Assembly (NCBI RefSeq): GCF_013410065.1
Contig: NZ_JACCCW010000001.1
Location: forward strand, 434,001 to 498,000
Origin: Granulicella arctica
Lineage (GTDB): Bacteria; Acidobacteriota; Terriglobia; Terriglobales; Acidobacteriaceae
Direction of reading: 5' to 3'
DNA: 64,000 bases
A program made the position numbers and the translations under genes. Shown here piece after piece: positions 1 through 64,000 of the stretch. Under the pieces are notes generated by a model. That model worked only from the letters and a program-made list of their open reading frames with translations. It searched no databases and was not told the DNA's origin. How positions within the stretch are numbered: position 1 is the stretch's first letter; each line of letters opens with the position of its first letter.

Positions 1-1
1 C

Positions 2-211
2 GCTCCCATCAGTGGGCCTTCCCTGCGAACCGCGCTCCTGCGGCTGCTCGAAGAGGAGAGCTTTCAGAAGAACAGCACAGCGACTCGGCTGCGCGTCGAC
101 TCAGGTGAGGTGTCCTGTCTGAAGGCTTTGTCGGTTATTGAAGCGGTCGGGGTCTCGCACCTACACGTTGCCGGGCCCAGCTCAGGACCGCAGCTCGTCC
201 ATGCAGGATGA
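2..211 (+). CDS. C-terminal fragment, possible GT1/MGT-type glycosyltransferase (cut by window edge)
   Basis: An open frame enters from the left edge and stops with TGA at 209-211, giving about 69 residues. The segment LRTALLRLLEEESFQKNS followed by a Leu/Glu-rich helix ending near IEAVGV resembles the last helices of macrolide-glycosyltransferase-like GT1 enzymes, where a short helix with 'LL.dpsfr.na..l' precedes a final amphipathic helix. The catalytic part lies outside the window, so the family call is a guess from the tail alone. It would be transcribed toward the oppositely oriented aldehyde dehydrogenase operon that ends at 260. Confidence 0.3.
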   Translation, partial: APISGPSLRTALLRLLEEESFQKNSTATRLRVDSGEVSCLKALSVIEAVGVSHLHVAGPSSGPQLVHAG

Positions 212-259
212 CAGCATCTTTCTCTTCATCGCTGTTTTCCGCCTAGATGCTGTAGATGT

Positions 260-2566
260 TTAGCTTGTAACGCGAGACGTCAGTAGATCCTCAATCCGCA
301 CGGGCAGTTCACGAACCCGCACCCCGGTCGCGTGATAGACAGCCGCTGTGATCGCCGGCGCTACACCAGCCAGTCCAATCTCACCAATCCCGCGTGCCCC
401 GTATTCTCCCATCATGGGATCGGGTATATCGAGGAAGGTGACATCGATCTCCGGCGAATCTGCGCTTGTCGGTACGAGGTAGTCGGCAAAGTTGTCGTTG
501 ACCGCATGGCCGTTGCGTGGATCGTAGGTGGTCTGCTCCATCAACCCCATGCCGACCCCCATTACGACTGCGCCAGCAATCTGATTCGTCGCCGTCTTCT
601 TGTTGATAATCCTGCCACCATCAATCACCGTCACCACTCGGCTCACCCTGAGCTTCGCAATTCCCGGGTCCCACTCCACCTCGACAAACTGCGCCCCGAA
701 TGAGTGCGTCGAGTAATCGTTCGCCTTCGTATCCGACCCGAGGCCGCCCGATTTTCCATTCCCATTCGCCGCGGCGAGGTTCGCCATCCGTAGAACATCT
801 TGAAACGGCACGCCGCTCTCCGGCGACTGATCCTTCGCATGGATCCGCCCCGTCGTCATGGTCAGTGTCGCTGGATTCTGATGCAGATAGGGCGAGCCTT
901 TAGCTTGTACAGCCGTTGCCAGCAGCACCTTTACCGCCGACTTCACCGCATCGACGAGCGAAGGAATAATGGAAGCCGTCCCCGTCGATCCACCGGACAT
1001 TGCTCCCGGCGGCAGCGAGCTATCACCCATCACCACCTCTATCTTCTCCACCGGAACGCCCGTCTTATCCGCGACAATCTGCGCCATTACGGTATATGTT
1101 CCCGTCCCGATATCCTGCGTCCCAGAGCTCACGCGAACCGTTCCATCGCGCTTCAGGCTTACCGAGGCTTCGTTGCCACCACGCCAAGCACCCCACGATG
1201 CCGCCGCCACGCCCCAGCCAAGAATCAGATCGCCCTTTCGCATCGACCCCACCTCGGGCGTTCGTCGCGACCAGCCAAACTTCGTCGCTCCCGTCTCCAG
1301 GCACTCCTTCAAATGCCGCGACGAGAAAGGCTTCTTATTCTCCTCGTCGATCAACGTGTCGTGCGCCAACCGCAGCGCTACCGGGTCCTGTTTCAGCTTG
1401 ATCGCCAACTCATCCATCGCCGACTCCAGCGCAAAGAGCCCCGGCACCGCGCCAGGACCACGCATCGGCGTCGGTGTACCGACATTCCGCCTCACCAGCG
1501 CCGAGGTAATCTGCAGATTTGCGACGCTATAGAGAAATGGAGTCGCCTCGCCGCAACTCTCCTCGATATCATCCGTCGGCGAGGTGTGGTTGCGATAGTC
1601 CTGCTGAAGCGATACCAGCTTGCCCTCCGCAGTCGCTCCCAGTCGCATCCGCTGCTGCGTTCGCGGCCGATGCCCCACATTCGAGAACATCATCGGTCGC
1701 GTCAACGTCAGCTTCACCGGCCTGTTCAACTGGCGCGCCGCTGCCGCTGCCAACGCCGAATGCGGCCACGGAAACAGCTTGCCGCCAAAACCCGAACCAA
1801 TAAACCGCGAGATAACCTGGACATTCTCCTTCGGTACGCCGAGAATCTCTGCCATCACCGTCAGGTGGTTCATCACGCCCTGCGACGACTCATACAGCTT
1901 GAAGTTCTGGCCATCCCACACCGCAACGGTGGCATGCATCTCCATCGGATTGTGCGTCTCCACCGGCGTCACATACGTCTCATCGACTTGTACCGCGGCG
2001 GCGGTAAATGCTGCTTCTGCATCCCCACGCCTGCTCTCCACCTTCGGTCCACAGGTAGCGCCCATCGCTGGAATCGCGTCATCGAGCTTCGTCGACACAT
2101 TCGGCTTTGCCGTGTCGTAGGTCACCCGAACCGCTGCTGCCGCGGCTTGCGCCTGCTGAAAGGTTTCTGCAATCACGACCGCAACATACTGCCCCCAGTA
2201 GCTGATCGTCTCGTCCTCGAACGGTGGCCTGCTCTCGCTCGCTTCGCCTCCACCCTTCGCTACACGAAACAGCGGCGCGATATTACCGTGGTGCAGCACC
2301 AGCAGTACCCCCGGCATCTTCTCTGCCACCGAGGCATCCAGCGAGCGAATCGTACCATTGGCAATCGTGCTGCGAACCGGCTCGGCGTACACCATCCGGG
2401 GAAAGTTGTAGTCCGAGGCATAGAGGGCGGTGCCCGTCGTCTTCAGCGGTCCATCCACACGCGAAAGCGATGACCCGATAATCGCCGACGGCGCTGGCAC
2501 CTGCTCTGCCACTTCCCTCGCAAATCCTTCGCTCGATCGGATGAATTCAAGAAACGCGCTCTTCAT
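260..2566 (-). CDS. Aldehyde/xanthine dehydrogenase-type molybdopterin-binding large subunit (PaoC/YagR-like)
   Basis: 768 aa, the molybdenum catalytic subunit of a three-subunit aldehyde oxidoreductase of the xanthine dehydrogenase family. Visible family features are an N-terminal aldehyde-oxidase hammerhead-like domain (about residues 30-160, with the start RVDGPLKTTGTALYASDY), the GSGFGGK cofactor loop near residue 260, MRGPG near 370, GTQDIGTGTY in the second half, and GIGEIGLAG at the C-terminus, where E729 is the expected base. It carries no signal peptide, so it would ride through the Tat system on the FeS subunit (3616-4293), as in E. coli PaoABC. The start has GAGGAG about a dozen bases upstream. 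Last gene of the operon, 32 bp after the FAD subunit. The substrate (aromatic or aliphatic aldehyde) cannot be read from sequence. Confidence 0.88.
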   Translation of the reverse strand: MKSAFLEFIRSSEGFAREVAEQVPAPSAIIGSSLSRVDGPLKTTGTALYASDYNFPRMVYAEPVRSTIANGTIRSLDASVAEKMPGVLLVLHHGNIAPLFRVAKGGGEASESRPPFEDETISYWGQYVAVVIAETFQQAQAAAAAVRVTYDTAKPNVSTKLDDAIPAMGATCGPKVESRRGDAEAAFTAAAVQVDETYVTPVETHNPMEMHATVAVWDGQNFKLYESSQGVMNHLTVMAEILGVPKENVQVISRFIGSGFGGKLFPWPHSALAAAAARQLNRPVKLTLTRPMMFSNVGHRPRTQQRMRLGATAEGKLVSLQQDYRNHTSPTDDIEESCGEATPFLYSVANLQITSALVRRNVGTPTPMRGPGAVPGLFALESAMDELAIKLKQDPVALRLAHDTLIDEENKKPFSSRHLKECLETGATKFGWSRRTPEVGSMRKGDLILGWGVAAASWGAWRGGNEASVSLKRDGTVRVSSGTQDIGTGTYTVMAQIVADKTGVPVEKIEVVMGDSSLPPGAMSGGSTGTASIIPSLVDAVKSAVKVLLATAVQAKGSPYLHQNPATLTMTTGRIHAKDQSPESGVPFQDVLRMANLAAANGNGKSGGLGSDTKANDYSTHSFGAQFVEVEWDPGIAKLRVSRVVTVIDGGRIINKKTATNQIAGAVVMGVGMGLMEQTTYDPRNGHAVNDNFADYLVPTSADSPEIDVTFLDIPDPMMGEYGARGIGEIGLAGVAPAITAAVYHATGVRVRELPVRIEDLLTSRVTS

Positions 2567-2598
2567 GCCTCAAATCTCCTCATGTCCATGCGTTGCTG

Positions 2599-3603
2599 CT
2601 AAGCGGTGGTTGTCGCCAGCGTCAGCGCCCGTACCAGGCAGCGTTTAGCAAGCTCTACCTTGAAGCCGTTCTCACTCTGCGGACGCGCATCCTTCAATGC
2701 CTCCTCCGCCGCTCGCCGAAACGTGCCAGCATCGATAGCCGCACCTTCAAGCGCCTTCTCCGCCTCAAACGATCGCCATGGCTTCGTCCCCACACCACCC
2801 ATAGCAACCCTCACGCTCTGAATCTTCTTCCCTTCGACGCGCACCACAATCGCAGCGGACGACAGCGCGAACTCATACGCTTCCCTATCGCGGAGCTTCA
2901 AGTAAAGCGACTTCGTTCCAGCCAGCGGCGCCGGCAGAGTCACACTCGTAATCAGGTCTCCCGACTCCAGCACGTTCTCGCGACTCGGCGTGCTTCCCGG
3001 CAGTACATAGAAGTCATGGATCGCGACACTCCTTAGCCCCTTTGCTCCCTGAATATGGATCGTCGCCTCAAGCGCAGTCAGTGCCACATTCATGTCCGAG
3101 GGATTCGTCGCGATGCAGTCCGCGCTCGTTCCCAAAATCGCCAGCATCCGATTATGCCCGTCAATCGCCGAGCAACCCGCCCCTGGTTCGCGCTTATTGC
3201 ACGCATGCGCCGTATTGCGAAAGTACACGCAACGTGTCCGTTGCAACAGGTTGCCGCCAGTAGTCGCCATGTTCCTCAACTGCGGCGACGCGCCAGACAA
3301 CAGCGCCTGCGAGAGTACCGCATAGTCGCGCTGCACCACCGGATGATGCGCCAGGTCGGAGTTCCGCACCAGCGCACCAACCTTCAGTCCGCCTCCCGGC
3401 AACGTCTCGATTGCATCCAGCGGCAGGCCATTGATATCGACCACCTGCTTCGGCCGTTCGACATGTAGCTTCATCATGTCGATCAGGTTCGTGCCGCCCG
3501 CGACAAAACGCACCACGGCGCCTTGTTGCGAGGTTGCAGACCTGGTGCCTGCCTGCACCGCCTGCGACACCGTTGTTGCCCGATTGAATTCAAACTGTTC
3601 CAT
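2599..3603 (-). CDS. FAD-binding subunit of periplasmic aldehyde oxidoreductase (PaoB/YagS-like)
   Basis: 334 aa. The N-terminal FAD-binding domain shows VAGGTNLIDMMKL (about 34-46) and ATTGGNLLQRTRC (113-125). Between the FAD domain and the CO-dehydrogenase flavoprotein C-terminal domain lie four cysteines (C125, C135, C144, C163) in the context CVYFRN, ACNKREPGAGC and DCIATNPSD. This insert is typical of the PaoB/YagS group, which binds an extra [4Fe-4S] cluster that ordinary XdhB lacks, so the complex is PaoABC-type and not a cytosolic purine dehydrogenase. GGGAG lies 6 bases before the ATG. Middle gene of the operon, 12 bp from the FeS subunit. Confidence 0.88.
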   Translation of the reverse strand: MEQFEFNRATTVSQAVQAGTRSATSQQGAVVRFVAGGTNLIDMMKLHVERPKQVVDINGLPLDAIETLPGGGLKVGALVRNSDLAHHPVVQRDYAVLSQALLSGASPQLRNMATTGGNLLQRTRCVYFRNTAHACNKREPGAGCSAIDGHNRMLAILGTSADCIATNPSDMNVALTALEATIHIQGAKGLRSVAIHDFYVLPGSTPSRENVLESGDLITSVTLPAPLAGTKSLYLKLRDREAYEFALSSAAIVVRVEGKKIQSVRVAMGGVGTKPWRSFEAEKALEGAAIDAGTFRRAAEEALKDARPQSENGFKVELAKRCLVRALTLATTTA

Positions 3604-3615
3604 CGTTTGCTCCCG

Positions 3616-4293
3616 CTACGTCCGTTGCCGAACCTGCTGCACTGCCGCGACAATGTTGGAGTAGGCCCCGCACCGACAGATATTGCCGTACATCGCATGC
3701 TTCACATCCGCGTCCGTCGGTCCCACCGGCTCCTTCAGCACTGCCACTGCCGACATGATCTGCCCGGAGGTGCAGTAGCCGCACTGATAGCCATCATGCT
3801 CAATGAAAGCAGCCTGCATCGGATGCAGATGTCCCGGCTGGCCGATGCCCTCAATGGTGGTGATCTCATCCTGAGGGTGCATCACCGCCAGCGACAGGCA
3901 CGAGTTCACGCGACGTCCATTCACATGCACCGTGCACGCGCCGCACTGTCCATGGTCACAGCCCTTCTTGGTACCGGGCATATTCAGATTTTCGCGCAGA
4001 CAATCCAGCAGCGTCACCCGCGGATCGAGCTGTAACCGATGCTCCTTGCCATTCACCCGCAGTGTAATCGGCACTGTTCCAGCGGCGGCACCATCAACCG
4101 CAGGTTCCAACACCGCAGCCGGAGCTTGCGCGGCCGCCATAAGAGGAGGGGCCGTCGCAGCCAGTCCAGCCGCGCCAAGGTGCGAGAGAAACGATCGCCG
4201 CGAGACCCTGCCTAAAAAGGGCTGGTTCTCTTCCGGCTTACCCGCTTCTTCGGTAGCTTGTTCTTTCTCTAACTCAAGCGTCTTCTCAATCAT
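3616..4293 (-). CDS. 2Fe-2S subunit with Tat signal (PaoA/YagT-like)
   Basis: 225 aa from the ATG at 4293, preceded by AGAGGG; an upstream in-frame ATG at 4401 gives a poor N-terminus and was not used. Residues 31-40 read SRRSFLSHLG followed by an Ala-rich hydrophobic stretch, a twin-arginine signal, although it sits after an unusually long charged n-region of about 30 residues. The plant-ferredoxin-like cluster uses C112, C117, C120 and C132 (GCDHGQCGAC). The second [2Fe-2S] domain uses C171, C174, C206 and C208 (QCGYCTSGQ and ICRCGAY). It passes electrons from the molybdenum centre to the FAD subunit. First gene of the operon; it would carry the assembled complex to the periplasm. Confidence 0.9.
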   Translation of the reverse strand: MIEKTLELEKEQATEEAGKPEENQPFLGRVSRRSFLSHLGAAGLAATAPPLMAAAQAPAAVLEPAVDGAAAGTVPITLRVNGKEHRLQLDPRVTLLDCLRENLNMPGTKKGCDHGQCGACTVHVNGRRVNSCLSLAVMHPQDEITTIEGIGQPGHLHPMQAAFIEHDGYQCGYCTSGQIMSAVAVLKEPVGPTDADVKHAMYGNICRCGAYSNIVAAVQQVRQRT

Positions 4294-4454
4294 GAGCACC
4301 CTCTGCCGATCGAAGTCTGGCCCTATTCTCGTCTCACAAGCAGACAGATGCAAACAGGAAGGAACTACCGTCCGCCGCGCCACCACGGAAAGACGCATCA
4401 AAGAAACGAAAAGACTCAGAGCGCAAGGGAGAATACGCTCAACCTGAGAAACGA

Positions 4455-4784
4455 CTAAAGCGTCGCCGCCTTCGCAGCAATCTGCACTCCGATTGCAACA
4501 GCCTTGGTTATCCCGTCGATCACCTTGGAGATGTCCCCCATCTGAGCGACCGACTGTTTCACCAGAGCCTCCGCCGCCTTCAACTGAGTCACGAGCGCAA
4601 TCACCGCCGGATCATCGTTGTGAAACATCTTATTGATGCAGCTCCAATAGTTCTGGCGCGCAGCGACATACTGGCTCATTAGGGCATCGCGTTGCTGCTG
4701 TGTCGTACAGGCAGCCAGAAGCAGGTCAAGCTGGGATTGAAGACTGAAATAGTACGACTCTACCGAAGAAAGGGCGTCTCCCAT
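4455..4784 (-). CDS. Small helical protein of unknown function
   Basis: 109 aa. The ATG at 4784 was chosen because a perfect AGGAGG lies 9 bases upstream; the longer frame to 4904 has an Arg/Ser-rich non-protein-like N-terminus. The protein looks entirely alpha-helical, with heptad-like spacing (VESYYFSLQSQLDLLLAA and later KQSVAQMGDISKVIDGITKA), a few cysteines and no signal peptide or membrane segment. It follows the lipoprotein gene at 4807-5748 by 22 bp on the same strand, so the two are probably co-transcribed and may act together. I do not recognise the family. Confidence 0.6.
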   Translation of the reverse strand: MGDALSSVESYYFSLQSQLDLLLAACTTQQQRDALMSQYVAARQNYWSCINKMFHNDDPAVIALVTQLKAAEALVKQSVAQMGDISKVIDGITKAVAIGVQIAAKAATL

Positions 4785-4806
4785 GGTAATTGCCTCCTGG
4801 AACGAT

Positions 4807-5748
4807 CTACTTTGAAGCCTCTGCAATCCACTGCTGCACATTCGCGAGCGTGATCGGCTCGATCCGGATCTGCATGGGCTTCTCTGTGGCCACAAGCGCG
4901 ACACGTTTAGACATCTCTTTCAACGCTTCAGACATCCCCGCGGAAGCTTTGTCGTAAGTCGCCTGCTGCTCAATTGCTCTGGCGGCAATCTGATCGCCCA
5001 CATACGGACTGAGCTTCGCCTTCAGATCGTCCGACGTAATCTGCGCCGTCAGTCCGAACGGCGCCAGCACCGGCGACAGAAACGCCGACGCATCAATCTG
5101 CTTATCCTTCAGCAGCTTACGCGCAACGGGAGCCGCAGTCAGCAGATAAGCCTTTTCGACCGAGTCATACGCGGGCTTCTCCGAGTCGAAAAATGCGGAG
5201 AGCTGCGTCACGATGGGTTCGATCTTACGCGCTGCCTCTCGCTCCTTATGCTCTTTCAGCAGCGTCACAAAGACATTCACAGCCTCAGAGAAAGCCTTGC
5301 TGGCTGCGCCATCAGAGCTGAGAGCCTTCACCGTGACCAGCTCGGCTGCCAGCTTGTCCGCCGACTCAGAGGCGTCTTTAGTATCCTTCGAGTCCGTCAA
5401 CTGGCAGAAGAGCGTAGACAGCTTCGCCAGCTCATCCGCGATCTCTTCCCGCTTGGCAAACTCTTTTTTCTGGTCGTCAAGCTGTGCTCGCAGCGTATCG
5501 TCGAACGGCACCGACAGCGTCGCGCTCTGCGCCTCGTATGCCCCTTCGGTGGAATCGATGGTCTGCTCCATCTGGTGATAGAAATCACCCAGCGTCTTCG
5601 CCGTAGAGGTCATCTGGGATGACGCCGCAGCAGCATCCTCCGACGTCTTGCACCCAACGCCTCCCAAGAGGCAGATCATGGCAACCGTTGCAACCGGCCG
5701 ACGCCCGAACGCCGTTCGGTTGCAAACAAAGCGATAAGCCCGATTCAT
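4807..5748 (-). CDS. Predicted lipoprotein, helical, unknown function
   Basis: 313 aa from the ATG at 5748, preceded by GAGGTGG 5 bases upstream. The N-terminus has basic residues, a hydrophobic segment and the lipobox-like LLGGVGC, with C33 as the likely lipidation site. The rest is rich in Ala, Lys, Glu and Asp with long predicted helices and no recognised catalytic motif. Family not recognised. The paired downstream 109-aa gene also encodes a helical protein, which suggests a small envelope-associated two-gene unit. Confidence 0.65.
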   Translation of the reverse strand: MNRAYRFVCNRTAFGRRPVATVAMICLLGGVGCKTSEDAAAASSQMTSTAKTLGDFYHQMEQTIDSTEGAYEAQSATLSVPFDDTLRAQLDDQKKEFAKREEIADELAKLSTLFCQLTDSKDTKDASESADKLAAELVTVKALSSDGAASKAFSEAVNVFVTLLKEHKEREAARKIEPIVTQLSAFFDSEKPAYDSVEKAYLLTAAPVARKLLKDKQIDASAFLSPVLAPFGLTAQITSDDLKAKLSPYVGDQIAARAIEQQATYDKASAGMSEALKEMSKRVALVATEKPMQIRIEPITLANVQQWIAEASK

Positions 5749-5834
5749 AAAGCCACCTCGAGCGATGCATGGATACAGAACCACCCGAGTCTACGGATGG
5801 GCACCCTACAACGCAAGCAGTAATTCCATGAATC

Positions 5835-6917
5835 TCAACGCAACAGCGCCGAGGCAGCCCAAAGTACAGGAGCCTGCCCATGGAAGTCTCCCGTCCGCCG
5901 CTTCCTCTCCAGGTAATACTCCAGATCGTTCTTCTTGCCCGTTCCTTCGCACACGCTGGTGACGTCGTGGTTCTGATCGATATACCCAGCAACCGCAATC
6001 CATCCCCTGCGCGCCGCCGGCCCATACGTCTTCTCCTCGAGCCATCCCTGCTTCACGCCGGTAATCATCGCAAAGCTGAACATCGCCGAACTCGAACTCT
6101 CCGGCCATGCCTCGTCCTTGTCGATCAACTGCCGCCACATCCCGTCCCTGCCCTGGTACTTCAGCAGCGCACTCATCATCGCGCGATAGCCCTTCAGGAT
6201 GCGCGCTCGCTGCGGATGATCCGTCGGCAGATCGCGCAGCATCTCGGCCATGCCCGCCGCAACCCATCCATCGCCTCGACCCCAGAAGTAGGGCACATCC
6301 GGCGCATGGAAGAACAAGCCATTCGGCTGCTGTAGCTTGTCCAGATAAGCGGCCATCTCCTTCGCATCGCGGTCGAGATATTTCCTATCGCCGGTCGCCC
6401 GATACGCCTCAAGCTGAAGGATCGTCAGCATATACATATCGTCGATCCAGTACCGCGTCTCCGCTGAAAGCCCATCGGGCTGCGGGCTCTCCCACTGCCT
6501 GTCCGCGAACCCCTTCCCATCGGCGAGGTACTTTGGGTCCTTTGTCTGGATCGCGATCTCGAGCGGAACGACGCCGAAGATCGAATCATCCACATGGTGT
6601 CGCACAGGTATGCGGTCCGCCTCTGCGCCTTCCGGCAGCAACGGTTCAAATCTCTTGATGAGATTCGCGCGCAGAGCATCGTCATGCGTCAACTGTGCAA
6701 ACGTCAGCGCACCATACCAGGTCGCAACCTCTGAGTAATGAATGGTCGCGGTGTACTGATGCGGGCTTGTAACGAAGTGGTCCGCCAATAGCTTCCCCAC
6801 CTCCTGCGGCGACGTTCCCGCCGGCCATTGATCGAAAAAATGGGTCTGTGCACTCCCCGCATGTACACCGGCCAACACCAGAAAACCAGGAAGGATCAGC
6901 TTCTGAAAGACGTTCAA
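5835..6917 (-). CDS. GH105 unsaturated rhamnogalacturonyl/glucuronyl hydrolase, secreted
   Basis: 360 aa from a TTG at 6917 with AGGAG 8 bases upstream; the in-frame TTG at 6923 sits too close to the Shine-Dalgarno sequence. Signal peptide at residues 1-24, ending near GSAQ. Family GH105 (YteR/YesR type, alpha/alpha barrel) is indicated by HVDDSIFGVVPLEIA, YWIDDMYMLTILQLEAY (its Asp pair holds the presumed catalytic Asp), FFHAPDVPYFWGRGDGWVA and the later ITGVKQGWL. These enzymes remove the unsaturated uronic acid that lyases leave on pectin or related oligosaccharides. It is transcribed divergently from the Gfo/Idh/MocA gene at 7142 and fits the local pectin/hemicellulose theme with GH35, GH51 and GH95-like enzymes. 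Confidence 0.85.
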   Translation of the reverse strand: MNVFQKLILPGFLVLAGVHAGSAQTHFFDQWPAGTSPQEVGKLLADHFVTSPHQYTATIHYSEVATWYGALTFAQLTHDDALRANLIKRFEPLLPEGAEADRIPVRHHVDDSIFGVVPLEIAIQTKDPKYLADGKGFADRQWESPQPDGLSAETRYWIDDMYMLTILQLEAYRATGDRKYLDRDAKEMAAYLDKLQQPNGLFFHAPDVPYFWGRGDGWVAAGMAEMLRDLPTDHPQRARILKGYRAMMSALLKYQGRDGMWRQLIDKDEAWPESSSSAMFSFAMITGVKQGWLEEKTYGPAARRGWIAVAGYIDQNHDVTSVCEGTGKKNDLEYYLERKRRTGDFHGQAPVLWAASALLR

Positions 6918-7049
6918 GGACAAGACTCCTCAGAATGAAATAGATACCAGCACCGCTATCGAAGCTGCACGCCCACCAGCTTATCCACAAAAAACGAAGG
7001 TAGCATCCGCAGACGAAACTCTTCGATAAACGCGCATGGTAGGCAATCA

Positions 7050-7096
7050 TACGACGAACAACATATAGTGTCGTAGTCACTCCGAACTATATCGGA
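7050..7096. promoter_or_regulatory. Two inverted repeats in divergent intergenic region (candidate operators)
   Basis: Between the divergent starts at 6917 and 7142 are TACGAC (7050-7055) with GTCGTA (7070-7075), and TCCGA (7081-7085) with TCGGA (7092-7096). Two dyads in a shared 224-bp promoter region would suit a sugar-responsive repressor. No regulator gene lies next to them and the arms are short, so this is a weak call. Confidence 0.25.
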
Positions 7097-7141
7097 TCGT
7101 CTCCCCGGATAGTTCTCGACGGCACACTACACGGAGGAAGA

Positions 7142-8461
7142 ATGATCTCTCGGCGTACATTTCTGGATGGTATTGCAATAGGGGTAGCGGGAGCTGCGAT
7201 CAGCTCCACCGCAAAGAGCTATGGACAGATTCTCGGCTCCAACGAGCGGTTGAACTTCGCGATCATCGGGCTGAACGGACGCGGCTACGCGCACCTCTCC
7301 GGCTTGAAAGGGAACAGCACTGCTGCTCGGGTCTCTCACGTCTGCGACGTAGATGCAAAGATCCTGGCGAAGTTCTCCGCCGAAGCTGAAAAAGAGTTAG
7401 GCTATGCTCCCGTAGCCGACGGTGACTTCCGCAAGGTACTCGAATCGAAGGACGTCGACGTCATCACTATCGCGACGCCCGATCACTGGCATGCACCGAT
7501 GGCGCTGCTCGGTCTTCAGGCAGGCAAGCATGTGTATGTCGAAAAACCCTCCAGCCACAACCCACGCGAAGGAGAGATCCTCGTAGCCGCGCAAAAGAAA
7601 TACGGCAAGCTCGTGCAGGTGGGCGATCAGCAGCGTTCTTCACCGCACACCATCAAGATCATCGGTCAGATCCACGATGGCCTGATCGGTCGCGCCTACT
7701 ACGGCAAGGCCTGGTATGTGAACACGCGCAAATCGATGGGCATCGGCAAGCCTGCTCCCGTTCCCGAATGGTTCAACTGGGACCTCTGGCAGGGCCCCGC
7801 GCCACGAAGCGAATACAAGGACAACATCCACCCCTACAATTGGCACTGGCTCCGCCGTTACGGCACCGGCGAGTCCCTCAACAACGGCACCCACGAGGTC
7901 GATATCTGCCGCTGGGCGCTCGCAGCCGAGTATCCGCAACGCGTCACCGCCTCCGGAGGCCGCTATCAGTACAAGGACGACTGGCAGTTCTACGACACCC
8001 TCAACACCAGCTTCGAATACCCCGACCAGATGATCTCCTGGGAAGGCAGAAGCTGCCAGGGCATGAAGCTCTACGGCCGCGATCGCGGCGTCACCATCCT
8101 CGGGACAAAAGGAAGCGTCCTGATCGACCGCGACGGTTACGAGGTCTACGACTGGGACGGTAAGAAGACCGACGAGTTCAAGACCGGCAAACAAACATCG
8201 AGCAGCGATCTTCTGGGCCGCGACTCAATGACCGATCTTCACTTCGGTAATCTGATCGCCGGCATTCGCAGCGGCGAGCCGCTCCACTCGCCTATCGTTG
8301 TAGCCAACGTCAGCGTCACGATGCTACAGCTCTCGAACATCGCCTACTTCGTCAACCGCGAGCTGAAGCTGGACACCGCCACCGGCCACATCCAAAGTGA
8401 CTCCGAAGCCATGACCATGTGGGATCGCAAGTACGAGAAGGGCTGGGAGATGCGCATCTGA
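7142..8461 (+). CDS. Gfo/Idh/MocA-family oxidoreductase with Tat signal
   Basis: 439 aa; GGAGGAAG lies just before the ATG. MISRRTFLDGIAIGVAGAA is a twin-arginine signal at the extreme N-terminus, so the enzyme is probably exported. A Rossmann domain follows (NFAIIGLNGRGYAHL, about residues 39-53), then the family motif VYVEKPSSHN with the EKP lysine, and a C-terminal substrate domain rich in aromatics (NWDLWQGPAPRSEY, YNWHWLRRYGTGE). Exported members of this family in Acidobacteriota and Bacteroidota act on sugars or glycosides, often with tightly bound NAD(P). The substrate is unknown. It ends at a strong bidirectional terminator (8476-8511). Confidence 0.82.
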   Translation: MISRRTFLDGIAIGVAGAAISSTAKSYGQILGSNERLNFAIIGLNGRGYAHLSGLKGNSTAARVSHVCDVDAKILAKFSAEAEKELGYAPVADGDFRKVLESKDVDVITIATPDHWHAPMALLGLQAGKHVYVEKPSSHNPREGEILVAAQKKYGKLVQVGDQQRSSPHTIKIIGQIHDGLIGRAYYGKAWYVNTRKSMGIGKPAPVPEWFNWDLWQGPAPRSEYKDNIHPYNWHWLRRYGTGESLNNGTHEVDICRWALAAEYPQRVTASGGRYQYKDDWQFYDTLNTSFEYPDQMISWEGRSCQGMKLYGRDRGVTILGTKGSVLIDRDGYEVYDWDGKKTDEFKTGKQTSSSDLLGRDSMTDLHFGNLIAGIRSGEPLHSPIVVANVSVTMLQLSNIAYFVNRELKLDTATGHIQSDSEAMTMWDRKYEKGWEMRI

Positions 8462-8475
8462 CGCATAGGCCCCAA

Positions 8476-8511
8476 CAAGACAACGGCTACCGTGAGGTAG
8501 CCGTTGTCTTG
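8476..8511. terminator. Perfect 16-bp hairpin, bidirectional terminator
   Basis: CAAGACAACGGCTACC (8476-8491), loop GTGA, then the exact reverse complement (8496-8511). It lies between the convergent 7142 and 8487 genes. The GH35 stop codon and last codons lie inside the hairpin, so it must be tolerated as coding sequence. Uridine tracts are weak on both sides. Confidence 0.75.
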
Positions 8512-10328
8512 CCATCGAGATCAGGTTGCGTAAGCCCGCGAAGTGTAGCCCCCGGCTTGGCCGCAACATCGAAGACGACTACTTCATTCTTTCCCTGCTT
8601 CAACCACGGCCCCGGAACATAAAGCGCCTTCTGCGGTCCCACATCCCAGAATCGTCCAAGCGGCCTGCCATTCAGCCAGACCTCACCCTTTCCAAGCGCG
8701 CTCGTATCGAGAAAAGTATCCGCTGGTGCTGCAACCTTGAAGGTCGCGCGCGAGAAGCATGGCCCCGTGCACGCAGTCTTCCGATATGGCAGCTTCGCCG
8801 GATCAAGCATCGGCAACGAATAGATCTGCCACCCCGTGACCGGTTTTCCCGCCAGAGTCACTTCCTTGGTGATGCCCTTACGTTCGCCGCGAAGCACAGT
8901 CGTGTAGTTCACCCGCCCACTATTTTCAACCAGAATGTCGAGCTGTGTCTTCGCGCCAGCGACCTGTAACGGCAACGTACTCTGCCCCAGACGCCGATCG
9001 ATCGTCCCCACTAGTTTGCCATCGAGATACACCTGCGCATAGTCATGTACCGCATCAAGCTTCAGCTCGCCAGAGACTGCACCCGCCAACTGCGTGCGAT
9101 ACAGAATATAGCCATACGACTGATCAAGATCCTCCATGCTCAGAGGCTGCGCAGACTCAACCGGCTTCGGCAGCGTCCCCCACAACGAGACCGATTCAAC
9201 CAGCGGAAACGCACTCACAGCAATCGGATCAGCCGTCTGCGGCACCGGCGGCGGAGTAACTCCCGTATCCTTCGCAATCACGTCGCGAAAAGCATAGTAC
9301 TTCGGCGTAGGCCGCCCGCTCTCGTCGAGCGCCGAATCATAGTCGTAGCTCGTCACGTCAGGCTGATAGTTCTTACCATCACTATTGGCTCCATTCATCC
9401 AGCCAAAGCTCGTCCCACCGTGGAACATATAGACGCTCACCGAGTACCCCTGCTTCAGCATCCAGTCGAGATTCGCCACCTGCTTCGCGGTATCCGTGTG
9501 GGCATGCTTGTCGCCCCAGTGATCGAACCAGCCCGCCCAGTACTCGCTGTTGAAGAACGGCCCCTCCGGACGAAACTTCTTGAGCGTCGCAAAAGCCTTC
9601 TGCGCGGAGTCCGCATCGTCCGGTCCAAAGTTGATCCCCACCGGAAGCTCCGGCAGAGAACCATCCGGCGTCTGCTCCGGCCCATCGGCGGTATAAAGCT
9701 GCGACTTCGTGAAGCCTGCATCGAGGATCGCCTGATGGTTCTGCTCCATGTACGCATGGTCCTTGCCGAACGAGCCGTATTCGTTCTCCACCTGCACCAG
9801 AATGATGGGTCCGCCATTGCCGATCTGTAGCGGAGCTACCTCCTGCCCAAGCCGCTTGATCCAACGGTTCGAAGGCTCCATAAACTTCGGATCGCTCGAC
9901 CGGACAACCGTCGCATGGTCCTTCAGCAGCCACGAAGGATAGCCGCCAAACTCCCACTCCGCACACACATACGGCCCCGGCCGCAGGATCACATACAGCC
10001 CCTCCTGCTGCGCCTCGCGAATAAACTCTGCGATATCGTTGTTCCCGGAAAAGTCATACACGCCCGGCTTCGGCTCATGCTCATTCCAGAAGGCATAGGT
10101 AGTGATTGTATTCAGGCCCATGGCCTTGGCCTTACGCAGCCGATCCCGCCAGTAGGCACGCGGAATACGCGGATAGTGCATCTCTCCCGAGATCACGCGA
10201 AAGGGCTTTCCATCGAGCAGAAACTGACCGCCTTCAACCTTGAAGCTGTGCTGCGGTTGCTGGCCAAAGGAGGGAGCCGCAGCTAAAAGGGCAGCAGCAA
10301 GCAGGCAGGCAGTTGTAAATCGACGCAT
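8487..10328 (-). CDS. GH35 beta-galactosidase, secreted
   Basis: 613 aa from the ATG at 10328; the longer frame to 10394 has no signal-like start. Signal peptide about 1-22 (ending SFGQQ). The GH35 signature block VILRPGPYVCAEWEFGGYPSW spans about 113-133. The acid/base is E183 in VENEYGS and the nucleophile is E262 in NSEYWAGWFDHWG. C-terminal beta-sandwich domains follow, including a jelly-roll with GEVWLNGRPLGRFWDVGPQ, which is conserved in bacterial and plant GH35. It would release galactose from beta-galactans or pectin side chains outside the cytoplasm. It lies 62 bp after the nucleoside hydrolase gene on the same strand. Confidence 0.9.
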   Translation of the reverse strand: MRRFTTACLLAAALLAAAPSFGQQPQHSFKVEGGQFLLDGKPFRVISGEMHYPRIPRAYWRDRLRKAKAMGLNTITTYAFWNEHEPKPGVYDFSGNNDIAEFIREAQQEGLYVILRPGPYVCAEWEFGGYPSWLLKDHATVVRSSDPKFMEPSNRWIKRLGQEVAPLQIGNGGPIILVQVENEYGSFGKDHAYMEQNHQAILDAGFTKSQLYTADGPEQTPDGSLPELPVGINFGPDDADSAQKAFATLKKFRPEGPFFNSEYWAGWFDHWGDKHAHTDTAKQVANLDWMLKQGYSVSVYMFHGGTSFGWMNGANSDGKNYQPDVTSYDYDSALDESGRPTPKYYAFRDVIAKDTGVTPPPVPQTADPIAVSAFPLVESVSLWGTLPKPVESAQPLSMEDLDQSYGYILYRTQLAGAVSGELKLDAVHDYAQVYLDGKLVGTIDRRLGQSTLPLQVAGAKTQLDILVENSGRVNYTTVLRGERKGITKEVTLAGKPVTGWQIYSLPMLDPAKLPYRKTACTGPCFSRATFKVAAPADTFLDTSALGKGEVWLNGRPLGRFWDVGPQKALYVPGPWLKQGKNEVVVFDVAAKPGATLRGLTQPDLDGKTTATSR

Positions 10329-10390
10329 AAAATATTCGCTCCAAAGACCTCTTGAGTATATTGAATTTCCTGCTTGCGTATCTCCGTGGA

Positions 10391-11500
10391 TCACTGCGTA
10401 CCCGTCTGCGGCGGGGCCTTCATCAGCTCCACAAACAGCTTGTTGAACCTCGCCAGATCAAGGTCTACCTGCACATGCACAAGCTGCCGATCAATCGCAG
10501 GCCTGTTCGCCTCTGTCCACGTCAGCGTGTCGCCATAGGTTGGCCCGCGCGTCACGTCAACATCCACATACAGCTTCTCTTCCTTCGTGATAATCGCCGG
10601 ATCGAGCCACGCCGCCGCTGCCAACTCATCCCACAGATAATAAAACTCCCGCGTGTACTGAGCGAGATAGCGCGCCGCAGGCTGCGACGACGTCGCAATC
10701 TCCTCGAGCATCTGCTTCGTAAACTGCGTCTTGATCGAGATGTCCACCGCCGTCAGATCGATGCGCGGCCAACGCGCACGCAGCGTGATATGCGCCGCCT
10801 CAGGGTCGAACCAGAAATTAAACTCATGCCGAGGATTATTCGCAAACTCCGGATCGCTCGTCTGCGGGCTCAGGCTTCCACCCATGATGACGATGCCCTG
10901 CGTTAGCTCCGCAAACTCCGGATCAATCGAAATCGCCAGCGCAATATTCGTCAGCGGCCCCGCCGCATAGATCGTCACCTCATGCGGATGCGCACGAACC
11001 TGCCGGATCAAAAAGTGCGCAGCATCTTCGGTAGATGGCTTCGTCGCAGGCTCACCCTCTGCAAGCCGAGGCAGTACAAACGGGCCATGATACGGCTGCT
11101 GGCTGGTGTGCGCCGCCAGGTCGCCCCAAGCGCCATACCATGGGAGGCTCCCATACATCTTCCGCTCGAGCAGCGCCTCCTGCTCCGTGCGCACCAGAGG
11201 AAAGACCGCGCCCGGCACCACCGGCACATCGGTCCGGTGGATCAGTTCCAGCATGCGCAGCGTGTGCTGCACCTCCTCCGGCTCCCACGCATTGCCGCTC
11301 ACCATCGTGATGCCGAGCACCCGCACCTGTGGCGACTGCAACAACACCATCATCGCCATCTGGTTCGATCCCCCAGGTCCCGAACCATCCTGATCGATAA
11401 GAACAAGCCGTCGGGCAGGCGCAGACTGAGCACCCGCAACCGTTCCACCCAGGGCGCAAAACAACAACAGCAAACGAAGCGATATCAAATATCTGGACAT
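10391..11500 (-). CDS. Nucleoside hydrolase-family protein with altered metal motif, exported
   Basis: 369 aa from the ATG at 11500, 16 bp after the MFS stop; the longer frame to 11752 is Arg/Trp/Cys-rich noise. Signal peptide 1-24 (ending VAGAQ). The fold is the inosine-uridine-preferring nucleoside hydrolase family: QSPQVRVLGITMVSGN, IYAAGPLTNIALAI, GIVIMGGSL, and EFNFWFDPEAA with a conserved Asp. The canonical DxDxGxDD calcium loop is replaced by LIDQDGSGPGGSNQMAM, which keeps the first two Asp but loses the DD pair and is longer. The enzyme may hydrolyse nucleosides or a different N-/O-glycoside. Probably in an operon with MFS (11517-12773) and possibly GH35. Confidence 0.75.
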   Translation of the reverse strand: MSRYLISLRLLLLFCALGGTVAGAQSAPARRLVLIDQDGSGPGGSNQMAMMVLLQSPQVRVLGITMVSGNAWEPEEVQHTLRMLELIHRTDVPVVPGAVFPLVRTEQEALLERKMYGSLPWYGAWGDLAAHTSQQPYHGPFVLPRLAEGEPATKPSTEDAAHFLIRQVRAHPHEVTIYAAGPLTNIALAISIDPEFAELTQGIVIMGGSLSPQTSDPEFANNPRHEFNFWFDPEAAHITLRARWPRIDLTAVDISIKTQFTKQMLEEIATSSQPAARYLAQYTREFYYLWDELAAAAWLDPAIITKEEKLYVDVDVTRGPTYGDTLTWTEANRPAIDRQLVHVQVDLDLARFNKLFVELMKAPPQTGTQ

Positions 11501-11516
11501 GTGTCCGCCTAGACTA

Positions 11517-12773
11517 TCAGCTTGATCTGCTCGACAGGTCCGCACCCTTCTCCTCACGCCCAAGCAGTGCAACCACCGCCACCAGCAGCGCCACGATAAA
11601 CACCGTCGCCGACAGCACCACACGAAAGTTCCCTCCAAAGCGTGATGCCGCCAGCTTCGCCTGAAGCACGCCATTCCGCGAAGACAGCAGATTGCCAAGC
11701 TGATATGCCAGTCCCGGAAACGTTCCCCGCACCGGCGCAGGAGATAGCTCATTTAAATGCGCTGGAACTACCCCCCACGCGCCCTGCACCATAAACTGCA
11801 TCAGAAACGCGCCAACTGAGATCAGCACCACCGTATGCGACCACGCCCACAACGGAATCATAGGAATCGCCAGGAGTGAGGCGATCAGAATCGTCTTGCG
11901 ACGTCCCATCGTCTCCGACCAGGCTCCAAAACAGATGCCACCCAGCAGTGCTCCGACATTCCCGACACTCGTAATCAGCCCCGTCTCGCGCGGTCCAAAG
12001 GCATGGTTCTTCTCCAGAAACGTCGGATACAGATCCTGCGTCCCATGACTGAACGAAGCAAACGCCGTCATCAGCACAACAAGAAACAGAAACGTCGGTG
12101 CGTAGCTTCGCAGGTTCACCCACAACGAAGGCTTCGCCTCAAGAGCAGCCGCAACCGGCAACCCACCCTGCCTCTGCGCCTCCAGCCACGCCGGAGACTC
12201 CTCCACCCTCGACCGGATATACAACACCAGAAACGCCGGCACCGCCCCAATCAAAAACATCCCACGCCAGCCGACATACTGGAACACCAGCGCATACACG
12301 ATCCCCGCAATCAGGTTGCCGACAACATAACCCTCCTGCAACAGCCCGGAGAAGAACCCGCGCCCCTCCGCTGGCAGCGTCTCAAATGCCAGCGCCGCGC
12401 CCACGCCCCATTCGCCACCCATCGCAATCCCGAACAGCGCCCGAAAGATCAGCAGCATCTTCAACGAAGGAGCAAACGCCGAGGCAAGCTCAAACAGCGA
12501 ATAGCAGATGATGTTGATCATCAGCGTAGGCCGCCTACCATATTTGTCTGCCATCCGGCCAAACAGAAACGCCCCCACCGGTCGCATCGCCAGCGTCAAA
12601 AACAGCGCCTCCGCCACCTGCGTCACCTGCGTATGAAAGTCCTTGGCAATGGCGCTAACGCAGAAGACCAGGATGAAGTAATCGAACGCATCCAGCGACC
12701 AACCAAGAAAGCACGCAATGAATGCGTTGCGCTGCGATGCAGTAAGCCTGTGTATCTGTTCCGTGAACTTCAT
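11517..12773 (-). CDS. MFS sugar/organic-acid transporter (MHS/sialate-type)
   Basis: 418 aa with about 12 hydrophobic segments. The ATG at 12773 is used because GAGG lies 5 bases upstream; the in-frame GTG at 12779 falls inside that site. The MFS signature between TM2 and TM3 reads RPVGAFLFGRMADKYGRRP, and TM4/5 has FGIAMGGEWGVGAALAFE, close to metabolite:H+ symporters and NanT-like sialate carriers. A second, half-repeat signature appears as WSETMGRRKTIL. The downstream nucleoside hydrolase and beta-galactosidase suggest it imports one of their products, though the substrate cannot be fixed. Confidence 0.8.
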   Translation of the reverse strand: MKFTEQIHRLTASQRNAFIACFLGWSLDAFDYFILVFCVSAIAKDFHTQVTQVAEALFLTLAMRPVGAFLFGRMADKYGRRPTLMINIICYSLFELASAFAPSLKMLLIFRALFGIAMGGEWGVGAALAFETLPAEGRGFFSGLLQEGYVVGNLIAGIVYALVFQYVGWRGMFLIGAVPAFLVLYIRSRVEESPAWLEAQRQGGLPVAAALEAKPSLWVNLRSYAPTFLFLVVLMTAFASFSHGTQDLYPTFLEKNHAFGPRETGLITSVGNVGALLGGICFGAWSETMGRRKTILIASLLAIPMIPLWAWSHTVVLISVGAFLMQFMVQGAWGVVPAHLNELSPAPVRGTFPGLAYQLGNLLSSRNGVLQAKLAASRFGGNFRVVLSATVFIVALLVAVVALLGREEKGADLSSRSS

Positions 12774-12897
12774 CGGCACCTCGGTCTGTTTAAACTACAC
12801 CAGCAAGCAAGCGCGTCTATCCTGATACATAGGGCGCGTGTCTTCGTCGCAGATACTTAGCACGAATCCTACCGCACCCAATGAAGGAGCTTTCCGT

Positions 12898-13644
12898 TTG
12901 AAGATTCTTATACTCTCGCCGCACCGCGGAGACGCAGCATTCTCGCTCTCCCTCGCCCTCTTGCAATGGCTCAAAGCCGGTCACGCCGTCACCATCCTCA
13001 ACTGCTTCAGCCGCAGCCTGCACGCACCCTTCTCCGATGCGGAGTTCACCCACCCGAACGACCGCCTCTCCTATGTCTCCGCCATGCGCAAGCGCGAGGA
13101 CGAGGCCTTCCTCCGCCAACTCTCACCGACCCAATCCAACAAGCTCAAGATGATCGACCTCAATCTCAAAGACGCGCCTATCCGCCTGCAATGCACCGCG
13201 GACGAGTCCTTCGAAAGGCCTGTCAATCCCGAAGACCCGGCCATCGCCAAGATCCATAAGGGCATCACCCGCCTTCGCGAAGAGAGCAGCATCGACGCAC
13301 TCGTCCTTCCCCTTGGCCTCGGCAACCACGTCGACCATCGCACCGTCCGTGACGCAGCCCTGGCCTTCGCGGCCGAGCTTCCCTCCGCCTTCTACGAAGA
13401 TCTTCCCGACGCAACCCGCCCCGGCCATGCCGCCGAAGACCTCGCCGCCCAACTCTCCGAGCCGCTGTCCCCCGTCATCGTCACAGCACCGGCAGCCGTG
13501 GCAACCAAGCGCAAACTCATCTCAAAGTACGTCTCCCAGATCGACGATGAAATCCTCGAGGCCATCAGCACCTTCGCCACGCCCTACAACGGCGGCGAGC
13601 GCTTCTGGGCCAACCAGGCATGGCTCAATGCCACGTCCTCATAA
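12898..13644 (+). CDS. PIG-L/LmbE-family protein with substituted catalytic base
   Basis: 248 aa from a TTG at 12898 with AAGGAG 8 bases upstream. An in-frame GTG at 12838 would add 20 residues but has a poorer ribosome site. The fold is the zinc-dependent N-acetylglucosaminyl deacetylase family (MshB, BshB, LmbE). [13 protein letters not shown] takes the place of the AHPDDE loop, and [14 protein letters not shown] supplies the third zinc histidine. Compared with MshB, the zinc His and second Asp remain (H-x-x-D), but the first Asp, the general base, is Gly and the final Glu is Ala. It could have another activity or be a binding protein. It overlaps the convergent xfp gene by 6 bp. Confidence 0.65.
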
Positions 13645-16041
13645 CGGCCACTTCCAGTTACGAATCTCCGGCTTGTCGATCCCATTCTCGTGCGCGTAGT
13701 TAACACTCTCGATGATCTGATCTTTCAGCCATTCCTTCGTATGCGCGCCCTTCATCTGGAGCGAGGGAACCCTGTCGATCACATCGATCGCCAGGTTGAA
13801 CCGGTCCACCTGGTTCAGAATCGCTAGCTCCAGCGGCGTGTTGATGTTGCCCTTCTCCTTGTACCCGCGCACGTGAAAGTTGTCATGGTTCGTCCGCTTG
13901 TACGTCAGCTTATGGATCAGCGAAGCATACGCATGGAAGTTGAAGATGACCGGCTTGTCTTTCGTGAACAGGCTGTCGAACTCACGCTCCGACAACCCAT
14001 GCGGATGCTCGCTCTCCGGCATCAATCGAAAGAGATCGACGACATTGACGAAGCGGATCTTCAACTCCGGAATCCGCTCCCGCAAAATCGCCACCGCAGC
14101 CAACGACTCTGACGTCGGAATATCGCCCGCGCACGCCATCACTACATCCGGCTCCAATCTATCGTCATTGCTCGCCCAGCCCCAGATGCCGATCCCCTTC
14201 GTGCAATGCTTCACCGCCGCGTCCATATCGAGATACTGAAGATGCGGCGCCTTGTCCGCGACGATCACATTTACATAGTTCGTGCTGCGCAGACAATGAT
14301 CTGCCACGCTCAGCAAGCAGTTCGCATCCGGTGGAAGATAGATCCGTGTAACCTCCGGACTCTTATTCGTCACCACATCCAGAAAGCCCGGGTCCTGATG
14401 CGTAAATCCGTTGTGATCCTGCCGCCACACCAGCGAAGTAATCAACAGGTTGATCGACGAGATCGGCGCTCTCCATCGCAACTCCAACTTGCTCTTCTCC
14501 AACCACTTCGCATGCTGGTTGAACATCGAATCGATGATGTGCACGAATGCCTCATACGACGAAAAGAATCCGTGCCGCCCCGTAAGTACATACCCTTCGA
14601 ACCATCCCTCGAGCGTATGTTCGCTGAGCATCTCCATCACGCGCCCGTCTACCGAAAGCTCCGACCCATCCAGATCTTCCGGCAACTCCTTCGCCATCCA
14701 CGTCTTCTTGCTCGCCTCATAGATCGCCGTCAGCTTGTTCGACGCCGTCTCATCCGGCCCAAAGACCCGGAAGTTCGTCATGTTCTTCCGCATCACATCG
14801 CGCAGAAAATGTCCCAGCACATCTGTCGATGACACCTCAAAGTCCCCCGGCTTTTCCACCGGCACCGCATAGTCCTCGAACTCCGGCATCTCCAGCGGCT
14901 TCCGCAACAATCCGCCGTTCGCATGCGGATTCGCAGTGATCCGCCTAGCCCCCTGTGGCGCCATCTCCTGCAACTCCGTCCGCAGCGTTCCCTCCTCATC
15001 GAACAGCTCCTCCGGCTTGTAACTCCTCATCCACGCCTCAAGCTGCGCCAGATGCTTCGGGCTCGTCTGCGGATCGAGAATCGGAATCTGATGTGCCCGC
15101 CAGAACCCCTCCACCTTGTGCCCGTCCACCTCCTTCGGCCCAGTCCATCCCTTCGGAGTACGCAAAATGACCATCGGCCATCGCGGCCGCTCGAACGACC
15201 CCGTCTCCCGCGCCTGCCTCTGAATCGCCCGAATCTCCAGTACGCACTGCTCCAGCACTGTGGCCATCCTCTCGTGCATCAGCGTGGGATCGTCTCCCTC
15301 GACAACATACGGCTTCCACCCATAGCCTTTGAACAACTGGTCCAGCTCCTCCGGCGTAATGCGCGCAAGAATCGTCGGATTGGCAATTTTGTACCCATTC
15401 AAATGCAGCACCGGCAGCACCGCGCCATCGTGGATCGGGTTCAGAAATTTGTTCGCATGCCAGCTCGTCGCCAGCGGTCCCGTCTCCGCCTCGCCATCGC
15501 CCACCACCACCGTCACGATCAGATCCGGGTTGTCGAACGCCGCGCCAAACCCATGCGAAAGGCTGTACCCCAGCTCGCCGCCCTCATGGATTGACCCCGG
15601 CGTCTCCGGCGTACAGTGGCTCCCAATCCCTCCAGGAAACGAGAACTGCTTGAAGAATTTCTGCATCCCTGCTTCATCGCAGCTCTTATCCGGATACACC
15701 TCCGAATACACGCCCTCCATATAACTATTCGACAAAGTAGCCGGAGCTCCATGCCCCGGTCCCGAGACGTAAATCAAATTCAGGTCGTACTTCTTGATCA
15801 GACGATTCAGATGCACCCACGTAAAGCTCTGCCCCGGGTCCGATCCCCAATGCCCCAGCAACCGATTCTTGATGTGCTCCACCTTTAGCGGCTCACGCAG
15901 CAGCGGATTTGCCCGCAGGTACAGCATCCCCGCGCAAAGATAGTTGCACGCGCGCCAGTATGCATTCATCCGCCGTAACTCATCGCCTGTAAGGGTAGGC
16001 GCCATCGTCTCTGGTGCGGTCAGCGTTTCCAGTACGCTCAT
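13639..16041 (-). CDS. xfp: Xylulose-5-phosphate/fructose-6-phosphate phosphoketolase
   Basis: 800 aa, the usual length for this thiamine-diphosphate enzyme. It splits xylulose-5-P (or fructose-6-P) with phosphate into acetyl-P plus glyceraldehyde-3-P (or erythrose-4-P). Clear motifs include [49 protein letters not shown] (ThDP/Mg site), [10 protein letters not shown], the central [13 protein letters not shown] and the late [24 protein letters not shown] lies 6 bases before the ATG. The gene follows acetate kinase by 50 bp on the same strand, so acetyl-P made here can be turned directly into acetate and ATP. Confidence 0.96.
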
Positions 16042-16091
16042 CGAAACTCCTTGTATGCAACTCAGTCGTCAAGCTCTCGGTCGTGAACGAT

Positions 16092-17291
16092 TCACGATCC
16101 CGATCGGGACAACCGCGCAACGTGCCGCGCAATCATCAAATCCTCTTCCGCTGGCACCACATAAACCGCCGTAGCGGAACCCTCCATGCTCACCCGCCGC
16201 AATCCGTCTTTCTTCTTCGCATTGCAGCCCGCATCCAGTGAGATGCCCAGCGGCTCCAATCCTGCCAAAATCTCTGCCCTCGATGCAGCATCATGCTCCC
16301 CAATGCCCCCCGCAAACACGACAGCCTCCAGCCCGCCCGTCAGCGCCAGATAGCTCCCGATCGTCTTCTTCACACTTCGCGTAAAGATCCGCAACGCCAA
16401 CCTCGCCCGTTCATCGCCCTTCTCCGCCGCGTCACGCACCTCGCGCATATCGCCCGAGATCCCCGAAAGCGCAGCCAGCCCCGATGAGTGGTTCAACATC
16501 TTCTCCACCGCATCCGTATCGTTTCCACTCTGCCGCAGCAGATAGAGCACCAACCCCGGATCGAGATCTCCCGGCCGAGTCGCCATCACAATCCCACCCG
16601 TCGGCGTCAGTCCCATCGACGTATCGACCGATCTCCCATCGACCAGCGCCGTCACACTGCACCCTCCGCCCAGATGTGCAATTACCATCCTGTGGGGAAA
16701 CGGAACTGCCGCCTCCCGCAACTGCATCACAATCGACTCGCACGAAAGCCCATGAAACCCATATCGCCGCACACCCCGCTCCGCATACTCCGCAGGCAGC
16801 GGATAAGCCGTCGCCTCCGGCGGCATCGTCTCGTGAAAGACCGTATCGAAACAAGCGAAGTGCCCAGCCGCTGGAAACCGCCCCCGCATAGCCTCAATAA
16901 TCTTCACCACCTCAGGATCATGCAGCGGAGCAAAATCCGCCGCCCGCCGCAGCTCCATCATCACCCTATCTGTGATCCGCTGATGCTCATGCAGCAGAGC
17001 CCCAGGATGCACCACGCGATACCCAATCGCCTCAACCTTCGGCACCTCCGGTCCGCTCACCGCCCGAGCCACAAACTCGATCGCATCCTCCATCGACGCG
17101 ATCCGGGCCTTGCCGCCCGGCGCCTCGTGCGCGATGTCATGCCCTTCCGCATCCCGAAAGCCGAACTTCGGCTCCGATCCGCCAATCCCGCTCACCTCGC
17201 CCTCAAACAGCGAGCGAGGCGCGCCAGCCTCCGCGTAGAAGAAAGAAAACTTGATCGACGAAGATCCGCTGTTGATCACCAATATCTGCAT
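16092..17291 (-). CDS. ackA: Acetate kinase
   Basis: 399 aa from the ATG at 17291, which places the conserved MQILVINSGSSSIKF at the N-terminus; a start at 17318 would add nine unconserved residues. Other family motifs are the RYGFHGLS phosphate region, HLGGGCSVTAL, DTSMGLTPTGG, RPGDLDPGLVLYLL and FAGGIGEHDA. It converts acetyl-P and ADP to acetate and ATP in the cytosol. First gene of an ackA-xfp unit and divergent from the ubiquitin-like operon, with 149 bp between the starts. Confidence 0.95.
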   Translation of the reverse strand: MQILVINSGSSSIKFSFFYAEAGAPRSLFEGEVSGIGGSEPKFGFRDAEGHDIAHEAPGGKARIASMEDAIEFVARAVSGPEVPKVEAIGYRVVHPGALLHEHQRITDRVMMELRRAADFAPLHDPEVVKIIEAMRGRFPAAGHFACFDTVFHETMPPEATAYPLPAEYAERGVRRYGFHGLSCESIVMQLREAAVPFPHRMVIAHLGGGCSVTALVDGRSVDTSMGLTPTGGIVMATRPGDLDPGLVLYLLRQSGNDTDAVEKMLNHSSGLAALSGISGDMREVRDAAEKGDERARLALRIFTRSVKKTIGSYLALTGGLEAVVFAGGIGEHDAASRAEILAGLEPLGISLDAGCNAKKKDGLRRVSMEGSATAVYVVPAEEDLMIARHVARLSRSGS

Positions 17292-17370
17292 CTTCCCGAT
17301 AGGAGAGCGAATCGGCACCTTTCAGTTGCTCCAGATACCGGATTGTCACAAAACGCAACGCCCCAGCGTC

Positions 17371-17399
17371 TTGCACCCCACCCGCCAATCCGCTATAAC
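17371..17399 (+). promoter_or_regulatory. Candidate sigma-70 promoter of the ubiquitin-like operon
   Basis: TTGCAC (17371-17376), a 17-base spacer, then TATAAC (17394-17399). A transcript would begin near 17406, about 35 bases before the protease ATG at 17441. It is the only good match I saw in the ackA/protease intergenic region. Confidence 0.5.
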
Positions 17400-17440
17400 C
17401 AGCAGTATTCACCTTCCCGGTGTTGAGGACACGGAAAGAC

Positions 17441-18508
17441 ATGTCGACCCAGAAGGTGATCGTCAGCGGTTATGAAGCCAGCCAGGTTCCCGAAGCGACG
17501 ACGACGCCCGGCAGCTCCCCACAACCCACGCCGCGTCTCTCTCCGGCCATTCCCTGGTGGGCGCGGATCGGTCTTAGCCTCGTAGCCCTCTGCTTTCCGC
17601 TCCTCTGCCTCATCACACTTGTCCTCCGCATCGCCTTCCGCGCCGAAACCCCGCGGATCAAATACGCCTGGACCAGCTTCCTCAACACCCTCCTGATGGT
17701 CAGCGGCCTGCTCACGCTCGTCGCCGGAAGCTTCGTCTTCTTTCTAGCTCCCGTCCCCGTCATCACCGGCTCCGGCCTCACCGACCTCGACGAGCGCGAC
17801 AGCTTCCCCGCACTCCCCTCCGCGACGTCGCTCACCAGCGTCGACGCCTCGCGCCTCCTGAAGCCCCTCGTCATCGTCGTCTCCCCCGCCGCCACCCGCC
17901 TCTGGACCAACGCCGAGGTCCCCTCCAACAGCTTCGGTGCAGGCGAGCTCCTGCACGCCGACAAAGACGGCTACCTCTTCGTCACCGCCCGCCACGTCGC
18001 GCAGCTCCCGCAGTCTGGTTTCGGCCTCAAACCCTCCCACGTCCTTATCTCTACACAGGAAGGCACCTGGGGCACCGCCGATATCATCGCCACTGCCGAC
18101 TCCCTCGACCTCGCACTCCTCTGGCTCCCTCGCCACACCGGCTCGCTCACCTTCACCCAGCCCCTCACCACCATCAGCGACGGAGCTGCCGTCTTCGTTA
18201 TCGGTCACCCTGAGGGCCTCCGCTACACCCTCTCCACCGGCATCGTCTCCGGCTTCCACGATCAGTCCATCCAAATCTCCGCCGCCATCAGCCCCGGCAA
18301 CAGCGGTGGCCCGGTCTACGACGATCACGGCAACCTGGCCGGTATCGTCAGCTCCAAGTTCGACCACAATCAGGACGCCAACGCCGAGAACCTCAGCTTC
18401 GCCGTCAAACCCGCCGCCCTGCTCACCCCCGACGTCTGGCACTTCTCCAAGGGCGGTCGCGTGCATCTACAGCACTATGTAGATGCACTCAAATCCTCAA
18501 GCAAGTAA
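17441..18508 (+). CDS. Membrane-anchored trypsin-like (S1) serine protease of the ubiquitin-like operon
   Basis: 355 aa from the ATG at 17441; an in-frame GTG at 17420 would add 7 residues. A Pro/Thr-rich N-terminus is followed by two hydrophobic segments (about 42-64 and 84-105). A chymotrypsin-fold protease domain (about 140-340) has H185 in VTARHVA, D223 in SLDLALLWL and S288 in SPGNSGGPV, a complete triad, plus IGHPEGL and GIVSSKF typical of HtrA/DegP-like trypsins. No PDZ domain follows. With two TM segments the protease should face the same side as the N-terminus; the loop between them is basic, which favours an outward-facing protease, but this is uncertain. First gene of the operon, 15 bp before the ubiquitin-like gene. 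It may cleave targets or process operon partners. Confidence 0.85.
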   Translation: MSTQKVIVSGYEASQVPEATTTPGSSPQPTPRLSPAIPWWARIGLSLVALCFPLLCLITLVLRIAFRAETPRIKYAWTSFLNTLLMVSGLLTLVAGSFVFFLAPVPVITGSGLTDLDERDSFPALPSATSLTSVDASRLLKPLVIVVSPAATRLWTNAEVPSNSFGAGELLHADKDGYLFVTARHVAQLPQSGFGLKPSHVLISTQEGTWGTADIIATADSLDLALLWLPRHTGSLTFTQPLTTISDGAAVFVIGHPEGLRYTLSTGIVSGFHDQSIQISAAISPGNSGGPVYDDHGNLAGIVSSKFDHNQDANAENLSFAVKPAALLTPDVWHFSKGGRVHLQHYVDALKSSSK

Positions 18509-18523
18509 CCTCAGGAAACCCTT

Positions 18524-18793
18524 ATGGCCACTCTCAACGTCACCGTCTACGACTCCACCGAAAACAAGCGCGTTCCCGCCGAGCTGCCCGACGACGCTCC
18601 CTGCAACAAGATCGTCGCCGTACTCGTGCAGAAGCTCCAGCTCCCCACCAACGGACCCGACGGCGCGCCCCTCAGCTACAAGTTCCACCACAAGAACTCC
18701 GGCCGCCAGATTCAGGACTCCCAAACCCTCGCCGACGCAGGCGTCAAAGATGGCGACATCCTCCGCCTTCAGCCTGAGATCACCGCAGGCTAG
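18524..18793 (+). CDS. Ubiquitin-like beta-grasp protein (YukD/EsaB-like)
   Basis: 89 aa, preceded by AGGA about 7 bases before the ATG. The length and pattern match a ubiquitin fold: beta strand TLNVTVYDST, a helix around CNKIVAVLVQKLQL, strands at LSYKFHHKNSG, and the ubiquitin-type end LADAGVKDGDILRLQPEI, where 'L.daGv.dGD.l.l' is the YukD/ubiquitin hallmark. The protein ends ..ITAG, so its last residue is a glycine without a tail; adenylation by the adjacent E1 would need no prior trimming. There is no GlyGly pair as in ubiquitin, ThiS or MoaD. The E1 start codon follows after one base, implying translational coupling and a partner relation. Confidence 0.85.
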   Translation: MATLNVTVYDSTENKRVPAELPDDAPCNKIVAVLVQKLQLPTNGPDGAPLSYKFHHKNSGRQIQDSQTLADAGVKDGDILRLQPEITAG

Positions 18794-18794
18794 T

Positions 18795-20006
18795 ATGTCC
18801 AGCCAGCCCATCCAAGTCGCCGCCGAGCTGGAAGAAGACCGCTACAGCCGCCTGCGCCTCATTCCCTGGTGGGATCAGGATAAAATCCACTCCACCCGCG
18901 TCCTCGTCATCGGAGCCGGAGCCCTCGGTAACGAGATTCTAAAAAACCTGGCCCTCCTCGGTTTCCTCCACATCGTGGTAGTGGATCTCGACCAAATCGA
19001 GGTCACCAACCTCTCCCGCGCCATCCTCTTCTCCTCCGACTCCATCGGCCAATACAAAGCCACAGTCGTCGCCGACGCCTACCGCAAGCTCCTCCCCGAA
19101 GCCATCGTCACTCCCATCGCCGCCAACATCCTCCACTCCCTCGGCCTCGGTGTCTTCCTGTGGAGCGACCTCATCCTCGCCGGTCTCGACAACCGCGAAG
19201 CCCGCCTCTTCATCAACCGCGCCGCCTGGAAGAGCAATCGCCCCTGGATCGACGGCGCCATCGAAGGCATCAACGGCGTAGCCCGTGTCTTCCTCCCCGG
19301 CCAACCGCCCTGCTACGAGTGCACCCTCGGTGCCACCGATTGGGCCCTCCTCGAGAAGCGCATGTCCTGCAACCTCCTCCTGCACGAAGCCGACACCGCC
19401 GGCAAAGTCCCCACCACCCCCACCATCTCTTCGATCATCGCTGGCATCCAGACGCAGGAGGCCCTCAAGCTCGTCCACCATCTCCCCACGCTCGCCGGAC
19501 AAGGCGTCGTCTTCGAAGGCCTCCACCACACCTCCTACAAGGTCGACTACACCGAGAGCCCCGACTGTCTCAGCCACTACACCTTCGACCGCATCGTATC
19601 CCTCGAGCAGAAATCCTCCGAGCTAACTCTCGCTGACCTCCTCGCCCTCGCTAAAGAAGACCTCAACACCATCGAAGCCGTCCTCGAGTTCAGCCGCGAG
19701 ATCATCCACAAGCTCATCTGTCCCAACTGCCACGCCGAAGAGACCGTCTTCGCTCCCGTAGGCTCCCTCACCTACCATCAAGGCCGCTGCAACGTCTGCA
19801 CCACCCCGCGCATCGTCCAAACCCTTTCCGGCTTTCATGGCCAGGAAGACCTTGCCACCCTCAAGCTAGACCAACTCGGCCTCCCCCTCTACGACCTCTA
19901 CACCGCCCGCAGCACCGAAGACGGAAGAGAAGACGAGCTAGCCTACCTCATCGCCGGAGACGCCCCCGCCATCCTCGGCCCCAACGCACCCCCGGAGGCC
20001 GCATGA
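18795..20006 (+). CDS. E1-like ThiF/MoeB-family adenylating enzyme with zinc ribbon
   Basis: 403 aa from the ATG at 18795, one base after the modifier's stop; the open frame extends further upstream but only through the modifier gene. The Rossmann ATP site reads VLVIGAGALGNEILKNLAL (36-54), then VVVDLDQIEVTNLSRAILF (61-79) with the Asp and Arg expected of E1 enzymes, AGLDNREARLFINRAA (129-144), and SSIIAGIQTQEALKLVH (212-228), the crossover helix region. C173/C176 (CYEC), C309/C312 (CPNC) and C332/C335 (CNVC) suggest zinc sites; C192 (RMSCN) is a candidate thioester cysteine. The C-terminal 140 residues are not a UBL-recruiting domain I recognise. It would adenylate the C-terminal Gly of the 18524-18793 product. 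Confidence 0.88.
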   Translation: MSSQPIQVAAELEEDRYSRLRLIPWWDQDKIHSTRVLVIGAGALGNEILKNLALLGFLHIVVVDLDQIEVTNLSRAILFSSDSIGQYKATVVADAYRKLLPEAIVTPIAANILHSLGLGVFLWSDLILAGLDNREARLFINRAAWKSNRPWIDGAIEGINGVARVFLPGQPPCYECTLGATDWALLEKRMSCNLLLHEADTAGKVPTTPTISSIIAGIQTQEALKLVHHLPTLAGQGVVFEGLHHTSYKVDYTESPDCLSHYTFDRIVSLEQKSSELTLADLLALAKEDLNTIEAVLEFSREIIHKLICPNCHAEETVFAPVGSLTYHQGRCNVCTTPRIVQTLSGFHGQEDLATLKLDQLGLPLYDLYTARSTEDGREDELAYLIAGDAPAILGPNAPPEAA

Positions 20007-20908
20007 CCCAGCCCGCCAAGCCCTCCATCCAGATCGACGCCGAGGTCACCCGCCAGATCCGCCAGCACGCCCGCTCCAGCATGGCCACCGAGGTCTGCGG
20101 CGTCCTCATCGGCGATCTTCTCCCCGGCTCCGAGACAGACGTAGCCATCTTTGCCGCCATCGCCGGAGTCAACGCCGCCCAGGCCGGAACCCACGTCACC
20201 TTCACCCAGGACGCCTGGGAGCACATCTACAAGGTCAAAGACGCCGACTACCCCGACGCCCGCATCGTCGGCTGGTACCACTCCCATCCTGGCTTCGGCG
20301 TCTTCCTCTCCGAGCACGATACCTTCATCCAGCAGAACTTCTTCTCCGCGCCCAACCAGGTCGCCTGGGTCTTCGATCCCCACAGCGACGAGGAGGGCTG
20401 CTTCGGTTGGGTCGACGGCAACATCACTCGCCTCACCTCCATCAACCTCATCGATCGCGATACCCCCGCCAACGTCTCCGAAAGCCGAGACCTAACCCCC
20501 TCCGAAGATCTCGATCTCGACGCTGACTCCGATACCCTCGCCACACGCCGCACCGCACCACCCCCACGCTGGCTCCGTTGGAGCGCCACCGCCTCCGCCC
20601 TGCTCGCCACGTTGATCCTCGGCTTTGCTCTCTCGCACTTCCTCTTTCCGTCGCCCTACCTCCTCGCGCTGCCCATCAACCCGCTCACCGCCCAGCCTCT
20701 CCTCCGCGACCCCAAAACCGGCGATCCTGTCTACATAGACCCCCAGGGCCCACGCTACGTCACCCTCGATTCGCGCACTGGCAAACTAACCGTACTCGAT
20801 CCGAACGCCCTCCGCGCTGCCCAACCCCCCACAGCCCTTGCCCCAGATCAAGCCCCGCAGCCGCCCGCCACACCGGACAAGACCCCACCGGCACAGGAGA
20901 AAAAATGA
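20003..20908 (+). CDS. Membrane-anchored JAB/JAMM isopeptidase
   Basis: 301 aa; the ATG overlaps the E1 stop (ATGA). The N-terminal JAB1/MPN/Mov34 domain (about 8-150) has a complete JAMM zinc site: E30 (TEVCGVLIG), H93 and H95 (GWYHSHPGFG), S103 and D106 (FLSEHD). Such enzymes remove ubiquitin or ubiquitin-like proteins from targets, or trim the modifier. An acidic linker (DLDLDADSD) leads to one TM segment (about 194-216) and an 85-residue Pro-rich tail containing DPKTGDPVYIDPQGPRYV. The JAB domain should be cytosolic with the tail outside. A single-pass JAB is uncommon and puts deconjugation at the membrane, like its neighbours. Confidence 0.9.
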   Translation: MTQPAKPSIQIDAEVTRQIRQHARSSMATEVCGVLIGDLLPGSETDVAIFAAIAGVNAAQAGTHVTFTQDAWEHIYKVKDADYPDARIVGWYHSHPGFGVFLSEHDTFIQQNFFSAPNQVAWVFDPHSDEEGCFGWVDGNITRLTSINLIDRDTPANVSESRDLTPSEDLDLDADSDTLATRRTAPPPRWLRWSATASALLATLILGFALSHFLFPSPYLLALPINPLTAQPLLRDPKTGDPVYIDPQGPRYVTLDSRTGKLTVLDPNALRAAQPPTALAPDQAPQPPATPDKTPPAQEKK

Positions 20909-21987
20909 GCTATCCGAACCCCGATCTCCTTCGCGTCACCCTCGACGATCTGGACGCCGTCACCCTCCCCACCCAGACCGCTCTCGCTCCCGCCGTCTCC
21001 AGCACCGGAGCCACCATCTACGGCACCATCAACGATATGCCCGACGCCCCTTTGCTCCCCGAAGAGAAGGGAAGCATCTGGCTCCAGGGCTGGCTCTACC
21101 TCGGCACCGCCGGTCTCGTCGGAGCCATGCTCGGCTGGGCCATCTGCGAGCCTGCCTTCCTCGACAACGGCGGCGGAGCCCATCGCTGGGGCAACATCTG
21201 GCTCCTCCCCCTTATCGTCGCCTGCATGTGCATCGCCTTCGGTACTGCCGAAAGCGTAGTCGAGCGCTCCCTCCGCAAGGGCCTCATCCGATCCGGCATC
21301 GCCCTTCCCCTCGGCATCGTCTTCGGCTTCGTCTTCTACTTCATCGCGAACATTATCTACAGCATCGGCATGGGTCTCGTCGCCGCCACCGGTGCGCAGA
21401 CCATGCACAATCCCGCCTTCTGGATCGCCCGCGGCATCGCCTGGGCCGCCTTCGGAGCCGCCGGGGGCCTCGTCTACGGCATCATCGGCCAGTCCGGACG
21501 CAAAGCCGGATACGGCGCACTCGGCGGAGCCATCGGTGCTCTCCTCGGCGGCCTCCTCTTCGATCCCATCGCCTTCCTTTTGGACAAGCACGCCGCAGCC
21601 TCCGCCCATAGTGGAGCGCCCAGCCGCGCCATCGGCTTCGCCCTCCTCGGCCTCGCCACCGGCATCGCCATGGGCCTCGTCGAGTCCGCACTCAAAGACC
21701 GCTGGCTCTACGTCACCGCCGGGCCCCTCGCCGGCAAACAGTTCATCCTCTATAAGCCCTCCACCATCCTCGGCTCCAACCAGCAGGCGGATATCTACCT
21801 CTTCAAGGACGCCGACATCCTCCCCTCTCACGCCACCCTCCAGCTCAAGGGCTCCCGCATCCACGTCATCCCCAACGGCCCCGTCTACATCGGAGCCACT
21901 CCCCTGCGTGCCCCCCGCGTCCTCCAGACCGGCGACGACCTCCGCATCGGCCGCTACGGCTTCCGCTACCAGGAGAAACAGCGGTGA
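20905..21987 (+). CDS. Multi-TM protein with C-terminal FHA domain
   Basis: 360 aa; the start overlaps the JAB stop (ATGA). About 57 polar residues precede five or six hydrophobic segments (roughly 60-80, 97-115, 130-155, 170-195, 203-225, 242-262), several rich in Gly/Ala (GALGGAIGALLGGLLF). A forkhead-associated-like domain spans 265-360: KPSTILGSNQQADI, LPSHATLQL with S308/H309, and DDLRIGRYGF. The usual phosphothreonine-binding Arg of the 'GR' turn is Ser (LGSN), and the SRxH motif is PSHA, so phosphopeptide binding may be altered. FHA next to E1/JAB/RING genes suggests recruitment of the modification system to a phosphorylated membrane partner. No kinase is in the window. Confidence 0.8.
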   Translation: MSYPNPDLLRVTLDDLDAVTLPTQTALAPAVSSTGATIYGTINDMPDAPLLPEEKGSIWLQGWLYLGTAGLVGAMLGWAICEPAFLDNGGGAHRWGNIWLLPLIVACMCIAFGTAESVVERSLRKGLIRSGIALPLGIVFGFVFYFIANIIYSIGMGLVAATGAQTMHNPAFWIARGIAWAAFGAAGGLVYGIIGQSGRKAGYGALGGAIGALLGGLLFDPIAFLLDKHAAASAHSGAPSRAIGFALLGLATGIAMGLVESALKDRWLYVTAGPLAGKQFILYKPSTILGSNQQADIYLFKDADILPSHATLQLKGSRIHVIPNGPVYIGATPLRAPRVLQTGDDLRIGRYGFRYQEKQR

Positions 21988-22580
21988 GCGAAACCATCTG
22001 CCCCTACTGCCGCTCCCCCTTCGAACCGGAAGACGCAGTCCACCGCTGCCCCGCCTGCGGAACCCCGCACCACGCCGATTGCTTCGCCGAGAACGGCGGC
22101 TGCACCATCTTCGGCTGCACCGCCGCCCCCGCCGAAGAAGCTCCCATCAGCGTCACCCCCACCGACCTCACCCCATCCCCGCCCGCTGTCAGCAATAGCA
22201 TCTACAACTTCGGCTCTTCCGCCACACCAGAAACACCTCAGCTTCCCGCAGTCGCTCCACCCCCACCCCTTCCCGCAGGCAGCTCCGCTCCACCACCTCC
22301 ACCGCTCCTCGCGTACCAACCCTACGCCATGCCTCCCGCCAACCCCTACGCCGACATCAGCTACATCCGGCCTAAGAGCCGCGTCGTCTTCGTCCTCCTC
22401 GCCGTCTTCTTCGGAGCCTTTGGCGCCCACAACTTCTACGCCGGTTACAACAAGAAGGCCGTCATCCAGCTCTGCATCACCCTCTGCACCTGTTTTTATG
22501 CATCGCTCATCAGTTGGATTTGGGCTATCGTAGAAGCCTGTACCGTCACCGCAGACGATGACGGAGTCCAGCTAACCTAA
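21984..22580 (+). CDS. RING-like zinc finger plus TM2-domain membrane protein
   Basis: 198 aa; starts with GTG overlapping the FHA stop (GTGA). Residues 6-45 form a compact treble-clef-like cluster: C6/C9, C22/C25, H29/H30, C33, C40 and C45 (CPYC, CPACG, HHADC, C, C). This is the pattern of the prokaryotic RING family and of eukaryotic E3 RING fingers. A Pro-rich linker (50-125) joins it to a TM2 domain (129-190, KSRVVFVLLA, FGAFGAHNFYAGY), a two-helix membrane module. It could be a membrane E3-like scaffold bringing E1-modifier to substrates. Zinc-ribbon function without ligase activity is the alternative. Confidence 0.8.
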   Translation: MSETICPYCRSPFEPEDAVHRCPACGTPHHADCFAENGGCTIFGCTAAPAEEAPISVTPTDLTPSPPAVSNSIYNFGSSATPETPQLPAVAPPPPLPAGSSAPPPPPLLAYQPYAMPPANPYADISYIRPKSRVVFVLLAVFFGAFGAHNFYAGYNKKAVIQLCITLCTCFYASLISWIWAIVEACTVTADDDGVQLT

Positions 22581-22599
22581 TCCCCTTCAGGAGAAAGTC

Positions 22600-23280
22600 T
22601 TGACCTATACGATCTCGCGCGATGGCCAGGAGTTCGGCCCCTATTCTCTCTCCGACGTCCAGCGCTACGTCGGCACCGGCAATATCCTCCTCACCGACCT
22701 CGCCCGCGCCGAAGGCACCACCGAGTGGCTTCCCGTCGCGCAGGTCGTCGGCACCATCGCCGTCGCCCCAGCCGCAGTCCCCACCGCCGCCTACGCAGCG
22801 CCCACCACCCAGTATCCTGACCCACCCAACCTGCACTGGGCGCTCGTCCTGCTCATCGGCATCTTCACCTGCGGCCTCTTCATGATTATCTGGGACCTCA
22901 TTCAGGCGTTATGGATCAAGAAAGTCCAGCCCGACACCAAGGCGCTTACGTACTACCTCATCTTCCTTGGCTTCTGGATTCTCAATTTGGTCTGCTCCTT
23001 TGGGCGTATAGCCTTTCCCATGAGCTACCGTCTCGCGAATCACGTGGCCGCGCCCCTGGCTGGCCTATCCTTGCTCGTCTCGCTTGCAGTCCTGGTCCTG
23101 ATGATCGTCTACCGCTTCGTCATGCGCAGCTCCCTCGAACGGCACTTCAATACCGCCGAGCCCGTCGGTCTCACGCTCGGCCCTATCATGACCTTCTTCT
23201 TCGGCGACCTCTACTTCCAGTACCACTTCAACCGCATCAACGAGATCAAACGCGCCGCCGGCCTCACCCGCCCCTACTAG
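22600..23280 (+). CDS. GYF_2-domain multi-TM protein
   Basis: 226 aa from a TTG at 22600 with AGGAGAAAG just upstream, 19 bp after the RING gene. Residues 2-52 (YTISRDGQEFGPYSLSDV and TTEWLPVAQVV) match the GYF_2 (DUF4339) module, with GPYS and the conserved Trp W43, thought to bind peptides such as proline-rich tails. An Ala/Pro linker and four hydrophobic segments (about 79-105, 116-132, 150-171, 190-203) follow, then a conserved-looking end FGDLYFQYHFNRINEIKR. The RING protein's Pro-rich linker and the JAB Pro-rich tail are natural candidate ligands of the GYF module (inference). Last gene of the operon. Confidence 0.8.
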   Translation: MTYTISRDGQEFGPYSLSDVQRYVGTGNILLTDLARAEGTTEWLPVAQVVGTIAVAPAAVPTAAYAAPTTQYPDPPNLHWALVLLIGIFTCGLFMIIWDLIQALWIKKVQPDTKALTYYLIFLGFWILNLVCSFGRIAFPMSYRLANHVAAPLAGLSLLVSLAVLVLMIVYRFVMRSSLERHFNTAEPVGLTLGPIMTFFFGDLYFQYHFNRINEIKRAAGLTRPY

Positions 23281-23347
23281 GTGTTGCACTTGGAACTTGA
23301 ATCCACCTATTCGGACATCACTCTCTCTGTGTGAAGATGCCGTAGGC

Positions 23348-25150
23348 TTACTTTTTGTCCGGGGATGGGGTTACTCCGTTGCCTTCGGTGACGGTGTAGA
23401 TGGCGTCGATGCCGGGGAGGGTGACGGTTTCTTTGGTGCCGCTGGGCCACTGGATTTCGATCTTGTCGATGTGGGTTGCGGGGCCTAGGCCGAAGTGGAG
23501 GCGGGGATCAGAGGTGGAGGCGAAGCTGCCGCCGCTGATGACATCGCCGCGTTGACGGAAGCCGTTGGCGGTGACGTATACGGTTGCGCCGACGGCATCC
23601 CTGGGGCTTTTGGGGCCACCGATGAGCTTGAGTGCTACCCAGTGGTTGGTGATCTTGACGACATTGCGGAAGAGGGATGGCGTGCCGTCGAGGTTGTTGA
23701 CGACTAGATCGATTTTGCCGTCGTTGAAGAGGTCTCCGAAGGCGACTCCACGGGCTACGGCTAGCTTGGCCAGGGCTGTTCCTTCGACGGCGGGAACGAG
23801 GCCGAACTTCCCGTTGTTGTTTCGGAAGAGGAGCGCGCGCTGTTTGAAGGTGGTGCCCCAGTTGGCGGTGTCGGCCTGCGGATAGACGTGGCCGTTGGCG
23901 ACGAAGAGGTCGAGCCAGCCGTCGTTGTCGTAGTCGAGGAAGACGGTTCCCCAGCCGAGGAAGGGGATGGTCGGTTCGGCGATTCCCATTTGGTAGCTTA
24001 CGTCGGTGAAGTTGGCGTTGCCGTCGTTGCGGTAGAGGGGGTTGTAGTCGTCGGAGAAGGTGGTGTTGTAGAGGTCGATGAGGCCGTTGTGGGCGTAGTC
24101 GCCGGAGGCTATGCCCATGGAGGCGGTCTCGCGGCCGCTTTCGTTGAGGGCGTAACCGGAGGCGAAGCTGGCGTCCTCGAAGGTGCCATTGCCCTTGTTG
24201 AGATAGAGGTAGTTGGGGGTGGAGTCGTCGGCGACGAGGAGGTCGGGCTTGCCATCGCCGTTGAGGTCGATGAAGAGGGAGGCGAGGCCGTAGTAGGCGG
24301 ACTTGTCGGCGACGCCGGCCTTCTCGCTGACGTCGGTGAAGGTGCCGTCTCCGTTGTTGTGGAAGAGATGGTCGACTTCGCCGGGGAGGCCGCGGGGGCC
24401 ACACATGACGTTCTGGCCGCGGAACTGGCAGGTCTTCGGAGGCTGATGGTGCAGGTCGTATTTGACGTAGCCGGGAACGAAGAGGTCGAGGCGGCCGTCG
24501 CCGTCGTAGTCTCCCCAGGTGGCTCCGGTGGACCAGGCGCCGACGGTGATGCCGGCTTTTTCGCCGACGTCGGTGAAGGTGCCGTCGTGATTGTTGTGAT
24601 AGAGCCGGTTCTTGCCGAGGTTTGAGACGAAGATGTCGGGCCAGCCGTCGTTATCGTAGTCAGCGATGGCGGTGGCGAAGCCCCAGCGATCGTTGGTGAC
24701 GCCTGCTTTGGCAGCTACGTCGGTGAAGGTGCCGTCGTGGTTGTTGTGGAAGAGCGCGGCGTGCGGCGGGGTGGCCTTGCCGTTCTCCGCGTCGAAGGTG
24801 GAACCGTTGACGAGATAGATGTCGAGCCAGCCGTCGTTGTCGTAGTCGATGAGGCCGACGCCGGAGCCTACGGTCTCGATGATGTAGGTCTTCTCCGGGG
24901 TTCCCATGATGTGATGCCACTTGGTGAGGCCGGCTTGCTCGGCGGTGTCCTGAAAGATGATGGGGCCGGTTTTGACGAAGCCACCTGCGGTGATGGGACG
25001 GTTCTCGGAGTCGAGTATCGCGGCGTGTGCTCCGCCGGTGTTGCTGCCCATGCCGGATGGCTCGGGCTGAGGCTGCTGCGCGTGCGCTGCGAGAGCGAAG
25101 AGCGCGGCTGTCAGGAGATACGCAGCAGTTCGGGGTAGTGCTTGCTTCAT
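23348..25150 (-). CDS. CRTAC1-family secreted FG-GAP/ASPIC-UnbV protein
   Basis: 600 aa from the ATG at 25150, chosen because it gives a signal peptide (MKQALPRTAAYLL.. ending AHAQ). In-frame ATGs at 25162 and 25318 are possible; no start has a strong ribosome site. The body is a beta-propeller of FG-GAP/VCBS repeats, each with Ca-binding loops such as DYDNDGWLDIYLVN, and LFHNNHDGTFTDV units. The C-terminal ASPIC/UnbV domain (RLHFGLGPATHIDKIEIQWPSG cut here to its core) closes it. Such proteins are abundant in Acidobacteriota and Planctomycetes; their function is mostly unknown, with proposed extracellular binding roles. Its upstream region carries the REP-like repeat at 25224-25277. Confidence 0.85.
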   Translation of the reverse strand: MKQALPRTAAYLLTAALFALAAHAQQPQPEPSGMGSNTGGAHAAILDSENRPITAGGFVKTGPIIFQDTAEQAGLTKWHHIMGTPEKTYIIETVGSGVGLIDYDNDGWLDIYLVNGSTFDAENGKATPPHAALFHNNHDGTFTDVAAKAGVTNDRWGFATAIADYDNDGWPDIFVSNLGKNRLYHNNHDGTFTDVGEKAGITVGAWSTGATWGDYDGDGRLDLFVPGYVKYDLHHQPPKTCQFRGQNVMCGPRGLPGEVDHLFHNNGDGTFTDVSEKAGVADKSAYYGLASLFIDLNGDGKPDLLVADDSTPNYLYLNKGNGTFEDASFASGYALNESGRETASMGIASGDYAHNGLIDLYNTTFSDDYNPLYRNDGNANFTDVSYQMGIAEPTIPFLGWGTVFLDYDNDGWLDLFVANGHVYPQADTANWGTTFKQRALLFRNNNGKFGLVPAVEGTALAKLAVARGVAFGDLFNDGKIDLVVNNLDGTPSLFRNVVKITNHWVALKLIGGPKSPRDAVGATVYVTANGFRQRGDVISGGSFASTSDPRLHFGLGPATHIDKIEIQWPSGTKETVTLPGIDAIYTVTEGNGVTPSPDKK

Positions 25151-25223
25151 ATGTCTAAACATCTGCCCACAACTGAGGGACGTTCTGGTTATGGGGCGAT
25201 GAGTGTGCACACATATTCCTTTA

Positions 25224-25277
25224 GGGGCTAAAGCCCCGCTTCTTTTTAACTCTTTACGGCACGGCTGAAGCCGTGCC
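25224..25277. repeat. REP-like pair of short palindromes
   Basis: GGGGCTAAAGCCCC (25224-25237) and GGCACGGCTGAAGCCGTGCC (25258-25277), separated by a T-rich 20-base spacer. Both are near-perfect hairpins with two-base loops. From memory, such paired GGGGCT and GGCACGGCT palindromes recur in acidobacterial and other soil-bacterial genomes as dispersed repeats; only this copy was seen here. It lies 74-127 bases upstream of the CRTAC1 start. Confidence 0.6.
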
Positions 25278-25378
25278 CTTCCAAAACATTTCTTATAGGC
25301 ACTGTTCACCCTGCTCATACAGCGCAGCTCAGGACTGAATCTTCGGCGGGATCAGTGTAAATGTTTCTTGCAATACAA

Positions 25379-25405
25379 CGCCGGGCCCTAGTGACGGACC
25401 CGGCG
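25379..25405 (-). terminator. Candidate terminator of the GH51 gene
   Basis: CGCCGGG (25379-25385) pairs with CCCGGCG (25399-25405); the stem extends three more bases with one mismatch. On the minus strand it follows the GH51 stop (25431) and is succeeded by a short T-containing stretch (TTGTATT). Confidence 0.5.
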
Positions 25406-25430
25406 GGTGGGATGTAGAGGGTGTTGGCTG

Positions 25431-27338
25431 TTACTCCGTTTTGAGCTCGATGATCTGGATGGAGTAAGGCGGGACTACGTGGGTTAGGTTGCCGGTTGGG
25501 ACTTTGATCTCAGTCATTTTGGGAACGATGCGGGTGGGATGGTCGATGGTGTTGGTTTCGGCTGTGGTGTGTCCTTCGAGGGAGATGAGGATGGCGCTCT
25601 TTGCCAGCTTGCTCTCGCCGTCGAGATGGATCTCCACGGGCTGCGGGACTGAGTTGGCGTTGACGAGTTTGATGTCGACGGTGTGCTTGGCGGGATCGTT
25701 GGTGACGGAGTAGAAGACGCGATCAGGAGCGCCGGTGAGTGACGATGCGGGGACCGAGGTGCCGAGGTGGTTCGCGAACATGGCCTGCGCGTAGTAGCCG
25801 GGCGAACCGTAGCTGGTGAGCGCGTCGTAGCCGATGAGGTCGGACTCCCACTGCATGCCGCCGGGGTTTACGTTGACGAACAAGGGAGCGTAGGAGGCGA
25901 GGACGATGAGGTCGCTGTTGCGCTCCATGCCGGTCATCCAGGCGGCGTCGCCGAGAGCGGCTCCGAGGTTGGTGGCGGGAGCACCTTCGCGGGTCGCCCA
26001 CTCGCCGACGAAGATCTTCGGGCCGTTGCGGTCGATGGTGTCGTAGTGGTCGGTCATCTTGAAGAAATCAGTGGCCTGTTTGTAGTAGTGGTCGTCGATA
26101 ACATCGGGCTTCATGCGCTTGAGCGGCATGGTGGCGATGAGTTGCAGGCTGGGATACTTCGCTTTGATCGCCTTGTAGAACTGGGCGTAGCGGCCTTCGT
26201 AGCTTCCGGATCGGTCGAAGTTATCCTCGTTGCCGATCTCGACGTAGGTGAGGGGGAAGGGTGCGGGGTGCCCGAGTTTGGCGCGGACGGCTCCCCACTT
26301 GGTTGAGGTGTCACCGCTGACGAACTCGATCTCGTCCAGGGCATCGTCGACGAAGGGCTCGAGATAGGGACCGGGCTCGATGTGAGCACCCCTGAGGGAG
26401 TAGCCAGCGTAGACGGCGAGGACGGGCTGGATCTTCAAGTCTTCGCACCACTCGAGGAACTCGAGGAGACCCATGCCATCGGAGGACTGGTAGTTCCATG
26501 GGCTGGGGTGGGTGGGACGGTCGACGAGGGGGCCGATGGTTTTCTTCCAGTCGTAGCGGTCCTGAATGTCATCGCCCTCAAGATAGTTGCCGCCGGGGAG
26601 GCGCAGGAAGGCGGGCTTCATGGCGGCCATCTTTTCCATGAGGTCGGGGCGATTGCCGTTGGCGCGATCATGGTAAGTAGGCGGAAAGAGAGAGACGAGA
26701 TCGATCCACAGAGTGCCTTGATGGCCGACGCTGAGGCGGAGATGGTTCTCGGCAGAAGTTGCTACGTTGCCTGTCTTCAGAGTGAAGTCATAGCGCTTCC
26801 ACTCGGTGGTGAGCGGGGCGCTTGTAGCTGCGGCGAGTTGATCGCCGCTGTTGTCGCCGACCAGGGAGACGGATACGGGGCCGAGGTCGTTCGAGTCAGC
26901 TTTGGCGTAGAACGATCCTTTGTACTCGGTGTTAGCACGGACGGCCATGCCCCACCAGCCGTTGTTGAGGAGGCCGGCCTGATTCGCTGGGTCTGCCTGC
27001 TTTACTTCCAGCTTGAGGCTGGATTGGAGCGCGTCACTGGGGCCGGTGGTGGGATCGAATGCGAGGGAGGCAGCGGAGTGGCCGAGTTCCACGAGACGCC
27101 AGTTGGCGAGACCCTCCCAGCCATGCTGACGAACAGCCCGGTTTCGGACCATCTCGGCGTAGAGGCCTCCGTCGTAGGAGTAGTTGATCTCCTCGGTCAT
27201 GAGCCCGTAGAGGGTCGGGCTGACGGGATGCAGCGGTTTGCTGAGATCGATATTGAGCGTTGCGGGTTGTTGTGCGCAGGCGATCCCGGCGAGCAGCAGC
27301 AGGCCGAGCGTCCCTGTCGTTGTTGGTGCAAACTTCAT
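25431..27338 (-). CDS. GH51 alpha-L-arabinofuranosidase, secreted
   Basis: 635 aa from the ATG at 27338 with GGAG about 8 bases upstream. Signal peptide 1-22 (ending GIACAQ). The N-terminus after the signal (LHPVSPTLYGLMTEEINYS) is typical of GH51, followed by a carbohydrate-binding-like jelly roll (about 100-215) and the TIM barrel. Acid/base E371 lies in VEIGNEDNF and nucleophile E446 in FVGEWATREG. The C-terminal beta domain completes the family architecture. It removes terminal arabinofuranose from arabinan or arabinoxylan outside the cytoplasm. It is 64 bp downstream of the GH95-like gene on the same strand and probably co-regulated with it. Confidence 0.92.
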   Translation of the reverse strand: MKFAPTTTGTLGLLLLAGIACAQQPATLNIDLSKPLHPVSPTLYGLMTEEINYSYDGGLYAEMVRNRAVRQHGWEGLANWRLVELGHSAASLAFDPTTGPSDALQSSLKLEVKQADPANQAGLLNNGWWGMAVRANTEYKGSFYAKADSNDLGPVSVSLVGDNSGDQLAAATSAPLTTEWKRYDFTLKTGNVATSAENHLRLSVGHQGTLWIDLVSLFPPTYHDRANGNRPDLMEKMAAMKPAFLRLPGGNYLEGDDIQDRYDWKKTIGPLVDRPTHPSPWNYQSSDGMGLLEFLEWCEDLKIQPVLAVYAGYSLRGAHIEPGPYLEPFVDDALDEIEFVSGDTSTKWGAVRAKLGHPAPFPLTYVEIGNEDNFDRSGSYEGRYAQFYKAIKAKYPSLQLIATMPLKRMKPDVIDDHYYKQATDFFKMTDHYDTIDRNGPKIFVGEWATREGAPATNLGAALGDAAWMTGMERNSDLIVLASYAPLFVNVNPGGMQWESDLIGYDALTSYGSPGYYAQAMFANHLGTSVPASSLTGAPDRVFYSVTNDPAKHTVDIKLVNANSVPQPVEIHLDGESKLAKSAILISLEGHTTAETNTIDHPTRIVPKMTEIKVPTGNLTHVVPPYSIQIIELKTE

Positions 27339-27402
27339 TTTTTTGCTCCTGTAAACGTTATCTCGTTTGTGTTGTATGCTCTTGGGTTCTTGCTGCGCTG
27401 CG

Positions 27403-29832
27403 TTATTGTGCGTGACGAGGATCGAGACCGATCTGCCTCGATCCAAGTTTTTTAGACCTCGTTGGCGATTCGCCGGTGATGACGGCGAATCGCGGCTTAT
27501 GAACTGATTGGCTCGACTTGTCGATGATATAGCTATGGCCGCTGAGCGTCGAGAAGGTGACCTCTGCCTTCGAAGAAGATCGTACTAGTTTTGCTCCAGT
27601 GGCGGCATCGGTGATGTCGAAAAAGACGCCAGGCCAGGGATTGCGCAGGGTGAGGGACTGGGTTGAGCCGGCCTCGATTCCTGCGGTTGTGACTACTCCT
27701 GACTTAACCTGCACGTGCACCTTCGTCTTCCCGCGGACGAAGACCGTGCCTTCGAGGTCCCATCCGGGAGGGATGGCTGGGGCGATGCGGATGACGCCGT
27801 CGAAGTCCTGAACGAGGGCCTCCTGCAAGGCGGTTGCGACAACAGCGGACTGCTCGCTGTAGAACTCGCCGGAGTTGCCGCCCCAACTGGCCAGACCGTT
27901 TACGTAGGCTTGATAGGTTTCGGTCAGCTTGACGAGGGTACTGCTTACTTCGGTGCCGAGTCCGAGCCTTGCGGCCTGGATGGGATCGGAGCTCCAGTCC
28001 TGATTGGTGGGGTTGGGGCGGTGAAAGTAGGTGCGGCGGGCTAGATCCGTCTCGGGGGAGTCGTCTCCGATGAGGCCGTAGGGCCAGACAGGTTCCAGGC
28101 CGATGTTTTCGACGTTGTGGCTCTCCGCGGTGGGTAGGTAGGAGACCGCGATGACGTCGTGGCCCTGGGAGTCGGCGGAGGGTGGAAGCAGGGTTTTGGG
28201 ATGCTCTTCCTCGGTGCGGGGAAGTTCGGGGATGACTTTGAGTTCGGCTTGCAACGTGGAGACGAGAGCAGCGTCCTCATTGAGTAGCTTGGCAGCGGCG
28301 ATGGTTTCTGTGTAGAGGGTATGGCGAGCGAGGAGATCGGTGGTTGGGTCGATTACGTCCCATTGGGTTTCGTGGGAGTTCGATGGGGTGGTGTGGCGGA
28401 GGCCATCTGGGCCGCTCTGCTCATATGCGAGCAGGAAGCGTGTTGAGGCACGGAGGAGGGGGTAGTTCAGCCGGAGGAAGGCGAGGTCGCTGGTCTGAAG
28501 GTATTGCTGCCAGGCCCAGAACGAGATTTCAGCTCCGGTGGAGATAGTTCTGGCGTTGTAGTAGGGCTTACCGGAGTCGCAGTTGAGACCGATGGTCGGT
28601 TCGGTTGATCCTGGAAAGCGTTCGAACTCAATGCCTACACCGTTGAAACGCATGGTCTCGGGGACGCAGATGCCGGGACGTCCGGCCATGTGCTGCTTGG
28701 TCCAGGCCTCGATGTTGGCGAGGTTCTCGCGGTAGAGGTTGAAGTAGGACGAGTTCAGCTCGGGCAGACCGGCACCGAGGTTCGCGGCGATCTGCATTCG
28801 GAGATTCCAGTGCCAGAAAGCCGCTGGGTCCCAGAAATGCGTGTCGCGGACGGCGGAGAAGAGATCGGCAATACCAGCCTGAGAACCCGGGATCTCTGTG
28901 CCGCTCTCGGCTGCGGCAGTGAAGAGGTAGATGTCGCGAAGATTCTGCATGTAGTCGCCAGCGCCGTCGGGGGAGCTGACTTTGATGAGGCCGGCATGTT
29001 GCCAGAATCGGTTCCACCAGAGCTTGTGGGTTGCGGCGTCCGAGTGGGCGAGTGTCTGCTGGGCGATCTGCTGAACTGCTTCCCTGCCCTCGTAGTGAGG
29101 CCCGGCGATGAGAACTCGGAAGTCACCGTCGGGGTTCGGGAGAACGGAGAGGAGGATGGTGTGCTGATCCTTTACGCTGACGGAGACGTTGCGGCCTTCG
29201 GCAGAGAGGGCGGAGAGCGAGCCGAAGCGCCTGCCTGAGGCACCAGGGTCGATGTTATCGAGCCAGCTTTCGGCTAGGATCCCTGTCTTGCCTGAGACGC
29301 TGGCTTTGGGGTTGCGTGGCGGCCAGAGGGAGAGTTCGACAGTTTGTGGGTGGTGCGGGTCCGCACCGGTGACATCGATGATGAGCTGGTCCGCGTCAGG
29401 CTGGACGTAGGCGGTTGCGGTCATGCCGCCGCCTTGTTCAACGAACTCCCCGTTGTAGAGGTCGAGCTTACCGCTGTAGTCGGGGGCTTGCGTCAGCTTG
29501 GCGAGCCCGGGAATGCTGAGCTGGCCCGGCGAGAGACGGTTGGGGAGGGTGTCGATGCGATTGAGCTGGACGGTGAGTCCGTTTGCCGACCATAGAGCAA
29601 CACCAAGGCGACCGTTGCCGAGCGGCATGGCCTGGCTCGAGAGCATGTTGGGTTGCCCCAGAACGATTGTGGACCGGCCGACGACACCCTTCGCGTCGAT
29701 GTGGAAGCCTCCGTCATGCCAGGCTGTGGATTCAGGGGTGACTATAGTTTGGGTTTCACCGACGACGGTCAGAAAAAGAACCGCGCAAAGAACCTGAAGG
29801 GAGATACGAATCATTTCGGCGGTTACTTTCAT
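27403..29832 (-). CDS. GH95-like (DUF5703-type) secreted glycoside hydrolase
   Basis: 809 aa. A signal peptide is visible near the N-terminus (LQVLCAVLFLTVVGETQ). The start is uncertain: ATG 29832 and ATG 29814 both lack a clear Shine-Dalgarno sequence. The N-terminal domain with SSQAMPLGNGRLGVALWSANG and QLNRIDTLPN resembles the DUF5703/GH95 N-terminal region. A central alpha/alpha-barrel-like region (FHWNLR-type segment LSGTHFWDPAAFWHWNL is only partly conserved; GGNSGEFYSEQSAVVATALQ is characteristic) follows. GH95 includes alpha-L-fucosidases and alpha-L-galactosidases; this subgroup has no assigned substrate that I know of. Its GH51 neighbour suggests branched plant polysaccharide. Confidence 0.65.
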   Translation of the reverse strand: MKVTAEMIRISLQVLCAVLFLTVVGETQTIVTPESTAWHDGGFHIDAKGVVGRSTIVLGQPNMLSSQAMPLGNGRLGVALWSANGLTVQLNRIDTLPNRLSPGQLSIPGLAKLTQAPDYSGKLDLYNGEFVEQGGGMTATAYVQPDADQLIIDVTGADPHHPQTVELSLWPPRNPKASVSGKTGILAESWLDNIDPGASGRRFGSLSALSAEGRNVSVSVKDQHTILLSVLPNPDGDFRVLIAGPHYEGREAVQQIAQQTLAHSDAATHKLWWNRFWQHAGLIKVSSPDGAGDYMQNLRDIYLFTAAAESGTEIPGSQAGIADLFSAVRDTHFWDPAAFWHWNLRMQIAANLGAGLPELNSSYFNLYRENLANIEAWTKQHMAGRPGICVPETMRFNGVGIEFERFPGSTEPTIGLNCDSGKPYYNARTISTGAEISFWAWQQYLQTSDLAFLRLNYPLLRASTRFLLAYEQSGPDGLRHTTPSNSHETQWDVIDPTTDLLARHTLYTETIAAAKLLNEDAALVSTLQAELKVIPELPRTEEEHPKTLLPPSADSQGHDVIAVSYLPTAESHNVENIGLEPVWPYGLIGDDSPETDLARRTYFHRPNPTNQDWSSDPIQAARLGLGTEVSSTLVKLTETYQAYVNGLASWGGNSGEFYSEQSAVVATALQEALVQDFDGVIRIAPAIPPGWDLEGTVFVRGKTKVHVQVKSGVVTTAGIEAGSTQSLTLRNPWPGVFFDITDAATGAKLVRSSSKAEVTFSTLSGHSYIIDKSSQSVHKPRFAVITGESPTRSKKLGSRQIGLDPRHAQ

Positions 29833-30361
29833 CGTTGGGCTGTGAGGACGCGCATTTTGAAAAGATGCTTTGACGGAGAAGTATAGACGTTGGGGAAGAG
29901 TTTTCTGCGGACAGTGTCCACATCCAACGGTTCAGCGTTTAATGGCTTCCGCCGATCCTGGAATATATGTGTCCAGCCTAATATTAACGATAGGCCCGTC
30001 ACTATGTGGCCTAGATGACATAGACGGGCTGTTGATTGTGACCGTTTATCACGCAGGGGATTGCTTGTGGAACATATTTACTGAATTATCCGATCGGATG
30101 GCTCGTTGACACTAAACTTTTTCGTGTTACTTTTGATGTATTCTAAAGAGTGTTTGCAGGCTTTCGTCACGTGTTTACAGATGTTCCGCCCTCATCAGCT
30201 CTAGTGATCTTTTCACCTGCGTAGCATTGCATAACCTGCGCAAGGGTGGACGTTCTGTGCACCAATTTTCGGAGATGTCTGTAGTTCGCAATTCTGCAAA
30301 GCTATTCTGCATGATGTGTATATACATGCGATCTCATCGTCGAGAAGAAGCGACCCTCTAA
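29833..30361. other. 529-bp intergenic region between GH95-like and cyclic-di-GMP genes
   Basis: No convincing gene; a 79-codon plus-strand frame at 29870-30109 has no ribosome site or protein-like composition. The region is less GC-rich than its flanks. TGTATATACA, a perfect 10-base palindrome at 30317-30326, lies inside a larger GCATG...CATGC dyad (30309-30329), 36 bases before the ATG of the MHYT-GGDEF-EAL gene, where an operator or -10 element could be. A TTGACA occurs at 30106-30111 without a well-spaced -10. Confidence 0.4.
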
Positions 30362-32464
30362 ATGCACGGCAGATATAATCCCTACCTCGTCGTGCTATCC
30401 CTCATCGTTGCTACCTTAGCGTCTTACGCCACTTTAGATCTGGTTGCACGCATTCGGCTTATCGATGTCTCTGGAAAGAAAAGATTTTATTGGCTTCTTG
30501 GCGGCGCGGCGGCGATGGGGATGGGCATCTGGTCGATGCATTTCATCGGAATGCTCGCCCTACAGATGCCGATGCAAATGGAATATGATCCCTGGTTGAC
30601 TGGGGCTTCTCTTCTCATCGGGATCTGCATCTCCTATTTTGCACTTCATGTGACGACGCGGAATAGTTTGACCACCTGCTATCTCTTTCTTGGCGGCTTG
30701 CTGATGGGGACAGGCATTGCTGCGATGCATTACACGGGCATGGCAGCGATGCGCGTGCATCCAGCAATTCACTACCGGCCTTTGCTGGTCATTCTTTCGC
30801 TTTTCATTGCGTTCGTCTTCTCCTGGATGGCCTTATGGATCGCGGTCAAATTCCAGCATCAGCGGCAGATCATTTTAAAACGTTGCGGTATGAGTATAGC
30901 GATGGGGCTCGCCATTGCCGGAATGCACTACGTCGGTATGAGTGCTGCGATATTTCCTCCGGGCGCGGTCTGCCATATGCCAAACGGCATCAGCCAAAGC
31001 TCCTTCATGCTTATTTTGCCTGCCTTTTCCTTATGCGGGCTCATCATGACTCTGGTGCTTTCGACGCTGGATACCAGATTTGATTTGTTGCTGCTTCGGT
31101 CTCACTTATCGCTGGAGGATGCCAATAAACGACTCAAAATTCTTGCTTCAGTCGATGCATTGACGGGCATTCCGAATCGCAACGCATTTATCGAGAAGAC
31201 CGAAGAGCGGCTCCTACAGGCAGCACGGGACGGACGTCCATTCAGCGTGATGTATCTGGACCTCGAGGAGTTCAAAAACGTTAATGATTTTCTGGGGCAT
31301 GCAGCGGGAGACGAGCTGCTGAAAGCATTCGCCCGCGAGTTGACAGCACACGTGCGATCGGGAGACTTTGTGGCTCGACTGGGAGGCGATGAGTTTGTCG
31401 TTCTCCTCAATGGGCTGGGTCAACCCAAAGAGGCCGCGTCTATTGCCACGTCGATTCTCGACCGGCTGCGAAAGGACTTCATAGTCCAGAATATGACCTT
31501 GCGCATCACCGCTTCTGTGGGGATCGCAACGTATCCGATCGATGGGAGTTCGGTATCGGCGCTTCTCAACAACGCCGATACCGCAATGTACGCCGCTAAG
31601 CAGAACGGGCGAAACAGCTACCGTTTTTTCGATCCTGCAATGAAGGATGCCGCTGCCAAGGTACTTCAGATTTATCACGGCCTTGCCGAAGCCCTTGGCA
31701 AGAACCAGTTTTCCCTTGTCTTCCAGGCGAAGTTTGGTGGGTTGCATAATCATTTCATCGGGGCCGAGGCACTGATTCGATGGACCCATCCAGAGATGGG
31801 GGAGCTTTCTCCGCTGGAGTTTATTGCCACGGCCGAACAGACAGGACAGATCGCACAAATCTCTGAGTGGGTAATCGGCGAGGTCTGTCGACAGATGAAG
31901 GTGTGGACAGCGCTTGGATTGCCGCCATTCAAAGTTGCAATCAACTTATCGCCGGAGCAACTACGACAGGACCGCTATGCGGAACGGGTGGCGGACATCA
32001 TCCGTAAAGCAGGAATTGAACCGCAATGGATTATGTTCGAGGTGACAGAGACGGTTGCGATGCGCGAGCCTGCTCTGGCAGGCGAGGTCATTCGGCAGTT
32101 TGAACAGGCTGGGTTTGATATTGCGTTGGATGACTTCGGAACCGGCTACTCCAGCATGGCTTACCTTCGCCAGTTTCGCGTGAAAGAGTTGAAGATCGAT
32201 CGTCTCTTTATCAGCGCTCTTGACGGAGACGGAGAAGAGGGTGAGGCTATCGTTTCGGCGATCATCGCACTAGCTCATTCCTTGCATATGACGGTCGTAG
32301 CAGAGGGCGTTGAGACCGTGTCTCAACTGAAAAAGCTAAAGGATATGGGTTGCGATCAGGTACAAGGATTTCTGCTTGGCAAGCCGCTTAGTCCTGACAA
32401 GTTTGAGGCATTTCTGCGTCGACGCACGAATGAGGAAGCGTCGATAGAAAAGGCTTCGCAATAG
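30362..32464 (+). CDS. MHYT-GGDEF-EAL cyclic-di-GMP signalling protein
   Basis: 700 aa inner-membrane protein. Seven hydrophobic segments (about 8-235) carry three MHYT-type motifs: MHFIGM (59), MHYTGM (122) and MHYVGM (188), thought to bind copper and sense a diatomic gas. The GGDEF domain (about 258-420) has an intact GGDEF at 341-345 and an RSGD at 332-335, the RxxD inhibitory site at the right five-residue spacing. The EAL domain (about 430-690) has EAL (469-471), NLSPEQL, DDFGTGYSS (590-598), KIDRLF and VAEGVET. Both catalytic motifs are intact, so synthesis and hydrolysis are both possible. It stands alone, with the next gene convergent. Confidence 0.93.
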   Translation: MHGRYNPYLVVLSLIVATLASYATLDLVARIRLIDVSGKKRFYWLLGGAAAMGMGIWSMHFIGMLALQMPMQMEYDPWLTGASLLIGICISYFALHVTTRNSLTTCYLFLGGLLMGTGIAAMHYTGMAAMRVHPAIHYRPLLVILSLFIAFVFSWMALWIAVKFQHQRQIILKRCGMSIAMGLAIAGMHYVGMSAAIFPPGAVCHMPNGISQSSFMLILPAFSLCGLIMTLVLSTLDTRFDLLLLRSHLSLEDANKRLKILASVDALTGIPNRNAFIEKTEERLLQAARDGRPFSVMYLDLEEFKNVNDFLGHAAGDELLKAFARELTAHVRSGDFVARLGGDEFVVLLNGLGQPKEAASIATSILDRLRKDFIVQNMTLRITASVGIATYPIDGSSVSALLNNADTAMYAAKQNGRNSYRFFDPAMKDAAAKVLQIYHGLAEALGKNQFSLVFQAKFGGLHNHFIGAEALIRWTHPEMGELSPLEFIATAEQTGQIAQISEWVIGEVCRQMKVWTALGLPPFKVAINLSPEQLRQDRYAERVADIIRKAGIEPQWIMFEVTETVAMREPALAGEVIRQFEQAGFDIALDDFGTGYSSMAYLRQFRVKELKIDRLFISALDGDGEEGEAIVSAIIALAHSLHMTVVAEGVETVSQLKKLKDMGCDQVQGFLLGKPLSPDKFEAFLRRRTNEEASIEKASQ

Positions 32465-32489
32465 ATCAGTACTTGTCTGAGATAGCTGG

Positions 32490-33299
32490 CTATGTGATCG
32501 GCAAACCGGTTACCTGAGCAGATCGACTTTCGAAGAGTGCCGCCAGACTGGCCGCCACCGACCTGGGTTGGCTCAAAGGGATAAAGTGTCCTGAATCCAG
32601 GATCATCATTCTTGAGTTCGGAATCAGTGAGGATGCGCGGCGAGCAAACGTCTCGGGAATCGCGGGATCTTCGGAGCCGTGAAAGATCAGCGTGGGAATG
32701 AGTAGTTCATGCAGGAACTCTGGAACCTGTGCCAGCATCTCTTCCGGCTTTCCCCAACGGAGGACCTGCATGAACTTCCATGGTCCGGTGATGCCTGAGA
32801 AGGGTTTATAGAAATCGTTGAAGACCTCTCGATCCGTTTTACTTACTTCAAGAGCGCGATGCATCGCTATCTGCCAGAAGGCAACGCAAATCAATGGGGC
32901 AAGCAGCTCGCCGAGAATGCGCTTACGTAGCGGTTCGATTAGGTAGTAGGGACGCAGTTCGGGAAAGAAAGCAGGCGAGAGGAGCGCCATGCAATCCAGG
33001 TGCTGCTGGAAGTAGTGCGCGTAGTGCACGGTGATAGCTGAACCCGCATCATGTCCGACAACGTGCCATTTTTCGATCTTGTTCTCAATGCGAAGCGCGT
33101 CGATCTGACTGGCTAATCTCTGAAAATAGTGGGGGCCATACTGTTCTTTCGGCGATTTGCCAAGGCCCGGAAGATCAATAGTGAAGCAGGTGTATCGCTC
33201 GCGAAGCTCGTCGGTCACGGCTCTCCACAGTCTGCCATTGGTGGGCATACCGTGAATGAACAGGATCGGATCGCCGGAGCCACAACACTCTACATGCAT
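32490..33299 (-). CDS. Alpha/beta hydrolase with Asp nucleophile (dehalogenase/epoxide-hydrolase-like)
   Basis: 269 aa from the ATG at 33299; a frame from 33407 would overlap the upstream gene by 92 bp. HGMPTNGRLW supplies the oxyanion-hole HGxP. The nucleophile elbow GHDAGSA has Asp, not Ser, which places it with haloalkane/haloacid dehalogenases and epoxide hydrolases. FHGSEDPAIPE holds the likely acid and DSGHFIPL the catalytic His. A cap domain lies in the middle (about 130-200). It follows the halogenase-like gene (33316-34659) by 16 bp, so the two are probably co-expressed and may act on one metabolite. Confidence 0.75.
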   Translation of the reverse strand: MHVECCGSGDPILFIHGMPTNGRLWRAVTDELRERYTCFTIDLPGLGKSPKEQYGPHYFQRLASQIDALRIENKIEKWHVVGHDAGSAITVHYAHYFQQHLDCMALLSPAFFPELRPYYLIEPLRKRILGELLAPLICVAFWQIAMHRALEVSKTDREVFNDFYKPFSGITGPWKFMQVLRWGKPEEMLAQVPEFLHELLIPTLIFHGSEDPAIPETFARRASSLIPNSRMMILDSGHFIPLSQPRSVAASLAALFESRSAQVTGLPIT

Positions 33300-33315
33300 A
33301 GGATTTTCCAAGGAC

Positions 33316-34659
33316 TCAGGAGACGGGCGAGACTGCGGCTGAAGGGGAAGAGGCGAATCGGCGGCAGAGCCAGGATACGATTCGCGATGCAGACCGGAGC
33401 GATGCAAGCACGAGGCCGAAGAGGGCAGTGCCTACCAGACCGGTCGGATTGATGCGCGTGTAAAGGAGATTCATCAACCAGGCTGGAATTGTGTACATGT
33501 CACCTGCCGTAAGCGGGCCAATCTGCTCACGAATTGGCCAGTCATACATGACCTTTTCTATGCCTACGTTGAAGAAACTTGCCATGCTTCGGACTCGCCA
33601 ACTGTAGAGTGTCGTTGCCAGATAAGGGAGTCGTCTGCGGCGGCGATATTTCGCGATCAGATGGGACGCTTCGACAGCGTGCCTCATGGCGGAGGTAACG
33701 CCGTTCGACGTCATAGGATCGACCATCGATGCAGCTTCTCCCACCACAAGCCAGTTGGGGCCCGATACTTTGCGATGTACGCGACACCGGAATGACGTTA
33801 CCCGGGGAGAGATCGGCTTCTTGTTCAGAAATAGTTTTTGAAGTGGAGGAAAGCGGCTGAGCTGCGATTCATAGATGTCGCACACTGTGAGGCCGCTTTG
33901 ACGCATATGCTTGATTGCGTCACCAGTGGTCACATAGCCGACACTAACAGTGTTTGCGTGGATGGGAATCTGCCAGACCCAATCCATGTAGGTCCTTCTG
34001 GGGACAGTTGCGTAGAGTGTGGTGCCCTCGATGGACTCGGGCACGGTGAAGTAGCTCCATATGGCAACTTTGTTTGGACCATACTCATCTACGGGAAGAT
34101 CGAATGCTCTTGGGAACAAGCGCGCTGTTCCACCTGAGGCGTCGATGAACCAAGGAGACCTGATCTGGAGCCCCTGGTGCGTCGTTAGAGCAACAACCTC
34201 TCTGCCGCGCTTTTCGATGTCCACGACTTTATCGGTGAGGATTTTGACTCCGTGTTGAAGGGCGATCTCGCGTAGTGATTTTGCCAGTGTCGATCGGTCA
34301 ACATGGAGGGTGCGCAGATCGACGTGAAAGGGTGCTCGCTCTAACCATGCGGAGGGTTCGTAGTGCTGCTCGGAGCCGTCCTGCAGCTTTAGGATGACAT
34401 GGCGTTTGTAGGTTGCGTTTCCCTGGGCAATCAGGGTTTCCATTGGGAGCCCAAGAGCTTCGAGCAGCGCGGGCGCGGACCAGTCCAAGGATTCACCTAC
34501 CTCATCACCGCTCGGAGCGTCTCCTTCAATACACAGCACGCGCAGGCCGGCTCTTGCGAGGTGAATCGATGCAGCAATTCCCGCGAGCCCGCCACCGATC
34601 ACTGTGACATCGTGTTGGTCCGGATTCGTATTCAAGTTGGAATCGTTTGCGCTATGCAT
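33316..34659 (-). CDS. FAD-dependent halogenase-like oxidoreductase
   Basis: 447 aa. The FAD-binding GxGxxG reads VIGGGLAGIAASIHLARAG (20-38), followed by the halogenase-type GDEVGESL. DWVWQIPIHANTVSVGYV contains the WxWxIP motif that marks flavin-dependent halogenases and separates them from many monooxygenases. A lysine in NATYKRHVIL is a candidate for the chloramine-forming lysine, but the alignment is only by eye. The second FAD motif is VVGEAASMVDPMTSNG. The C-terminus has a hydrophobic helix (GLVGTALFGLVLASL) and could be membrane-associated. Geranylgeranyl-reductase-like activity is the main alternative. Confidence 0.65.
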   Translation of the reverse strand: MHSANDSNLNTNPDQHDVTVIGGGLAGIAASIHLARAGLRVLCIEGDAPSGDEVGESLDWSAPALLEALGLPMETLIAQGNATYKRHVILKLQDGSEQHYEPSAWLERAPFHVDLRTLHVDRSTLAKSLREIALQHGVKILTDKVVDIEKRGREVVALTTHQGLQIRSPWFIDASGGTARLFPRAFDLPVDEYGPNKVAIWSYFTVPESIEGTTLYATVPRRTYMDWVWQIPIHANTVSVGYVTTGDAIKHMRQSGLTVCDIYESQLSRFPPLQKLFLNKKPISPRVTSFRCRVHRKVSGPNWLVVGEAASMVDPMTSNGVTSAMRHAVEASHLIAKYRRRRRLPYLATTLYSWRVRSMASFFNVGIEKVMYDWPIREQIGPLTAGDMYTIPAWLMNLLYTRINPTGLVGTALFGLVLASLRSASRIVSWLCRRFASSPSAAVSPVS

Positions 34660-34731
34660 CGTGTGATCGCTGATTCGTCGGTGAGGATTCGATTGTAGGC
34701 GCGATCATATTTTCCGGCCAGCGAACCGATC

Positions 34732-35037
34732 TCAAGAAGATTGGAGCGTTTGTGCGTGGAAGCCCATGCTTTCGATTGCTTCGACGATGGATGCTTCGGA
34801 GATTGATTTGGGATCGTAGGTCACGGTGGCGATTGCGTCAGGGTAGCTTGCCTTTGCGGCGATGATTCCCTTCTCGCGTTGGAGCAGGGTTTCGAGGCCG
34901 ACGGCGCAGGTAATGCAGGTGAAGCCGGTTACTTTGTAGGTGACGGTTTTCTTCTCATGAGCGGCTGCTGCTTTGAGGGTTGCCAGACTGCTGGCGCCAG
35001 CTAGAGTCATCAGGCCGAGGAATTTTCTGCGGATCAC
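34732..35037 (-). CDS. Exported heavy-metal-associated (HMA) domain protein
   Basis: 101 aa. MIRRKFLGLMTLAGASS is a Tat-like signal peptide. The mature part is one HMA ferredoxin-fold domain with the metal site TCITCAVGLE (C41, C44), close to MerP and CopZ. It would bind a soft metal (Cu, Hg, Zn) in the periplasm. It lies 11 bp after the ABC substrate-binding protein gene and looks like the last gene of that operon, although the link between metal binding and the transporter is unclear. Confidence 0.8.
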   Translation of the reverse strand: MIRRKFLGLMTLAGASSLATLKAAAAHEKKTVTYKVTGFTCITCAVGLETLLQREKGIIAAKASYPDAIATVTYDPKSISEASIVEAIESMGFHAQTLQSS

Positions 35038-35048
35038 GTGTCTTCTCC

Positions 35049-36107
35049 TTACTTTGCGGCGGCGATGCCGGGTTCGTATCTCCAGGGGGTCTGCTGGTTG
35101 GCCCCGTCGGAAAATCTGGTGTCGGTGTAGTCGCTGAATTCCATCTTTTTCTTGAGGACGCCGGTCTCGATCATGAGGTCGCGGACCATGTCGAAGTCTG
35201 CTTTACGCGGAGCGAGTGGACTGTAGGTAACACGATCCATCGGCTTAGTCAGGGCCCAGCGGAGGAGCGCGGGTTTCTGGTTGTAGTAGAAGCGGCCTAC
35301 GAAGTCTGCGGCGTCTTCGCGGTGAGGTTTGCCTTGATCGAGCCAGAGGCCGGAGCGGGCGATGCCGTCGACGAGTGTCTGGACGACATCGGGGCGCTTG
35401 TCGATGAGGTCCTGGCGCACGACGAGGATGCAGGACATGTAATCGGGCCAGTAGTCACGGGCTTGAAAGAGGACGCGACCGTAGCCACCCATCTCGGCTT
35501 GCGACGGAAAGGGTTCGCCCATGACGAAGCCGTCGATGGCGCCGGCGGCGAGAGCACCGGAGACGTCGGGAGGAGCCATCTCGACCATCTTGATGTCGGT
35601 GGGTTTGAGGCCCCAGATCTTCATGGCGCGGAAGACGATGAGACGCTCGTCGGAGAAGCGGCTTGGGATGGCGATGGTGCGGCCGCGGAGATCGGCGAAG
35701 GTTTTGATGGGGCCGTTCTTGCGTACGACCATCGCGCTACCGTATCGGTGGCCGAGATAGACGACCTTGATGGGGACGCCTTGCGATGCGAGAGCGATGG
35801 CGAGAGGAGCAACGATGAAGGCAGCCTGTACCTTGTTGGAGATGAGGGCCTCTTTGATCTCCGGGAAGCCCTGGAACATCCGGGGGAGAAAGAGCTCACC
35901 TTTGTCGGAGACCTTCGAGATGTAGTCGGTGACGGGGCAGGTGAGCTGGCAGGTAACGGGGATGTAGGCGACGGTGATTTTGCGTTTTGCGAGCGGCTGG
36001 TAGTCGTTCAGGACGGCTGCCCAGTTCACGTTCAACGAGGCGTGCAGGATGGAGATGAGGGCGACCCAGCAGGTCGTGTAGAGGATGACTTTGGTCCTAA
36101 GCGTCAT
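35049..36107 (-). CDS. ABC transporter substrate-binding protein (SsuA/TauA/NrtA-like)
   Basis: 352 aa. An N-terminal hydrophobic anchor (VILYTTCWVALISIL) is followed by a NMT1/THI5-like type 2 binding protein: KITVAYIPVTCQLTCPVTDYI, an ALISNKVQAAFIVAPLAIAL hinge region, DLRGRTIAIPSRFSDERL and AAGAIDGFVMGEPFPSQAE. This group binds sulfonates, taurine, nitrate, bicarbonate or thiamine precursors; the ligand cannot be fixed. The conserved-looking cysteine pair in TCQLTCP is unusual. It overlaps the permease gene by 11 bp. Confidence 0.8.
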   Translation of the reverse strand: MTLRTKVILYTTCWVALISILHASLNVNWAAVLNDYQPLAKRKITVAYIPVTCQLTCPVTDYISKVSDKGELFLPRMFQGFPEIKEALISNKVQAAFIVAPLAIALASQGVPIKVVYLGHRYGSAMVVRKNGPIKTFADLRGRTIAIPSRFSDERLIVFRAMKIWGLKPTDIKMVEMAPPDVSGALAAGAIDGFVMGEPFPSQAEMGGYGRVLFQARDYWPDYMSCILVVRQDLIDKRPDVVQTLVDGIARSGLWLDQGKPHREDAADFVGRFYYNQKPALLRWALTKPMDRVTYSPLAPRKADFDMVRDLMIETGVLKKKMEFSDYTDTRFSDGANQQTPWRYEPGIAAAK

Positions 36108-36879
36108 GACGGAAGCCCCAGCGAACGGATTTGAATTGTTCCACCGAGCGGAAGAGTAGATCGAGGACGAGGCCGATGATGCCGATCAGGAGCATGGCGG
36201 CGACGACGAGATCGTAGCGCTTGCCGGAGTTGCGGGAGTCGATGACAAGATAACCGAGGCCGGAGTCGACGGCGACCATCTCGGCGGCGACGACAACCAG
36301 CCAGGAGATGCCGAGTGCGATGCGCAGGCCCACGATGATCTGGGGCAGGGCTGCGGGAAAGACGACGCGAGCGAGCAGTTGCGTAGGCTTGAGGCCGAAG
36401 TTGCGTCCGGCTCGACGATAGACCGAGGGGACGTTGGCGACGCCATCGACGCAGGCGACGGTGATGGGAAAGAAGGCGCCAAGAAAGATGAGAGAGGTGG
36501 CTGCGTGGTCGCCGACGCCGAAGAGGAGGATGGTGACGGGGATCCAGGCGAGTGGACTGATGGGGCGGAGGATCTGGATGAGGGGATTGACGACCTGATT
36601 GATTGCGGGGTACCAGCCGAGGATGAGGCCGAGGGGAATGCCTAAGATTGCGGCGGTGCCGAAGCCCAAGGCGACACGGCGCAGGGAGTCGACGATGTCG
36701 TTCCAGAGAACGTGCTTGTGGATGAGCTCCACCATGCCTTTCTCTACCTCGAGCGGTGACGGAAAGACCTTGGTGCCGGACCAGCGGACGGATACGTGCC
36801 AGAACGCGAAGGCGATGACGAGCGCGAGGAGCGGCAGGACAAACCGTTCCCAACGGGCTGGTGTAGCGAGGGAGTTCAT
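36097..36879 (-). CDS. ABC transporter permease (SsuC/TauC-like), copy 2
   Basis: 260 aa with about six hydrophobic segments. The BPD-type permease loop reads GRNFGLKPTQLLARVVFPAALPQI, the EAA motif that docks on the ATPase. LRPISPLAWIPVTILLFGVGDHA is shared almost word for word with the permease at 37666-38457, so the two are paralogues and probably form a heterodimeric channel. The start overlaps the ATPase stop by 4 bp. The substrate is likely an organosulfonate- or nitrate-like anion. Confidence 0.85.
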   Translation of the reverse strand: MNSLATPARWERFVLPLLALVIAFAFWHVSVRWSGTKVFPSPLEVEKGMVELIHKHVLWNDIVDSLRRVALGFGTAAILGIPLGLILGWYPAINQVVNPLIQILRPISPLAWIPVTILLFGVGDHAATSLIFLGAFFPITVACVDGVANVPSVYRRAGRNFGLKPTQLLARVVFPAALPQIIVGLRIALGISWLVVVAAEMVAVDSGLGYLVIDSRNSGKRYDLVVAAMLLIGIIGLVLDLLFRSVEQFKSVRWGFRHDA

Positions 36880-37655
36880 ATGTGGTGAGCCAGTCCGATC
36901 TGCTGGAAGATGCCGTCGCGCAGCTCGAGATAGCGGGGTGAGCTGATGTCGCGGGGGTGCGGGATGTCGATGGTGACGATCTGCTGGATGGTCGCGGGAC
37001 GGGCGCTCATGACGACGACGCGGTCGGCCAGCTGGACGGCTTCGTCGATGTCGTGGGTGACGAAGATGATGGTCTTGCGTTCTGCATCCCAGATGCGGAG
37101 GAGCTCTTTGCGCATGGTGAGGCGGGTGATTGAGTCGAGAGCGCCGAAGGGCTCGTCGAGCAGGAGCATATCTGGATTGACGGCAAGGGCGCGGGCTACT
37201 TCGAGGCGCTGCTTCATGCCGCCGGAGAGAGCGGATGGATAGGACTTTTCGAAACCTTTGAGGCCAACCATCTGGATGTAATGGGTGATGCGATCTTCGC
37301 GCTCTTTGCGGGGCAGGTTGGCGATGCCGAAGCCTATGTTGCCTTCGACGGTGAGCCAGGGGAAGACGCCGCGCTCCTGGAAGACAAAGATGCGGCGCGG
37401 GTCGGGACCGTGCACAATCTCGCCAGCGACTTTTACATTACCGCGGGTAGGAGAGAGAAAGCCGGCCATGATGTTCAGGAGGGTCGATTTGCCGCAGCCG
37501 GAGGGACCGAGGAGGCAGAGGAACTCGCCCTGACCGACCTCGAGGTTGATGTCTTCGAGGACGCTGGTCTGCTTGCCGTCGCGATCGAAGATCATGCCGA
37601 CGTTTTCGGCTTGCAGAGACGATTTGGTTGCTGGCGCAGTTACGCTTGGTTCCAT
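36876..37655 (-). CDS. ABC transporter ATP-binding protein (SsuB/TauB-like)
   Basis: 259 aa from the ATG at 37655, 10 bp after the first permease gene; the frame continues to 37805 only through that gene. Walker A is LGPSGCGKSTLL (49-60), the Q-loop FQERGVFPW, the signature LSGGMKQRLEVARAL, and Walker B MLLLDEPFGALD, with the H-loop THDIDEAV. A cytosolic ATPase for a sulfonate/nitrate/taurine-type importer. The gene order permease, ATPase, permease, binding protein is compact. Confidence 0.92.
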   Translation of the reverse strand: MEPSVTAPATKSSLQAENVGMIFDRDGKQTSVLEDINLEVGQGEFLCLLGPSGCGKSTLLNIMAGFLSPTRGNVKVAGEIVHGPDPRRIFVFQERGVFPWLTVEGNIGFGIANLPRKEREDRITHYIQMVGLKGFEKSYPSALSGGMKQRLEVARALAVNPDMLLLDEPFGALDSITRLTMRKELLRIWDAERKTIIFVTHDIDEAVQLADRVVVMSARPATIQQIVTIDIPHPRDISSPRYLELRDGIFQQIGLAHHI

Positions 37656-37665
37656 CGATACCACA

Positions 37666-38457
37666 CTAATCCTCCGAGTAACTCCACCGAAACGATTTGA
37701 CTCGTTCGAGTGACCTGATGCCCATGTCCAACAGGAGACCAATGATGCCGATGATGACCATGCCTGCGACGACGAGATCGTAGCGATTGCCGGCGTTTCG
37801 GGCATCCACGATGAGGAAGCCGAGGCCGGAGTTGACGGCGATCATCTCAGCGGCAACGACGACGAGCCATGCGATGCCCAGGGTGATCCGCAGGCCGATG
37901 ATAAGTTGCGGCACAGCCGCCGGGTAGAGGATGCGGACGAAAAGATCGGCGGGGCGCAGGCCGAAGTTTCTTCCGGCGTTGACGTAGACGGCTGGGACGC
38001 CGCGCACCGAATTCATCGCGGTGAGGAGCAAAGGGAAGAAACTGCCGAGAAAGATGAGGAAGATGGCGGAGAGATCGCCGACACCGAACCAGAGGATCGT
38101 GATGGGGATCCAGGCGAGAGGAGAGATGGGGCGCAGGATCTGGATGAGAGGATTGAGGGCCATCTCCGCTCGGCTGTACCAACCGATGACCATGCCGAGG
38201 GGAATCGCGGTGACGACTGCAAGGCCGAAGCCCCAGGTGACGCGGAATAACGAGGCGACGATATATTTCAGGAGTAAGCCGTGGCGCATCAAGTCGACGA
38301 TGCCGCCAACAACTCCCCATGGACCGGGTAGAAGTTGTCCAGGATGACGCGCGATGGCGATCTGCCAGATCGCAATCAGTACCGCGATGAGCAGAAACGG
38401 GCGAAGCCGCACCAGCACATTCGAGATCATCGTCTTGCGTTTTTCGTTCAATGCCAA
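37666..38457 (-). CDS. ABC transporter permease (SsuC/TauC-like), copy 1
   Basis: 263 aa from a TTG at 38457, chosen because GAGGCGG lies 5 bases upstream (38463-38469). An ATG at 38430 is the alternative but has no ribosome site. It has about six hydrophobic segments and the permease motif GRNFGLRPADLFVRILYP. LRPISPLAWIPITILWFGVGD matches the second permease (36097-36879). First gene of the importer operon. The open frame upstream of the TTG (CACGKARIAAHRQLSSGC) is Cys-containing and may hold a leader, but there is no separate stop. Confidence 0.82.
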   Translation of the reverse strand: MALNEKRKTMISNVLVRLRPFLLIAVLIAIWQIAIARHPGQLLPGPWGVVGGIVDLMRHGLLLKYIVASLFRVTWGFGLAVVTAIPLGMVIGWYSRAEMALNPLIQILRPISPLAWIPITILWFGVGDLSAIFLIFLGSFFPLLLTAMNSVRGVPAVYVNAGRNFGLRPADLFVRILYPAAVPQLIIGLRITLGIAWLVVVAAEMIAVNSGLGFLIVDARNAGNRYDLVVAGMVIIGIIGLLLDMGIRSLERVKSFRWSYSED

Positions 38458-38620
38458 CTTTTCCGCCTCATGTGTCGTGCAGCCGCTGGAAAGCTGACGA
38501 TGAGCAGCGATGCGAGCCTTGCCGCATGCGCAGATCAACGTGAGGAACAGGCTCAAGCTACATTTTGATTCCTTGCGATCATAGCGGCGGGACTCTCCAG
38601 TGGCTATCAATCTTACGATG

Positions 38621-38638
38621 TAGATATATATAAATCTA
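38621..38638. promoter_or_regulatory. AT-rich dyad in divergent promoter region
   Basis: TAGATATATATAAATCTA has TAGAT and ATCTA arms around an AT-only centre, in otherwise GC-rich DNA, between the importer operon (start 38457) and the TPR-CRTAC gene (38740). The 282-bp divergent region holds no gene. The site could be an operator or promoter for either side; no specific regulator is identified. Confidence 0.3.
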
Positions 38639-38739
38639 ATGGTCTAGCTAAATTATGGTGTGGCTCAGGTGTCGACGGTTTGCCTTCGGGGACATGACGC
38701 GCGCCAAAGCTGGTCCGACGAGGCTAGGATGTCAGAAGG

Positions 38740-41700
38740 ATGAAGCGCTACTCCGTTCAAACAGAATCAGATCAAAGCCGGTGCCGACCTGCTGTGGTGC
38801 GGCGTTCGCTCTACAGGTCCCCGTCGCGATGGCGAATGGGAGCTTCGTTGCTTTTCTGCGCGTGTGCGCTGATGACGGTGGGCTGCCGGTCGCGGGACCG
38901 ACTACCGGCGACAGGCTCCAAGGTGTATGCCGAGTTTGTTTCGGAGTTTTATACCGGGCTTGCGGGGTTGCAGGTCGGCGACGATGTACGCGCTGAAGAC
39001 AGGCTGTCACACGCCTCGGCGCTGGTTCCGGGAGAGCCTGCCGTGTGGGTGAACTGGGGTGTGCTCGCGCTTCGGCAACGAAGTTTTGATGCAGCGGCAG
39101 AGCGATTGAAGCGGGCGCATGAGCTTGCGCCTAAGGATGACCGGATCGATTATCTGCTGGGGGTTCTGGAGGGAGCACGCGGTAATTCGGCGGCCGCCAT
39201 TGACGATCTGCGGGAGGCGACGAAGCAGAATCCGCAGAACCTGCGAGCTGTCTATCGACTGGCAACCGAGGTGGAACGGCAGGGGGATGCGAATAGCGAT
39301 GCCGAGGTGCAGGCGCTGATAGAGCAGATCCTGAAGGTGCAGTCGGATAATATGGCAGCGCTGGTGGATCTGTGCCGCGTCTCTGCCAAACGGGGCGATA
39401 TGGAGACGCTGCACGCGGCGATTGCTCGTGTGGCGGAGCACTCACAGGGCTGGTCACCGGAGGTGCAGCAACAGTTCGCCGAGTTGCAGGCTGCGGCAGC
39501 CTCGCCGGAGCACAGGACGGCGGCGACTCGGTCGACTTTTCTGCGTAACGTTCTGATGCGCGAGCCTGGGTTCCGCGCAAATCTTGCGGAGATTGCGGCG
39601 CAGCCGGGCGAGGAGGCTGAGCCGATGACTCGCTTCCTGCGATTGCAGAATCCGCCGTCGCATCCGGCGCCGATGGATGCGGCGATGAGCTTTGCGAACC
39701 AGCCTGTCCAGCCCGGAGATACGCAGAGGTGTGGTTGGATCGGGGCGATTGAGTTGAATGGGGCGGATCTACCTATAGTTGCGGTAGCAGATGGACATCA
39801 TGTGCATCTTGCAAATGGGGCAGATATGGCGTTTCCGGGTGGGGCGTCTGGCCAGGGTCCTTCGCCGGAGGGAGTGCTTGCGTTCGATTACAACTATGAC
39901 TTTAAAACAGATTTGTTGTTCGCCGGGACTGGAGGGGTTCGTCTGTTTCGACAGGATAGTCCGGAGAGCTTTAGCGATGTGACTGCGGCGATGAAGCTGC
40001 CTAAGACGATTACCGATGCGGCGTATACCGGCGCTTGGGCGATTGATGTAGAGGCTGATGGCGATCTGGATGTAGTGTTGGGCGCGAAGAGCGGTGAGCC
40101 GACGGTGCTGCGTAATAACGGCGATGGAACCTTTACGCCGATTCATCCGTTTGTTGGGGTTGCGGGGATTCGTCAGTTTGTGTGGGCCGATTTGAATGGG
40201 GATGGCAATCCGGATGCAGCGATGATTGATGGGGCCGGCCGGCTAAGAGTGTTTCTGAATCAGCGGGCTGGGAAGTTTGCTAATTCGAAGCTGCCGGAGA
40301 CGCTGGTGGGTGTTCGAGCGATTGCGGTGGGCGATACGAATCCTGATAGCTTGCTTCGTTTGGAGGCGCTTGGTGAGGATGGGCAGATTGTTGAGTTGTC
40401 CTATCGAGATGGAACGTGGATAGAGCGGGAGCTTGCTCGACTTTCTACGCCATCTGTTGGTGAGGTGCGGTTGCGGGTTGCGGATGTCGATAATAATGGC
40501 GCGGTCGATTTTGTTATGCTGCCTGTCGGTGGAGCGGCAGGGGCGACGATCTGGTTGCAGGATGAGGCGGGGGCGTTTCATCCGATGAGTGGAACGCAGG
40601 GACCAGCGACTGTGTTCGATGCGGTTGATCTGTTGGGGAACGGGCGTCTCGATTTGCTGGGGCTGAGTGCGGATGGAAGTGCGATGGTTGCTCGCAATCA
40701 TGGGACGAAGGAGTATCACTGGCAGACGATTCGACCGCGGGCGCGACAGGCGACGGGCGATCAGCGTATCAATTCGTTCGGAATCGGCGGGGAGATTGAG
40801 ATTCGTTCGGGACTGCTATTACAGAAGCAGTCTATGACGGGACCGGCTTTGCACTTTGGTCTCGGCACACAGACGGACGTCGATGTTGCACGTATTGTGT
40901 GGCCGAACGGGTCGGTGCGCGCGGAGTTTGGATTGAAGGCGGATCAACAGATAGTGACGGAGCAACGGCTGAAGGGGTCGTGTCCGTTCCTGTTTGCGTG
41001 GAATGGCGACAGGATGGCATTCGTAAAGGATTCGGTGCCTTGGGGCTCGGCGATTGGATTGCGAATCAATGCACTGGGAACGGCAGATATTGCGGCAACC
41101 GAAGAGTGGTACAAGATTAGCCGGGATGAGCTTAAGCAACGTGATGGATTCTACGATCTACGTGTAACAGGGGAGCTTTGGGAGACTTACTACTATGACT
41201 CTATGGCGTTGATGACGGTGGATCATCCAGTGGGGACCGAGGTGTTTACCGACGAGCGCTATGACGTGCCCGCGGTGAAGCAGGCGGTAACAGCAGTTGG
41301 CGAGCCTCAACCGATTGTGCGAGCAGTTGATGACAACGGCAACGATGTGACGGACATTCTTCGCACGCTTGACGGGAGATATCTGGATAACTTTGGCCGC
41401 GGGCAGTATCAGGGGGTAACGCGCGATCATTATGTCGAGGTCGATCTTGGGGAGCATATCCCGGAGCATGGGCCACTGTGGTTGATTGCGAAGGGCTGGC
41501 TGCATCCATCGGATTCGACGGTGAATGTGGCGATGGGTCAAGGAAAGCATGAACTGCCGCACTGGTTGAGCATGGAGATCGCAGACGGGCGTGGGGGATG
41601 GCGGGTTGTGCGGCCCAATCTTGGCTTCCCTGCTGGCCGGAAGAAGATTTGCATGACCGATCTTACGGATGTATTTCAGCCTGGTGCGCCTCACCGGCTG

Positions 41701-42282
41701 CGGCTTCGTACGAATCTTGAGATCTACTGGGACTCGATCGAGTGGGCTCAAGGTCTGCCGATGGCGCAGCTCAAGATCAATCGGCTGACACCTGCGGTGG
41801 CTGATCTGCACTATCGGGGATTTTCCGCCATTCATCAGGCGAATGCTTCCTCGCCGGAGATTCCGGACTACGATCATTTGGCGAGCACCTCTGAGGTGTG
41901 GCGCGATCTTTCGGGGTTCTATACGCGGTTTGGCGATGTGCGAGCGTTGCTGGCGAGTGCGGATGATCGGTACGTCATTATGAACGCGGGAGATGAGATG
42001 TCGTTGCGGTTTGCGGCACCGGCTCCTCCGCCTGCGGGATGGGTGCGCGATTATGTGCTTGCGGGAGATGGATGGATCAAGGATGGCGATTACAACTCTG
42101 CGTATTCGCAGACGGTGATGCCGTATCCGCACCATGCTCGACGGAACTATGACGGGCCGCCCACGAGTCTGGAGGATGATTGGATGTATCAGCACCACAT
42201 GCAGGACTGGCTTACCTATCAGACACGCTACGTCGATTCCGAAGGCTTCCGCAATGCATTGCACGCTGGAGACGGACGATGA
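38740..42282 (+). CDS. Giant TPR-CRTAC lipoprotein (paralogue 1)
   Basis: 1180 aa. Lipoprotein signal with hydrophobic ASLLFCACALMTVGC, C49 the likely lipid site. TPR-like helical repeats (about 60-260; VNWGVLALRQRSFDAAAERL, DYLLGVLEGARGNSAAAID) are followed by an FG-GAP beta-propeller (about 320-660; DVEADGDLDVVLGA, DLNGDGNPDAAMIDG), an ASPIC/UnbV-type domain (LHFGLGTQTDVDVARIVW), and a C-terminal region beginning CPFLFAWNGDRMAFVKDS. That C-terminal region matches the 50822-54322 product at several points (VDHPVGTEVFTDERY against VDHPEGTEVYPDERF). The stop overlaps the next gene's ATG. Probably an outer-surface binding or assembly protein; the function is unknown. Confidence 0.8.
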   Translation: MKRYSVQTESDQSRCRPAVVRRSLYRSPSRWRMGASLLFCACALMTVGCRSRDRLPATGSKVYAEFVSEFYTGLAGLQVGDDVRAEDRLSHASALVPGEPAVWVNWGVLALRQRSFDAAAERLKRAHELAPKDDRIDYLLGVLEGARGNSAAAIDDLREATKQNPQNLRAVYRLATEVERQGDANSDAEVQALIEQILKVQSDNMAALVDLCRVSAKRGDMETLHAAIARVAEHSQGWSPEVQQQFAELQAAAASPEHRTAATRSTFLRNVLMREPGFRANLAEIAAQPGEEAEPMTRFLRLQNPPSHPAPMDAAMSFANQPVQPGDTQRCGWIGAIELNGADLPIVAVADGHHVHLANGADMAFPGGASGQGPSPEGVLAFDYNYDFKTDLLFAGTGGVRLFRQDSPESFSDVTAAMKLPKTITDAAYTGAWAIDVEADGDLDVVLGAKSGEPTVLRNNGDGTFTPIHPFVGVAGIRQFVWADLNGDGNPDAAMIDGAGRLRVFLNQRAGKFANSKLPETLVGVRAIAVGDTNPDSLLRLEALGEDGQIVELSYRDGTWIERELARLSTPSVGEVRLRVADVDNNGAVDFVMLPVGGAAGATIWLQDEAGAFHPMSGTQGPATVFDAVDLLGNGRLDLLGLSADGSAMVARNHGTKEYHWQTIRPRARQATGDQRINSFGIGGEIEIRSGLLLQKQSMTGPALHFGLGTQTDVDVARIVWPNGSVRAEFGLKADQQIVTEQRLKGSCPFLFAWNGDRMAFVKDSVPWGSAIGLRINALGTADIAATEEWYKISRDELKQRDGFYDLRVTGELWETYYYDSMALMTVDHPVGTEVFTDERYDVPAVKQAVTAVGEPQPIVRAVDDNGNDVTDILRTLDGRYLDNFGRGQYQGVTRDHYVEVDLGEHIPEHGPLWLIAKGWLHPSDSTVNVAMGQGKHELPHWLSMEIADGRGGWRVVRPNLGFPAGRKKICMTDLTDVFQPGAPHRLRLRTNLEIYWDSIEWAQGLPMAQLKINRLTPAVADLHYRGFSAIHQANASSPEIPDYDHLASTSEVWRDLSGFYTRFGDVRALLASADDRYVIMNAGDEMSLRFAAPAPPPAGWVRDYVLAGDGWIKDGDYNSAYSQTVMPYPHHARRNYDGPPTSLEDDWMYQHHMQDWLTYQTRYVDSEGFRNALHAGDGR

Positions 42283-44078
42283 CACGCAGCACCAAACTTC
42301 GTATTATTCTTGCGATCTTTTTCGCTGGGCTATTGGCAACTCCGATGGTTTTGAAGAAGAGGTTTGCACGACGGCAGGCGGATCGTCAGACGACGTTGGA
42401 TGCGCAGACTTCGCTGGCGCGGCATGGCTTCTATCTGCAAGAGGTGTCGCATGCTGCGGGTATCGATTTTGTCCATCAGGCTCCGGTGTTGGATGCGAAG
42501 CTGGCGCACATTATGCCGGAGGTCGCTTCGATGGGAGCTTCAGTGTCGGTGGTGGATTTCGACCGCGATGGCTGGCCTGACCTGTATGTCACCAACAGCG
42601 CCATCGGTAGCCAGAATCATCTGTATCGAAATATGCACGACGGCACCTTCAAGGATGTGGCAACTGATCTGGGAGTGTCCGACGTCAACCAGGCGGGGAC
42701 GGGCGTGTCGATGGGCGCGGTCTGGGGCGACTACGACAATGACGGCTATGAGGATCTGTTCCTGATCAAGTGGGGGCGGCCTGAGCTATATCACAATGAG
42801 CATGGGCATGGCTTTCGCCGAGTGAGCGATGAGGCTGCATTGCCTGCATGGATCAATGCCAATACGGCAGTGTGGTTCGACTATGACGGCGATGGGCTGC
42901 TGGATTTGTTTGTTGGCGGATACTATCCAGAATACGTCGATCTCTGGCATCTGGCGAACACGCGCATGATGCCGGACAGCTTTGAGTATGCCAAGAATGG
43001 CGGCCGCAAATACCTGTTCCACAATCTTGGCAACGGGCGGTTTGAAGAGGTCAGCGCAAAGGTGGGCATCGATAGTCGTCGATGGGCGCTGGCATCGGCC
43101 GCTGCGGATCTGCGCGGGACGGGGCACCCTGATTTGTTTGTCGCTAATGATTATGGCGTATCCGAGCTGTATATGAATGATGGCAAGCGCTTCCATGAGT
43201 CAGGCGAGAGCGCGGGTGTGGGATTTGCGCCGAAGAGTGGGATGAATGTTGCGTTTGGAGATGTGTTCAATCAAGGCAAGCTTTCGGTTTATGTATCGAA
43301 TATCTCTGAAGACGGCGTTTTGATTCAGGGAAACAATCTGTGGGTGCCAAAAGAGGGGACATCGGGCGATCAGATCAAGTATGAGAATCTGGCGCGCGAT
43401 ATGGGCGTCGAGCTGGGGGGGTGGAGCTTTGGCGCGCAGTTTGGCGATCTGAACAACGATGGCGCGCTTGATCTTTACCTCACGGATGGCTATGTTTCGC
43501 TCGATCGAAAACGGAACTACTGGTATGACTTTGCCAAGGTTGCCGGAGGCAATTCGTCCATTATTGGAGATGCAAAGGACTGGCCCGCCATGGAGGGTCG
43601 CAGCCTTTCGGGTTATCAGCAGAAGCATGTATGGCTGAATGATGGCGCGGGCAAGTTTGTGGACGTGGCGCAGATGGTTGGCGTAACGGATACGGAGGAT
43701 GGACGGGCGGTTGCCATGGCGGACCTCTGGAATCATGGGGCGCTCGACGTGATCGTAGCGAACCAGCGTGGGCGCTTGCTGCTCTACAAAAATACAGTGA
43801 CGCCGGAGAACCATTGGATCGGCTTCGACCTTGAAGGTACGAAGAGCAACCGTAGCGCGATTGGAGCGCAGGTGGCGGTGAAGTGGAATGGGCAGGAGCA
43901 GATGCAGCAGGTCTCTGGAGGCAGTGGATTCGCGGCAGAGAATGACCGACGCCTGCACTTTGGGCTGGGGAGATCTACAGCGATCGACGAAGTCGTCATC
44001 CGTTGGCCTTCTGGTAGAATCCAGTCGCTGAAGAACGTCTCTGCCGATCAGATTCTCAAAGTGAAGGAACCCTCATGA
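42279..44078 (+). CDS. Membrane-anchored CRTAC/ASPIC-UnbV protein
   Basis: 599 aa from the ATG at 42279 (ATGA overlap with the upstream stop); the frame to 42180 runs only through the previous gene. One N-terminal TM or uncleaved signal (KLRIILAIFFAGLLATPMVL) is followed by an FG-GAP propeller (VDFDRDGWPDLYVTNS, DYDNDGYEDLFLIKWG, DLNNDGALDLYLTDGY) and a C-terminal UnbV domain (RRLHFGLGRSTAIDEVVIRW). UnbV/E4 homologues occur in enediyne clusters beside UnbU. The next gene starts inside its stop codon and encodes the UnbU-like protein, so they are translationally coupled. Confidence 0.82.
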   Translation: MTRSTKLRIILAIFFAGLLATPMVLKKRFARRQADRQTTLDAQTSLARHGFYLQEVSHAAGIDFVHQAPVLDAKLAHIMPEVASMGASVSVVDFDRDGWPDLYVTNSAIGSQNHLYRNMHDGTFKDVATDLGVSDVNQAGTGVSMGAVWGDYDNDGYEDLFLIKWGRPELYHNEHGHGFRRVSDEAALPAWINANTAVWFDYDGDGLLDLFVGGYYPEYVDLWHLANTRMMPDSFEYAKNGGRKYLFHNLGNGRFEEVSAKVGIDSRRWALASAAADLRGTGHPDLFVANDYGVSELYMNDGKRFHESGESAGVGFAPKSGMNVAFGDVFNQGKLSVYVSNISEDGVLIQGNNLWVPKEGTSGDQIKYENLARDMGVELGGWSFGAQFGDLNNDGALDLYLTDGYVSLDRKRNYWYDFAKVAGGNSSIIGDAKDWPAMEGRSLSGYQQKHVWLNDGAGKFVDVAQMVGVTDTEDGRAVAMADLWNHGALDVIVANQRGRLLLYKNTVTPENHWIGFDLEGTKSNRSAIGAQVAVKWNGQEQMQQVSGGSGFAAENDRRLHFGLGRSTAIDEVVIRWPSGRIQSLKNVSADQILKVKEPS

Positions 44079-46819
44079 GCACTCCAACTGCGATCAGTCC
44101 GTCGGTCTCAACGGCACGCGATTCGTGGGCGAGGCGCTTCTTTACGATGGAGAATCGCTTTATCCCGCCGATCTTCATCACGGTAATTCTTCTGCTGGGA
44201 CATTTCTCTTTCGGCATTTTGGAGAGTTGGACGAAGACACTACTTGCTATCAGCTGTAGTATTGCGACTGAACTGATCCTTGGTCGCACGATGACGGGCA
44301 AATGGCCGCACATAGCGAGTGCCTATATCACCGGTATTAGCGTTGGGATTTTGCTGCGTTCGCCGGCGTTCTGGCCGTATGCGTTGTGTGCTGTCATCTC
44401 GATTACCTCGAAGTATGTGCTTCGCGTGAAGAACCGCCACATCTGGAATCCGTCTAACTTCGGTATCTGCGTGATGCTCTTTTTTGCGGCGGAGTCGGTT
44501 ACGGCTTTGAGCATTCAGTGGGGCAATAGTCTGTGGGCGATGCTTGTGATCTGGTCGCTTGGGTCGGTGATTATATGGCGGCTCAAGCGCTTTCACATCT
44601 GTGCGGTGTATGTTGTTTCATTTCTTGCGTTCGCGTTGTTGCGCTCGTGGATTGTGGGCGATCCCTGGCAATCGGAGGTCTCTCCAGTAACTGGGCCTGA
44701 GTATCAACTGTTCATTTTCTTCATGATTACAGACCCGAAGACTACGGTTCGCTCTATACGCGGTCAATGCGTGGTGGCTTTTCTGGTGGCAGCGGTTGAG
44801 ATGGGCCTCCGGCTGGATCAGAGCATCTACGCTCCGCTGTATGCGTTGTTCCTCGTCGGCCCAGTCGCTGTGTTGGTGGAGATGTGGATCAACTCGCGTC
44901 GATCGCCCGTAGCTCATTCCAATTCGGCAGCGATGCTGGCTGGTGGTCCCCTCCGGGCGTTAGTCCGATTGTCAAAATGTTTGAGGAGTTGTTTGATGTC
45001 ATCCCGAATGCTGTGTGTCTGTGGCGTATCTCTGGTTGCGGCATTGCTGCTGTGCGGCTGCAAACCGAAGGCGCCGCGTGCTGCTTCCGAAGCGTTGCAT
45101 GAGCAAGCGACACCAGCCACTCCTGTCCGTGTAATAACAGGTCAGCAGACTGCGGTTGAGTCCGCGCGACCATCCGGGCCGATTCGGTTTATTGACGTTA
45201 CAGATGCCGCAGGGATTCACTTTCGCCATAACAGCGGCGCGTTCGGGAAAAAGTATCTGCCGGAGACGATGGGAAGCGGCGTCTGTGTGCTGGACTATGA
45301 CAACGATGGCTGGCAGGATGTGTTATTTGTCCAGAGCATGGATTGGCCTGAGCACAAGACTGGGAGATCGACGGCGGCGCTGTATCACAACAACCATGAC
45401 GGAACGTTCACGGACGTGACTCGTGGTTCGGGCCTGGATGTGGAGATGTATGGGCTGGGGTGTGCGGTGGGGGACTTCGACAACGATGGCCGCGATGATA
45501 TCTACATTACAGGTGTGGGTGAGAGCCGCCTGTTTCGTAATCTTGGCAACGGGAAGTTTGCCGATGTTACGGCGAAGGCGGGAGTGAGTAGTCCGGGGTT
45601 TGCGACCGGTGCTGTCTGGTTCGATTATGACAATGACGGCAAGCTGGATTTGTTCGTCTCGCATTATGTAGAGTGGTCGACGGCAACGGATCAGAACTGT
45701 TCGCTGGATGGACAACATAAGTCCTACTGCACGCCTGAGGCATATAAGGGACAGAGCGCGACGCTGTTCCATAACCTTGGCAACGGACTATTCGAGGACG
45801 TGACGAAGAAGGCTGGACTGTATGATCCTTCGAGTAAGTCTCTGGGGATTGCTCTTCTCGATTTTGATGAGGATGGGTGGCTGGATCTTTTTGTCGCCAA
45901 TGATACACAGCCGAACAAACTGTATCGAAATAATCACAATGGGACCTTTACGGAGAGCGCTTTCTCGGCAGGAGTGGCCTTTAGTGATGCGGGCAAGGCT
46001 CGTGCGGGCATGGGTGCTGATGCGGGAGATTATGACGGCTCCGGGCGCCAGAGCCTGGTGATCGGCAACTTTACCAATGAGAGCCTTTCGCTGTATCACA
46101 ACGATGGAGGCGGTCTTTTTACGGATAAGGCTACGAATGCGGGCATCAGCGCTCCGTCGGCTAGTTCGTTGACGTTCAGCACATTCTTCTTCGACTACGA
46201 CCTGGATGGACTACCGGATATCTTCGCGGCGAATGGACATGTAGCCGATGACGTCAGCGTGACGCAACCAACGGTGAAGTATGCCGAGCCCGCACTCTTG
46301 TTTCGCAATCATGGATCGGGCCATTTTGAAGATGTTTCGAACAAGGTTGGTCCCGCACTTCGACAGACGGTTGTGGGGCGTGGAGCTGCTTATCTGGATT
46401 ACGACAACGATGGCGATCTGGACCTACTGATTACTTCTTCGAACGGTCCGGCGCGGTTGTTGCGGAATGACAATGGTAACCAGAACGACATGTTGCGCGT
46501 GAGGACTGTGGGTGTGAGGTCCAACCGTGACGGGATTGGAGCGAAGGTGACGGTGCGGATGATGGATGGCGCGCGGATGTCGGCAATGGTGAAGAGTGGC
46601 TCCAGTTATCTTTCGCAGAGCGAGCTGCCGCTGACCTTTGGCCTGGGTAAACCGTCTGACGGCAAGACCGTTGCAGTCGACATCGTGTGGCCACGTGGAA
46701 AGCGGGAAACGATTGCTGGAGTAAAGCCGAATCAGGAGATTACGCTGAAGGAAGGAAGTGGGATGGTATTGGCTAAGTCGATTGTGTTTTCACTTCCCAG
46801 CGCGGCAGCTCCGCACTGA
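44075..46819 (+). CDS. RnfD/UnbU-like membrane domain fused to CRTAC/UnbV lipoprotein domain
   Basis: 914 aa in one open frame. Residues 1-270 form an RnfD/NqrB-superfamily membrane domain (UnbU/E5 of enediyne clusters): SAYITGISVGILLRSPAFW, IWNPSNFGICVML and MITDPKTTVRSIRGQ. No SGAT flavinylation motif is visible. After a short link, residues 308-329 (MSSRMLCVCGVSL.. LLLCGC) form a lipoprotein signal with its own ribosome site (44983-44988), followed by an FG-GAP propeller and UnbV domain to the C-terminus (LTFGLGKPSDGKTVAVDIVW). So either a fusion, or two proteins made from one frame with an internal start at 44996. Last gene of the coupled trio. Confidence 0.75.
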   Translation: MSTPTAISPSVSTARDSWARRFFTMENRFIPPIFITVILLLGHFSFGILESWTKTLLAISCSIATELILGRTMTGKWPHIASAYITGISVGILLRSPAFWPYALCAVISITSKYVLRVKNRHIWNPSNFGICVMLFFAAESVTALSIQWGNSLWAMLVIWSLGSVIIWRLKRFHICAVYVVSFLAFALLRSWIVGDPWQSEVSPVTGPEYQLFIFFMITDPKTTVRSIRGQCVVAFLVAAVEMGLRLDQSIYAPLYALFLVGPVAVLVEMWINSRRSPVAHSNSAAMLAGGPLRALVRLSKCLRSCLMSSRMLCVCGVSLVAALLLCGCKPKAPRAASEALHEQATPATPVRVITGQQTAVESARPSGPIRFIDVTDAAGIHFRHNSGAFGKKYLPETMGSGVCVLDYDNDGWQDVLFVQSMDWPEHKTGRSTAALYHNNHDGTFTDVTRGSGLDVEMYGLGCAVGDFDNDGRDDIYITGVGESRLFRNLGNGKFADVTAKAGVSSPGFATGAVWFDYDNDGKLDLFVSHYVEWSTATDQNCSLDGQHKSYCTPEAYKGQSATLFHNLGNGLFEDVTKKAGLYDPSSKSLGIALLDFDEDGWLDLFVANDTQPNKLYRNNHNGTFTESAFSAGVAFSDAGKARAGMGADAGDYDGSGRQSLVIGNFTNESLSLYHNDGGGLFTDKATNAGISAPSASSLTFSTFFFDYDLDGLPDIFAANGHVADDVSVTQPTVKYAEPALLFRNHGSGHFEDVSNKVGPALRQTVVGRGAAYLDYDNDGDLDLLITSSNGPARLLRNDNGNQNDMLRVRTVGVRSNRDGIGAKVTVRMMDGARMSAMVKSGSSYLSQSELPLTFGLGKPSDGKTVAVDIVWPRGKRETIAGVKPNQEITLKEGSGMVLAKSIVFSLPSAAAPH
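44983..44998 (+). promoter_or_regulatory. Internal ribosome binding site and ATG for a possible separate lipoprotein
   Basis: GAGGAG (44983-44988), 7-base spacing, then ATG (44996-44998) in frame with the 44075-46819 gene. The protein from this ATG starts with a typical lipoprotein signal ending LLLCGC. This suggests a second, shorter product of about 607 aa. Confidence 0.55.
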
Positions 46820-46858
46820 AGCTGTGCTGCGAGGCTATGCGATGGATACGGGGTTTTG

Positions 46859-48409
46859 TTACAGCATGTAAAAGCCGGAGCGTTGCAACATGTCGTCGAT
46901 CTCTTGAGTCGTTGCTTCTACCTTCCATGCTGATTGCTTCAGGTCTTCTGCTTTGACGGGGTACCAGTTATTGCGTGGTGCGGTGCATAGACCCGCGACA
47001 TCGAAGGGTCCGATTGCGCGCTGGACATCTTGCACGAAGGTGGCTGTGTCGTTTGTGGAGATTCCTCTCGCAGCGCGGTCAAGGAGTGCCGCAGCGGCTG
47101 GGCCGAAGCGCGGGTCGGCGTGCAGTAGAAATGATTGCGCTAAGTGGAGCTTTCCCAAACGGCGTGCGGTTTCTGAAAAACTGGCTGCCGCAAAGTAGAG
47201 CAGCGAGATGGCGCGGAAGGCGTCGAAGTTGTGCATATTGGCATAGAGAGTTCCTATGAGATGGGCAGTTGCGAGGAGCTCTCCATCAGTGGATGCTGCA
47301 TAGGTCAGCAACTCTGTAGCGAAGGTGGGTTGGCTCCAGTGCTGATCAATGATCTTTGCCATACGGCTGATGCCAAGCAACGTCAGAGGAAAGCCTGAGG
47401 ACAGCAACGGATCGACGAAGCCTGCGGCGGATGGCAGGAGGGCCCAACGCGCCCCGGTGATGGCTCCGCTGCGGAAGCCGAGGCGAGCCATGTAGGTGAA
47501 TGGCTGTAGAGCTATTGCTTCGGCAAACTGCTCACGCAATGCGGGGAGATGGTCCAGTAATTGCTGCCAGGCTGGAGCCTTCTCGGGCAAGCCGAGGCGT
47601 TGGGCAGCGTGCTCGGTGGCAGCTATGCCTGCGCTAGTGATTCCATTGTTGAAGCGCAGTACCCAGATCCAGCCTCCATCGAAGATGTGATGCACGGCGG
47701 CGTCATCCACTGGGTAGGGTGGAGTTCCTGTGTTGAACGACGCAGCTTCGTCCAAACGCTTGACGTTACTGAAATGACTGTAGAGGGCTTGCGTTGCGGG
47801 CATGTGAGGGAGCTCCGCTTCGGGGAGGTTGAGCAGACGATGCAGACAGCCTCGTGGTCCCGTGGCATCGATGACGAAGCGGGCGCGGAACTTGACGGCC
47901 TGCTGATGATGTTCGCCGGTGAGTTCGACGTACTCTCCTGTATCGGTACATTGCTGCAGGTTTACTTCATCGTGATAGCCGACGCCAAGGCACTGGGCTT
48001 CGCGGACGAGGTGGTGATCGAGATCGGCACGATACCAGTGAGTGTCGGCTATTTTGTTGTGCGGGCTTGCGGCTACGAGCATTTGCTTATCGAACCGCAG
48101 ATTGCCCGCATCGCCGAGTTCATGATGGAAGAAGGAGAAGCCGCGCTTTAGGCCACAGGCGATCTCGGGATGCTGTTGCTGCCAGGCACCCCACTTGGTG
48201 AGAGGAAGTAGGACTGGCAGGTCATAGCGGGTGGCGAGTTCTTCTAAGAGAAGGTTGGAGAGCGGGGTCGATGATTCTCCAATGGCCATGCGAGGATGGT
48301 TGCCTCGTTCGAGGAGGACAACGGATCGCCCCAGCCGGTGGGCGATCATTGCGAGCAACGATCCGGCGAAGCCTGAGCCGATGATAGCTAGATCGTAGAT
48401 GTCGCTCAT
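46859..48409 (-). CDS. FAD-dependent oxidoreductase, tryptophan-halogenase-like family
   Basis: 516 aa; the ATG overlaps the radical-SAM stop. It has the FAD motif IIGSGFAGSLLAMIAHRLG (9-27), the halogenase-like IGESSTPLSNLLLEEL, and GGWIWVLRFNNGITSAGI, which resembles the WxWxIP region but reads WIWVLR, so halogenase chemistry is not assured. RWALLPSAAGFVDPLLSSGF corresponds to the second FAD-binding region. The long C-terminal helical part (about 360-516) is not recognised. It ends a three-gene operon with radical-SAM and asparagine-synthetase-like genes, suggesting modification of a peptide or amino-acid-derived product. Confidence 0.7.
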   Translation of the reverse strand: MSDIYDLAIIGSGFAGSLLAMIAHRLGRSVVLLERGNHPRMAIGESSTPLSNLLLEELATRYDLPVLLPLTKWGAWQQQHPEIACGLKRGFSFFHHELGDAGNLRFDKQMLVAASPHNKIADTHWYRADLDHHLVREAQCLGVGYHDEVNLQQCTDTGEYVELTGEHHQQAVKFRARFVIDATGPRGCLHRLLNLPEAELPHMPATQALYSHFSNVKRLDEAASFNTGTPPYPVDDAAVHHIFDGGWIWVLRFNNGITSAGIAATEHAAQRLGLPEKAPAWQQLLDHLPALREQFAEAIALQPFTYMARLGFRSGAITGARWALLPSAAGFVDPLLSSGFPLTLLGISRMAKIIDQHWSQPTFATELLTYAASTDGELLATAHLIGTLYANMHNFDAFRAISLLYFAAASFSETARRLGKLHLAQSFLLHADPRFGPAAAALLDRAARGISTNDTATFVQDVQRAIGPFDVAGLCTAPRNNWYPVKAEDLKQSAWKVEATTQEIDDMLQRSGFYML

Positions 48410-49380
48410 GCGGCTCCTTTACAGTGCTCACAGGTGACGACGGGTGGGATGATTTGTGTGAGATTGATGTGTTCCAGACGCGCTATCCGAGCGGTGTTGC
48501 AATGCATACAGGTTGCTATGCGCTCTATCTCCCACAGGTCGGCGAATACGCGTCCACGCCAGCGAGAGATTCCATACTCTACTGATCTTTCGAATGTTTG
48601 GAGGTCAGGCGGGGTGAAGGCTCCGGCTTGCTGTAGGAGGTCCATTGCGCCGTTGCCGGCGCGGGTTGGGATGAGTGTGACTGCATTTGCGTTGCAGTCG
48701 AAAGCGAAGTCGAGGGAGCGCTGCGCCCAGTGGAGGGCTTCATCGCTACACACGAAGGGAGGCTGCACCAGGACGAAGACGCGGAGGTCGATGGCTTGCT
48801 CACGGAGGCGCTTTGCGGCGGCGGCGAACTGCTCGAGGGTGACACGTTTATTTAATTTCTCAAGGGCTTCAGGGTGCACGGTTTCGAGGCCCATGGCCAC
48901 TTCGAGTTGTGTGGAGAGGAGGTCGCGGAAACGGAGGCATTGATCGCCGATGAGTGCGGGATGGCTTTCGACGATTACGCGCTCGAAGGGATTCAGCAGA
49001 GCTGCGATGGCGGGGTAGTCATCGGGAGGGATGGCCTGTATGTCGAAGAAGCTGCCGCTGTTGTAGAGCTTGATGTGACGGGCGGGCGGGAGCTGCTGCA
49101 AGGCGAATTCTATCTGCTCGGGGATTGCGCCCAGGGGCACCGTTTCCGTGAGTGTGTTTTTCCAGAGATCGCACATGAGGCATCGCCATGGACATTCGCG
49201 ATTGGTAAGAAACAAAGTCGAGACCGGAACGACTTCGCCTGAGAATGTGCGCTCGTGCTCGGAGAGAAAGGCATAGGGACGCCGAGGATCGAGGATTGCG
49301 CGCGGTGGCCTATGCGCTATGATCCACTGGTCTCGTTCGAGCGCACGCTCGGGATAGTTCAATGGCTGCAGCACGTTCAT
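48406..49380 (-). CDS. Radical SAM enzyme with C-terminal CxxC pairs
   Basis: 324 aa; the start overlaps the upstream stop (ATGA) and the gene overlaps the downstream start by 4 bp. The radical-SAM cluster is C63-x3-C67-x2-C70 (ECPWRCLMCDLW). IKLYNSGSFFD and VAMGLETVHPEALEKLNK are typical SAM-barrel strand ends. At the C-terminus are CMHC (291-294) and CEHC (317-320), a probable zinc or auxiliary-cluster site. The overall look is of Elp3-distant or TIGR-type uncharacterised radical SAM proteins. The substrate is unknown; its operon partners suggest peptide or amino-acid modification. Confidence 0.75.
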   Translation of the reverse strand: MNVLQPLNYPERALERDQWIIAHRPPRAILDPRRPYAFLSEHERTFSGEVVPVSTLFLTNRECPWRCLMCDLWKNTLTETVPLGAIPEQIEFALQQLPPARHIKLYNSGSFFDIQAIPPDDYPAIAALLNPFERVIVESHPALIGDQCLRFRDLLSTQLEVAMGLETVHPEALEKLNKRVTLEQFAAAAKRLREQAIDLRVFVLVQPPFVCSDEALHWAQRSLDFAFDCNANAVTLIPTRAGNGAMDLLQQAGAFTPPDLQTFERSVEYGISRWRGRVFADLWEIERIATCMHCNTARIARLEHINLTQIIPPVVTCEHCKGAA

Positions 49381-50696
49381 AGATAGCGGGAGAGGAACTG
49401 TTTGCGATACTCGATCTCAGAATGAGGGAGTGTGTGGTGCATCTTTTGTTCAGAGATGGCTCCGTGCTGGAAGCGGCGCTTCGGGAAGACCGGCATCTCT
49501 AACCCGGTCACGCTTGCGACTCCCTTGGCTACGATCTCTCCTTTCAGTTCGTATAATCGCTCGACGCTGTAGTCGGTCAGCTTGATGAATGGTATCGACT
49601 CGGCTACGGCGATGACCTTTGGCCGAGTGTAAGGGCTGAAGCCGCGGAAGCCAAAGTGCTGCGCGGGGCCATAGGTTCGCGTGTAGGAGCGGCTGAGGCC
49701 GCCGCTATAGGTGAGCGAGTGCTTGATTTTGCCGACGCCCCAGCCCTCCTGATAGAGCATGGGATTGTGGACTACGCTGCGGATGGTCAGCTCGGGGTTT
49801 TCTTCGATGGGGTAGTCTTTCAGGTTCTCGTCGCCGCCGTCGCCGTCGAGCAGATGGCGCCATTCGGGGTACTGCCGCCGGATGCCGCGTAAGAGAGCGA
49901 TGGCCATGGACGCTGACTGTACATCGAGCGATTGATAGTCTTCGATGATGCCGATCGTCTCTTGTACGTCGATGGTTGCTGGGTCGATCTGGATGGCTTC
50001 GAGAAAGAGACCGAGACCAGCGGAATTGAGAAAGTCGCGTGCCTGCTGGAGGTCGGGGCCATCTCCTAGATCGAGGACGAAGGCTTTGAGACGGCCAAGA
50101 GACATGCCCCGGCTCTTCATGACGTGATAGATGGCGAGGAAGACGCTGCCGCTATCGATACCGCCTGAGAAGCAGACGCCGATGGGCTCGTGGGCTGGAA
50201 CCCGGTCGAGCCAGAGCGAGATCTCGTCGGCGAGCGCTGCGATGTATCGCTCGCCGATGTGTTGGGTGTCAGGTTCCATGGTGGCCATCTCTGGGGTGAA
50301 GAAGCGGGTATAGACGGGATCAGGGTCGGGACAACCGATCAGCTGGAGATCGACGACGTGATGCGCCGGGATCATCCGGGTGTAGCTGGGGTGAAACTGC
50401 GCCTCCAGTCCCTTCGATTTGAGCCAGTCATAGATGGCGTCGATGCGGTCGGCGACGATCAGCACCGGGCCCTCGGTTCGCTTGGCGAGGAAGTAGCGCA
50501 TGGGTCTGTCGAGCGAGCGAACCATCCTCACCATCTTGCCGGAACGAGCAACGAGCGCAAACGAGCCATGGATATGCTGCATCGCGTCGGCCGAATGCTG
50601 GACCAGGAGGGCACACGCCTGCTCCGTCGTCAGGTCACACAGGTCATTCGTCGCAGGGTCCAGCAGGTCAACGACTCGCTCAATATATTGATTCAC
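49377..50696 (-). CDS. Asparagine synthetase-like ATP-dependent amidotransferase, no N-terminal Cys
   Basis: 439 aa from a GTG at 50696, with GAGG 5 bases upstream; a GTG at 50702 falls inside that ribosome site. The C-terminal synthetase domain has the PP-loop VCFSGGIDSGSVF (SGGIDS about 177-182) and LLDGDGGDENL. The N-terminal region resembles a class II glutaminase domain (GSFALVARSGKMVRMVRS) but lacks the catalytic Cys at position 2, as in beta-lactam synthetases and lasso-peptide cyclases. It therefore probably activates a carboxylate with ATP and couples it to an amine, not glutamine-derived ammonia. First gene of the operon, divergent from the giant gene at 50822. Confidence 0.8.
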   Translation of the reverse strand: MNQYIERVVDLLDPATNDLCDLTTEQACALLVQHSADAMQHIHGSFALVARSGKMVRMVRSLDRPMRYFLAKRTEGPVLIVADRIDAIYDWLKSKGLEAQFHPSYTRMIPAHHVVDLQLIGCPDPDPVYTRFFTPEMATMEPDTQHIGERYIAALADEISLWLDRVPAHEPIGVCFSGGIDSGSVFLAIYHVMKSRGMSLGRLKAFVLDLGDGPDLQQARDFLNSAGLGLFLEAIQIDPATIDVQETIGIIEDYQSLDVQSASMAIALLRGIRRQYPEWRHLLDGDGGDENLKDYPIEENPELTIRSVVHNPMLYQEGWGVGKIKHSLTYSGGLSRSYTRTYGPAQHFGFRGFSPYTRPKVIAVAESIPFIKLTDYSVERLYELKGEIVAKGVASVTGLEMPVFPKRRFQHGAISEQKMHHTLPHSEIEYRKQFLSRYL

Positions 50697-50821
50697 GGGC
50701 ACCTCGGAAAATTTCCACCGGCACCCAGTTTACGCTTCGTTTGCAGGTTGTTGCGTGATGGATGCTTTGGGTAAGCGATCCGCGCGCGCCTGTATACTTT
50801 AGGGCGACCGGAGAAGGGCCG

Positions 50822-53800
50822 ATGCGCCTTTCCCTTGCGAACGGATGTGCGAGTTTTGCTCCACTCCGCGGCTGGAGCGCCGGTCGCGAAAGAGTTTCTG
50901 TGAAGCCTTCCGTTTTCCTTAGAGCCGGTCTCTGTCTTAGCGCCTCTCTGCTGCTGCCCGTACTTGGATGGGCCTCCGGTTCTGAGAAGGCGAGCATTGA
51001 AGCTGCGCGTGCAAATAACATCGGCGTCGCGCTGATGAATCAGCAGCTTTTGGCTAAGGCACTGGCTCACTTTGAGCAGGCTCATAAGGCGGATCCTAAC
51101 TCTATCATTCCGGTGATCAACAAAGGGCTGGCGCTTATCTACCTTCGCCGTCTGCCGGAGGCAGATGCGACGCTTGTGGCGGCGTCTACGATGGCTCCGT
51201 CGAACGCTCGGGTTTGGTACAGCCTGGGCCTGGCGCGCTTTGAGGCTGGCAATCAAGAACAGGCTCTGGCTGACTTTCAACATGCAGCACAGATCGATCC
51301 TGCCGACGCGGACTCTCACTACTATGTTGCTGCCGTCGAACTGGCGCTGAAGGACTACGCGCACGCGAGTGAAGAGTTTCAGAAGGCGATTGACCTGACT
51401 CCTCTGCACGCATCGGCACAATACGGCCTTGCACGCGCACTTCAACGTAGTGGCAAAACTGACGAGTCTCGGGCGCATCTACAGCGATTCCAGGAGATCA
51501 CGCAGAGCAAGGTCGGCATCCTGTTCAGCACGAACTATGGCGAGCAAGGCAGGTATGCCATGGTGCAGGACATGCTCGCTCCGCCGATTGCGATAGGTCC
51601 AATGATTCCGGTGAAGTTCGTTGTTGGAACGTCATCCGAGGCAGCGTCCAAGTCCGCGCCGAGTGCGGGCGTCACGGGAGCGGGTGCGTGCATCTTCGAA
51701 GGCGATGGGGGTAAAGCAATCGTTTCACTGGGAAGCGGGGGAAATGCCATACACGTTCATCGCGTAACGACAACGGGATCGACCGAGGAGATCAGTGCTA
51801 AGGAGACTGGCCTAGTACTCACAGGGGAGGGTGTCTCATGCGCTGTGGGCGACTATGACAATGATGGTCTGCCTGATCTGGCAGTTGCGTTGAGTGATCA
51901 CGTTGAGATGTTCCACAATCTTGGGCACGGGAAGTTTGCGAACACTACTGCTGCATTGGGTATTCATCCACTGAATCGACCCACTGGGCTGACCTTTGTG
52001 GATTTCGATCATGATGGCGATCTCGATCTTTACATTACCGGGGCTTCTTCGGGGGTGGGTGCAGGGCCGAGCGTGCTGTGGCGGAACAATGGGAACTCCA
52101 CCTTTACGGAGTGGACCGCTCCTACCGCTGTCGGTGGAACAGCAGAGACCGCGAGTGCGACGTTGTCAGATATCAACAACGATCGTGCGGTGGATCTGGT
52201 GGTCACGGGAAAGGATTCTTCGCCTTCGATCTTCGAGAATCAGCGTGAGGGAGCGTTCAAGCGAGTAGCTCTGTACGACGACGCGACTCTTGGTGCGACG
52301 CGTGGTGTGCTGGCCCTCGACTTCAACAAAGATGGATGGATGGATGTAGCAGTGACGCATGTTGGGGCTCCTGGAGTGAGCCTGTGGAGGAATGTCGAAG
52401 GCAAGCATTTTGAGCGAGCTTCGCTTCCGACGGACGGCATCGTCGAGGCGTGGGGATTGACAGCGATCGATATCGATAACGATGGGTGGATCGATTTGGC
52501 AGCCATCGTGAAGGATTCGCATGGAACACGGCTTCGTGTGTTCCGTAGCCTTGGAGCGCGCGGATTCGAAGATGTCACCGAGTCGCTTGGGCTGTCCAAG
52601 CTGGATCTCACAGGTGCTCGATCACTGCTAGCGGCAGACGTGAATGGAGATGGCGCGGCTGATCTGGTGATTGCACGTGGTAACGTGGCACCTCTAGTGT
52701 TGCTCAATGTTGGCGGGAGTAAGAACCACTCGCTGCGCATCACACTTACCGGGCTGGCGGATAACAAGCTCGGACTCGGGACCAAGGTTGAGGTGTTCGT
52801 CAACGGCTCATCCCAGAAGTTTGAAGTAGCGGGCGCATCCGGATATCTCGGGCAGGGTTCGGCGGAGATCATTGCTGGGTTGGGGCAGGAAGATCACGTG
52901 GATGTTGTCCGTATGTTGTGGCCGACTGGAGTACCGCAGGATGAGTTAGATGTCTCTGCAGTGAAGCCTGTTGCGATGACAGAGCTCGATCGACGCGGCA
53001 GCTCGTGCCCTGTGCTTTTTTCCTGGGACGGAGAGAAGTATCAGTTTGTAACGGATGTGATTGGCGCGGCTGTCGTCGGCCACTGGATATCGCCAACGGC
53101 CCGCAACGAAAGCGACTCCGATGAATGGATCAAGGTCGATGGCTCCATGCTGCGTTCGCGTCATGGAAGGCTAAGCCTGCGCTTTGGAGAGCCCATGGAG
53201 GAGATCAACTACGTTGATCAGTTGCGCTTGGTTGCGGTAGATCATCCAGAGGGGACCGAGGTCTATCCGGATGAGCGGTTTCTCAGCGAAAGGCCATTTG
53301 CCAGTGGAATTGCTGTTCTTGCGTCGTCGCAGCGACGCCTGCCAGCGGGTGCGTGGGGCGATCGCGGAGAAGATGTTCTGCCCCTGCTTACGCATCGTGA
53401 TCACGAGTATGTACGCGACTTCGAAAATCTGAACTATGTGGGCTTTGCGAAGGAGCATTCTCTGACGCTCGACCTAGGAGAGTGGTCACCGGAGCGTCCA
53501 TTACGGTTGTTCCTGAGCGGCTTTATCGAGTACTTCAGTGCTAGCTCAATGTATGCCGCGTGGCAGGCTGGGCTTACTCCTCGTGCGCCCACGGTCGAAG
53601 CACAAATGCCGGATGGTTCATGGAAGAAGATCATCGACGATATGGGCTTTCCGGCGGGGCTGCCACGAACGATTGTGGTCGATCTGACGGGCAAGCTTCC
53701 ACCGCAAACTACACGCATTCGCATCAGCACGAACCTGCAGATCTACTGGGATCAAGTGCTGGTGGACAATGCCGCAAACGCGACGGAAGGTATAAGGCAG

Positions 53801-54322
53801 ACTGAGCTCTCGCTCGCTTCGGCCAGCCTTGCATTTCGCGGATATCCGAAACAGATAGATGGCAGGACGCCGGGCGATTTGACCTATGACTACCAGACAA
53901 TCAGCGCTACAGGTCCTTTCCAATGGCAACGCGGCAACTACACTCGCTATGGCACGGTGACTCAGTTGCTAAAGGCGAAGGATGATCAGTTCGTTATCTT
54001 CGGCAGTGGTGAAGAGATCGATGCGGAGTTCAGCGATGCCGCTTTGCCGACATTGCCGCCGCATTGGAAGCGCGACTACTTTTTTTACGCCGACGGCTTC
54101 GTGAAGGATATGGATTTTTACGAGGCGCTGCCGTTTACCGTCTCGCAGATGCCATTTCATGGCATGAGTACGTACCCATATCCGAAGAACGAGCACTACC
54201 CGGAGACCGGAAATACCCTGGACTATCGGCTCGATTGGAATGATCGCTTCGAAACCGGAGATCGGACACAGCTATTTCAATTCCACTATGTACCGACGGT
54301 TTCGGAGCCTGTTACTCGATAG
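50822..54322 (+). CDS. Giant TPR-CRTAC secreted protein (paralogue 2)
   Basis: 1166 aa from the ATG at 50822 with GGAGAAGG upstream; GTG 50900, placing the signal closer to the N-terminus, is an alternative. Signal at VFLRAGLCLSASLLLPVLG. TPR repeats (about 60-230; NNIGVALMNQQLLAKALAHF, VWYSLGLARFEAGNQEQAL), FG-GAP propeller (about 320-620; VDFDHDGDLDLYITGA, DIDNDGWIDLAAIV), ASPIC-like segment (GASGYLGQGSAEIIAGLGQE) and a C-terminal region starting CPVLFSWDGEKYQFVTDV. It shares domain order and C-terminal phrases with the 38740-42282 product but not the lipobox. It lies divergent to the AsnB/SAM/FAD operon with 125 bp between starts. Confidence 0.8.
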   Translation: MRLSLANGCASFAPLRGWSAGRERVSVKPSVFLRAGLCLSASLLLPVLGWASGSEKASIEAARANNIGVALMNQQLLAKALAHFEQAHKADPNSIIPVINKGLALIYLRRLPEADATLVAASTMAPSNARVWYSLGLARFEAGNQEQALADFQHAAQIDPADADSHYYVAAVELALKDYAHASEEFQKAIDLTPLHASAQYGLARALQRSGKTDESRAHLQRFQEITQSKVGILFSTNYGEQGRYAMVQDMLAPPIAIGPMIPVKFVVGTSSEAASKSAPSAGVTGAGACIFEGDGGKAIVSLGSGGNAIHVHRVTTTGSTEEISAKETGLVLTGEGVSCAVGDYDNDGLPDLAVALSDHVEMFHNLGHGKFANTTAALGIHPLNRPTGLTFVDFDHDGDLDLYITGASSGVGAGPSVLWRNNGNSTFTEWTAPTAVGGTAETASATLSDINNDRAVDLVVTGKDSSPSIFENQREGAFKRVALYDDATLGATRGVLALDFNKDGWMDVAVTHVGAPGVSLWRNVEGKHFERASLPTDGIVEAWGLTAIDIDNDGWIDLAAIVKDSHGTRLRVFRSLGARGFEDVTESLGLSKLDLTGARSLLAADVNGDGAADLVIARGNVAPLVLLNVGGSKNHSLRITLTGLADNKLGLGTKVEVFVNGSSQKFEVAGASGYLGQGSAEIIAGLGQEDHVDVVRMLWPTGVPQDELDVSAVKPVAMTELDRRGSSCPVLFSWDGEKYQFVTDVIGAAVVGHWISPTARNESDSDEWIKVDGSMLRSRHGRLSLRFGEPMEEINYVDQLRLVAVDHPEGTEVYPDERFLSERPFASGIAVLASSQRRLPAGAWGDRGEDVLPLLTHRDHEYVRDFENLNYVGFAKEHSLTLDLGEWSPERPLRLFLSGFIEYFSASSMYAAWQAGLTPRAPTVEAQMPDGSWKKIIDDMGFPAGLPRTIVVDLTGKLPPQTTRIRISTNLQIYWDQVLVDNAANATEGIRQTELSLASASLAFRGYPKQIDGRTPGDLTYDYQTISATGPFQWQRGNYTRYGTVTQLLKAKDDQFVIFGSGEEIDAEFSDAALPTLPPHWKRDYFFYADGFVKDMDFYEALPFTVSQMPFHGMSTYPYPKNEHYPETGNTLDYRLDWNDRFETGDRTQLFQFHYVPTVSEPVTR

Positions 54323-54354
54323 CCAAACGCGGGAGAGGGCACTCCTCGTCTGCT

Positions 54355-55740
54355 TCAGGCGATCGGGGGTGGCTTATAGCCAAAGGCAGCTTCGACTACA
54401 GAAGCGACCGTAAGCACGGCCTCGTCCGAAAAAGGTCTGCCGGCAATCTGGATACCGATGGGAAGTCCCGTGGTTGACGCTCCTACAGGAACGACGGCCG
54501 CAGGTGCTCCGAGAAGATTGAACCATTGCGTGTAGCGCATCGCATCGAGATAGCTGACGGTCTTTCCTTCGATTTGCCATGTGCGCTCACCATGCCGAAA
54601 TGCTGGCACAGAGCAGACTGGCGTAAGCAATATTGGGAACTCCTCCATCTCTGAAAGAAGGTTGCTGCGCACCTGATCCATCTCCGCCCATGCCTGTAGC
54701 AGGGTGGTGGCTGTGAGCGGTGTACGGCGCTCTGCATCCGCGAGAAAGTCGAGGAATACAGGACTCAATTCGGCTCTGCGGCCTGCAATCGTCGGGTCAT
54801 AAAACATTGCTCCACACTGTACGAAGAAGATGTCCCAGAGCTTGCGTGCGGCTTCAAGAGAGGGTGACCGATACTCGCGGACATCGAACCCCTGCTGCCT
54901 CAGCACGCCAACTGCATCACGAACTGCCTGTCGCGTCTCCTGAGTAACGGGCACCAAGCCATCGTCTTCCAGGTAGCCGATGCGAAGTCGCTTCGCTTCG
55001 AGCATGGTTACCGCGCGATATGCTGACGGAGTTCCGGTCGGATCGGATGAGCATGGCTTAGAGGCGATGCGCAACAGCAGTTCAACGTCCGCAATCGAGC
55101 GGGCCATGGGGCCAATTGCACCTAGTGTTGAGAACGGCCCGATGCACGGTGGAACGTGTCCGATCGAGGAGATGCGTCCCGCAGTAGGCTTGAGAGCGCA
55201 GATGCCCGAGAAGTGCGCGGGCTCTCGCACGGAGCCTCCGCTATCACTGCCCAACCCAGCGGCGGAGAGACCTGCCGCGATCGCCGCTGCTTCGCCACCG
55301 CTGGAGCCGCCTGCCGTCCTGTCGAGGTCCCATGGATTGTTAGTCCGACCGTGCAGCAAATTGTCCGTCTCGTAGGCCATCAGGAACTCGGGGCAATTGG
55401 TGGTACCGAGGATGACCGCACCTTCAACACGCAGTCTTGCTACAGCGACAGCGTCCCGCTCCGCAACATTGTCTCTCCAAAGGAGACTGCCGACTTCACA
55501 ACGATAGCCAGCAACGGAGATCGAGGATTTGATCGTGATGGGCAATCCGGCCAGTTCTCCGGACTTTACGGCTCGCGCCTGTGCAAGTACCTTGTCTGGA
55601 TCAAAATTGACGATTGCATTGAGTGCAGGATTAAGACGCTCAATACGGCGAATATGCTCCTCGGCAAGTTCGACCGGGGAGATCTTCTTGTTCCGCAGCA
55701 GCTTGAGTTGTTCCACTGCCGGTTGCAGCGCGATACTCAT
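54355..55740 (-). CDS. Amidase (amidase-signature family)
   Basis: 461 aa from the ATG at 55740; a longer frame to 55854 gives a poor N-terminus. Ser-cisSer-Lys triad: K71 (PITIKSSIS), S147 (TAGGSSGGEAA) and S169 (GSDSGGSVREPA). Cytosolic, no signal peptide. Members hydrolyse amides in amino-acid, plant-hormone or nitrile catabolism; GatA of Glu-tRNA amidotransferase is related but would lie with GatB/C. The substrate is undefined. It is divergent from the nucleotide-sugar genes at 55845. Confidence 0.85.
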   Translation of the reverse strand: MSIALQPAVEQLKLLRNKKISPVELAEEHIRRIERLNPALNAIVNFDPDKVLAQARAVKSGELAGLPITIKSSISVAGYRCEVGSLLWRDNVAERDAVAVARLRVEGAVILGTTNCPEFLMAYETDNLLHGRTNNPWDLDRTAGGSSGGEAAAIAAGLSAAGLGSDSGGSVREPAHFSGICALKPTAGRISSIGHVPPCIGPFSTLGAIGPMARSIADVELLLRIASKPCSSDPTGTPSAYRAVTMLEAKRLRIGYLEDDGLVPVTQETRQAVRDAVGVLRQQGFDVREYRSPSLEAARKLWDIFFVQCGAMFYDPTIAGRRAELSPVFLDFLADAERRTPLTATTLLQAWAEMDQVRSNLLSEMEEFPILLTPVCSVPAFRHGERTWQIEGKTVSYLDAMRYTQWFNLLGAPAAVVPVGASTTGLPIGIQIAGRPFSDEAVLTVASVVEAAFGYKPPPIA

Positions 55741-55844
55741 AGGGTCTCGACTTGTATGATATGCGCGAAGAAATGGTGCGCAATCACACGATATAGGAAA
55801 CGAAGCAAAAGGACCGATGAGTACTGGTGTCGCGAGGTCTGAAA

Positions 55845-57008
55845 TTGAGTACACTGAAGTCGCTTTCTAGAATGGTTTCCACAGCCCATATGCGAGATGC
55901 AACTGTCGATTGGACGCTCTTCCTTGGTCGTATACCAGATGCGATCGATCCAGAGAGCGTTCGGAGATCGCTTGAAGGAAAGCGTGTTCTCATCACGGGT
56001 GCAGGCGGGTACATAGGTTCAGCACTTGCACGCTACCTTAGGCGAGCCTCCCTGCAGCGGCTGGTGCTGCTGGACATTGCCGAACAGGGTTTGTTTGAGC
56101 TTGGCGCAGAGCTGGACGATCAAGGATGCCTTACACAGCGGGCACTGATAGTCGGCGACGTTTGCGATACTGCGCTGCTCCACGAGACATTTGAAGACTA
56201 TCAGCCTCACATTGTCTTTCACGCAGCAGCTTGCAAGCATGTGTCTCTCATGGAAGACAATCCGTTTGCCGCTGCACGGAACAATATCCTCGGAACGAAA
56301 CGACTTCTCAAAGCAGCAAATGAAGCGAGCGCCGAGCAGGTCATCGTCATTTCAACTGACAAGGCTGTCGACCCAATTGGCATCATGGGCGCAACCAAAC
56401 GAATTGGTGAGTTATTGGTACTCGCAAACAGTGGAGCAACGCAGGTGAAAGCTGTTCGCCTTGCGAATGTCCTTGGATCGACTGGCAGTGTGGGGCCTAT
56501 CCTTATGCGGCAGATCGCTCGCGGTGGTCCGCTCACCATCACCGATCCAGCCTGCACGCGATACTTTCTTTCTGTCGACGAAGTGATGCATCGTCTTGTA
56601 TCGTCGCTGGCTGTCAACGTGGTCTCAGCGGTCCTGACTTCGGATGCTGGCGAGCCTCTTTCTATTGTGGATCTTGCACACTTTCTCGTTCATCATTTGC
56701 CATCTGTTCCTAGCAAGATAGAGATTAAGTACACAGGTCTGCGCCCGGGCGACAAGCTGACAGAATGCATGATCGCGTTGGATGAATCCTCGACTCCATC
56801 CAACGTTACATCTCTCCAGAGGGTGTATGCCAATCATTCCATCGCAGCATCGACGCTGGAATCTGCGATCGAGGAGATGGATGCAGCCATCCGTATTCGT
56901 AATCTGAGGCGCTTGCTCGACGCGATCACGAGGCTGGTCCCCACATACCGACCATCCAGGCAATTGCAACAGCAGGCAAACACAGAGGAGACGGAGATGA
57001 TGGCATGA
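55845..57008 (+). CDS. NAD-dependent UDP-sugar 4,6-dehydratase (PglF/LegB/CapD-like, soluble)
   Basis: 387 aa from a TTG at 55845 with GAGG 7 bases upstream; GTG 55827 and ATG 55872 are weaker alternatives. The Rossmann motif is LITGAGGYIGSALARYL (49-65). The catalytic region STDKAVDPIGIMGATKRIGE has Met in place of the usual Tyr of YxxxK, as in FlaA1/CapD/PglF-type UDP-GlcNAc 4,6-dehydratases. It lacks the N-terminal membrane region of full CapD proteins. FRYF-like TRYFLSVDEV and GLRPGDKLTE are also typical. With the next two genes it fits a UDP-GlcNAc to amino-sugar route. The ATGA overlap leads to the epimerase. Confidence 0.8.
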   Translation: MSTLKSLSRMVSTAHMRDATVDWTLFLGRIPDAIDPESVRRSLEGKRVLITGAGGYIGSALARYLRRASLQRLVLLDIAEQGLFELGAELDDQGCLTQRALIVGDVCDTALLHETFEDYQPHIVFHAAACKHVSLMEDNPFAAARNNILGTKRLLKAANEASAEQVIVISTDKAVDPIGIMGATKRIGELLVLANSGATQVKAVRLANVLGSTGSVGPILMRQIARGGPLTITDPACTRYFLSVDEVMHRLVSSLAVNVVSAVLTSDAGEPLSIVDLAHFLVHHLPSVPSKIEIKYTGLRPGDKLTECMIALDESSTPSNVTSLQRVYANHSIAASTLESAIEEMDAAIRIRNLRRLLDAITRLVPTYRPSRQLQQQANTEETEMMA

Positions 57009-58162
57009 AGAGAACCATCGCTGCGGTCACTACATCACGCGCCGATTACAGCCATCTCTATTGGCCTCTACGCGAGCTGGAAGCGCATCCCGATATTGAT
57101 TTGAAACTTATCGTGCTTGCATCACACCTCTCGCCGGAGTTCGGCCACACCATACGTGAGATCGAGAAGGATGGGTTCGCCATTGCGGCCCGGCTGGAAT
57201 GTTTGCTGAGCTCGGATACGGATGTCGGGATGGCTAAGAGTATTGGCGTCGCCGTGCTGTCCCTGGCCGATACACTTGCAGTGATCCGGCCTGATCTGAT
57301 TCTCCTCATCGCTGACCGGTATGAGATGCTGGCGCCTGCGACTGTTGCGCTTGCCTTACGCATTCCGATTGCGCACATTGAAGGCGGAGAGCTTAGTCAA
57401 GGCGCTATCGACGATGCTGTTCGCAATGCTCTAACCAAAATGAGCCACATCCACTTTACCTCTACGGAAGGAGCTCGCGATCGCGTCATTTCCATGGGTG
57501 AAGAACCGTGGCGCGTACACCGCGCGGGCGCACCGTCACTGGACCATCTGCGCAAGAGTAGTCTGCTGTCTCAGGCCGAGGTCGAGTCTCGCCTCCAGAT
57601 TGATTTGTCGCGACCTACCGTTGTCATTGCCTATCATCCCGTGACTCTACTGTCAGACACGAATGCGGAGGCTGATGAGGTCTTCGCGGCACTCGAACAG
57701 CTCCCGCAGCAGTTGATCTTCTGCTACCCCAACGCGGATGCAGGCAGCCGAGACCTCGCCGGTCGTATCCGCATCTTGCTTGCTCGAAGGAAAGATGCGT
57801 ATCTTTTTACGAATCTTCCTGCCGTGGAGTACTGGAGTCTGTTAAAGTATGCGACGCTGTTCCTTGGGAATTCCAGTAGCGGCATCATGGAGACCGCATC
57901 GTTTGCTCTACCAACTGTGAACATTGGCATGAGGCAGCAGGGCCGTGAGCGTGCGCGGAACGTACTTGACGCACCACCAGTCGCGACCACGATTCTCGAA
58001 GTGGTCCACTTAGCATTGAGCAACAATCTACGAGCATCGCTGGAGGGTATGACGAATCCCTATGGCGATGGATGCGCTGCGCAACGCATCGTGCAGGTGC
58101 TTACCACTCTTCCATCCCGTGACGAACTTCTGTTGAAGCTCGTTTCCCAGGCACAGCCGTGA
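57005..58162 (+). CDS. Hydrolysing UDP-sugar 2-epimerase (NeuC/LegG-like)
   Basis: 385 aa. TTSRADYSHLYWPLRELE at the N-terminus is the NeuC/LegG signature, distinct from the WecB non-hydrolysing type. IADRYEMLAPATVALALRIPIAHIEGGE and NSSSGIMETASFALPTVNIG are the active-site and nucleotide loops. It would convert a UDP-2-acetamido sugar to the free manno-sugar and UDP. Overlapped on both sides (57005/57008 and 58159/58162), so it is a coupled operon. The dehydratase and aminotransferase neighbours favour LegG (UDP-diacetylbacillosamine) over NeuC. Confidence 0.82.
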   Translation: MKRTIAAVTTSRADYSHLYWPLRELEAHPDIDLKLIVLASHLSPEFGHTIREIEKDGFAIAARLECLLSSDTDVGMAKSIGVAVLSLADTLAVIRPDLILLIADRYEMLAPATVALALRIPIAHIEGGELSQGAIDDAVRNALTKMSHIHFTSTEGARDRVISMGEEPWRVHRAGAPSLDHLRKSSLLSQAEVESRLQIDLSRPTVVIAYHPVTLLSDTNAEADEVFAALEQLPQQLIFCYPNADAGSRDLAGRIRILLARRKDAYLFTNLPAVEYWSLLKYATLFLGNSSSGIMETASFALPTVNIGMRQQGRERARNVLDAPPVATTILEVVHLALSNNLRASLEGMTNPYGDGCAAQRIVQVLTTLPSRDELLLKLVSQAQP

Positions 58163-59280
58163 ACATACCGCTCTCTGAACCGGATATCACTGAACCGGAG
58201 ATTGAAGAAGTCGTCTCTGTGCTTCGCAGCTCCCGGTTGAGCCTTGGCCCAAAGATGGAGGAATTTGAGGCATCCGTAAGCGGTTATGTGGGCATCCCCT
58301 TCGGCATTGCGGTCAGTTCCGGCACAGCCGGCCTGCATCTATGCATTCGAGCACTTGGCATTGGCCTCGGCGATGAGGTGATTGTTCCTTCCTTCACCTT
58401 CATCGCAGCTGCAAACGCCATTCGCTATGAAGGTGCGACGCCGGTCTTTGTAGATATCGACCCTCAGTCTCTGAACCTCGATCCTGCGCGCGTGGAAGAG
58501 GCCATCACCGCTCGCACCCGCGCTATCATCGTTGTTCATACCTTCGGGGTTCCGGCGGAGATGGATGCCCTTCTCGATATCGCCGAGCGACATCACTTAA
58601 GAGTTATCGAAGATGCGTGTGAGGCTATCGGCGCAGAGTACGGAAAGCATCGCGTGGGTACGTTCGGCGATGCTGCCGTATTTGCGTTCTATCCGAACAA
58701 GCAGATTACAACCGGCGAAGGCGGAATGATCGTAACACGCGACCATCATCTTGCCACTGAGATCCGTGCAATGCGCAACCAAGGACGACACCATTCCGAT
58801 GCATGGCATCAGCATTCCATCCTTGGTTGGAACTATCGAATGTCAGAGATCAACTGCGCACTGGGGTGTGCACAGATGCGGCGCATCGACCACATTCTAT
58901 CGAGCCGAGAGAACGTCGCTCGCACATATGCAGACGCACTGAACGATGTCGAAGGTGTAGAGCCGCCGCCCCTACACCTTTCGGGGCGGCATATAAGCTG
59001 GTTTGTCTATGTCATTCGGTTGGCACCGCATTTCGGCCGAGAAGAAAGAGATACGATCGCGCGGAAGTTGATCGATCAAGGTATCGGTTGTGGACGATAC
59101 TTCGCTCCCATCCACATGCAGCCTGCCTACGACAATCTTCCCGTTGCACATTCTCTTCCGGTCACAGAAGCGGTCAGTTCTCGCACTCTTGCTCTTCCAT
59201 TCTTCAATCGCTTAGACAAAGAACGCATCTTACATATTGTCAAAACCTTTAAAGAAATAATCAACTCGCTAAAGATTTAG
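58159..59280 (+). CDS. DegT/DnrJ/EryC1-family sugar aminotransferase (LegC/PglE-like)
   Basis: 373 aa from a GTG that overlaps the epimerase stop. Fold-type I PLP enzyme: SSGTAGLHLCIRALGIGLGDE, VIVPSFTFIAAANAI, VIEDACEAIGAEY, and K181 in YPNKQITTGEGGM, the PLP lysine. It adds an amino group to the 4-keto sugar made by the dehydratase. The C-terminal INSLKI is unremarkable. Completes a three-gene set; no acetyltransferase, sialate-type synthase or CMP transferase follows. Confidence 0.88.
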   Translation: MNIPLSEPDITEPEIEEVVSVLRSSRLSLGPKMEEFEASVSGYVGIPFGIAVSSGTAGLHLCIRALGIGLGDEVIVPSFTFIAAANAIRYEGATPVFVDIDPQSLNLDPARVEEAITARTRAIIVVHTFGVPAEMDALLDIAERHHLRVIEDACEAIGAEYGKHRVGTFGDAAVFAFYPNKQITTGEGGMIVTRDHHLATEIRAMRNQGRHHSDAWHQHSILGWNYRMSEINCALGCAQMRRIDHILSSRENVARTYADALNDVEGVEPPPLHLSGRHISWFVYVIRLAPHFGREERDTIARKLIDQGIGCGRYFAPIHMQPAYDNLPVAHSLPVTEAVSSRTLALPFFNRLDKERILHIVKTFKEIINSLKI

Positions 59281-59397
59281 TTATTTACTAAATTACTCTT
59301 GCTTCATCTATTTATAAGATGAGAAGCTGGGTGACTATATAGAATGATCTTGTTAGCTTGTATAGCTATTTCCGCAAGAAAGGGATGATCTGATCTT

Positions 59398-59775
59398 ATG
59401 AAAGTTGCCTACATCCTCGCCACTAATTTAGCGAGTACCACCAAGCTTGCAAGCATGATTCTGCCACAATTGGAACAAAACAAGCACGGTGCCGATGTTG
59501 TTGGGATTTTTTTCTTTGACGACAATCTCTTCTGCCTTCGTACTGGAGATCCAATCGGTGAACGACTGGCCGCTGTTGCCAAAGCACAGAATATTTTACT
59601 GATGGTATGCGATCAATGTGCGGTTAGGAGAAACCTTGCCGAAGGCACATTTGACCAATGCGGGAGTGGGCAGGTAAAACCACAAGGACTGGTCGAAGGT
59701 GTCGCCGCGGGATGCTTCCCTCAGCTCTATAGCGCACTAGCTGGCAGTCCACCTGATTACGTCATTACCTTGTAA
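59398..59775 (+). CDS. DsrE-like small protein
   Basis: 125 aa. Starts with MKVAYILATN and a DsrE/F-type alpha/beta fold (GADVVGIFFFDDNLFCLRTG, QNILLMVCDQCAVRRNL). Cysteines 71 and 74 (CDQC), 88 and 106 could carry sulfur, as in sulfur-relay DsrE/TusD proteins. The exact subgroup is not certain. It stands alone between the aminotransferase and an intergenic region with possible alternative hairpins. Cytosolic. Confidence 0.6.
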   Translation: MKVAYILATNLASTTKLASMILPQLEQNKHGADVVGIFFFDDNLFCLRTGDPIGERLAAVAKAQNILLMVCDQCAVRRNLAEGTFDQCGSGQVKPQGLVEGVAAGCFPQLYSALAGSPPDYVITL

Positions 59776-60258
59776 ATTACAATAAGCAAAGATCTGACTA
59801 TCTTTACTTATTATGCTGTCCGCAAGTAAAGATAGCTCGCCCCCTAAATAACGGGCTGCCCCCCTGAAGCTCATGCTAGAAGACCAATAGTCCTTAGCTC
59901 ATCATGCTGTGCGGTACAGCAATACGGTGCAAGCCTAATTTCAAATAAAATATTGCGCATCCGCCGAAAGGTTGTTTGCTTGATATAGATCGGAGGCGCA
60001 CGTCTATTTCCGCCTGAGCTCGTAGGGCATGGGTTACTGTTCCTCAGTCATAACAGCGGACCGAGGGGCTGGCGCGAAACGGCAACGCCTGCTACTTTGG
60101 TTGGGTTCGTTTGTCTTTTGTGCGGACGTACTGTAGTTGCCAAGATCATTAGGCTTATCTCTTTATGCCGAACCTCTAAGCAGCTAGACGCGGCGAAGAT
60201 GCTTGAAGACTGCTACAACGAGTTTCTTGCAGATGATACTCGACACAAAGAGGAGACC
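59776..60258. other. 483-bp intergenic region with alternative hairpins
   Basis: No gene seen; a frame from 60097 belongs to the extended TIM-barrel ORF but lacks a ribosome site. Segments AATAAGCAAAGA (59781-59792), TCTTTACTTATT (59801-59812) and AAGTAAAGATAG (59824-59835): the second can pair with the first (one mismatch) or with the third (59798-59809 pairs perfectly over 12 bp), but not both at once. The remaining bases are featureless to my eye. Confidence 0.4.
59798..59835 (+). repeat. 12-bp perfect stem-loop, possible attenuator or terminator arm
   Basis: CTATCTTTACTT (59798-59809) and AAGTAAAGATAG (59824-59835), 14-base loop. It begins 22 bases after the DsrE-like stop. No T-run follows, so rho-independent termination is doubtful. 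Confidence 0.45.
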
Positions 60259-61158
60259 ATGGTTCCTTTACTTCGATCATCCCGAATCTCTCGGCGTCGG
60301 TTCCTACAGGGAGCCACTGCGGCTACTGTTGGAGTCGCTTCACAGGGGCTGCGGGCTTTATCCGCAACGGACAAGATAGGTATTCAGCTTTACACCGTCG
60401 GAGAAGATCTCCAGAGGGACGTACCGGGAACACTGCGAAAACTTCGCTCGATCGGGTATACCCAGGTGGAGACGGCTGGCTTCGCAGGCCTGACAGCAAA
60501 GGAGTTTCGTACACATCTCGACGATGCGGGATTGACATGCCGCAGTATGCATCTGCCGCTCGGCGACCATCCGCTCGATCCACTCTTTGAAGATGCCCAA
60601 ACGATGGGGGCTCACTTTGCGGTCAGCTCCGTACTGTTTTCGCTGAAGACATCGCCAGACAAGCTCAGTATCGATGACTATCGAGCAATGGCGGAACGAG
60701 CAAATGATTTGGGCTCGAAGGCGAAGCAAGCAGGTCTACGGTATGCCTATCACAACCATAACGTTGAGTTTCGTGTTTTGGATGGAGGCGGGATCGGCTA
60801 CGATATTCTGCTGAAACAGACAGATCCTGCACTAGTGGACTTTGAGATGGACTGCGGTTGGGTGGTAGCAGCTGGGCACAGTCCAGTCAGCTACTTTCAT
60901 GACTATCCGCATCGCTACAAGATGCTGCACATCAAGGATTTTGTAGCGGGTAGCCGAGTAAGTACATCACTTGCAAAGGGTGAGAGGCCTCAAGGGACGG
61001 AGCTAGGACGTGGTCATATCGACTACAAGCCGATTCTCGATGCTGCCGCGAAGGCGGGTATCTACGACTATTATATAGAGCAGGAACCGCCCTTCCCGGA
61101 TATGAAGCCTCTTGAGGCAGCAAAGATCGACTATGACTATCTGAACGGTCTCAAGTAA
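60259..61158 (+). CDS. Exported xylose-isomerase-like TIM-barrel protein, Tat signal
   Basis: 299 aa from the ATG at 60259, with GAGGAG about 5 bases upstream; the frame to 60097 was rejected. SRRRFLQGATAATVGVAS is a twin-arginine signal. The mature part is a sugar phosphate isomerase/epimerase (AP endonuclease 2-like TIM barrel): KIGIQLYTVGEDLQRDVPG, YAYHNHNVEF, LVDFEMDCGWV and LHIKDF, with His/Asp/Glu metal ligands typical of the family. GRGHIDYKPILDAA follows. Substrate unknown. 14 bp before the Hyi-like gene; probably one operon for exported sugar conversion. Confidence 0.78.
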   Translation: MVPLLRSSRISRRRFLQGATAATVGVASQGLRALSATDKIGIQLYTVGEDLQRDVPGTLRKLRSIGYTQVETAGFAGLTAKEFRTHLDDAGLTCRSMHLPLGDHPLDPLFEDAQTMGAHFAVSSVLFSLKTSPDKLSIDDYRAMAERANDLGSKAKQAGLRYAYHNHNVEFRVLDGGGIGYDILLKQTDPALVDFEMDCGWVVAAGHSPVSYFHDYPHRYKMLHIKDFVAGSRVSTSLAKGERPQGTELGRGHIDYKPILDAAAKAGIYDYYIEQEPPFPDMKPLEAAKIDYDYLNGLK

Positions 61159-61172
61159 GAGGATGGAGTGAT

Positions 61173-62054
61173 ATGAATCGTCGTGAGTTTAGCCAACTGA
61201 TCGCAGGAACAGCCCTGAGCGGAGCACTTCTTCCTGCCGGAGCTCAAACTGTCTCGTCCTCGACGGGCCCTAAATTCTCTTTCATGTTGTGGGCGTTGAC
61301 AAAACAGGCTCCCTTTGACCGCTGTGTCGAGATGGTAGCGGAGGCGGGCTACCAAGGGGTTGAGCTGGTGGGAGAGTTCCAGAAATGGTCGCCCGAAGAG
61401 ACCCGGCGCATCATGGCGCGGATGAGTTCGCTGGGGATGGTCTTCGATTCGATGGCCGGTGTGAAGGCCGGCTTTGCCGTTCCCGAGCAGTCTGCTGATT
61501 TTGCTACACAGTTTGCAGCACAGATCCGGTCCGCCAAAGAGCTTGCATGCCCGCAGATTATTCTGTTATCGGGAAAACGGATCCAAGGCCTGGAGGCTGG
61601 AGTGCAGCGCCGAACCGCCGTAGAAAATCTGAAACACGCCGCCGACCTAGCGGCAGAAAACCAGATTGAGATCGTAATCGAGCCTATCGATCCTCTTGAA
61701 AACCCTTCGATTTTTCTCACTACGGTCAGCGATGGATTCGAGATCGTACGCGAGCTCAATCGTCCGAACGTCAAGGTGCTGTACGACATCTATCATGAGC
61801 AACGTGCCTTCGGGAACCTGATCGAGAAGCTCGAAAAGAATATCGAGTGGGTGGGTCTGATCCATATCGCTGATGTCCCGGGGCGGCATGAGCCGGGGAC
61901 GGGAGAGATCGATTACACGAACATCTATCGTAAGCTGGCTGAGCTTCACTATCACCGTTTCATCGCAATGGAATATTACCCGACAGAAGATGTGGTGACT
62001 TCCCTCCGGAAGGCAAGAGTTTCAGCGCAACAGGCTATGGGCGCGGTGCGCTAA
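61173..62054 (+). CDS. Hydroxypyruvate isomerase-like TIM-barrel protein, exported
   Basis: 293 aa. GGATGGAG lies just before the ATG. MNRREFSQLIAGTALSGALL is a Tat-like signal (RRxF). Hyi/xylose-isomerase-like barrel: IVIEPIDPLENPSIFL, KVLYDIYHEQRA, and WVGLIHIADVPGRHEPGTGE (the Hyi hallmark HIADVPGRHEPG). Classical Hyi isomerises hydroxypyruvate and tartronate semialdehyde in the cytosol; an exported one suggests another ketose or inositol-like substrate. Paired with the upstream TIM-barrel gene. Confidence 0.8.
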   Translation: MNRREFSQLIAGTALSGALLPAGAQTVSSSTGPKFSFMLWALTKQAPFDRCVEMVAEAGYQGVELVGEFQKWSPEETRRIMARMSSLGMVFDSMAGVKAGFAVPEQSADFATQFAAQIRSAKELACPQIILLSGKRIQGLEAGVQRRTAVENLKHAADLAAENQIEIVIEPIDPLENPSIFLTTVSDGFEIVRELNRPNVKVLYDIYHEQRAFGNLIEKLEKNIEWVGLIHIADVPGRHEPGTGEIDYTNIYRKLAELHYHRFIAMEYYPTEDVVTSLRKARVSAQQAMGAVR

Positions 62055-62299
62055 CTAAGGTTTCGAGCTGCGTTGTCGCCTCTTGCGCGACAATAGGGTC
62101 GAACATAGACGCAATGGCTGTTCACAGATTGGCTTTGGCGCTAAGGAAGTTATGCGGTGAGCGGCTATCCCTTATGCGTTGAAATGTCTATTCGTCGATA
62201 ATAAGGTCGATCTGTCTTAGTTCAGCCCTACGGCCCCATCGCTCCACACGTTATATAGGGCGGGCTGAAGCTCAATTTAATAGTCTATTGAATACTTCA

Positions 62300-62329
62300 A
62301 GAGGGCGCGGCGTTTCTGCTGCGCCCTCT
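62300..62329. terminator. GC-rich hairpin, possible terminator
   Basis: AGAGGGCGC (62300-62308) and GCGCCCTCT (62321-62329) form a perfect 9-bp stem, 12-base loop, 245 bases after the Hyi-like stop. No T-run follows on the plus strand. Confidence 0.4.
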
Positions 62330-62381
62330 CGTGTTATCTACAGTGCATGGTCATGATGTCTAGAGGTGCCAAAAATGATGA

Positions 62382-62411
62382 CATCGGAATATACTTAAGT
62401 ATATTCCGATG
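62382..62411. promoter_or_regulatory. Perfect 30-bp palindrome upstream of edd (candidate operator)
   Basis: CATCGGAATATACTT (62382-62396) is followed directly by its reverse complement (62397-62411), no loop. It ends 18 bases before the edd start codon and overlaps the usual ribosome-docking distance, so a dimeric repressor (for example GntR- or LacI-type controlling gluconate use) is the simplest reading. It could also act as an RNA structure. Confidence 0.65.
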
Positions 62412-62429
62412 CCTGAGAATGAGGACCGA

Positions 62430-64000
62430 ATGAAGTTACATACTCGCATCCGCGAGGTAACGGAGCGTATCGCTCTGCGAAGTCGCGCTACACGTGCGTT
62501 TTATCTGGCAGCAGTTTCAACTGCTGCAGCGGAGGGGACTCGTCGTGGAAACCTGGGCTGCGCGAATCAGGCACACGGTTTTGCCGCTTGTGGGCCTGGT
62601 GATAAGGCGACTTTGCGGCAAGGAAAGGCCGCCAATCTAGGAATTATTACCGCATACAACGACATGCTTTCGGCGCATCAGCCGTATGAGCGGTTTCCGG
62701 ATTTGATTCGTGCTGCGGCACGAGAAGCTGGCGGCGTGGCTCAGGTAGCCGGTGGAGTGCCAGCAATGTGCGACGGAATTACTCAGGGGGAAAAGGGGAT
62801 GGAACTCTCCTTGTTTTCTCGGGATGTGATTGCGCTTTCCACCGTTGTAGCGCTGTCCCACCAAACATTTGATGGTGCGATCTTTCTAGGAATTTGCGAC
62901 AAGATTGTGCCGGGCCTGGTGATGGGAGCGTTGGCCTTCGGGCATCTTCCGGCGATGTTTATTCCGAGCGGCCCGATGACATCGGGCTATTCGAATGACG
63001 ATCGGAAGCTGTTGCGTCAGCAATATGCAGAGGGACGGGTAAGCCGCGAAGAGTTGCTGGATGCTGAGTCTAAGTCGTATCACGAACCGGGAACCTGTAC
63101 GTTCTATGGAACGGCGAATACGAACCAGATGATGATGGAGATCATGGGGCTACATCTACCCGGATCCTCCTTCGTCAATCCGAACACGCCGTTACGAGAC
63201 GCGCTGACGCGCGAAGCGACCAGACGGGCGCTGGAGATTACATCGCTCGGCAGCAACTATACCCCGGTAGGGGTGATGCTGGATGAGAGGGCATTCGTCA
63301 ATGGCCTGGTAGGATTGCTGGCAACGGGAGGGTCCACCAACCACACGATGCATATGGTGGCCATGGCAGCAGCCGCTGGTATCAGGCTGGAATGGAATGA
63401 CTTTGCCGACCTCGCCGAAATAATACCGACGCTGGTGCGCGTGTATCCGAATGGAAAAGCCGATGTAAACCATTTCCACGCAGCTGGAGGCATGGGTTTC
63501 GTTATGCGTGAGCTACTCCATGCGGGCTTGTTACATGGAGATGTCAGGACAGTGTGGGGAACTGGGCTTGAAGACTACACGAAGGAGCCTATGCTGAATG
63601 CAGACGGCGAGATTGTGTGGCGACCTGGGGCGCTCGTAAGTGGGGACGAGACACTGCTGCGTGGGGTATCCAATCCATTTGAGACTCATGGTGGCCTGAG
63701 AGTGGCTGATGGAAATCTAGGAAGATCTATTGTAAAAACGTCGGCTATCGCACTCGATCGATATGTGATCGAAGCTCCAGCGCTGGTATTCCACAGCCAG
63801 GATGAAATGCTGGGGGCGTTTCTGGCGGGCGAGCTGTATCGCGATGCCGTGGTAATCGTTCGCTTTCAGGGGCCTAAAGCGAACGGTATGCCGGAGTTGC
63901 ACAAACTGCTGCCGCCGTTGCAGGCAGTACAGAAGCACGGCTACAAGGTGGCATTGGTCACAGATGGCCGGCTGTCGGGAGCTTCCGGCGATGTGCTATC
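62430..64000 (+). CDS. edd: 6-phosphogluconate dehydratase, 5' part (runs off window)
   Basis: At least 523 residues from the ATG at 62430, with GAGG 5 bases upstream; no stop before the window ends. It dehydrates 6-phosphogluconate to KDPG in the Entner-Doudoroff pathway. The IlvD/Edd family is clear, and Edd is favoured by [20 protein letters not shown] (its Cys is an Fe-S ligand), [40 protein letters not shown] and [20 protein letters not shown]. The terminal [12 protein letters not shown] is the conserved C-terminal motif, so roughly 80-100 residues are missing. The KDPG aldolase gene may follow. Confidence 0.93.

Follow-up and report, generated by a model that had tools for sequence, protein, structure and literature searches.

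Do adjacent genes for a ubiquitin-like protein, an E1, and an isopeptidase in Granulicella arctica belong to a protein-tagging pathway built at the membrane, and is the set complete? The window (the whole 64,000-nucleotide stretch of DNA that was analyzed) carries seven such genes in one run, which the original prediction read as a membrane-linked ubiquitin-like modification operon. We find this to be the best reading of the locus, but the set as first described was incomplete, the E2 gene, the part that best tells conjugation from sulfur transfer, lying outside the window after an inversion. The features are listed below, with the evidence for each in parentheses.

17371..17399, +, candidate promoter TTGCAC-N17-TATAAC (read by eye)
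17441..18508, +, gene A, S1 protease (Pfam, triad alignment, hydropathy)
18524..18793, +, gene B, YukD-type ubiquitin-like modifier, Ubl (Pfam, alignment)
18795..20006, +, gene C, E1 (Pfam, alignment, profile versus PDB)
20003..20908, +, gene D, JAB/JAMM isopeptidase with a TM segment (Pfam, motif alignment, hydropathy)
20905..21987, +, gene E, FHA membrane protein (Pfam, alignment, hydropathy)
21984..22580, +, gene F, RING-TM2 protein (Pfam, ligand alignment, structure model, fold matches)
22600..23280, +, gene G, GYF_2 membrane protein (Pfam, hydropathy)
23281..23347, no strand, inversion breakpoint (gene-order comparison with relatives)
G000:C1:405304-405879, -, partner E2 gene, outside the window (genome search, gene-order comparison)

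Gene order, recurrence, and the displaced E2 gene

The seven open reading frames are real at these coordinates, and the junctions from gene A to gene G (15 bp, 1 bp, -4, -4, -4, and 19 bp) include the three 4-bp overlaps originally predicted. The E1 start was placed at the ATG at 18795 because the mechanically assigned start, which gives 507 aa, would overlap the Ubl gene. Each named domain scored above its Pfam cut-off, bearing out the proposed identities of all seven proteins. Hydropathy indicated TM segments in the products of genes A, D, E, F, and G; Ubl and E2 showed none. A single promoter had also been proposed; a consensus scan found none at its threshold (0.9 expected), but a TTGCAC-17 nt-TATAAC element read by eye, 41 bp ahead of the first start codon, is kept in the same-genus genome G407 where its surroundings have diverged, which hints at a promoter. 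This element lies in the gap to a divergent gene (16092-17318), an acetate kinase as read by eye.

The seven genes occur in identical order and strand in all 12 related loci with contigs long enough, so the arrangement is not a product of chance. An E2 gene then follows the GYF gene in 12 of the 12 relatives whose contigs extend past GYF. Judged by gene order, the conserved unit is one of eight genes, E2 included; the neighborhood first described does recur, but its eighth gene had been missed. The protease gene precedes Ubl in the window and in all 14 relatives. At locus L089, whose contig ends 0.85 kb past the JAB gene, no FHA-gene match was found within that stretch. The protease and GYF genes of L086 and the E1 gene of L088 are each split between frames, reflecting either draft assembly or broken genes.

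The E2 gene of the window genome lies 47 kb from Ubl. Comparison with a same-genus genome revealed an inversion, and one of its breakpoints falls precisely between GYF and E2. The detached gene is intact, with a dN/dS of 0.16 versus G407. UQ_con scored above cut-off in this E2 and in those of two relatives, and the HPN motif and Cys are invariant (13/13). UnbV-like genes at both breakpoints are paralogues at the protein level, and a third copy lies further right in the opposite orientation. Recombination between the breakpoint copies is not supported as the cause of the inversion, as they have nearly no DNA match and share the same orientation.

Among 300 genomes of the family, E2 was found in 19 and Ubl in 20, with both in 18; the one E2-only and two Ubl-only genomes are all assemblies of 550 to 850 contigs. 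The two genes lie 4.6 to 5.4 kb apart in 16 of the 18 genomes having both, and their co-occurrence gave a Fisher p of 1e-25 in a calculation that ignores the relatedness of genomes. This sparse distribution (20/300) argues against a housekeeping role. The sole match in a scan of genome contigs with one E1 query was a Nitrosospira locus (31%). Searches of viral contigs with E1 found no relative, and searches of phages with E1 gave six partial, weak matches and no close relative. Plasmids yielded no match to Ubl and one to E1 (32%), on a Crinalium plasmid, where the locus holds E1, two small proteins, E2, and JAB.

Component proteins and conservation of the modifier

The Ubl has 89 aa, ends in ITAG, and matches Pfam YukD at 2.5e-15; its score against Pfam ubiquitin (0.001) was below cut-off and not significant per domain. 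An Ala-Gly end is less usual than Gly-Gly. The C-terminal Gly89 is invariant (18/18), and tails extend past this residue in all 3 distant Ubls and, as short ones, in 4 of the 15 close Ubls; tailed ends in relatives include TAGAR and TAGAAREN. Mean identity was 87.1% for Ubl (55 pairs) versus 69% for E2, 63% for E1, and 44 to 58% for the others, in a table of 11 of the 15 loci. Truncated starts (RING in L084, GYF in L033 and L036) and, in the L080 E1, 23 letters included from the stop on may slightly distort the values for these genes. Fourfold-site differences were 0.59 to 0.67 in all eight genes, and this roughly equal divergence led us to reject recent horizontal spread as the cause of the Ubl identity. 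Across the same 10 genomes, Ubl averaged 86.9% identity versus 74.3% for ribosomal protein S8, while between the window genome and G407, S8 was the more conserved (98.4 versus 96.6%).

The E1 contains one adenylation domain in 403 aa (Pfam ThiF, 2e-47). Its profile matched UBA3 best in the PDB (1.5e-35), with UBA3, UBA2, and UBA1 far above MoeB (1.8e-20) and ThiF. Cys192 is an invariant column (13/13) in an alignment of 13 of the 15 loci (A1; L080 and L088 left out), and four diverged E1s preserve this column along with both Cys/His pairs (C173/C176 and C258/H261). Its spacing after the CxxC pair presumably resembles that of the UBA3 catalytic Cys; by this register with UBA3, from a nonsignificant match, we take Cys192 as the candidate thioester Cys. 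By the same nonsignificant register, the C-terminal region may be a UFD into which a zinc ribbon is inserted. Both structure models, of E1 and of the RING protein, were single sequence, and the E1 model had a mean pLDDT of 31, too low to be usable.

The JAB protein (Pfam, 5e-14) has invariant JAMM residues (E30, H93, H95, S103, and D106) in 13 of 13 sequences (alignment A3; L080 and L086 of the 15 loci left out), and one TM segment follows the peptidase domain in 14 of 15, with none in L089. The protease (Trypsin_2, 6e-19) is a two-TM, HtrA/MarP-like protein in which no PDZ was found. Its triad (H185, D223, and S288) is invariant in 14 of 14 aligned sequences (the window and 13 relatives; L086 left out), and its nearest NCBIfam models are DegP/DegS, none above cut-off.

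The gene F protein combines an N-terminal Prok-RING_1 (3e-11) with TM2 (3e-14). Its ligands (C6, C9, C22, C25, H29/H30, C33, C40, and C45) form a C4HC3 pattern with a long gap in the last pair and are invariant in 12 of 12 aligned sequences, plus L084 by eye. Active RING E3s carry an Arg/Lys linchpin after the last zinc ligand; a basic residue at +1/+2 after C45 was found in 3 of 13 sequences (L033, L034, and L087) and not in the window protein. In the single-sequence model, residues 1 to 40 had pLDDT values of 77 to 87, and the first Foldseek matches were PHD fingers, at E values of 0.058 and up; the Foldseek and VIA match lists are compatible with either a RING or a PHD finger. The linker is 16 to 29% Pro, with polyproline runs of at least 3 in 11 of 13 proteins. 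The gene G protein has an N-terminal GYF_2 domain (8e-8) followed by about three TM segments.

The gene E protein is polytopic with a C-terminal FHA domain (1.9e-5). The core of an FHA phosphothreonine reader is GR...S-(R/N)-x-H; in 13 aligned sequences, the His was present in 13, the GR Arg in 2, and the Ser and the Arg/Asn in none. Because these pocket residues are missing, we find no support for phospho-signaling through FHA in this protein.

Known systems and competing explanations

Burroughs, Iyer, and Aravind (2011, Mol BioSyst) reportedly described bacterial Ubl/E1/E2/RING/JAB operons, and protein tagging by bacterial YukD-RING systems is said to have been predicted in that year. The locus shares that component list, with a YukD-like Ubl bearing a C-terminal Gly, an E1 with a candidate catalytic Cys, an E2, a prokaryotic RING, and a JAMM protein. 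Beyond the list, the conserved eight-gene unit adds a two-TM S1 protease and two membrane proteins, one with FHA and one with GYF_2, and here an inversion has separated E2 from the rest. As the original prediction held, E1/JAB/Ubl neighborhoods were known earlier: acidobacterial operons of a related kind are already in print, in an account that, citing Burroughs 2011, describes relatives of the archaeal operon in Actinobacteria, Planctomycetes, and Acidobacteria as sporadic and often absent from close relatives (PMC4197634). The available portion of that account makes no mention of FHA, GYF, or S1-protease partners. We found no test of bacterial YukD-RING tagging in the open-access literature, a search that leaves aside most subscription journals and all preprints.

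The operon of Caldiarchaeum subterraneum likewise clusters Ub, E1, E2, RING, and JAMM, and its tailed precursor is trimmed by the JAMM protein; it is archaeal, with RING-H2 and Gly-Gly, whereas here the Ubl ends in Ala-Gly, the RING is C4HC3, and the RING protein and JAB carry TM segments (PMC5654768, in the part available). The tri-ligase module of the FtsH ternary vWA-MoxR conflict systems shares JAB, E1, prokaryotic RING, an E2 domain, and Ubl, but there Ubl and E2 sit in one EAD1-carrying protein and are accompanied by vWA, MoxR, and a caspase-like effector (PMC7159879, in the part available); the eight genes here encode none of these. The accessible text of PMC11354881 describes a C4HC3 prokaryotic RING and the Bil system (BilABCD), which has the Ubl, E1, E2, and JAMM quartet in common with this locus. 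Bil has a two-domain (ISG15-like) Ubl, a pseudodimeric E1 with inactive and active adenylation domains, and a CEHH E2, in contrast to the single 89-aa Ubl, the one ThiF domain, and an E2 with HPN then Cys, whose invariant columns show no His pattern of this kind downstream of Cys96; the RING and membrane genes go beyond the quartet. We rejected Bil membership on these Ubl, E1, and E2 features, the PADLOC similarity being partial (E1, JAB, and protease). UBA3, which the E1 profile matched best in the PDB, is the catalytic subunit of the NEDD8 E1; in contrast to UBA3, the E1 here is not accompanied in its operon by a separate gene for an APPBP1-like partner, and its C-terminal region has a zinc-ribbon-like insert.

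The same conjugation chemistry might serve antiphage defense, as in Bil/Bub or CBASS. Patchy distribution would fit, as would PADLOC matches of the E1 (E1-E2, 2.5e-16; BilD, 4.5e-8), JAB (1.9e-6), and protease (RT-Protease_XI, 5e-11), but Ubl, RING, FHA, GYF, and E2 had no match, and no close E1 relative appeared in viral contigs, phages, or plasmids, nor a Ubl relative in plasmids. The window neighbors look metabolic by eye (acetate kinase, phosphoketolase, and glycosidases). Of the 59 neighbor ORFs listed, 10, drawn from 6 other loci, were examined and included no defense system and one HtrA-like protein with protease-domain similarity only, and a defense island was rejected accordingly for these 10 ORFs. 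A strongly constrained Ubl also seems unlike an arms-race gene, and we consider a defense purpose unlikely. Alternatively, the tag could destine membrane or secreted proteins for breakdown, by the operon-encoded S1 protease together with cytosolic machines, and so be a degradation signal instead of a regulatory one. The constant place of the protease gene ahead of Ubl and its intact triad favor this, but the protease domain is probably across the membrane from the Ubl machinery, no unfoldase belongs to the conserved unit, and the genome has a single proteasome-family gene, presumably HslV; we judge this quite improbable.

Less credible still is a sulfur carrier role, in which the E1 would make a Ubl thiocarboxylate as sulfur donor and JAB would trim Ubl. 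ThiF/MoeB-type E1, small Ubl, and JAB genes also compose operons linked to sulfur metabolism (PMC1779556, in the part available), and a single-domain E1 fits. Against it stand the Prok-RING, the strong conservation of Ubl, the presence of TM segments in JAB and the RING protein, and the lack of a rhodanese or cysteine synthase domain in the seven proteins by Pfam. An E1 that acts solely in sulfur transfer, which the original prediction had set against its own reading, is unlikely because E2 co-occurs, Cys192 is invariant, and the C-terminal Gly is invariant with short tails; we rejected a purely sulfur-carrying role on the presence of E2. Finally, Ubl could stay unconjugated and, like YukD in type VII secretion, help to build a membrane export complex, with E1, JAB, and RING as bystanders. 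EccD is the NCBIfam model nearest to Ubl (21 bits; cut-off, 95), the setting is membranous, and Bacillus YukD is cited as not conjugated (PMC1779556, in the part available), but the unit has no FtsK-type ATPase, E1, E2, and JAB are co-inherited, and Gly is invariant with tails. We rejected type VII secretion, as the window genome had no WXG100 protein at E 0.001 while the control was detected in Bacillus subtilis, and we give this reading hardly any credence.

Proposed pathway and its significance

From the parts, their order and co-inheritance, the conserved residues, the conservation of Ubl, and the inversion, all documented by comparison of sequences, we consider it probable that the eight genes encode a Ubl-conjugation pathway (E1-E2-RING-JAB) assembled at the inner membrane. 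The UBA3-like E1 would activate Ubl at Gly89 by adenylation and then form a thioester on Cys192, and Ubl would then move to E2, at Cys96, the E2 gene acting in trans from 47 kb away. Acceptors would be proteins in or near the membrane; the RING protein, anchored by its TM segments, would serve as ligase or would recruit E2, and the membrane-anchored JAB would trim tailed precursors where present and take the tag off again. Proline-rich stretches in the RING protein and in the E2 tail are the probable ligands of the GYF_2 protein, which would thereby hold the complex together. The FHA protein may have a structural part in the membrane and not read phosphothreonine in the classical way, and the two-TM S1 protease may work at the opposite membrane face or on whatever carries the tag. 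Conjugation, topology, the GYF-proline contact, and the targets are what we infer, as is an involvement in controlling membrane proteins or in stress signaling.

A bolder version, which we offer tentatively as a long shot, is a complete ubiquitin pathway set in the inner membrane, with a modifier under ubiquitin-grade constraint, in which GYF reads the proline-rich linker of its own RING and glues the ligase complex, and the two-TM S1 protease and polytopic FHA protein carry the tag signal across to periplasmic proteolysis.

The locus makes tagging testable, with eight defined parts and four relatives that have tailed Ubls, and the window strain is a natural two-locus version. Eukaryotic ubiquitin is known for its strong conservation, and the same pattern recurs here in a bacterium, the Ubl averaging higher conservation than S8 next to partners that change fast. 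That the parts are anchored in the membrane suggests a function possibly lacking in soluble systems. If true, the ubiquitin-grade constraint on the modifier would imply many readers or targets.

The operon and its eighth gene

The seven genes at 17441 to 23280 were found with the coordinates and junctions originally predicted, as read from the window sequence, and all claimed domains scored above the Pfam cut-off: S1 protease, YukD-type ubiquitin-like protein (Ubl), ThiF-type E1, JAMM-type isopeptidase (JAB), FHA, Prok-RING_1 with TM2, and GYF_2 (genes A to G). The seven-gene operon is confirmed as an observation. Its reading as a ubiquitin-like modification operon was mostly right but incomplete, having missed an eighth gene, encoding an E2, that comes after gene G in all 12 relatives with contigs extending past it. 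The proposed promoter is a weak claim: a consensus scan upstream of the operon gave zero matches at the tool's threshold, though the same-genus genome G407 retains the element TTGCAC-17-TATAAC (17371-17399) amid diverged flanks.

Protease, Ubl, E1, and JAB genes occur in this order at all 15 close loci (the window and 14 relatives). In the 12 relatives with contigs reaching past gene G, genes A to G are followed by the E2 on the same strand; in the two remaining relatives, the L082 contig stops 0.1 kb past the JAB gene, and the L089 contig extends 0.85 kb past it and contains no FHA-gene match there. Additional tandem GYF_2 membrane genes lie between gene G and the E2 at L036 (11967-13190) and L088 (4926-5639). 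At L034 (genome G135; 13251-14321), an AAA ATPase gene (PF00004, 4e-32) lies directly 3' of the E2; it did not appear among the families shared with the other loci. In the window's genome, the E2 gene lies outside the window:

C1:405304-405879, minus strand: intact E2 gene, counterpart of the relatives' E2

The E2 passes Pfam UQ_con in this genome and both relatives scanned, and a PDB search matched it to E2s such as UBE2B and UBE2C. Its His-Pro-Asn motif and Cys96, the candidate thioester-forming residue, are invariant (13/13 aligned).

Separation of the E2 by an inversion

In comparison with G407, positions 396.5-405.88 kb of the window's genome run parallel to 1566.7-1575.77 kb, while 414.0-457.28 kb is reversed relative to 1610.7-1575.775 kb, with one breakpoint between gene G and the E2. 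This arrangement indicates that an inversion split the eight-gene unit. The detached E2 has remained under purifying selection; dN/dS against G407 was 0.16 for E2, 0.24 for E1, 0.34 for RING, and 0.07 for Ubl. Against 1537-1642 kb of G407, blastn found no counterpart for 405.9-413.9 kb or for the sequence right of 457.28 kb. Directly at each breakpoint lies an UnbV/ASPIC-like repeat gene (window 23348-25318 and L075:7979-9736; named by eye); these genes are paralogous, with 39-60% protein identity and almost no DNA match.

Among 300 genomes of the family, 19 had the E2, 20 had the Ubl, and 18 had both; the three mismatched genomes are assemblies of 550-850 contigs. The two genes lie 4.6-5.4 kb apart in 16 of the 18, on different contigs in one, and 47 kb apart in the window's genome.

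The modifier and its membrane partners

Across 11 loci (55 pairs), mean identities were 87.1 for Ubl, 69.1 for E2, 63.4 for E1, 57.6 for FHA, 49.7 for JAB, 48.2 for protease, 47.4 for RING, and 44.1 for GYF; fourfold-site differences were 0.59-0.67 in all eight genes. In 10 of these genomes, mean Ubl identity (86.9) exceeded that of ribosomal S8 (74.3); in the eleventh, which is 77% complete, no S8 was found. When only the window's genome and G407 are compared, S8 (98.4) exceeds Ubl (96.6).

The Ubl resembles ubiquitin itself weakly: its match to Pfam ubiquitin was below cut-off (E 0.001), and no single domain reached significance in the PDB search. Both alignments pair the end of the ubiquitin fold (in the PDB search, ubiquitin 46-69) with Ubl residues 59-82, and ungapped extension sets Gly89 on ubiquitin Gly76. 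Gly89 is invariant in 15/15 close and 3/3 distant Ubls, with short tails beyond it in 4/15 and 3/3, respectively; Ala occupies the position before Gly89, except in one distant copy, which has Gly. At L089 (G408; 3469-3744), a diverged second Ubl-like ORF directly 5' of the normal Ubl has 43% identity to it, a Gly-Pro end, and one ambiguous base.

By hydropathy, the protease has two predicted transmembrane segments (TM), and a single one follows the JAB domain (14/15; none at L089). The FHA protein has four to six, the RING protein one or two, and the GYF protein two to four; the protease and GYF fragments of L086 are excepted. Ubl and E2 had none; in five E1s, one or two adenylation-domain segments also exceeded the threshold. 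In alignment, the FHA domain keeps its His and is missing the Ser and Arg/Asn of the phosphothreonine-binding motif. Proline makes up 16-29% of the RING linker, 11/13 linkers contain polyproline runs, and a DPW motif lies near the end of the E2 tail in 9/13. Because GYF domains bind proline-rich peptides, contact between the GYF and RING proteins is a natural hypothesis.

Distribution and wider family

A close E1 occurred in 5 of 151 sampled genomes of the class (own genome counted), and a Ubl of 77-100% identity in 15 of 399. In a phylum sample of 247 genomes, a close Ubl was confined to the window's genome and a second member of its family; five other genomes gave matches at 31-37% identity. 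Within the genus, among the genomes listed, the Ubl is present in the window's genome and G407 and absent from 20 others.

Few flanking families were common to several loci, and none to more than 3 of 13 (same-genus pairs aside). Ten neighbors from six loci, of 59 listed, included glycoside hydrolase, TetR, IS110 transposase, HtrA, and mechanosensitive-channel genes; beyond a protease-domain match, no defense system was among them. No close E1 relative was found in viral contigs or phages, and none of Ubl or E1 in plasmids.

Distant loci carry E1, Ubl, E2, and JAB, in a compact four-gene form in G107; in G518 and G346 they are joined by RING-like, TM-JAB, vWA, or FHA membrane genes. The minimal operon of G107, from the same family (L037, 7265-9728), runs E1-Ubl(GGLR)-E2-JAB, about 1.5 kb before a gene resembling T6SS TssK (by eye). 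The Ubl operon of G518 (L091, 8939-14642) encodes a zinc-finger protein with a TM and a fusion of a YukD-like domain to a TM and repeat protein; of its two JAB genes, one has a TM by eye. On Crinalium epipsammum plasmid NC_019754 (L099, 6001-9478), E1, two small proteins, E2, and Mov34/JAB directly precede a conjugative-transfer gene. The window's genome has a second Ubl locus 0.7 Mb away, very different from the window's operon and adjoining a gene resembling VgrG (by eye):

L103 (G000:C1:1143000-1160000), 5875-13827: E1, Ubl-like, E2, zinc-finger TM, Ser/Thr kinase, FHA-TM, vWA-TM

Its Ubl-like protein (86 aa, Asn-Gly end) had no Pfam match; Prok-RING in the zinc-finger TM protein and FHA in the FHA-TM protein were below cut-off.

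The abstract of Burroughs 2011 reportedly proposed conjugation of YukD-like Ubls. PMC4197634 (2014), which cites Burroughs 2011, describes Caldiarchaeum-related operons in Actinobacteria, Planctomycetes, and Acidobacteria as uncharacterized and sporadic. PMC5654768 mentions some complete operons in bacteria, with reference to Koonin and Yutin 2014; PMC4327156 found a complete toolkit in none of the bacteria analyzed there; and according to PMC7159879, vWA-MoxR-FtsH systems can contain tri-ligase Ubl modules. In titles and abstracts, we found no paper treating the FHA, GYF, JAB, and YukD/Ubl combination, and the open-access literature searched yielded no experimental test of such bacterial operons. 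Leaving its purpose aside, we consider it likely that the operon is a Ubl conjugation system. Operons of the Ubl/E1/E2/RING/JAB kind were already known, and the eight-gene unit is a variant of them.
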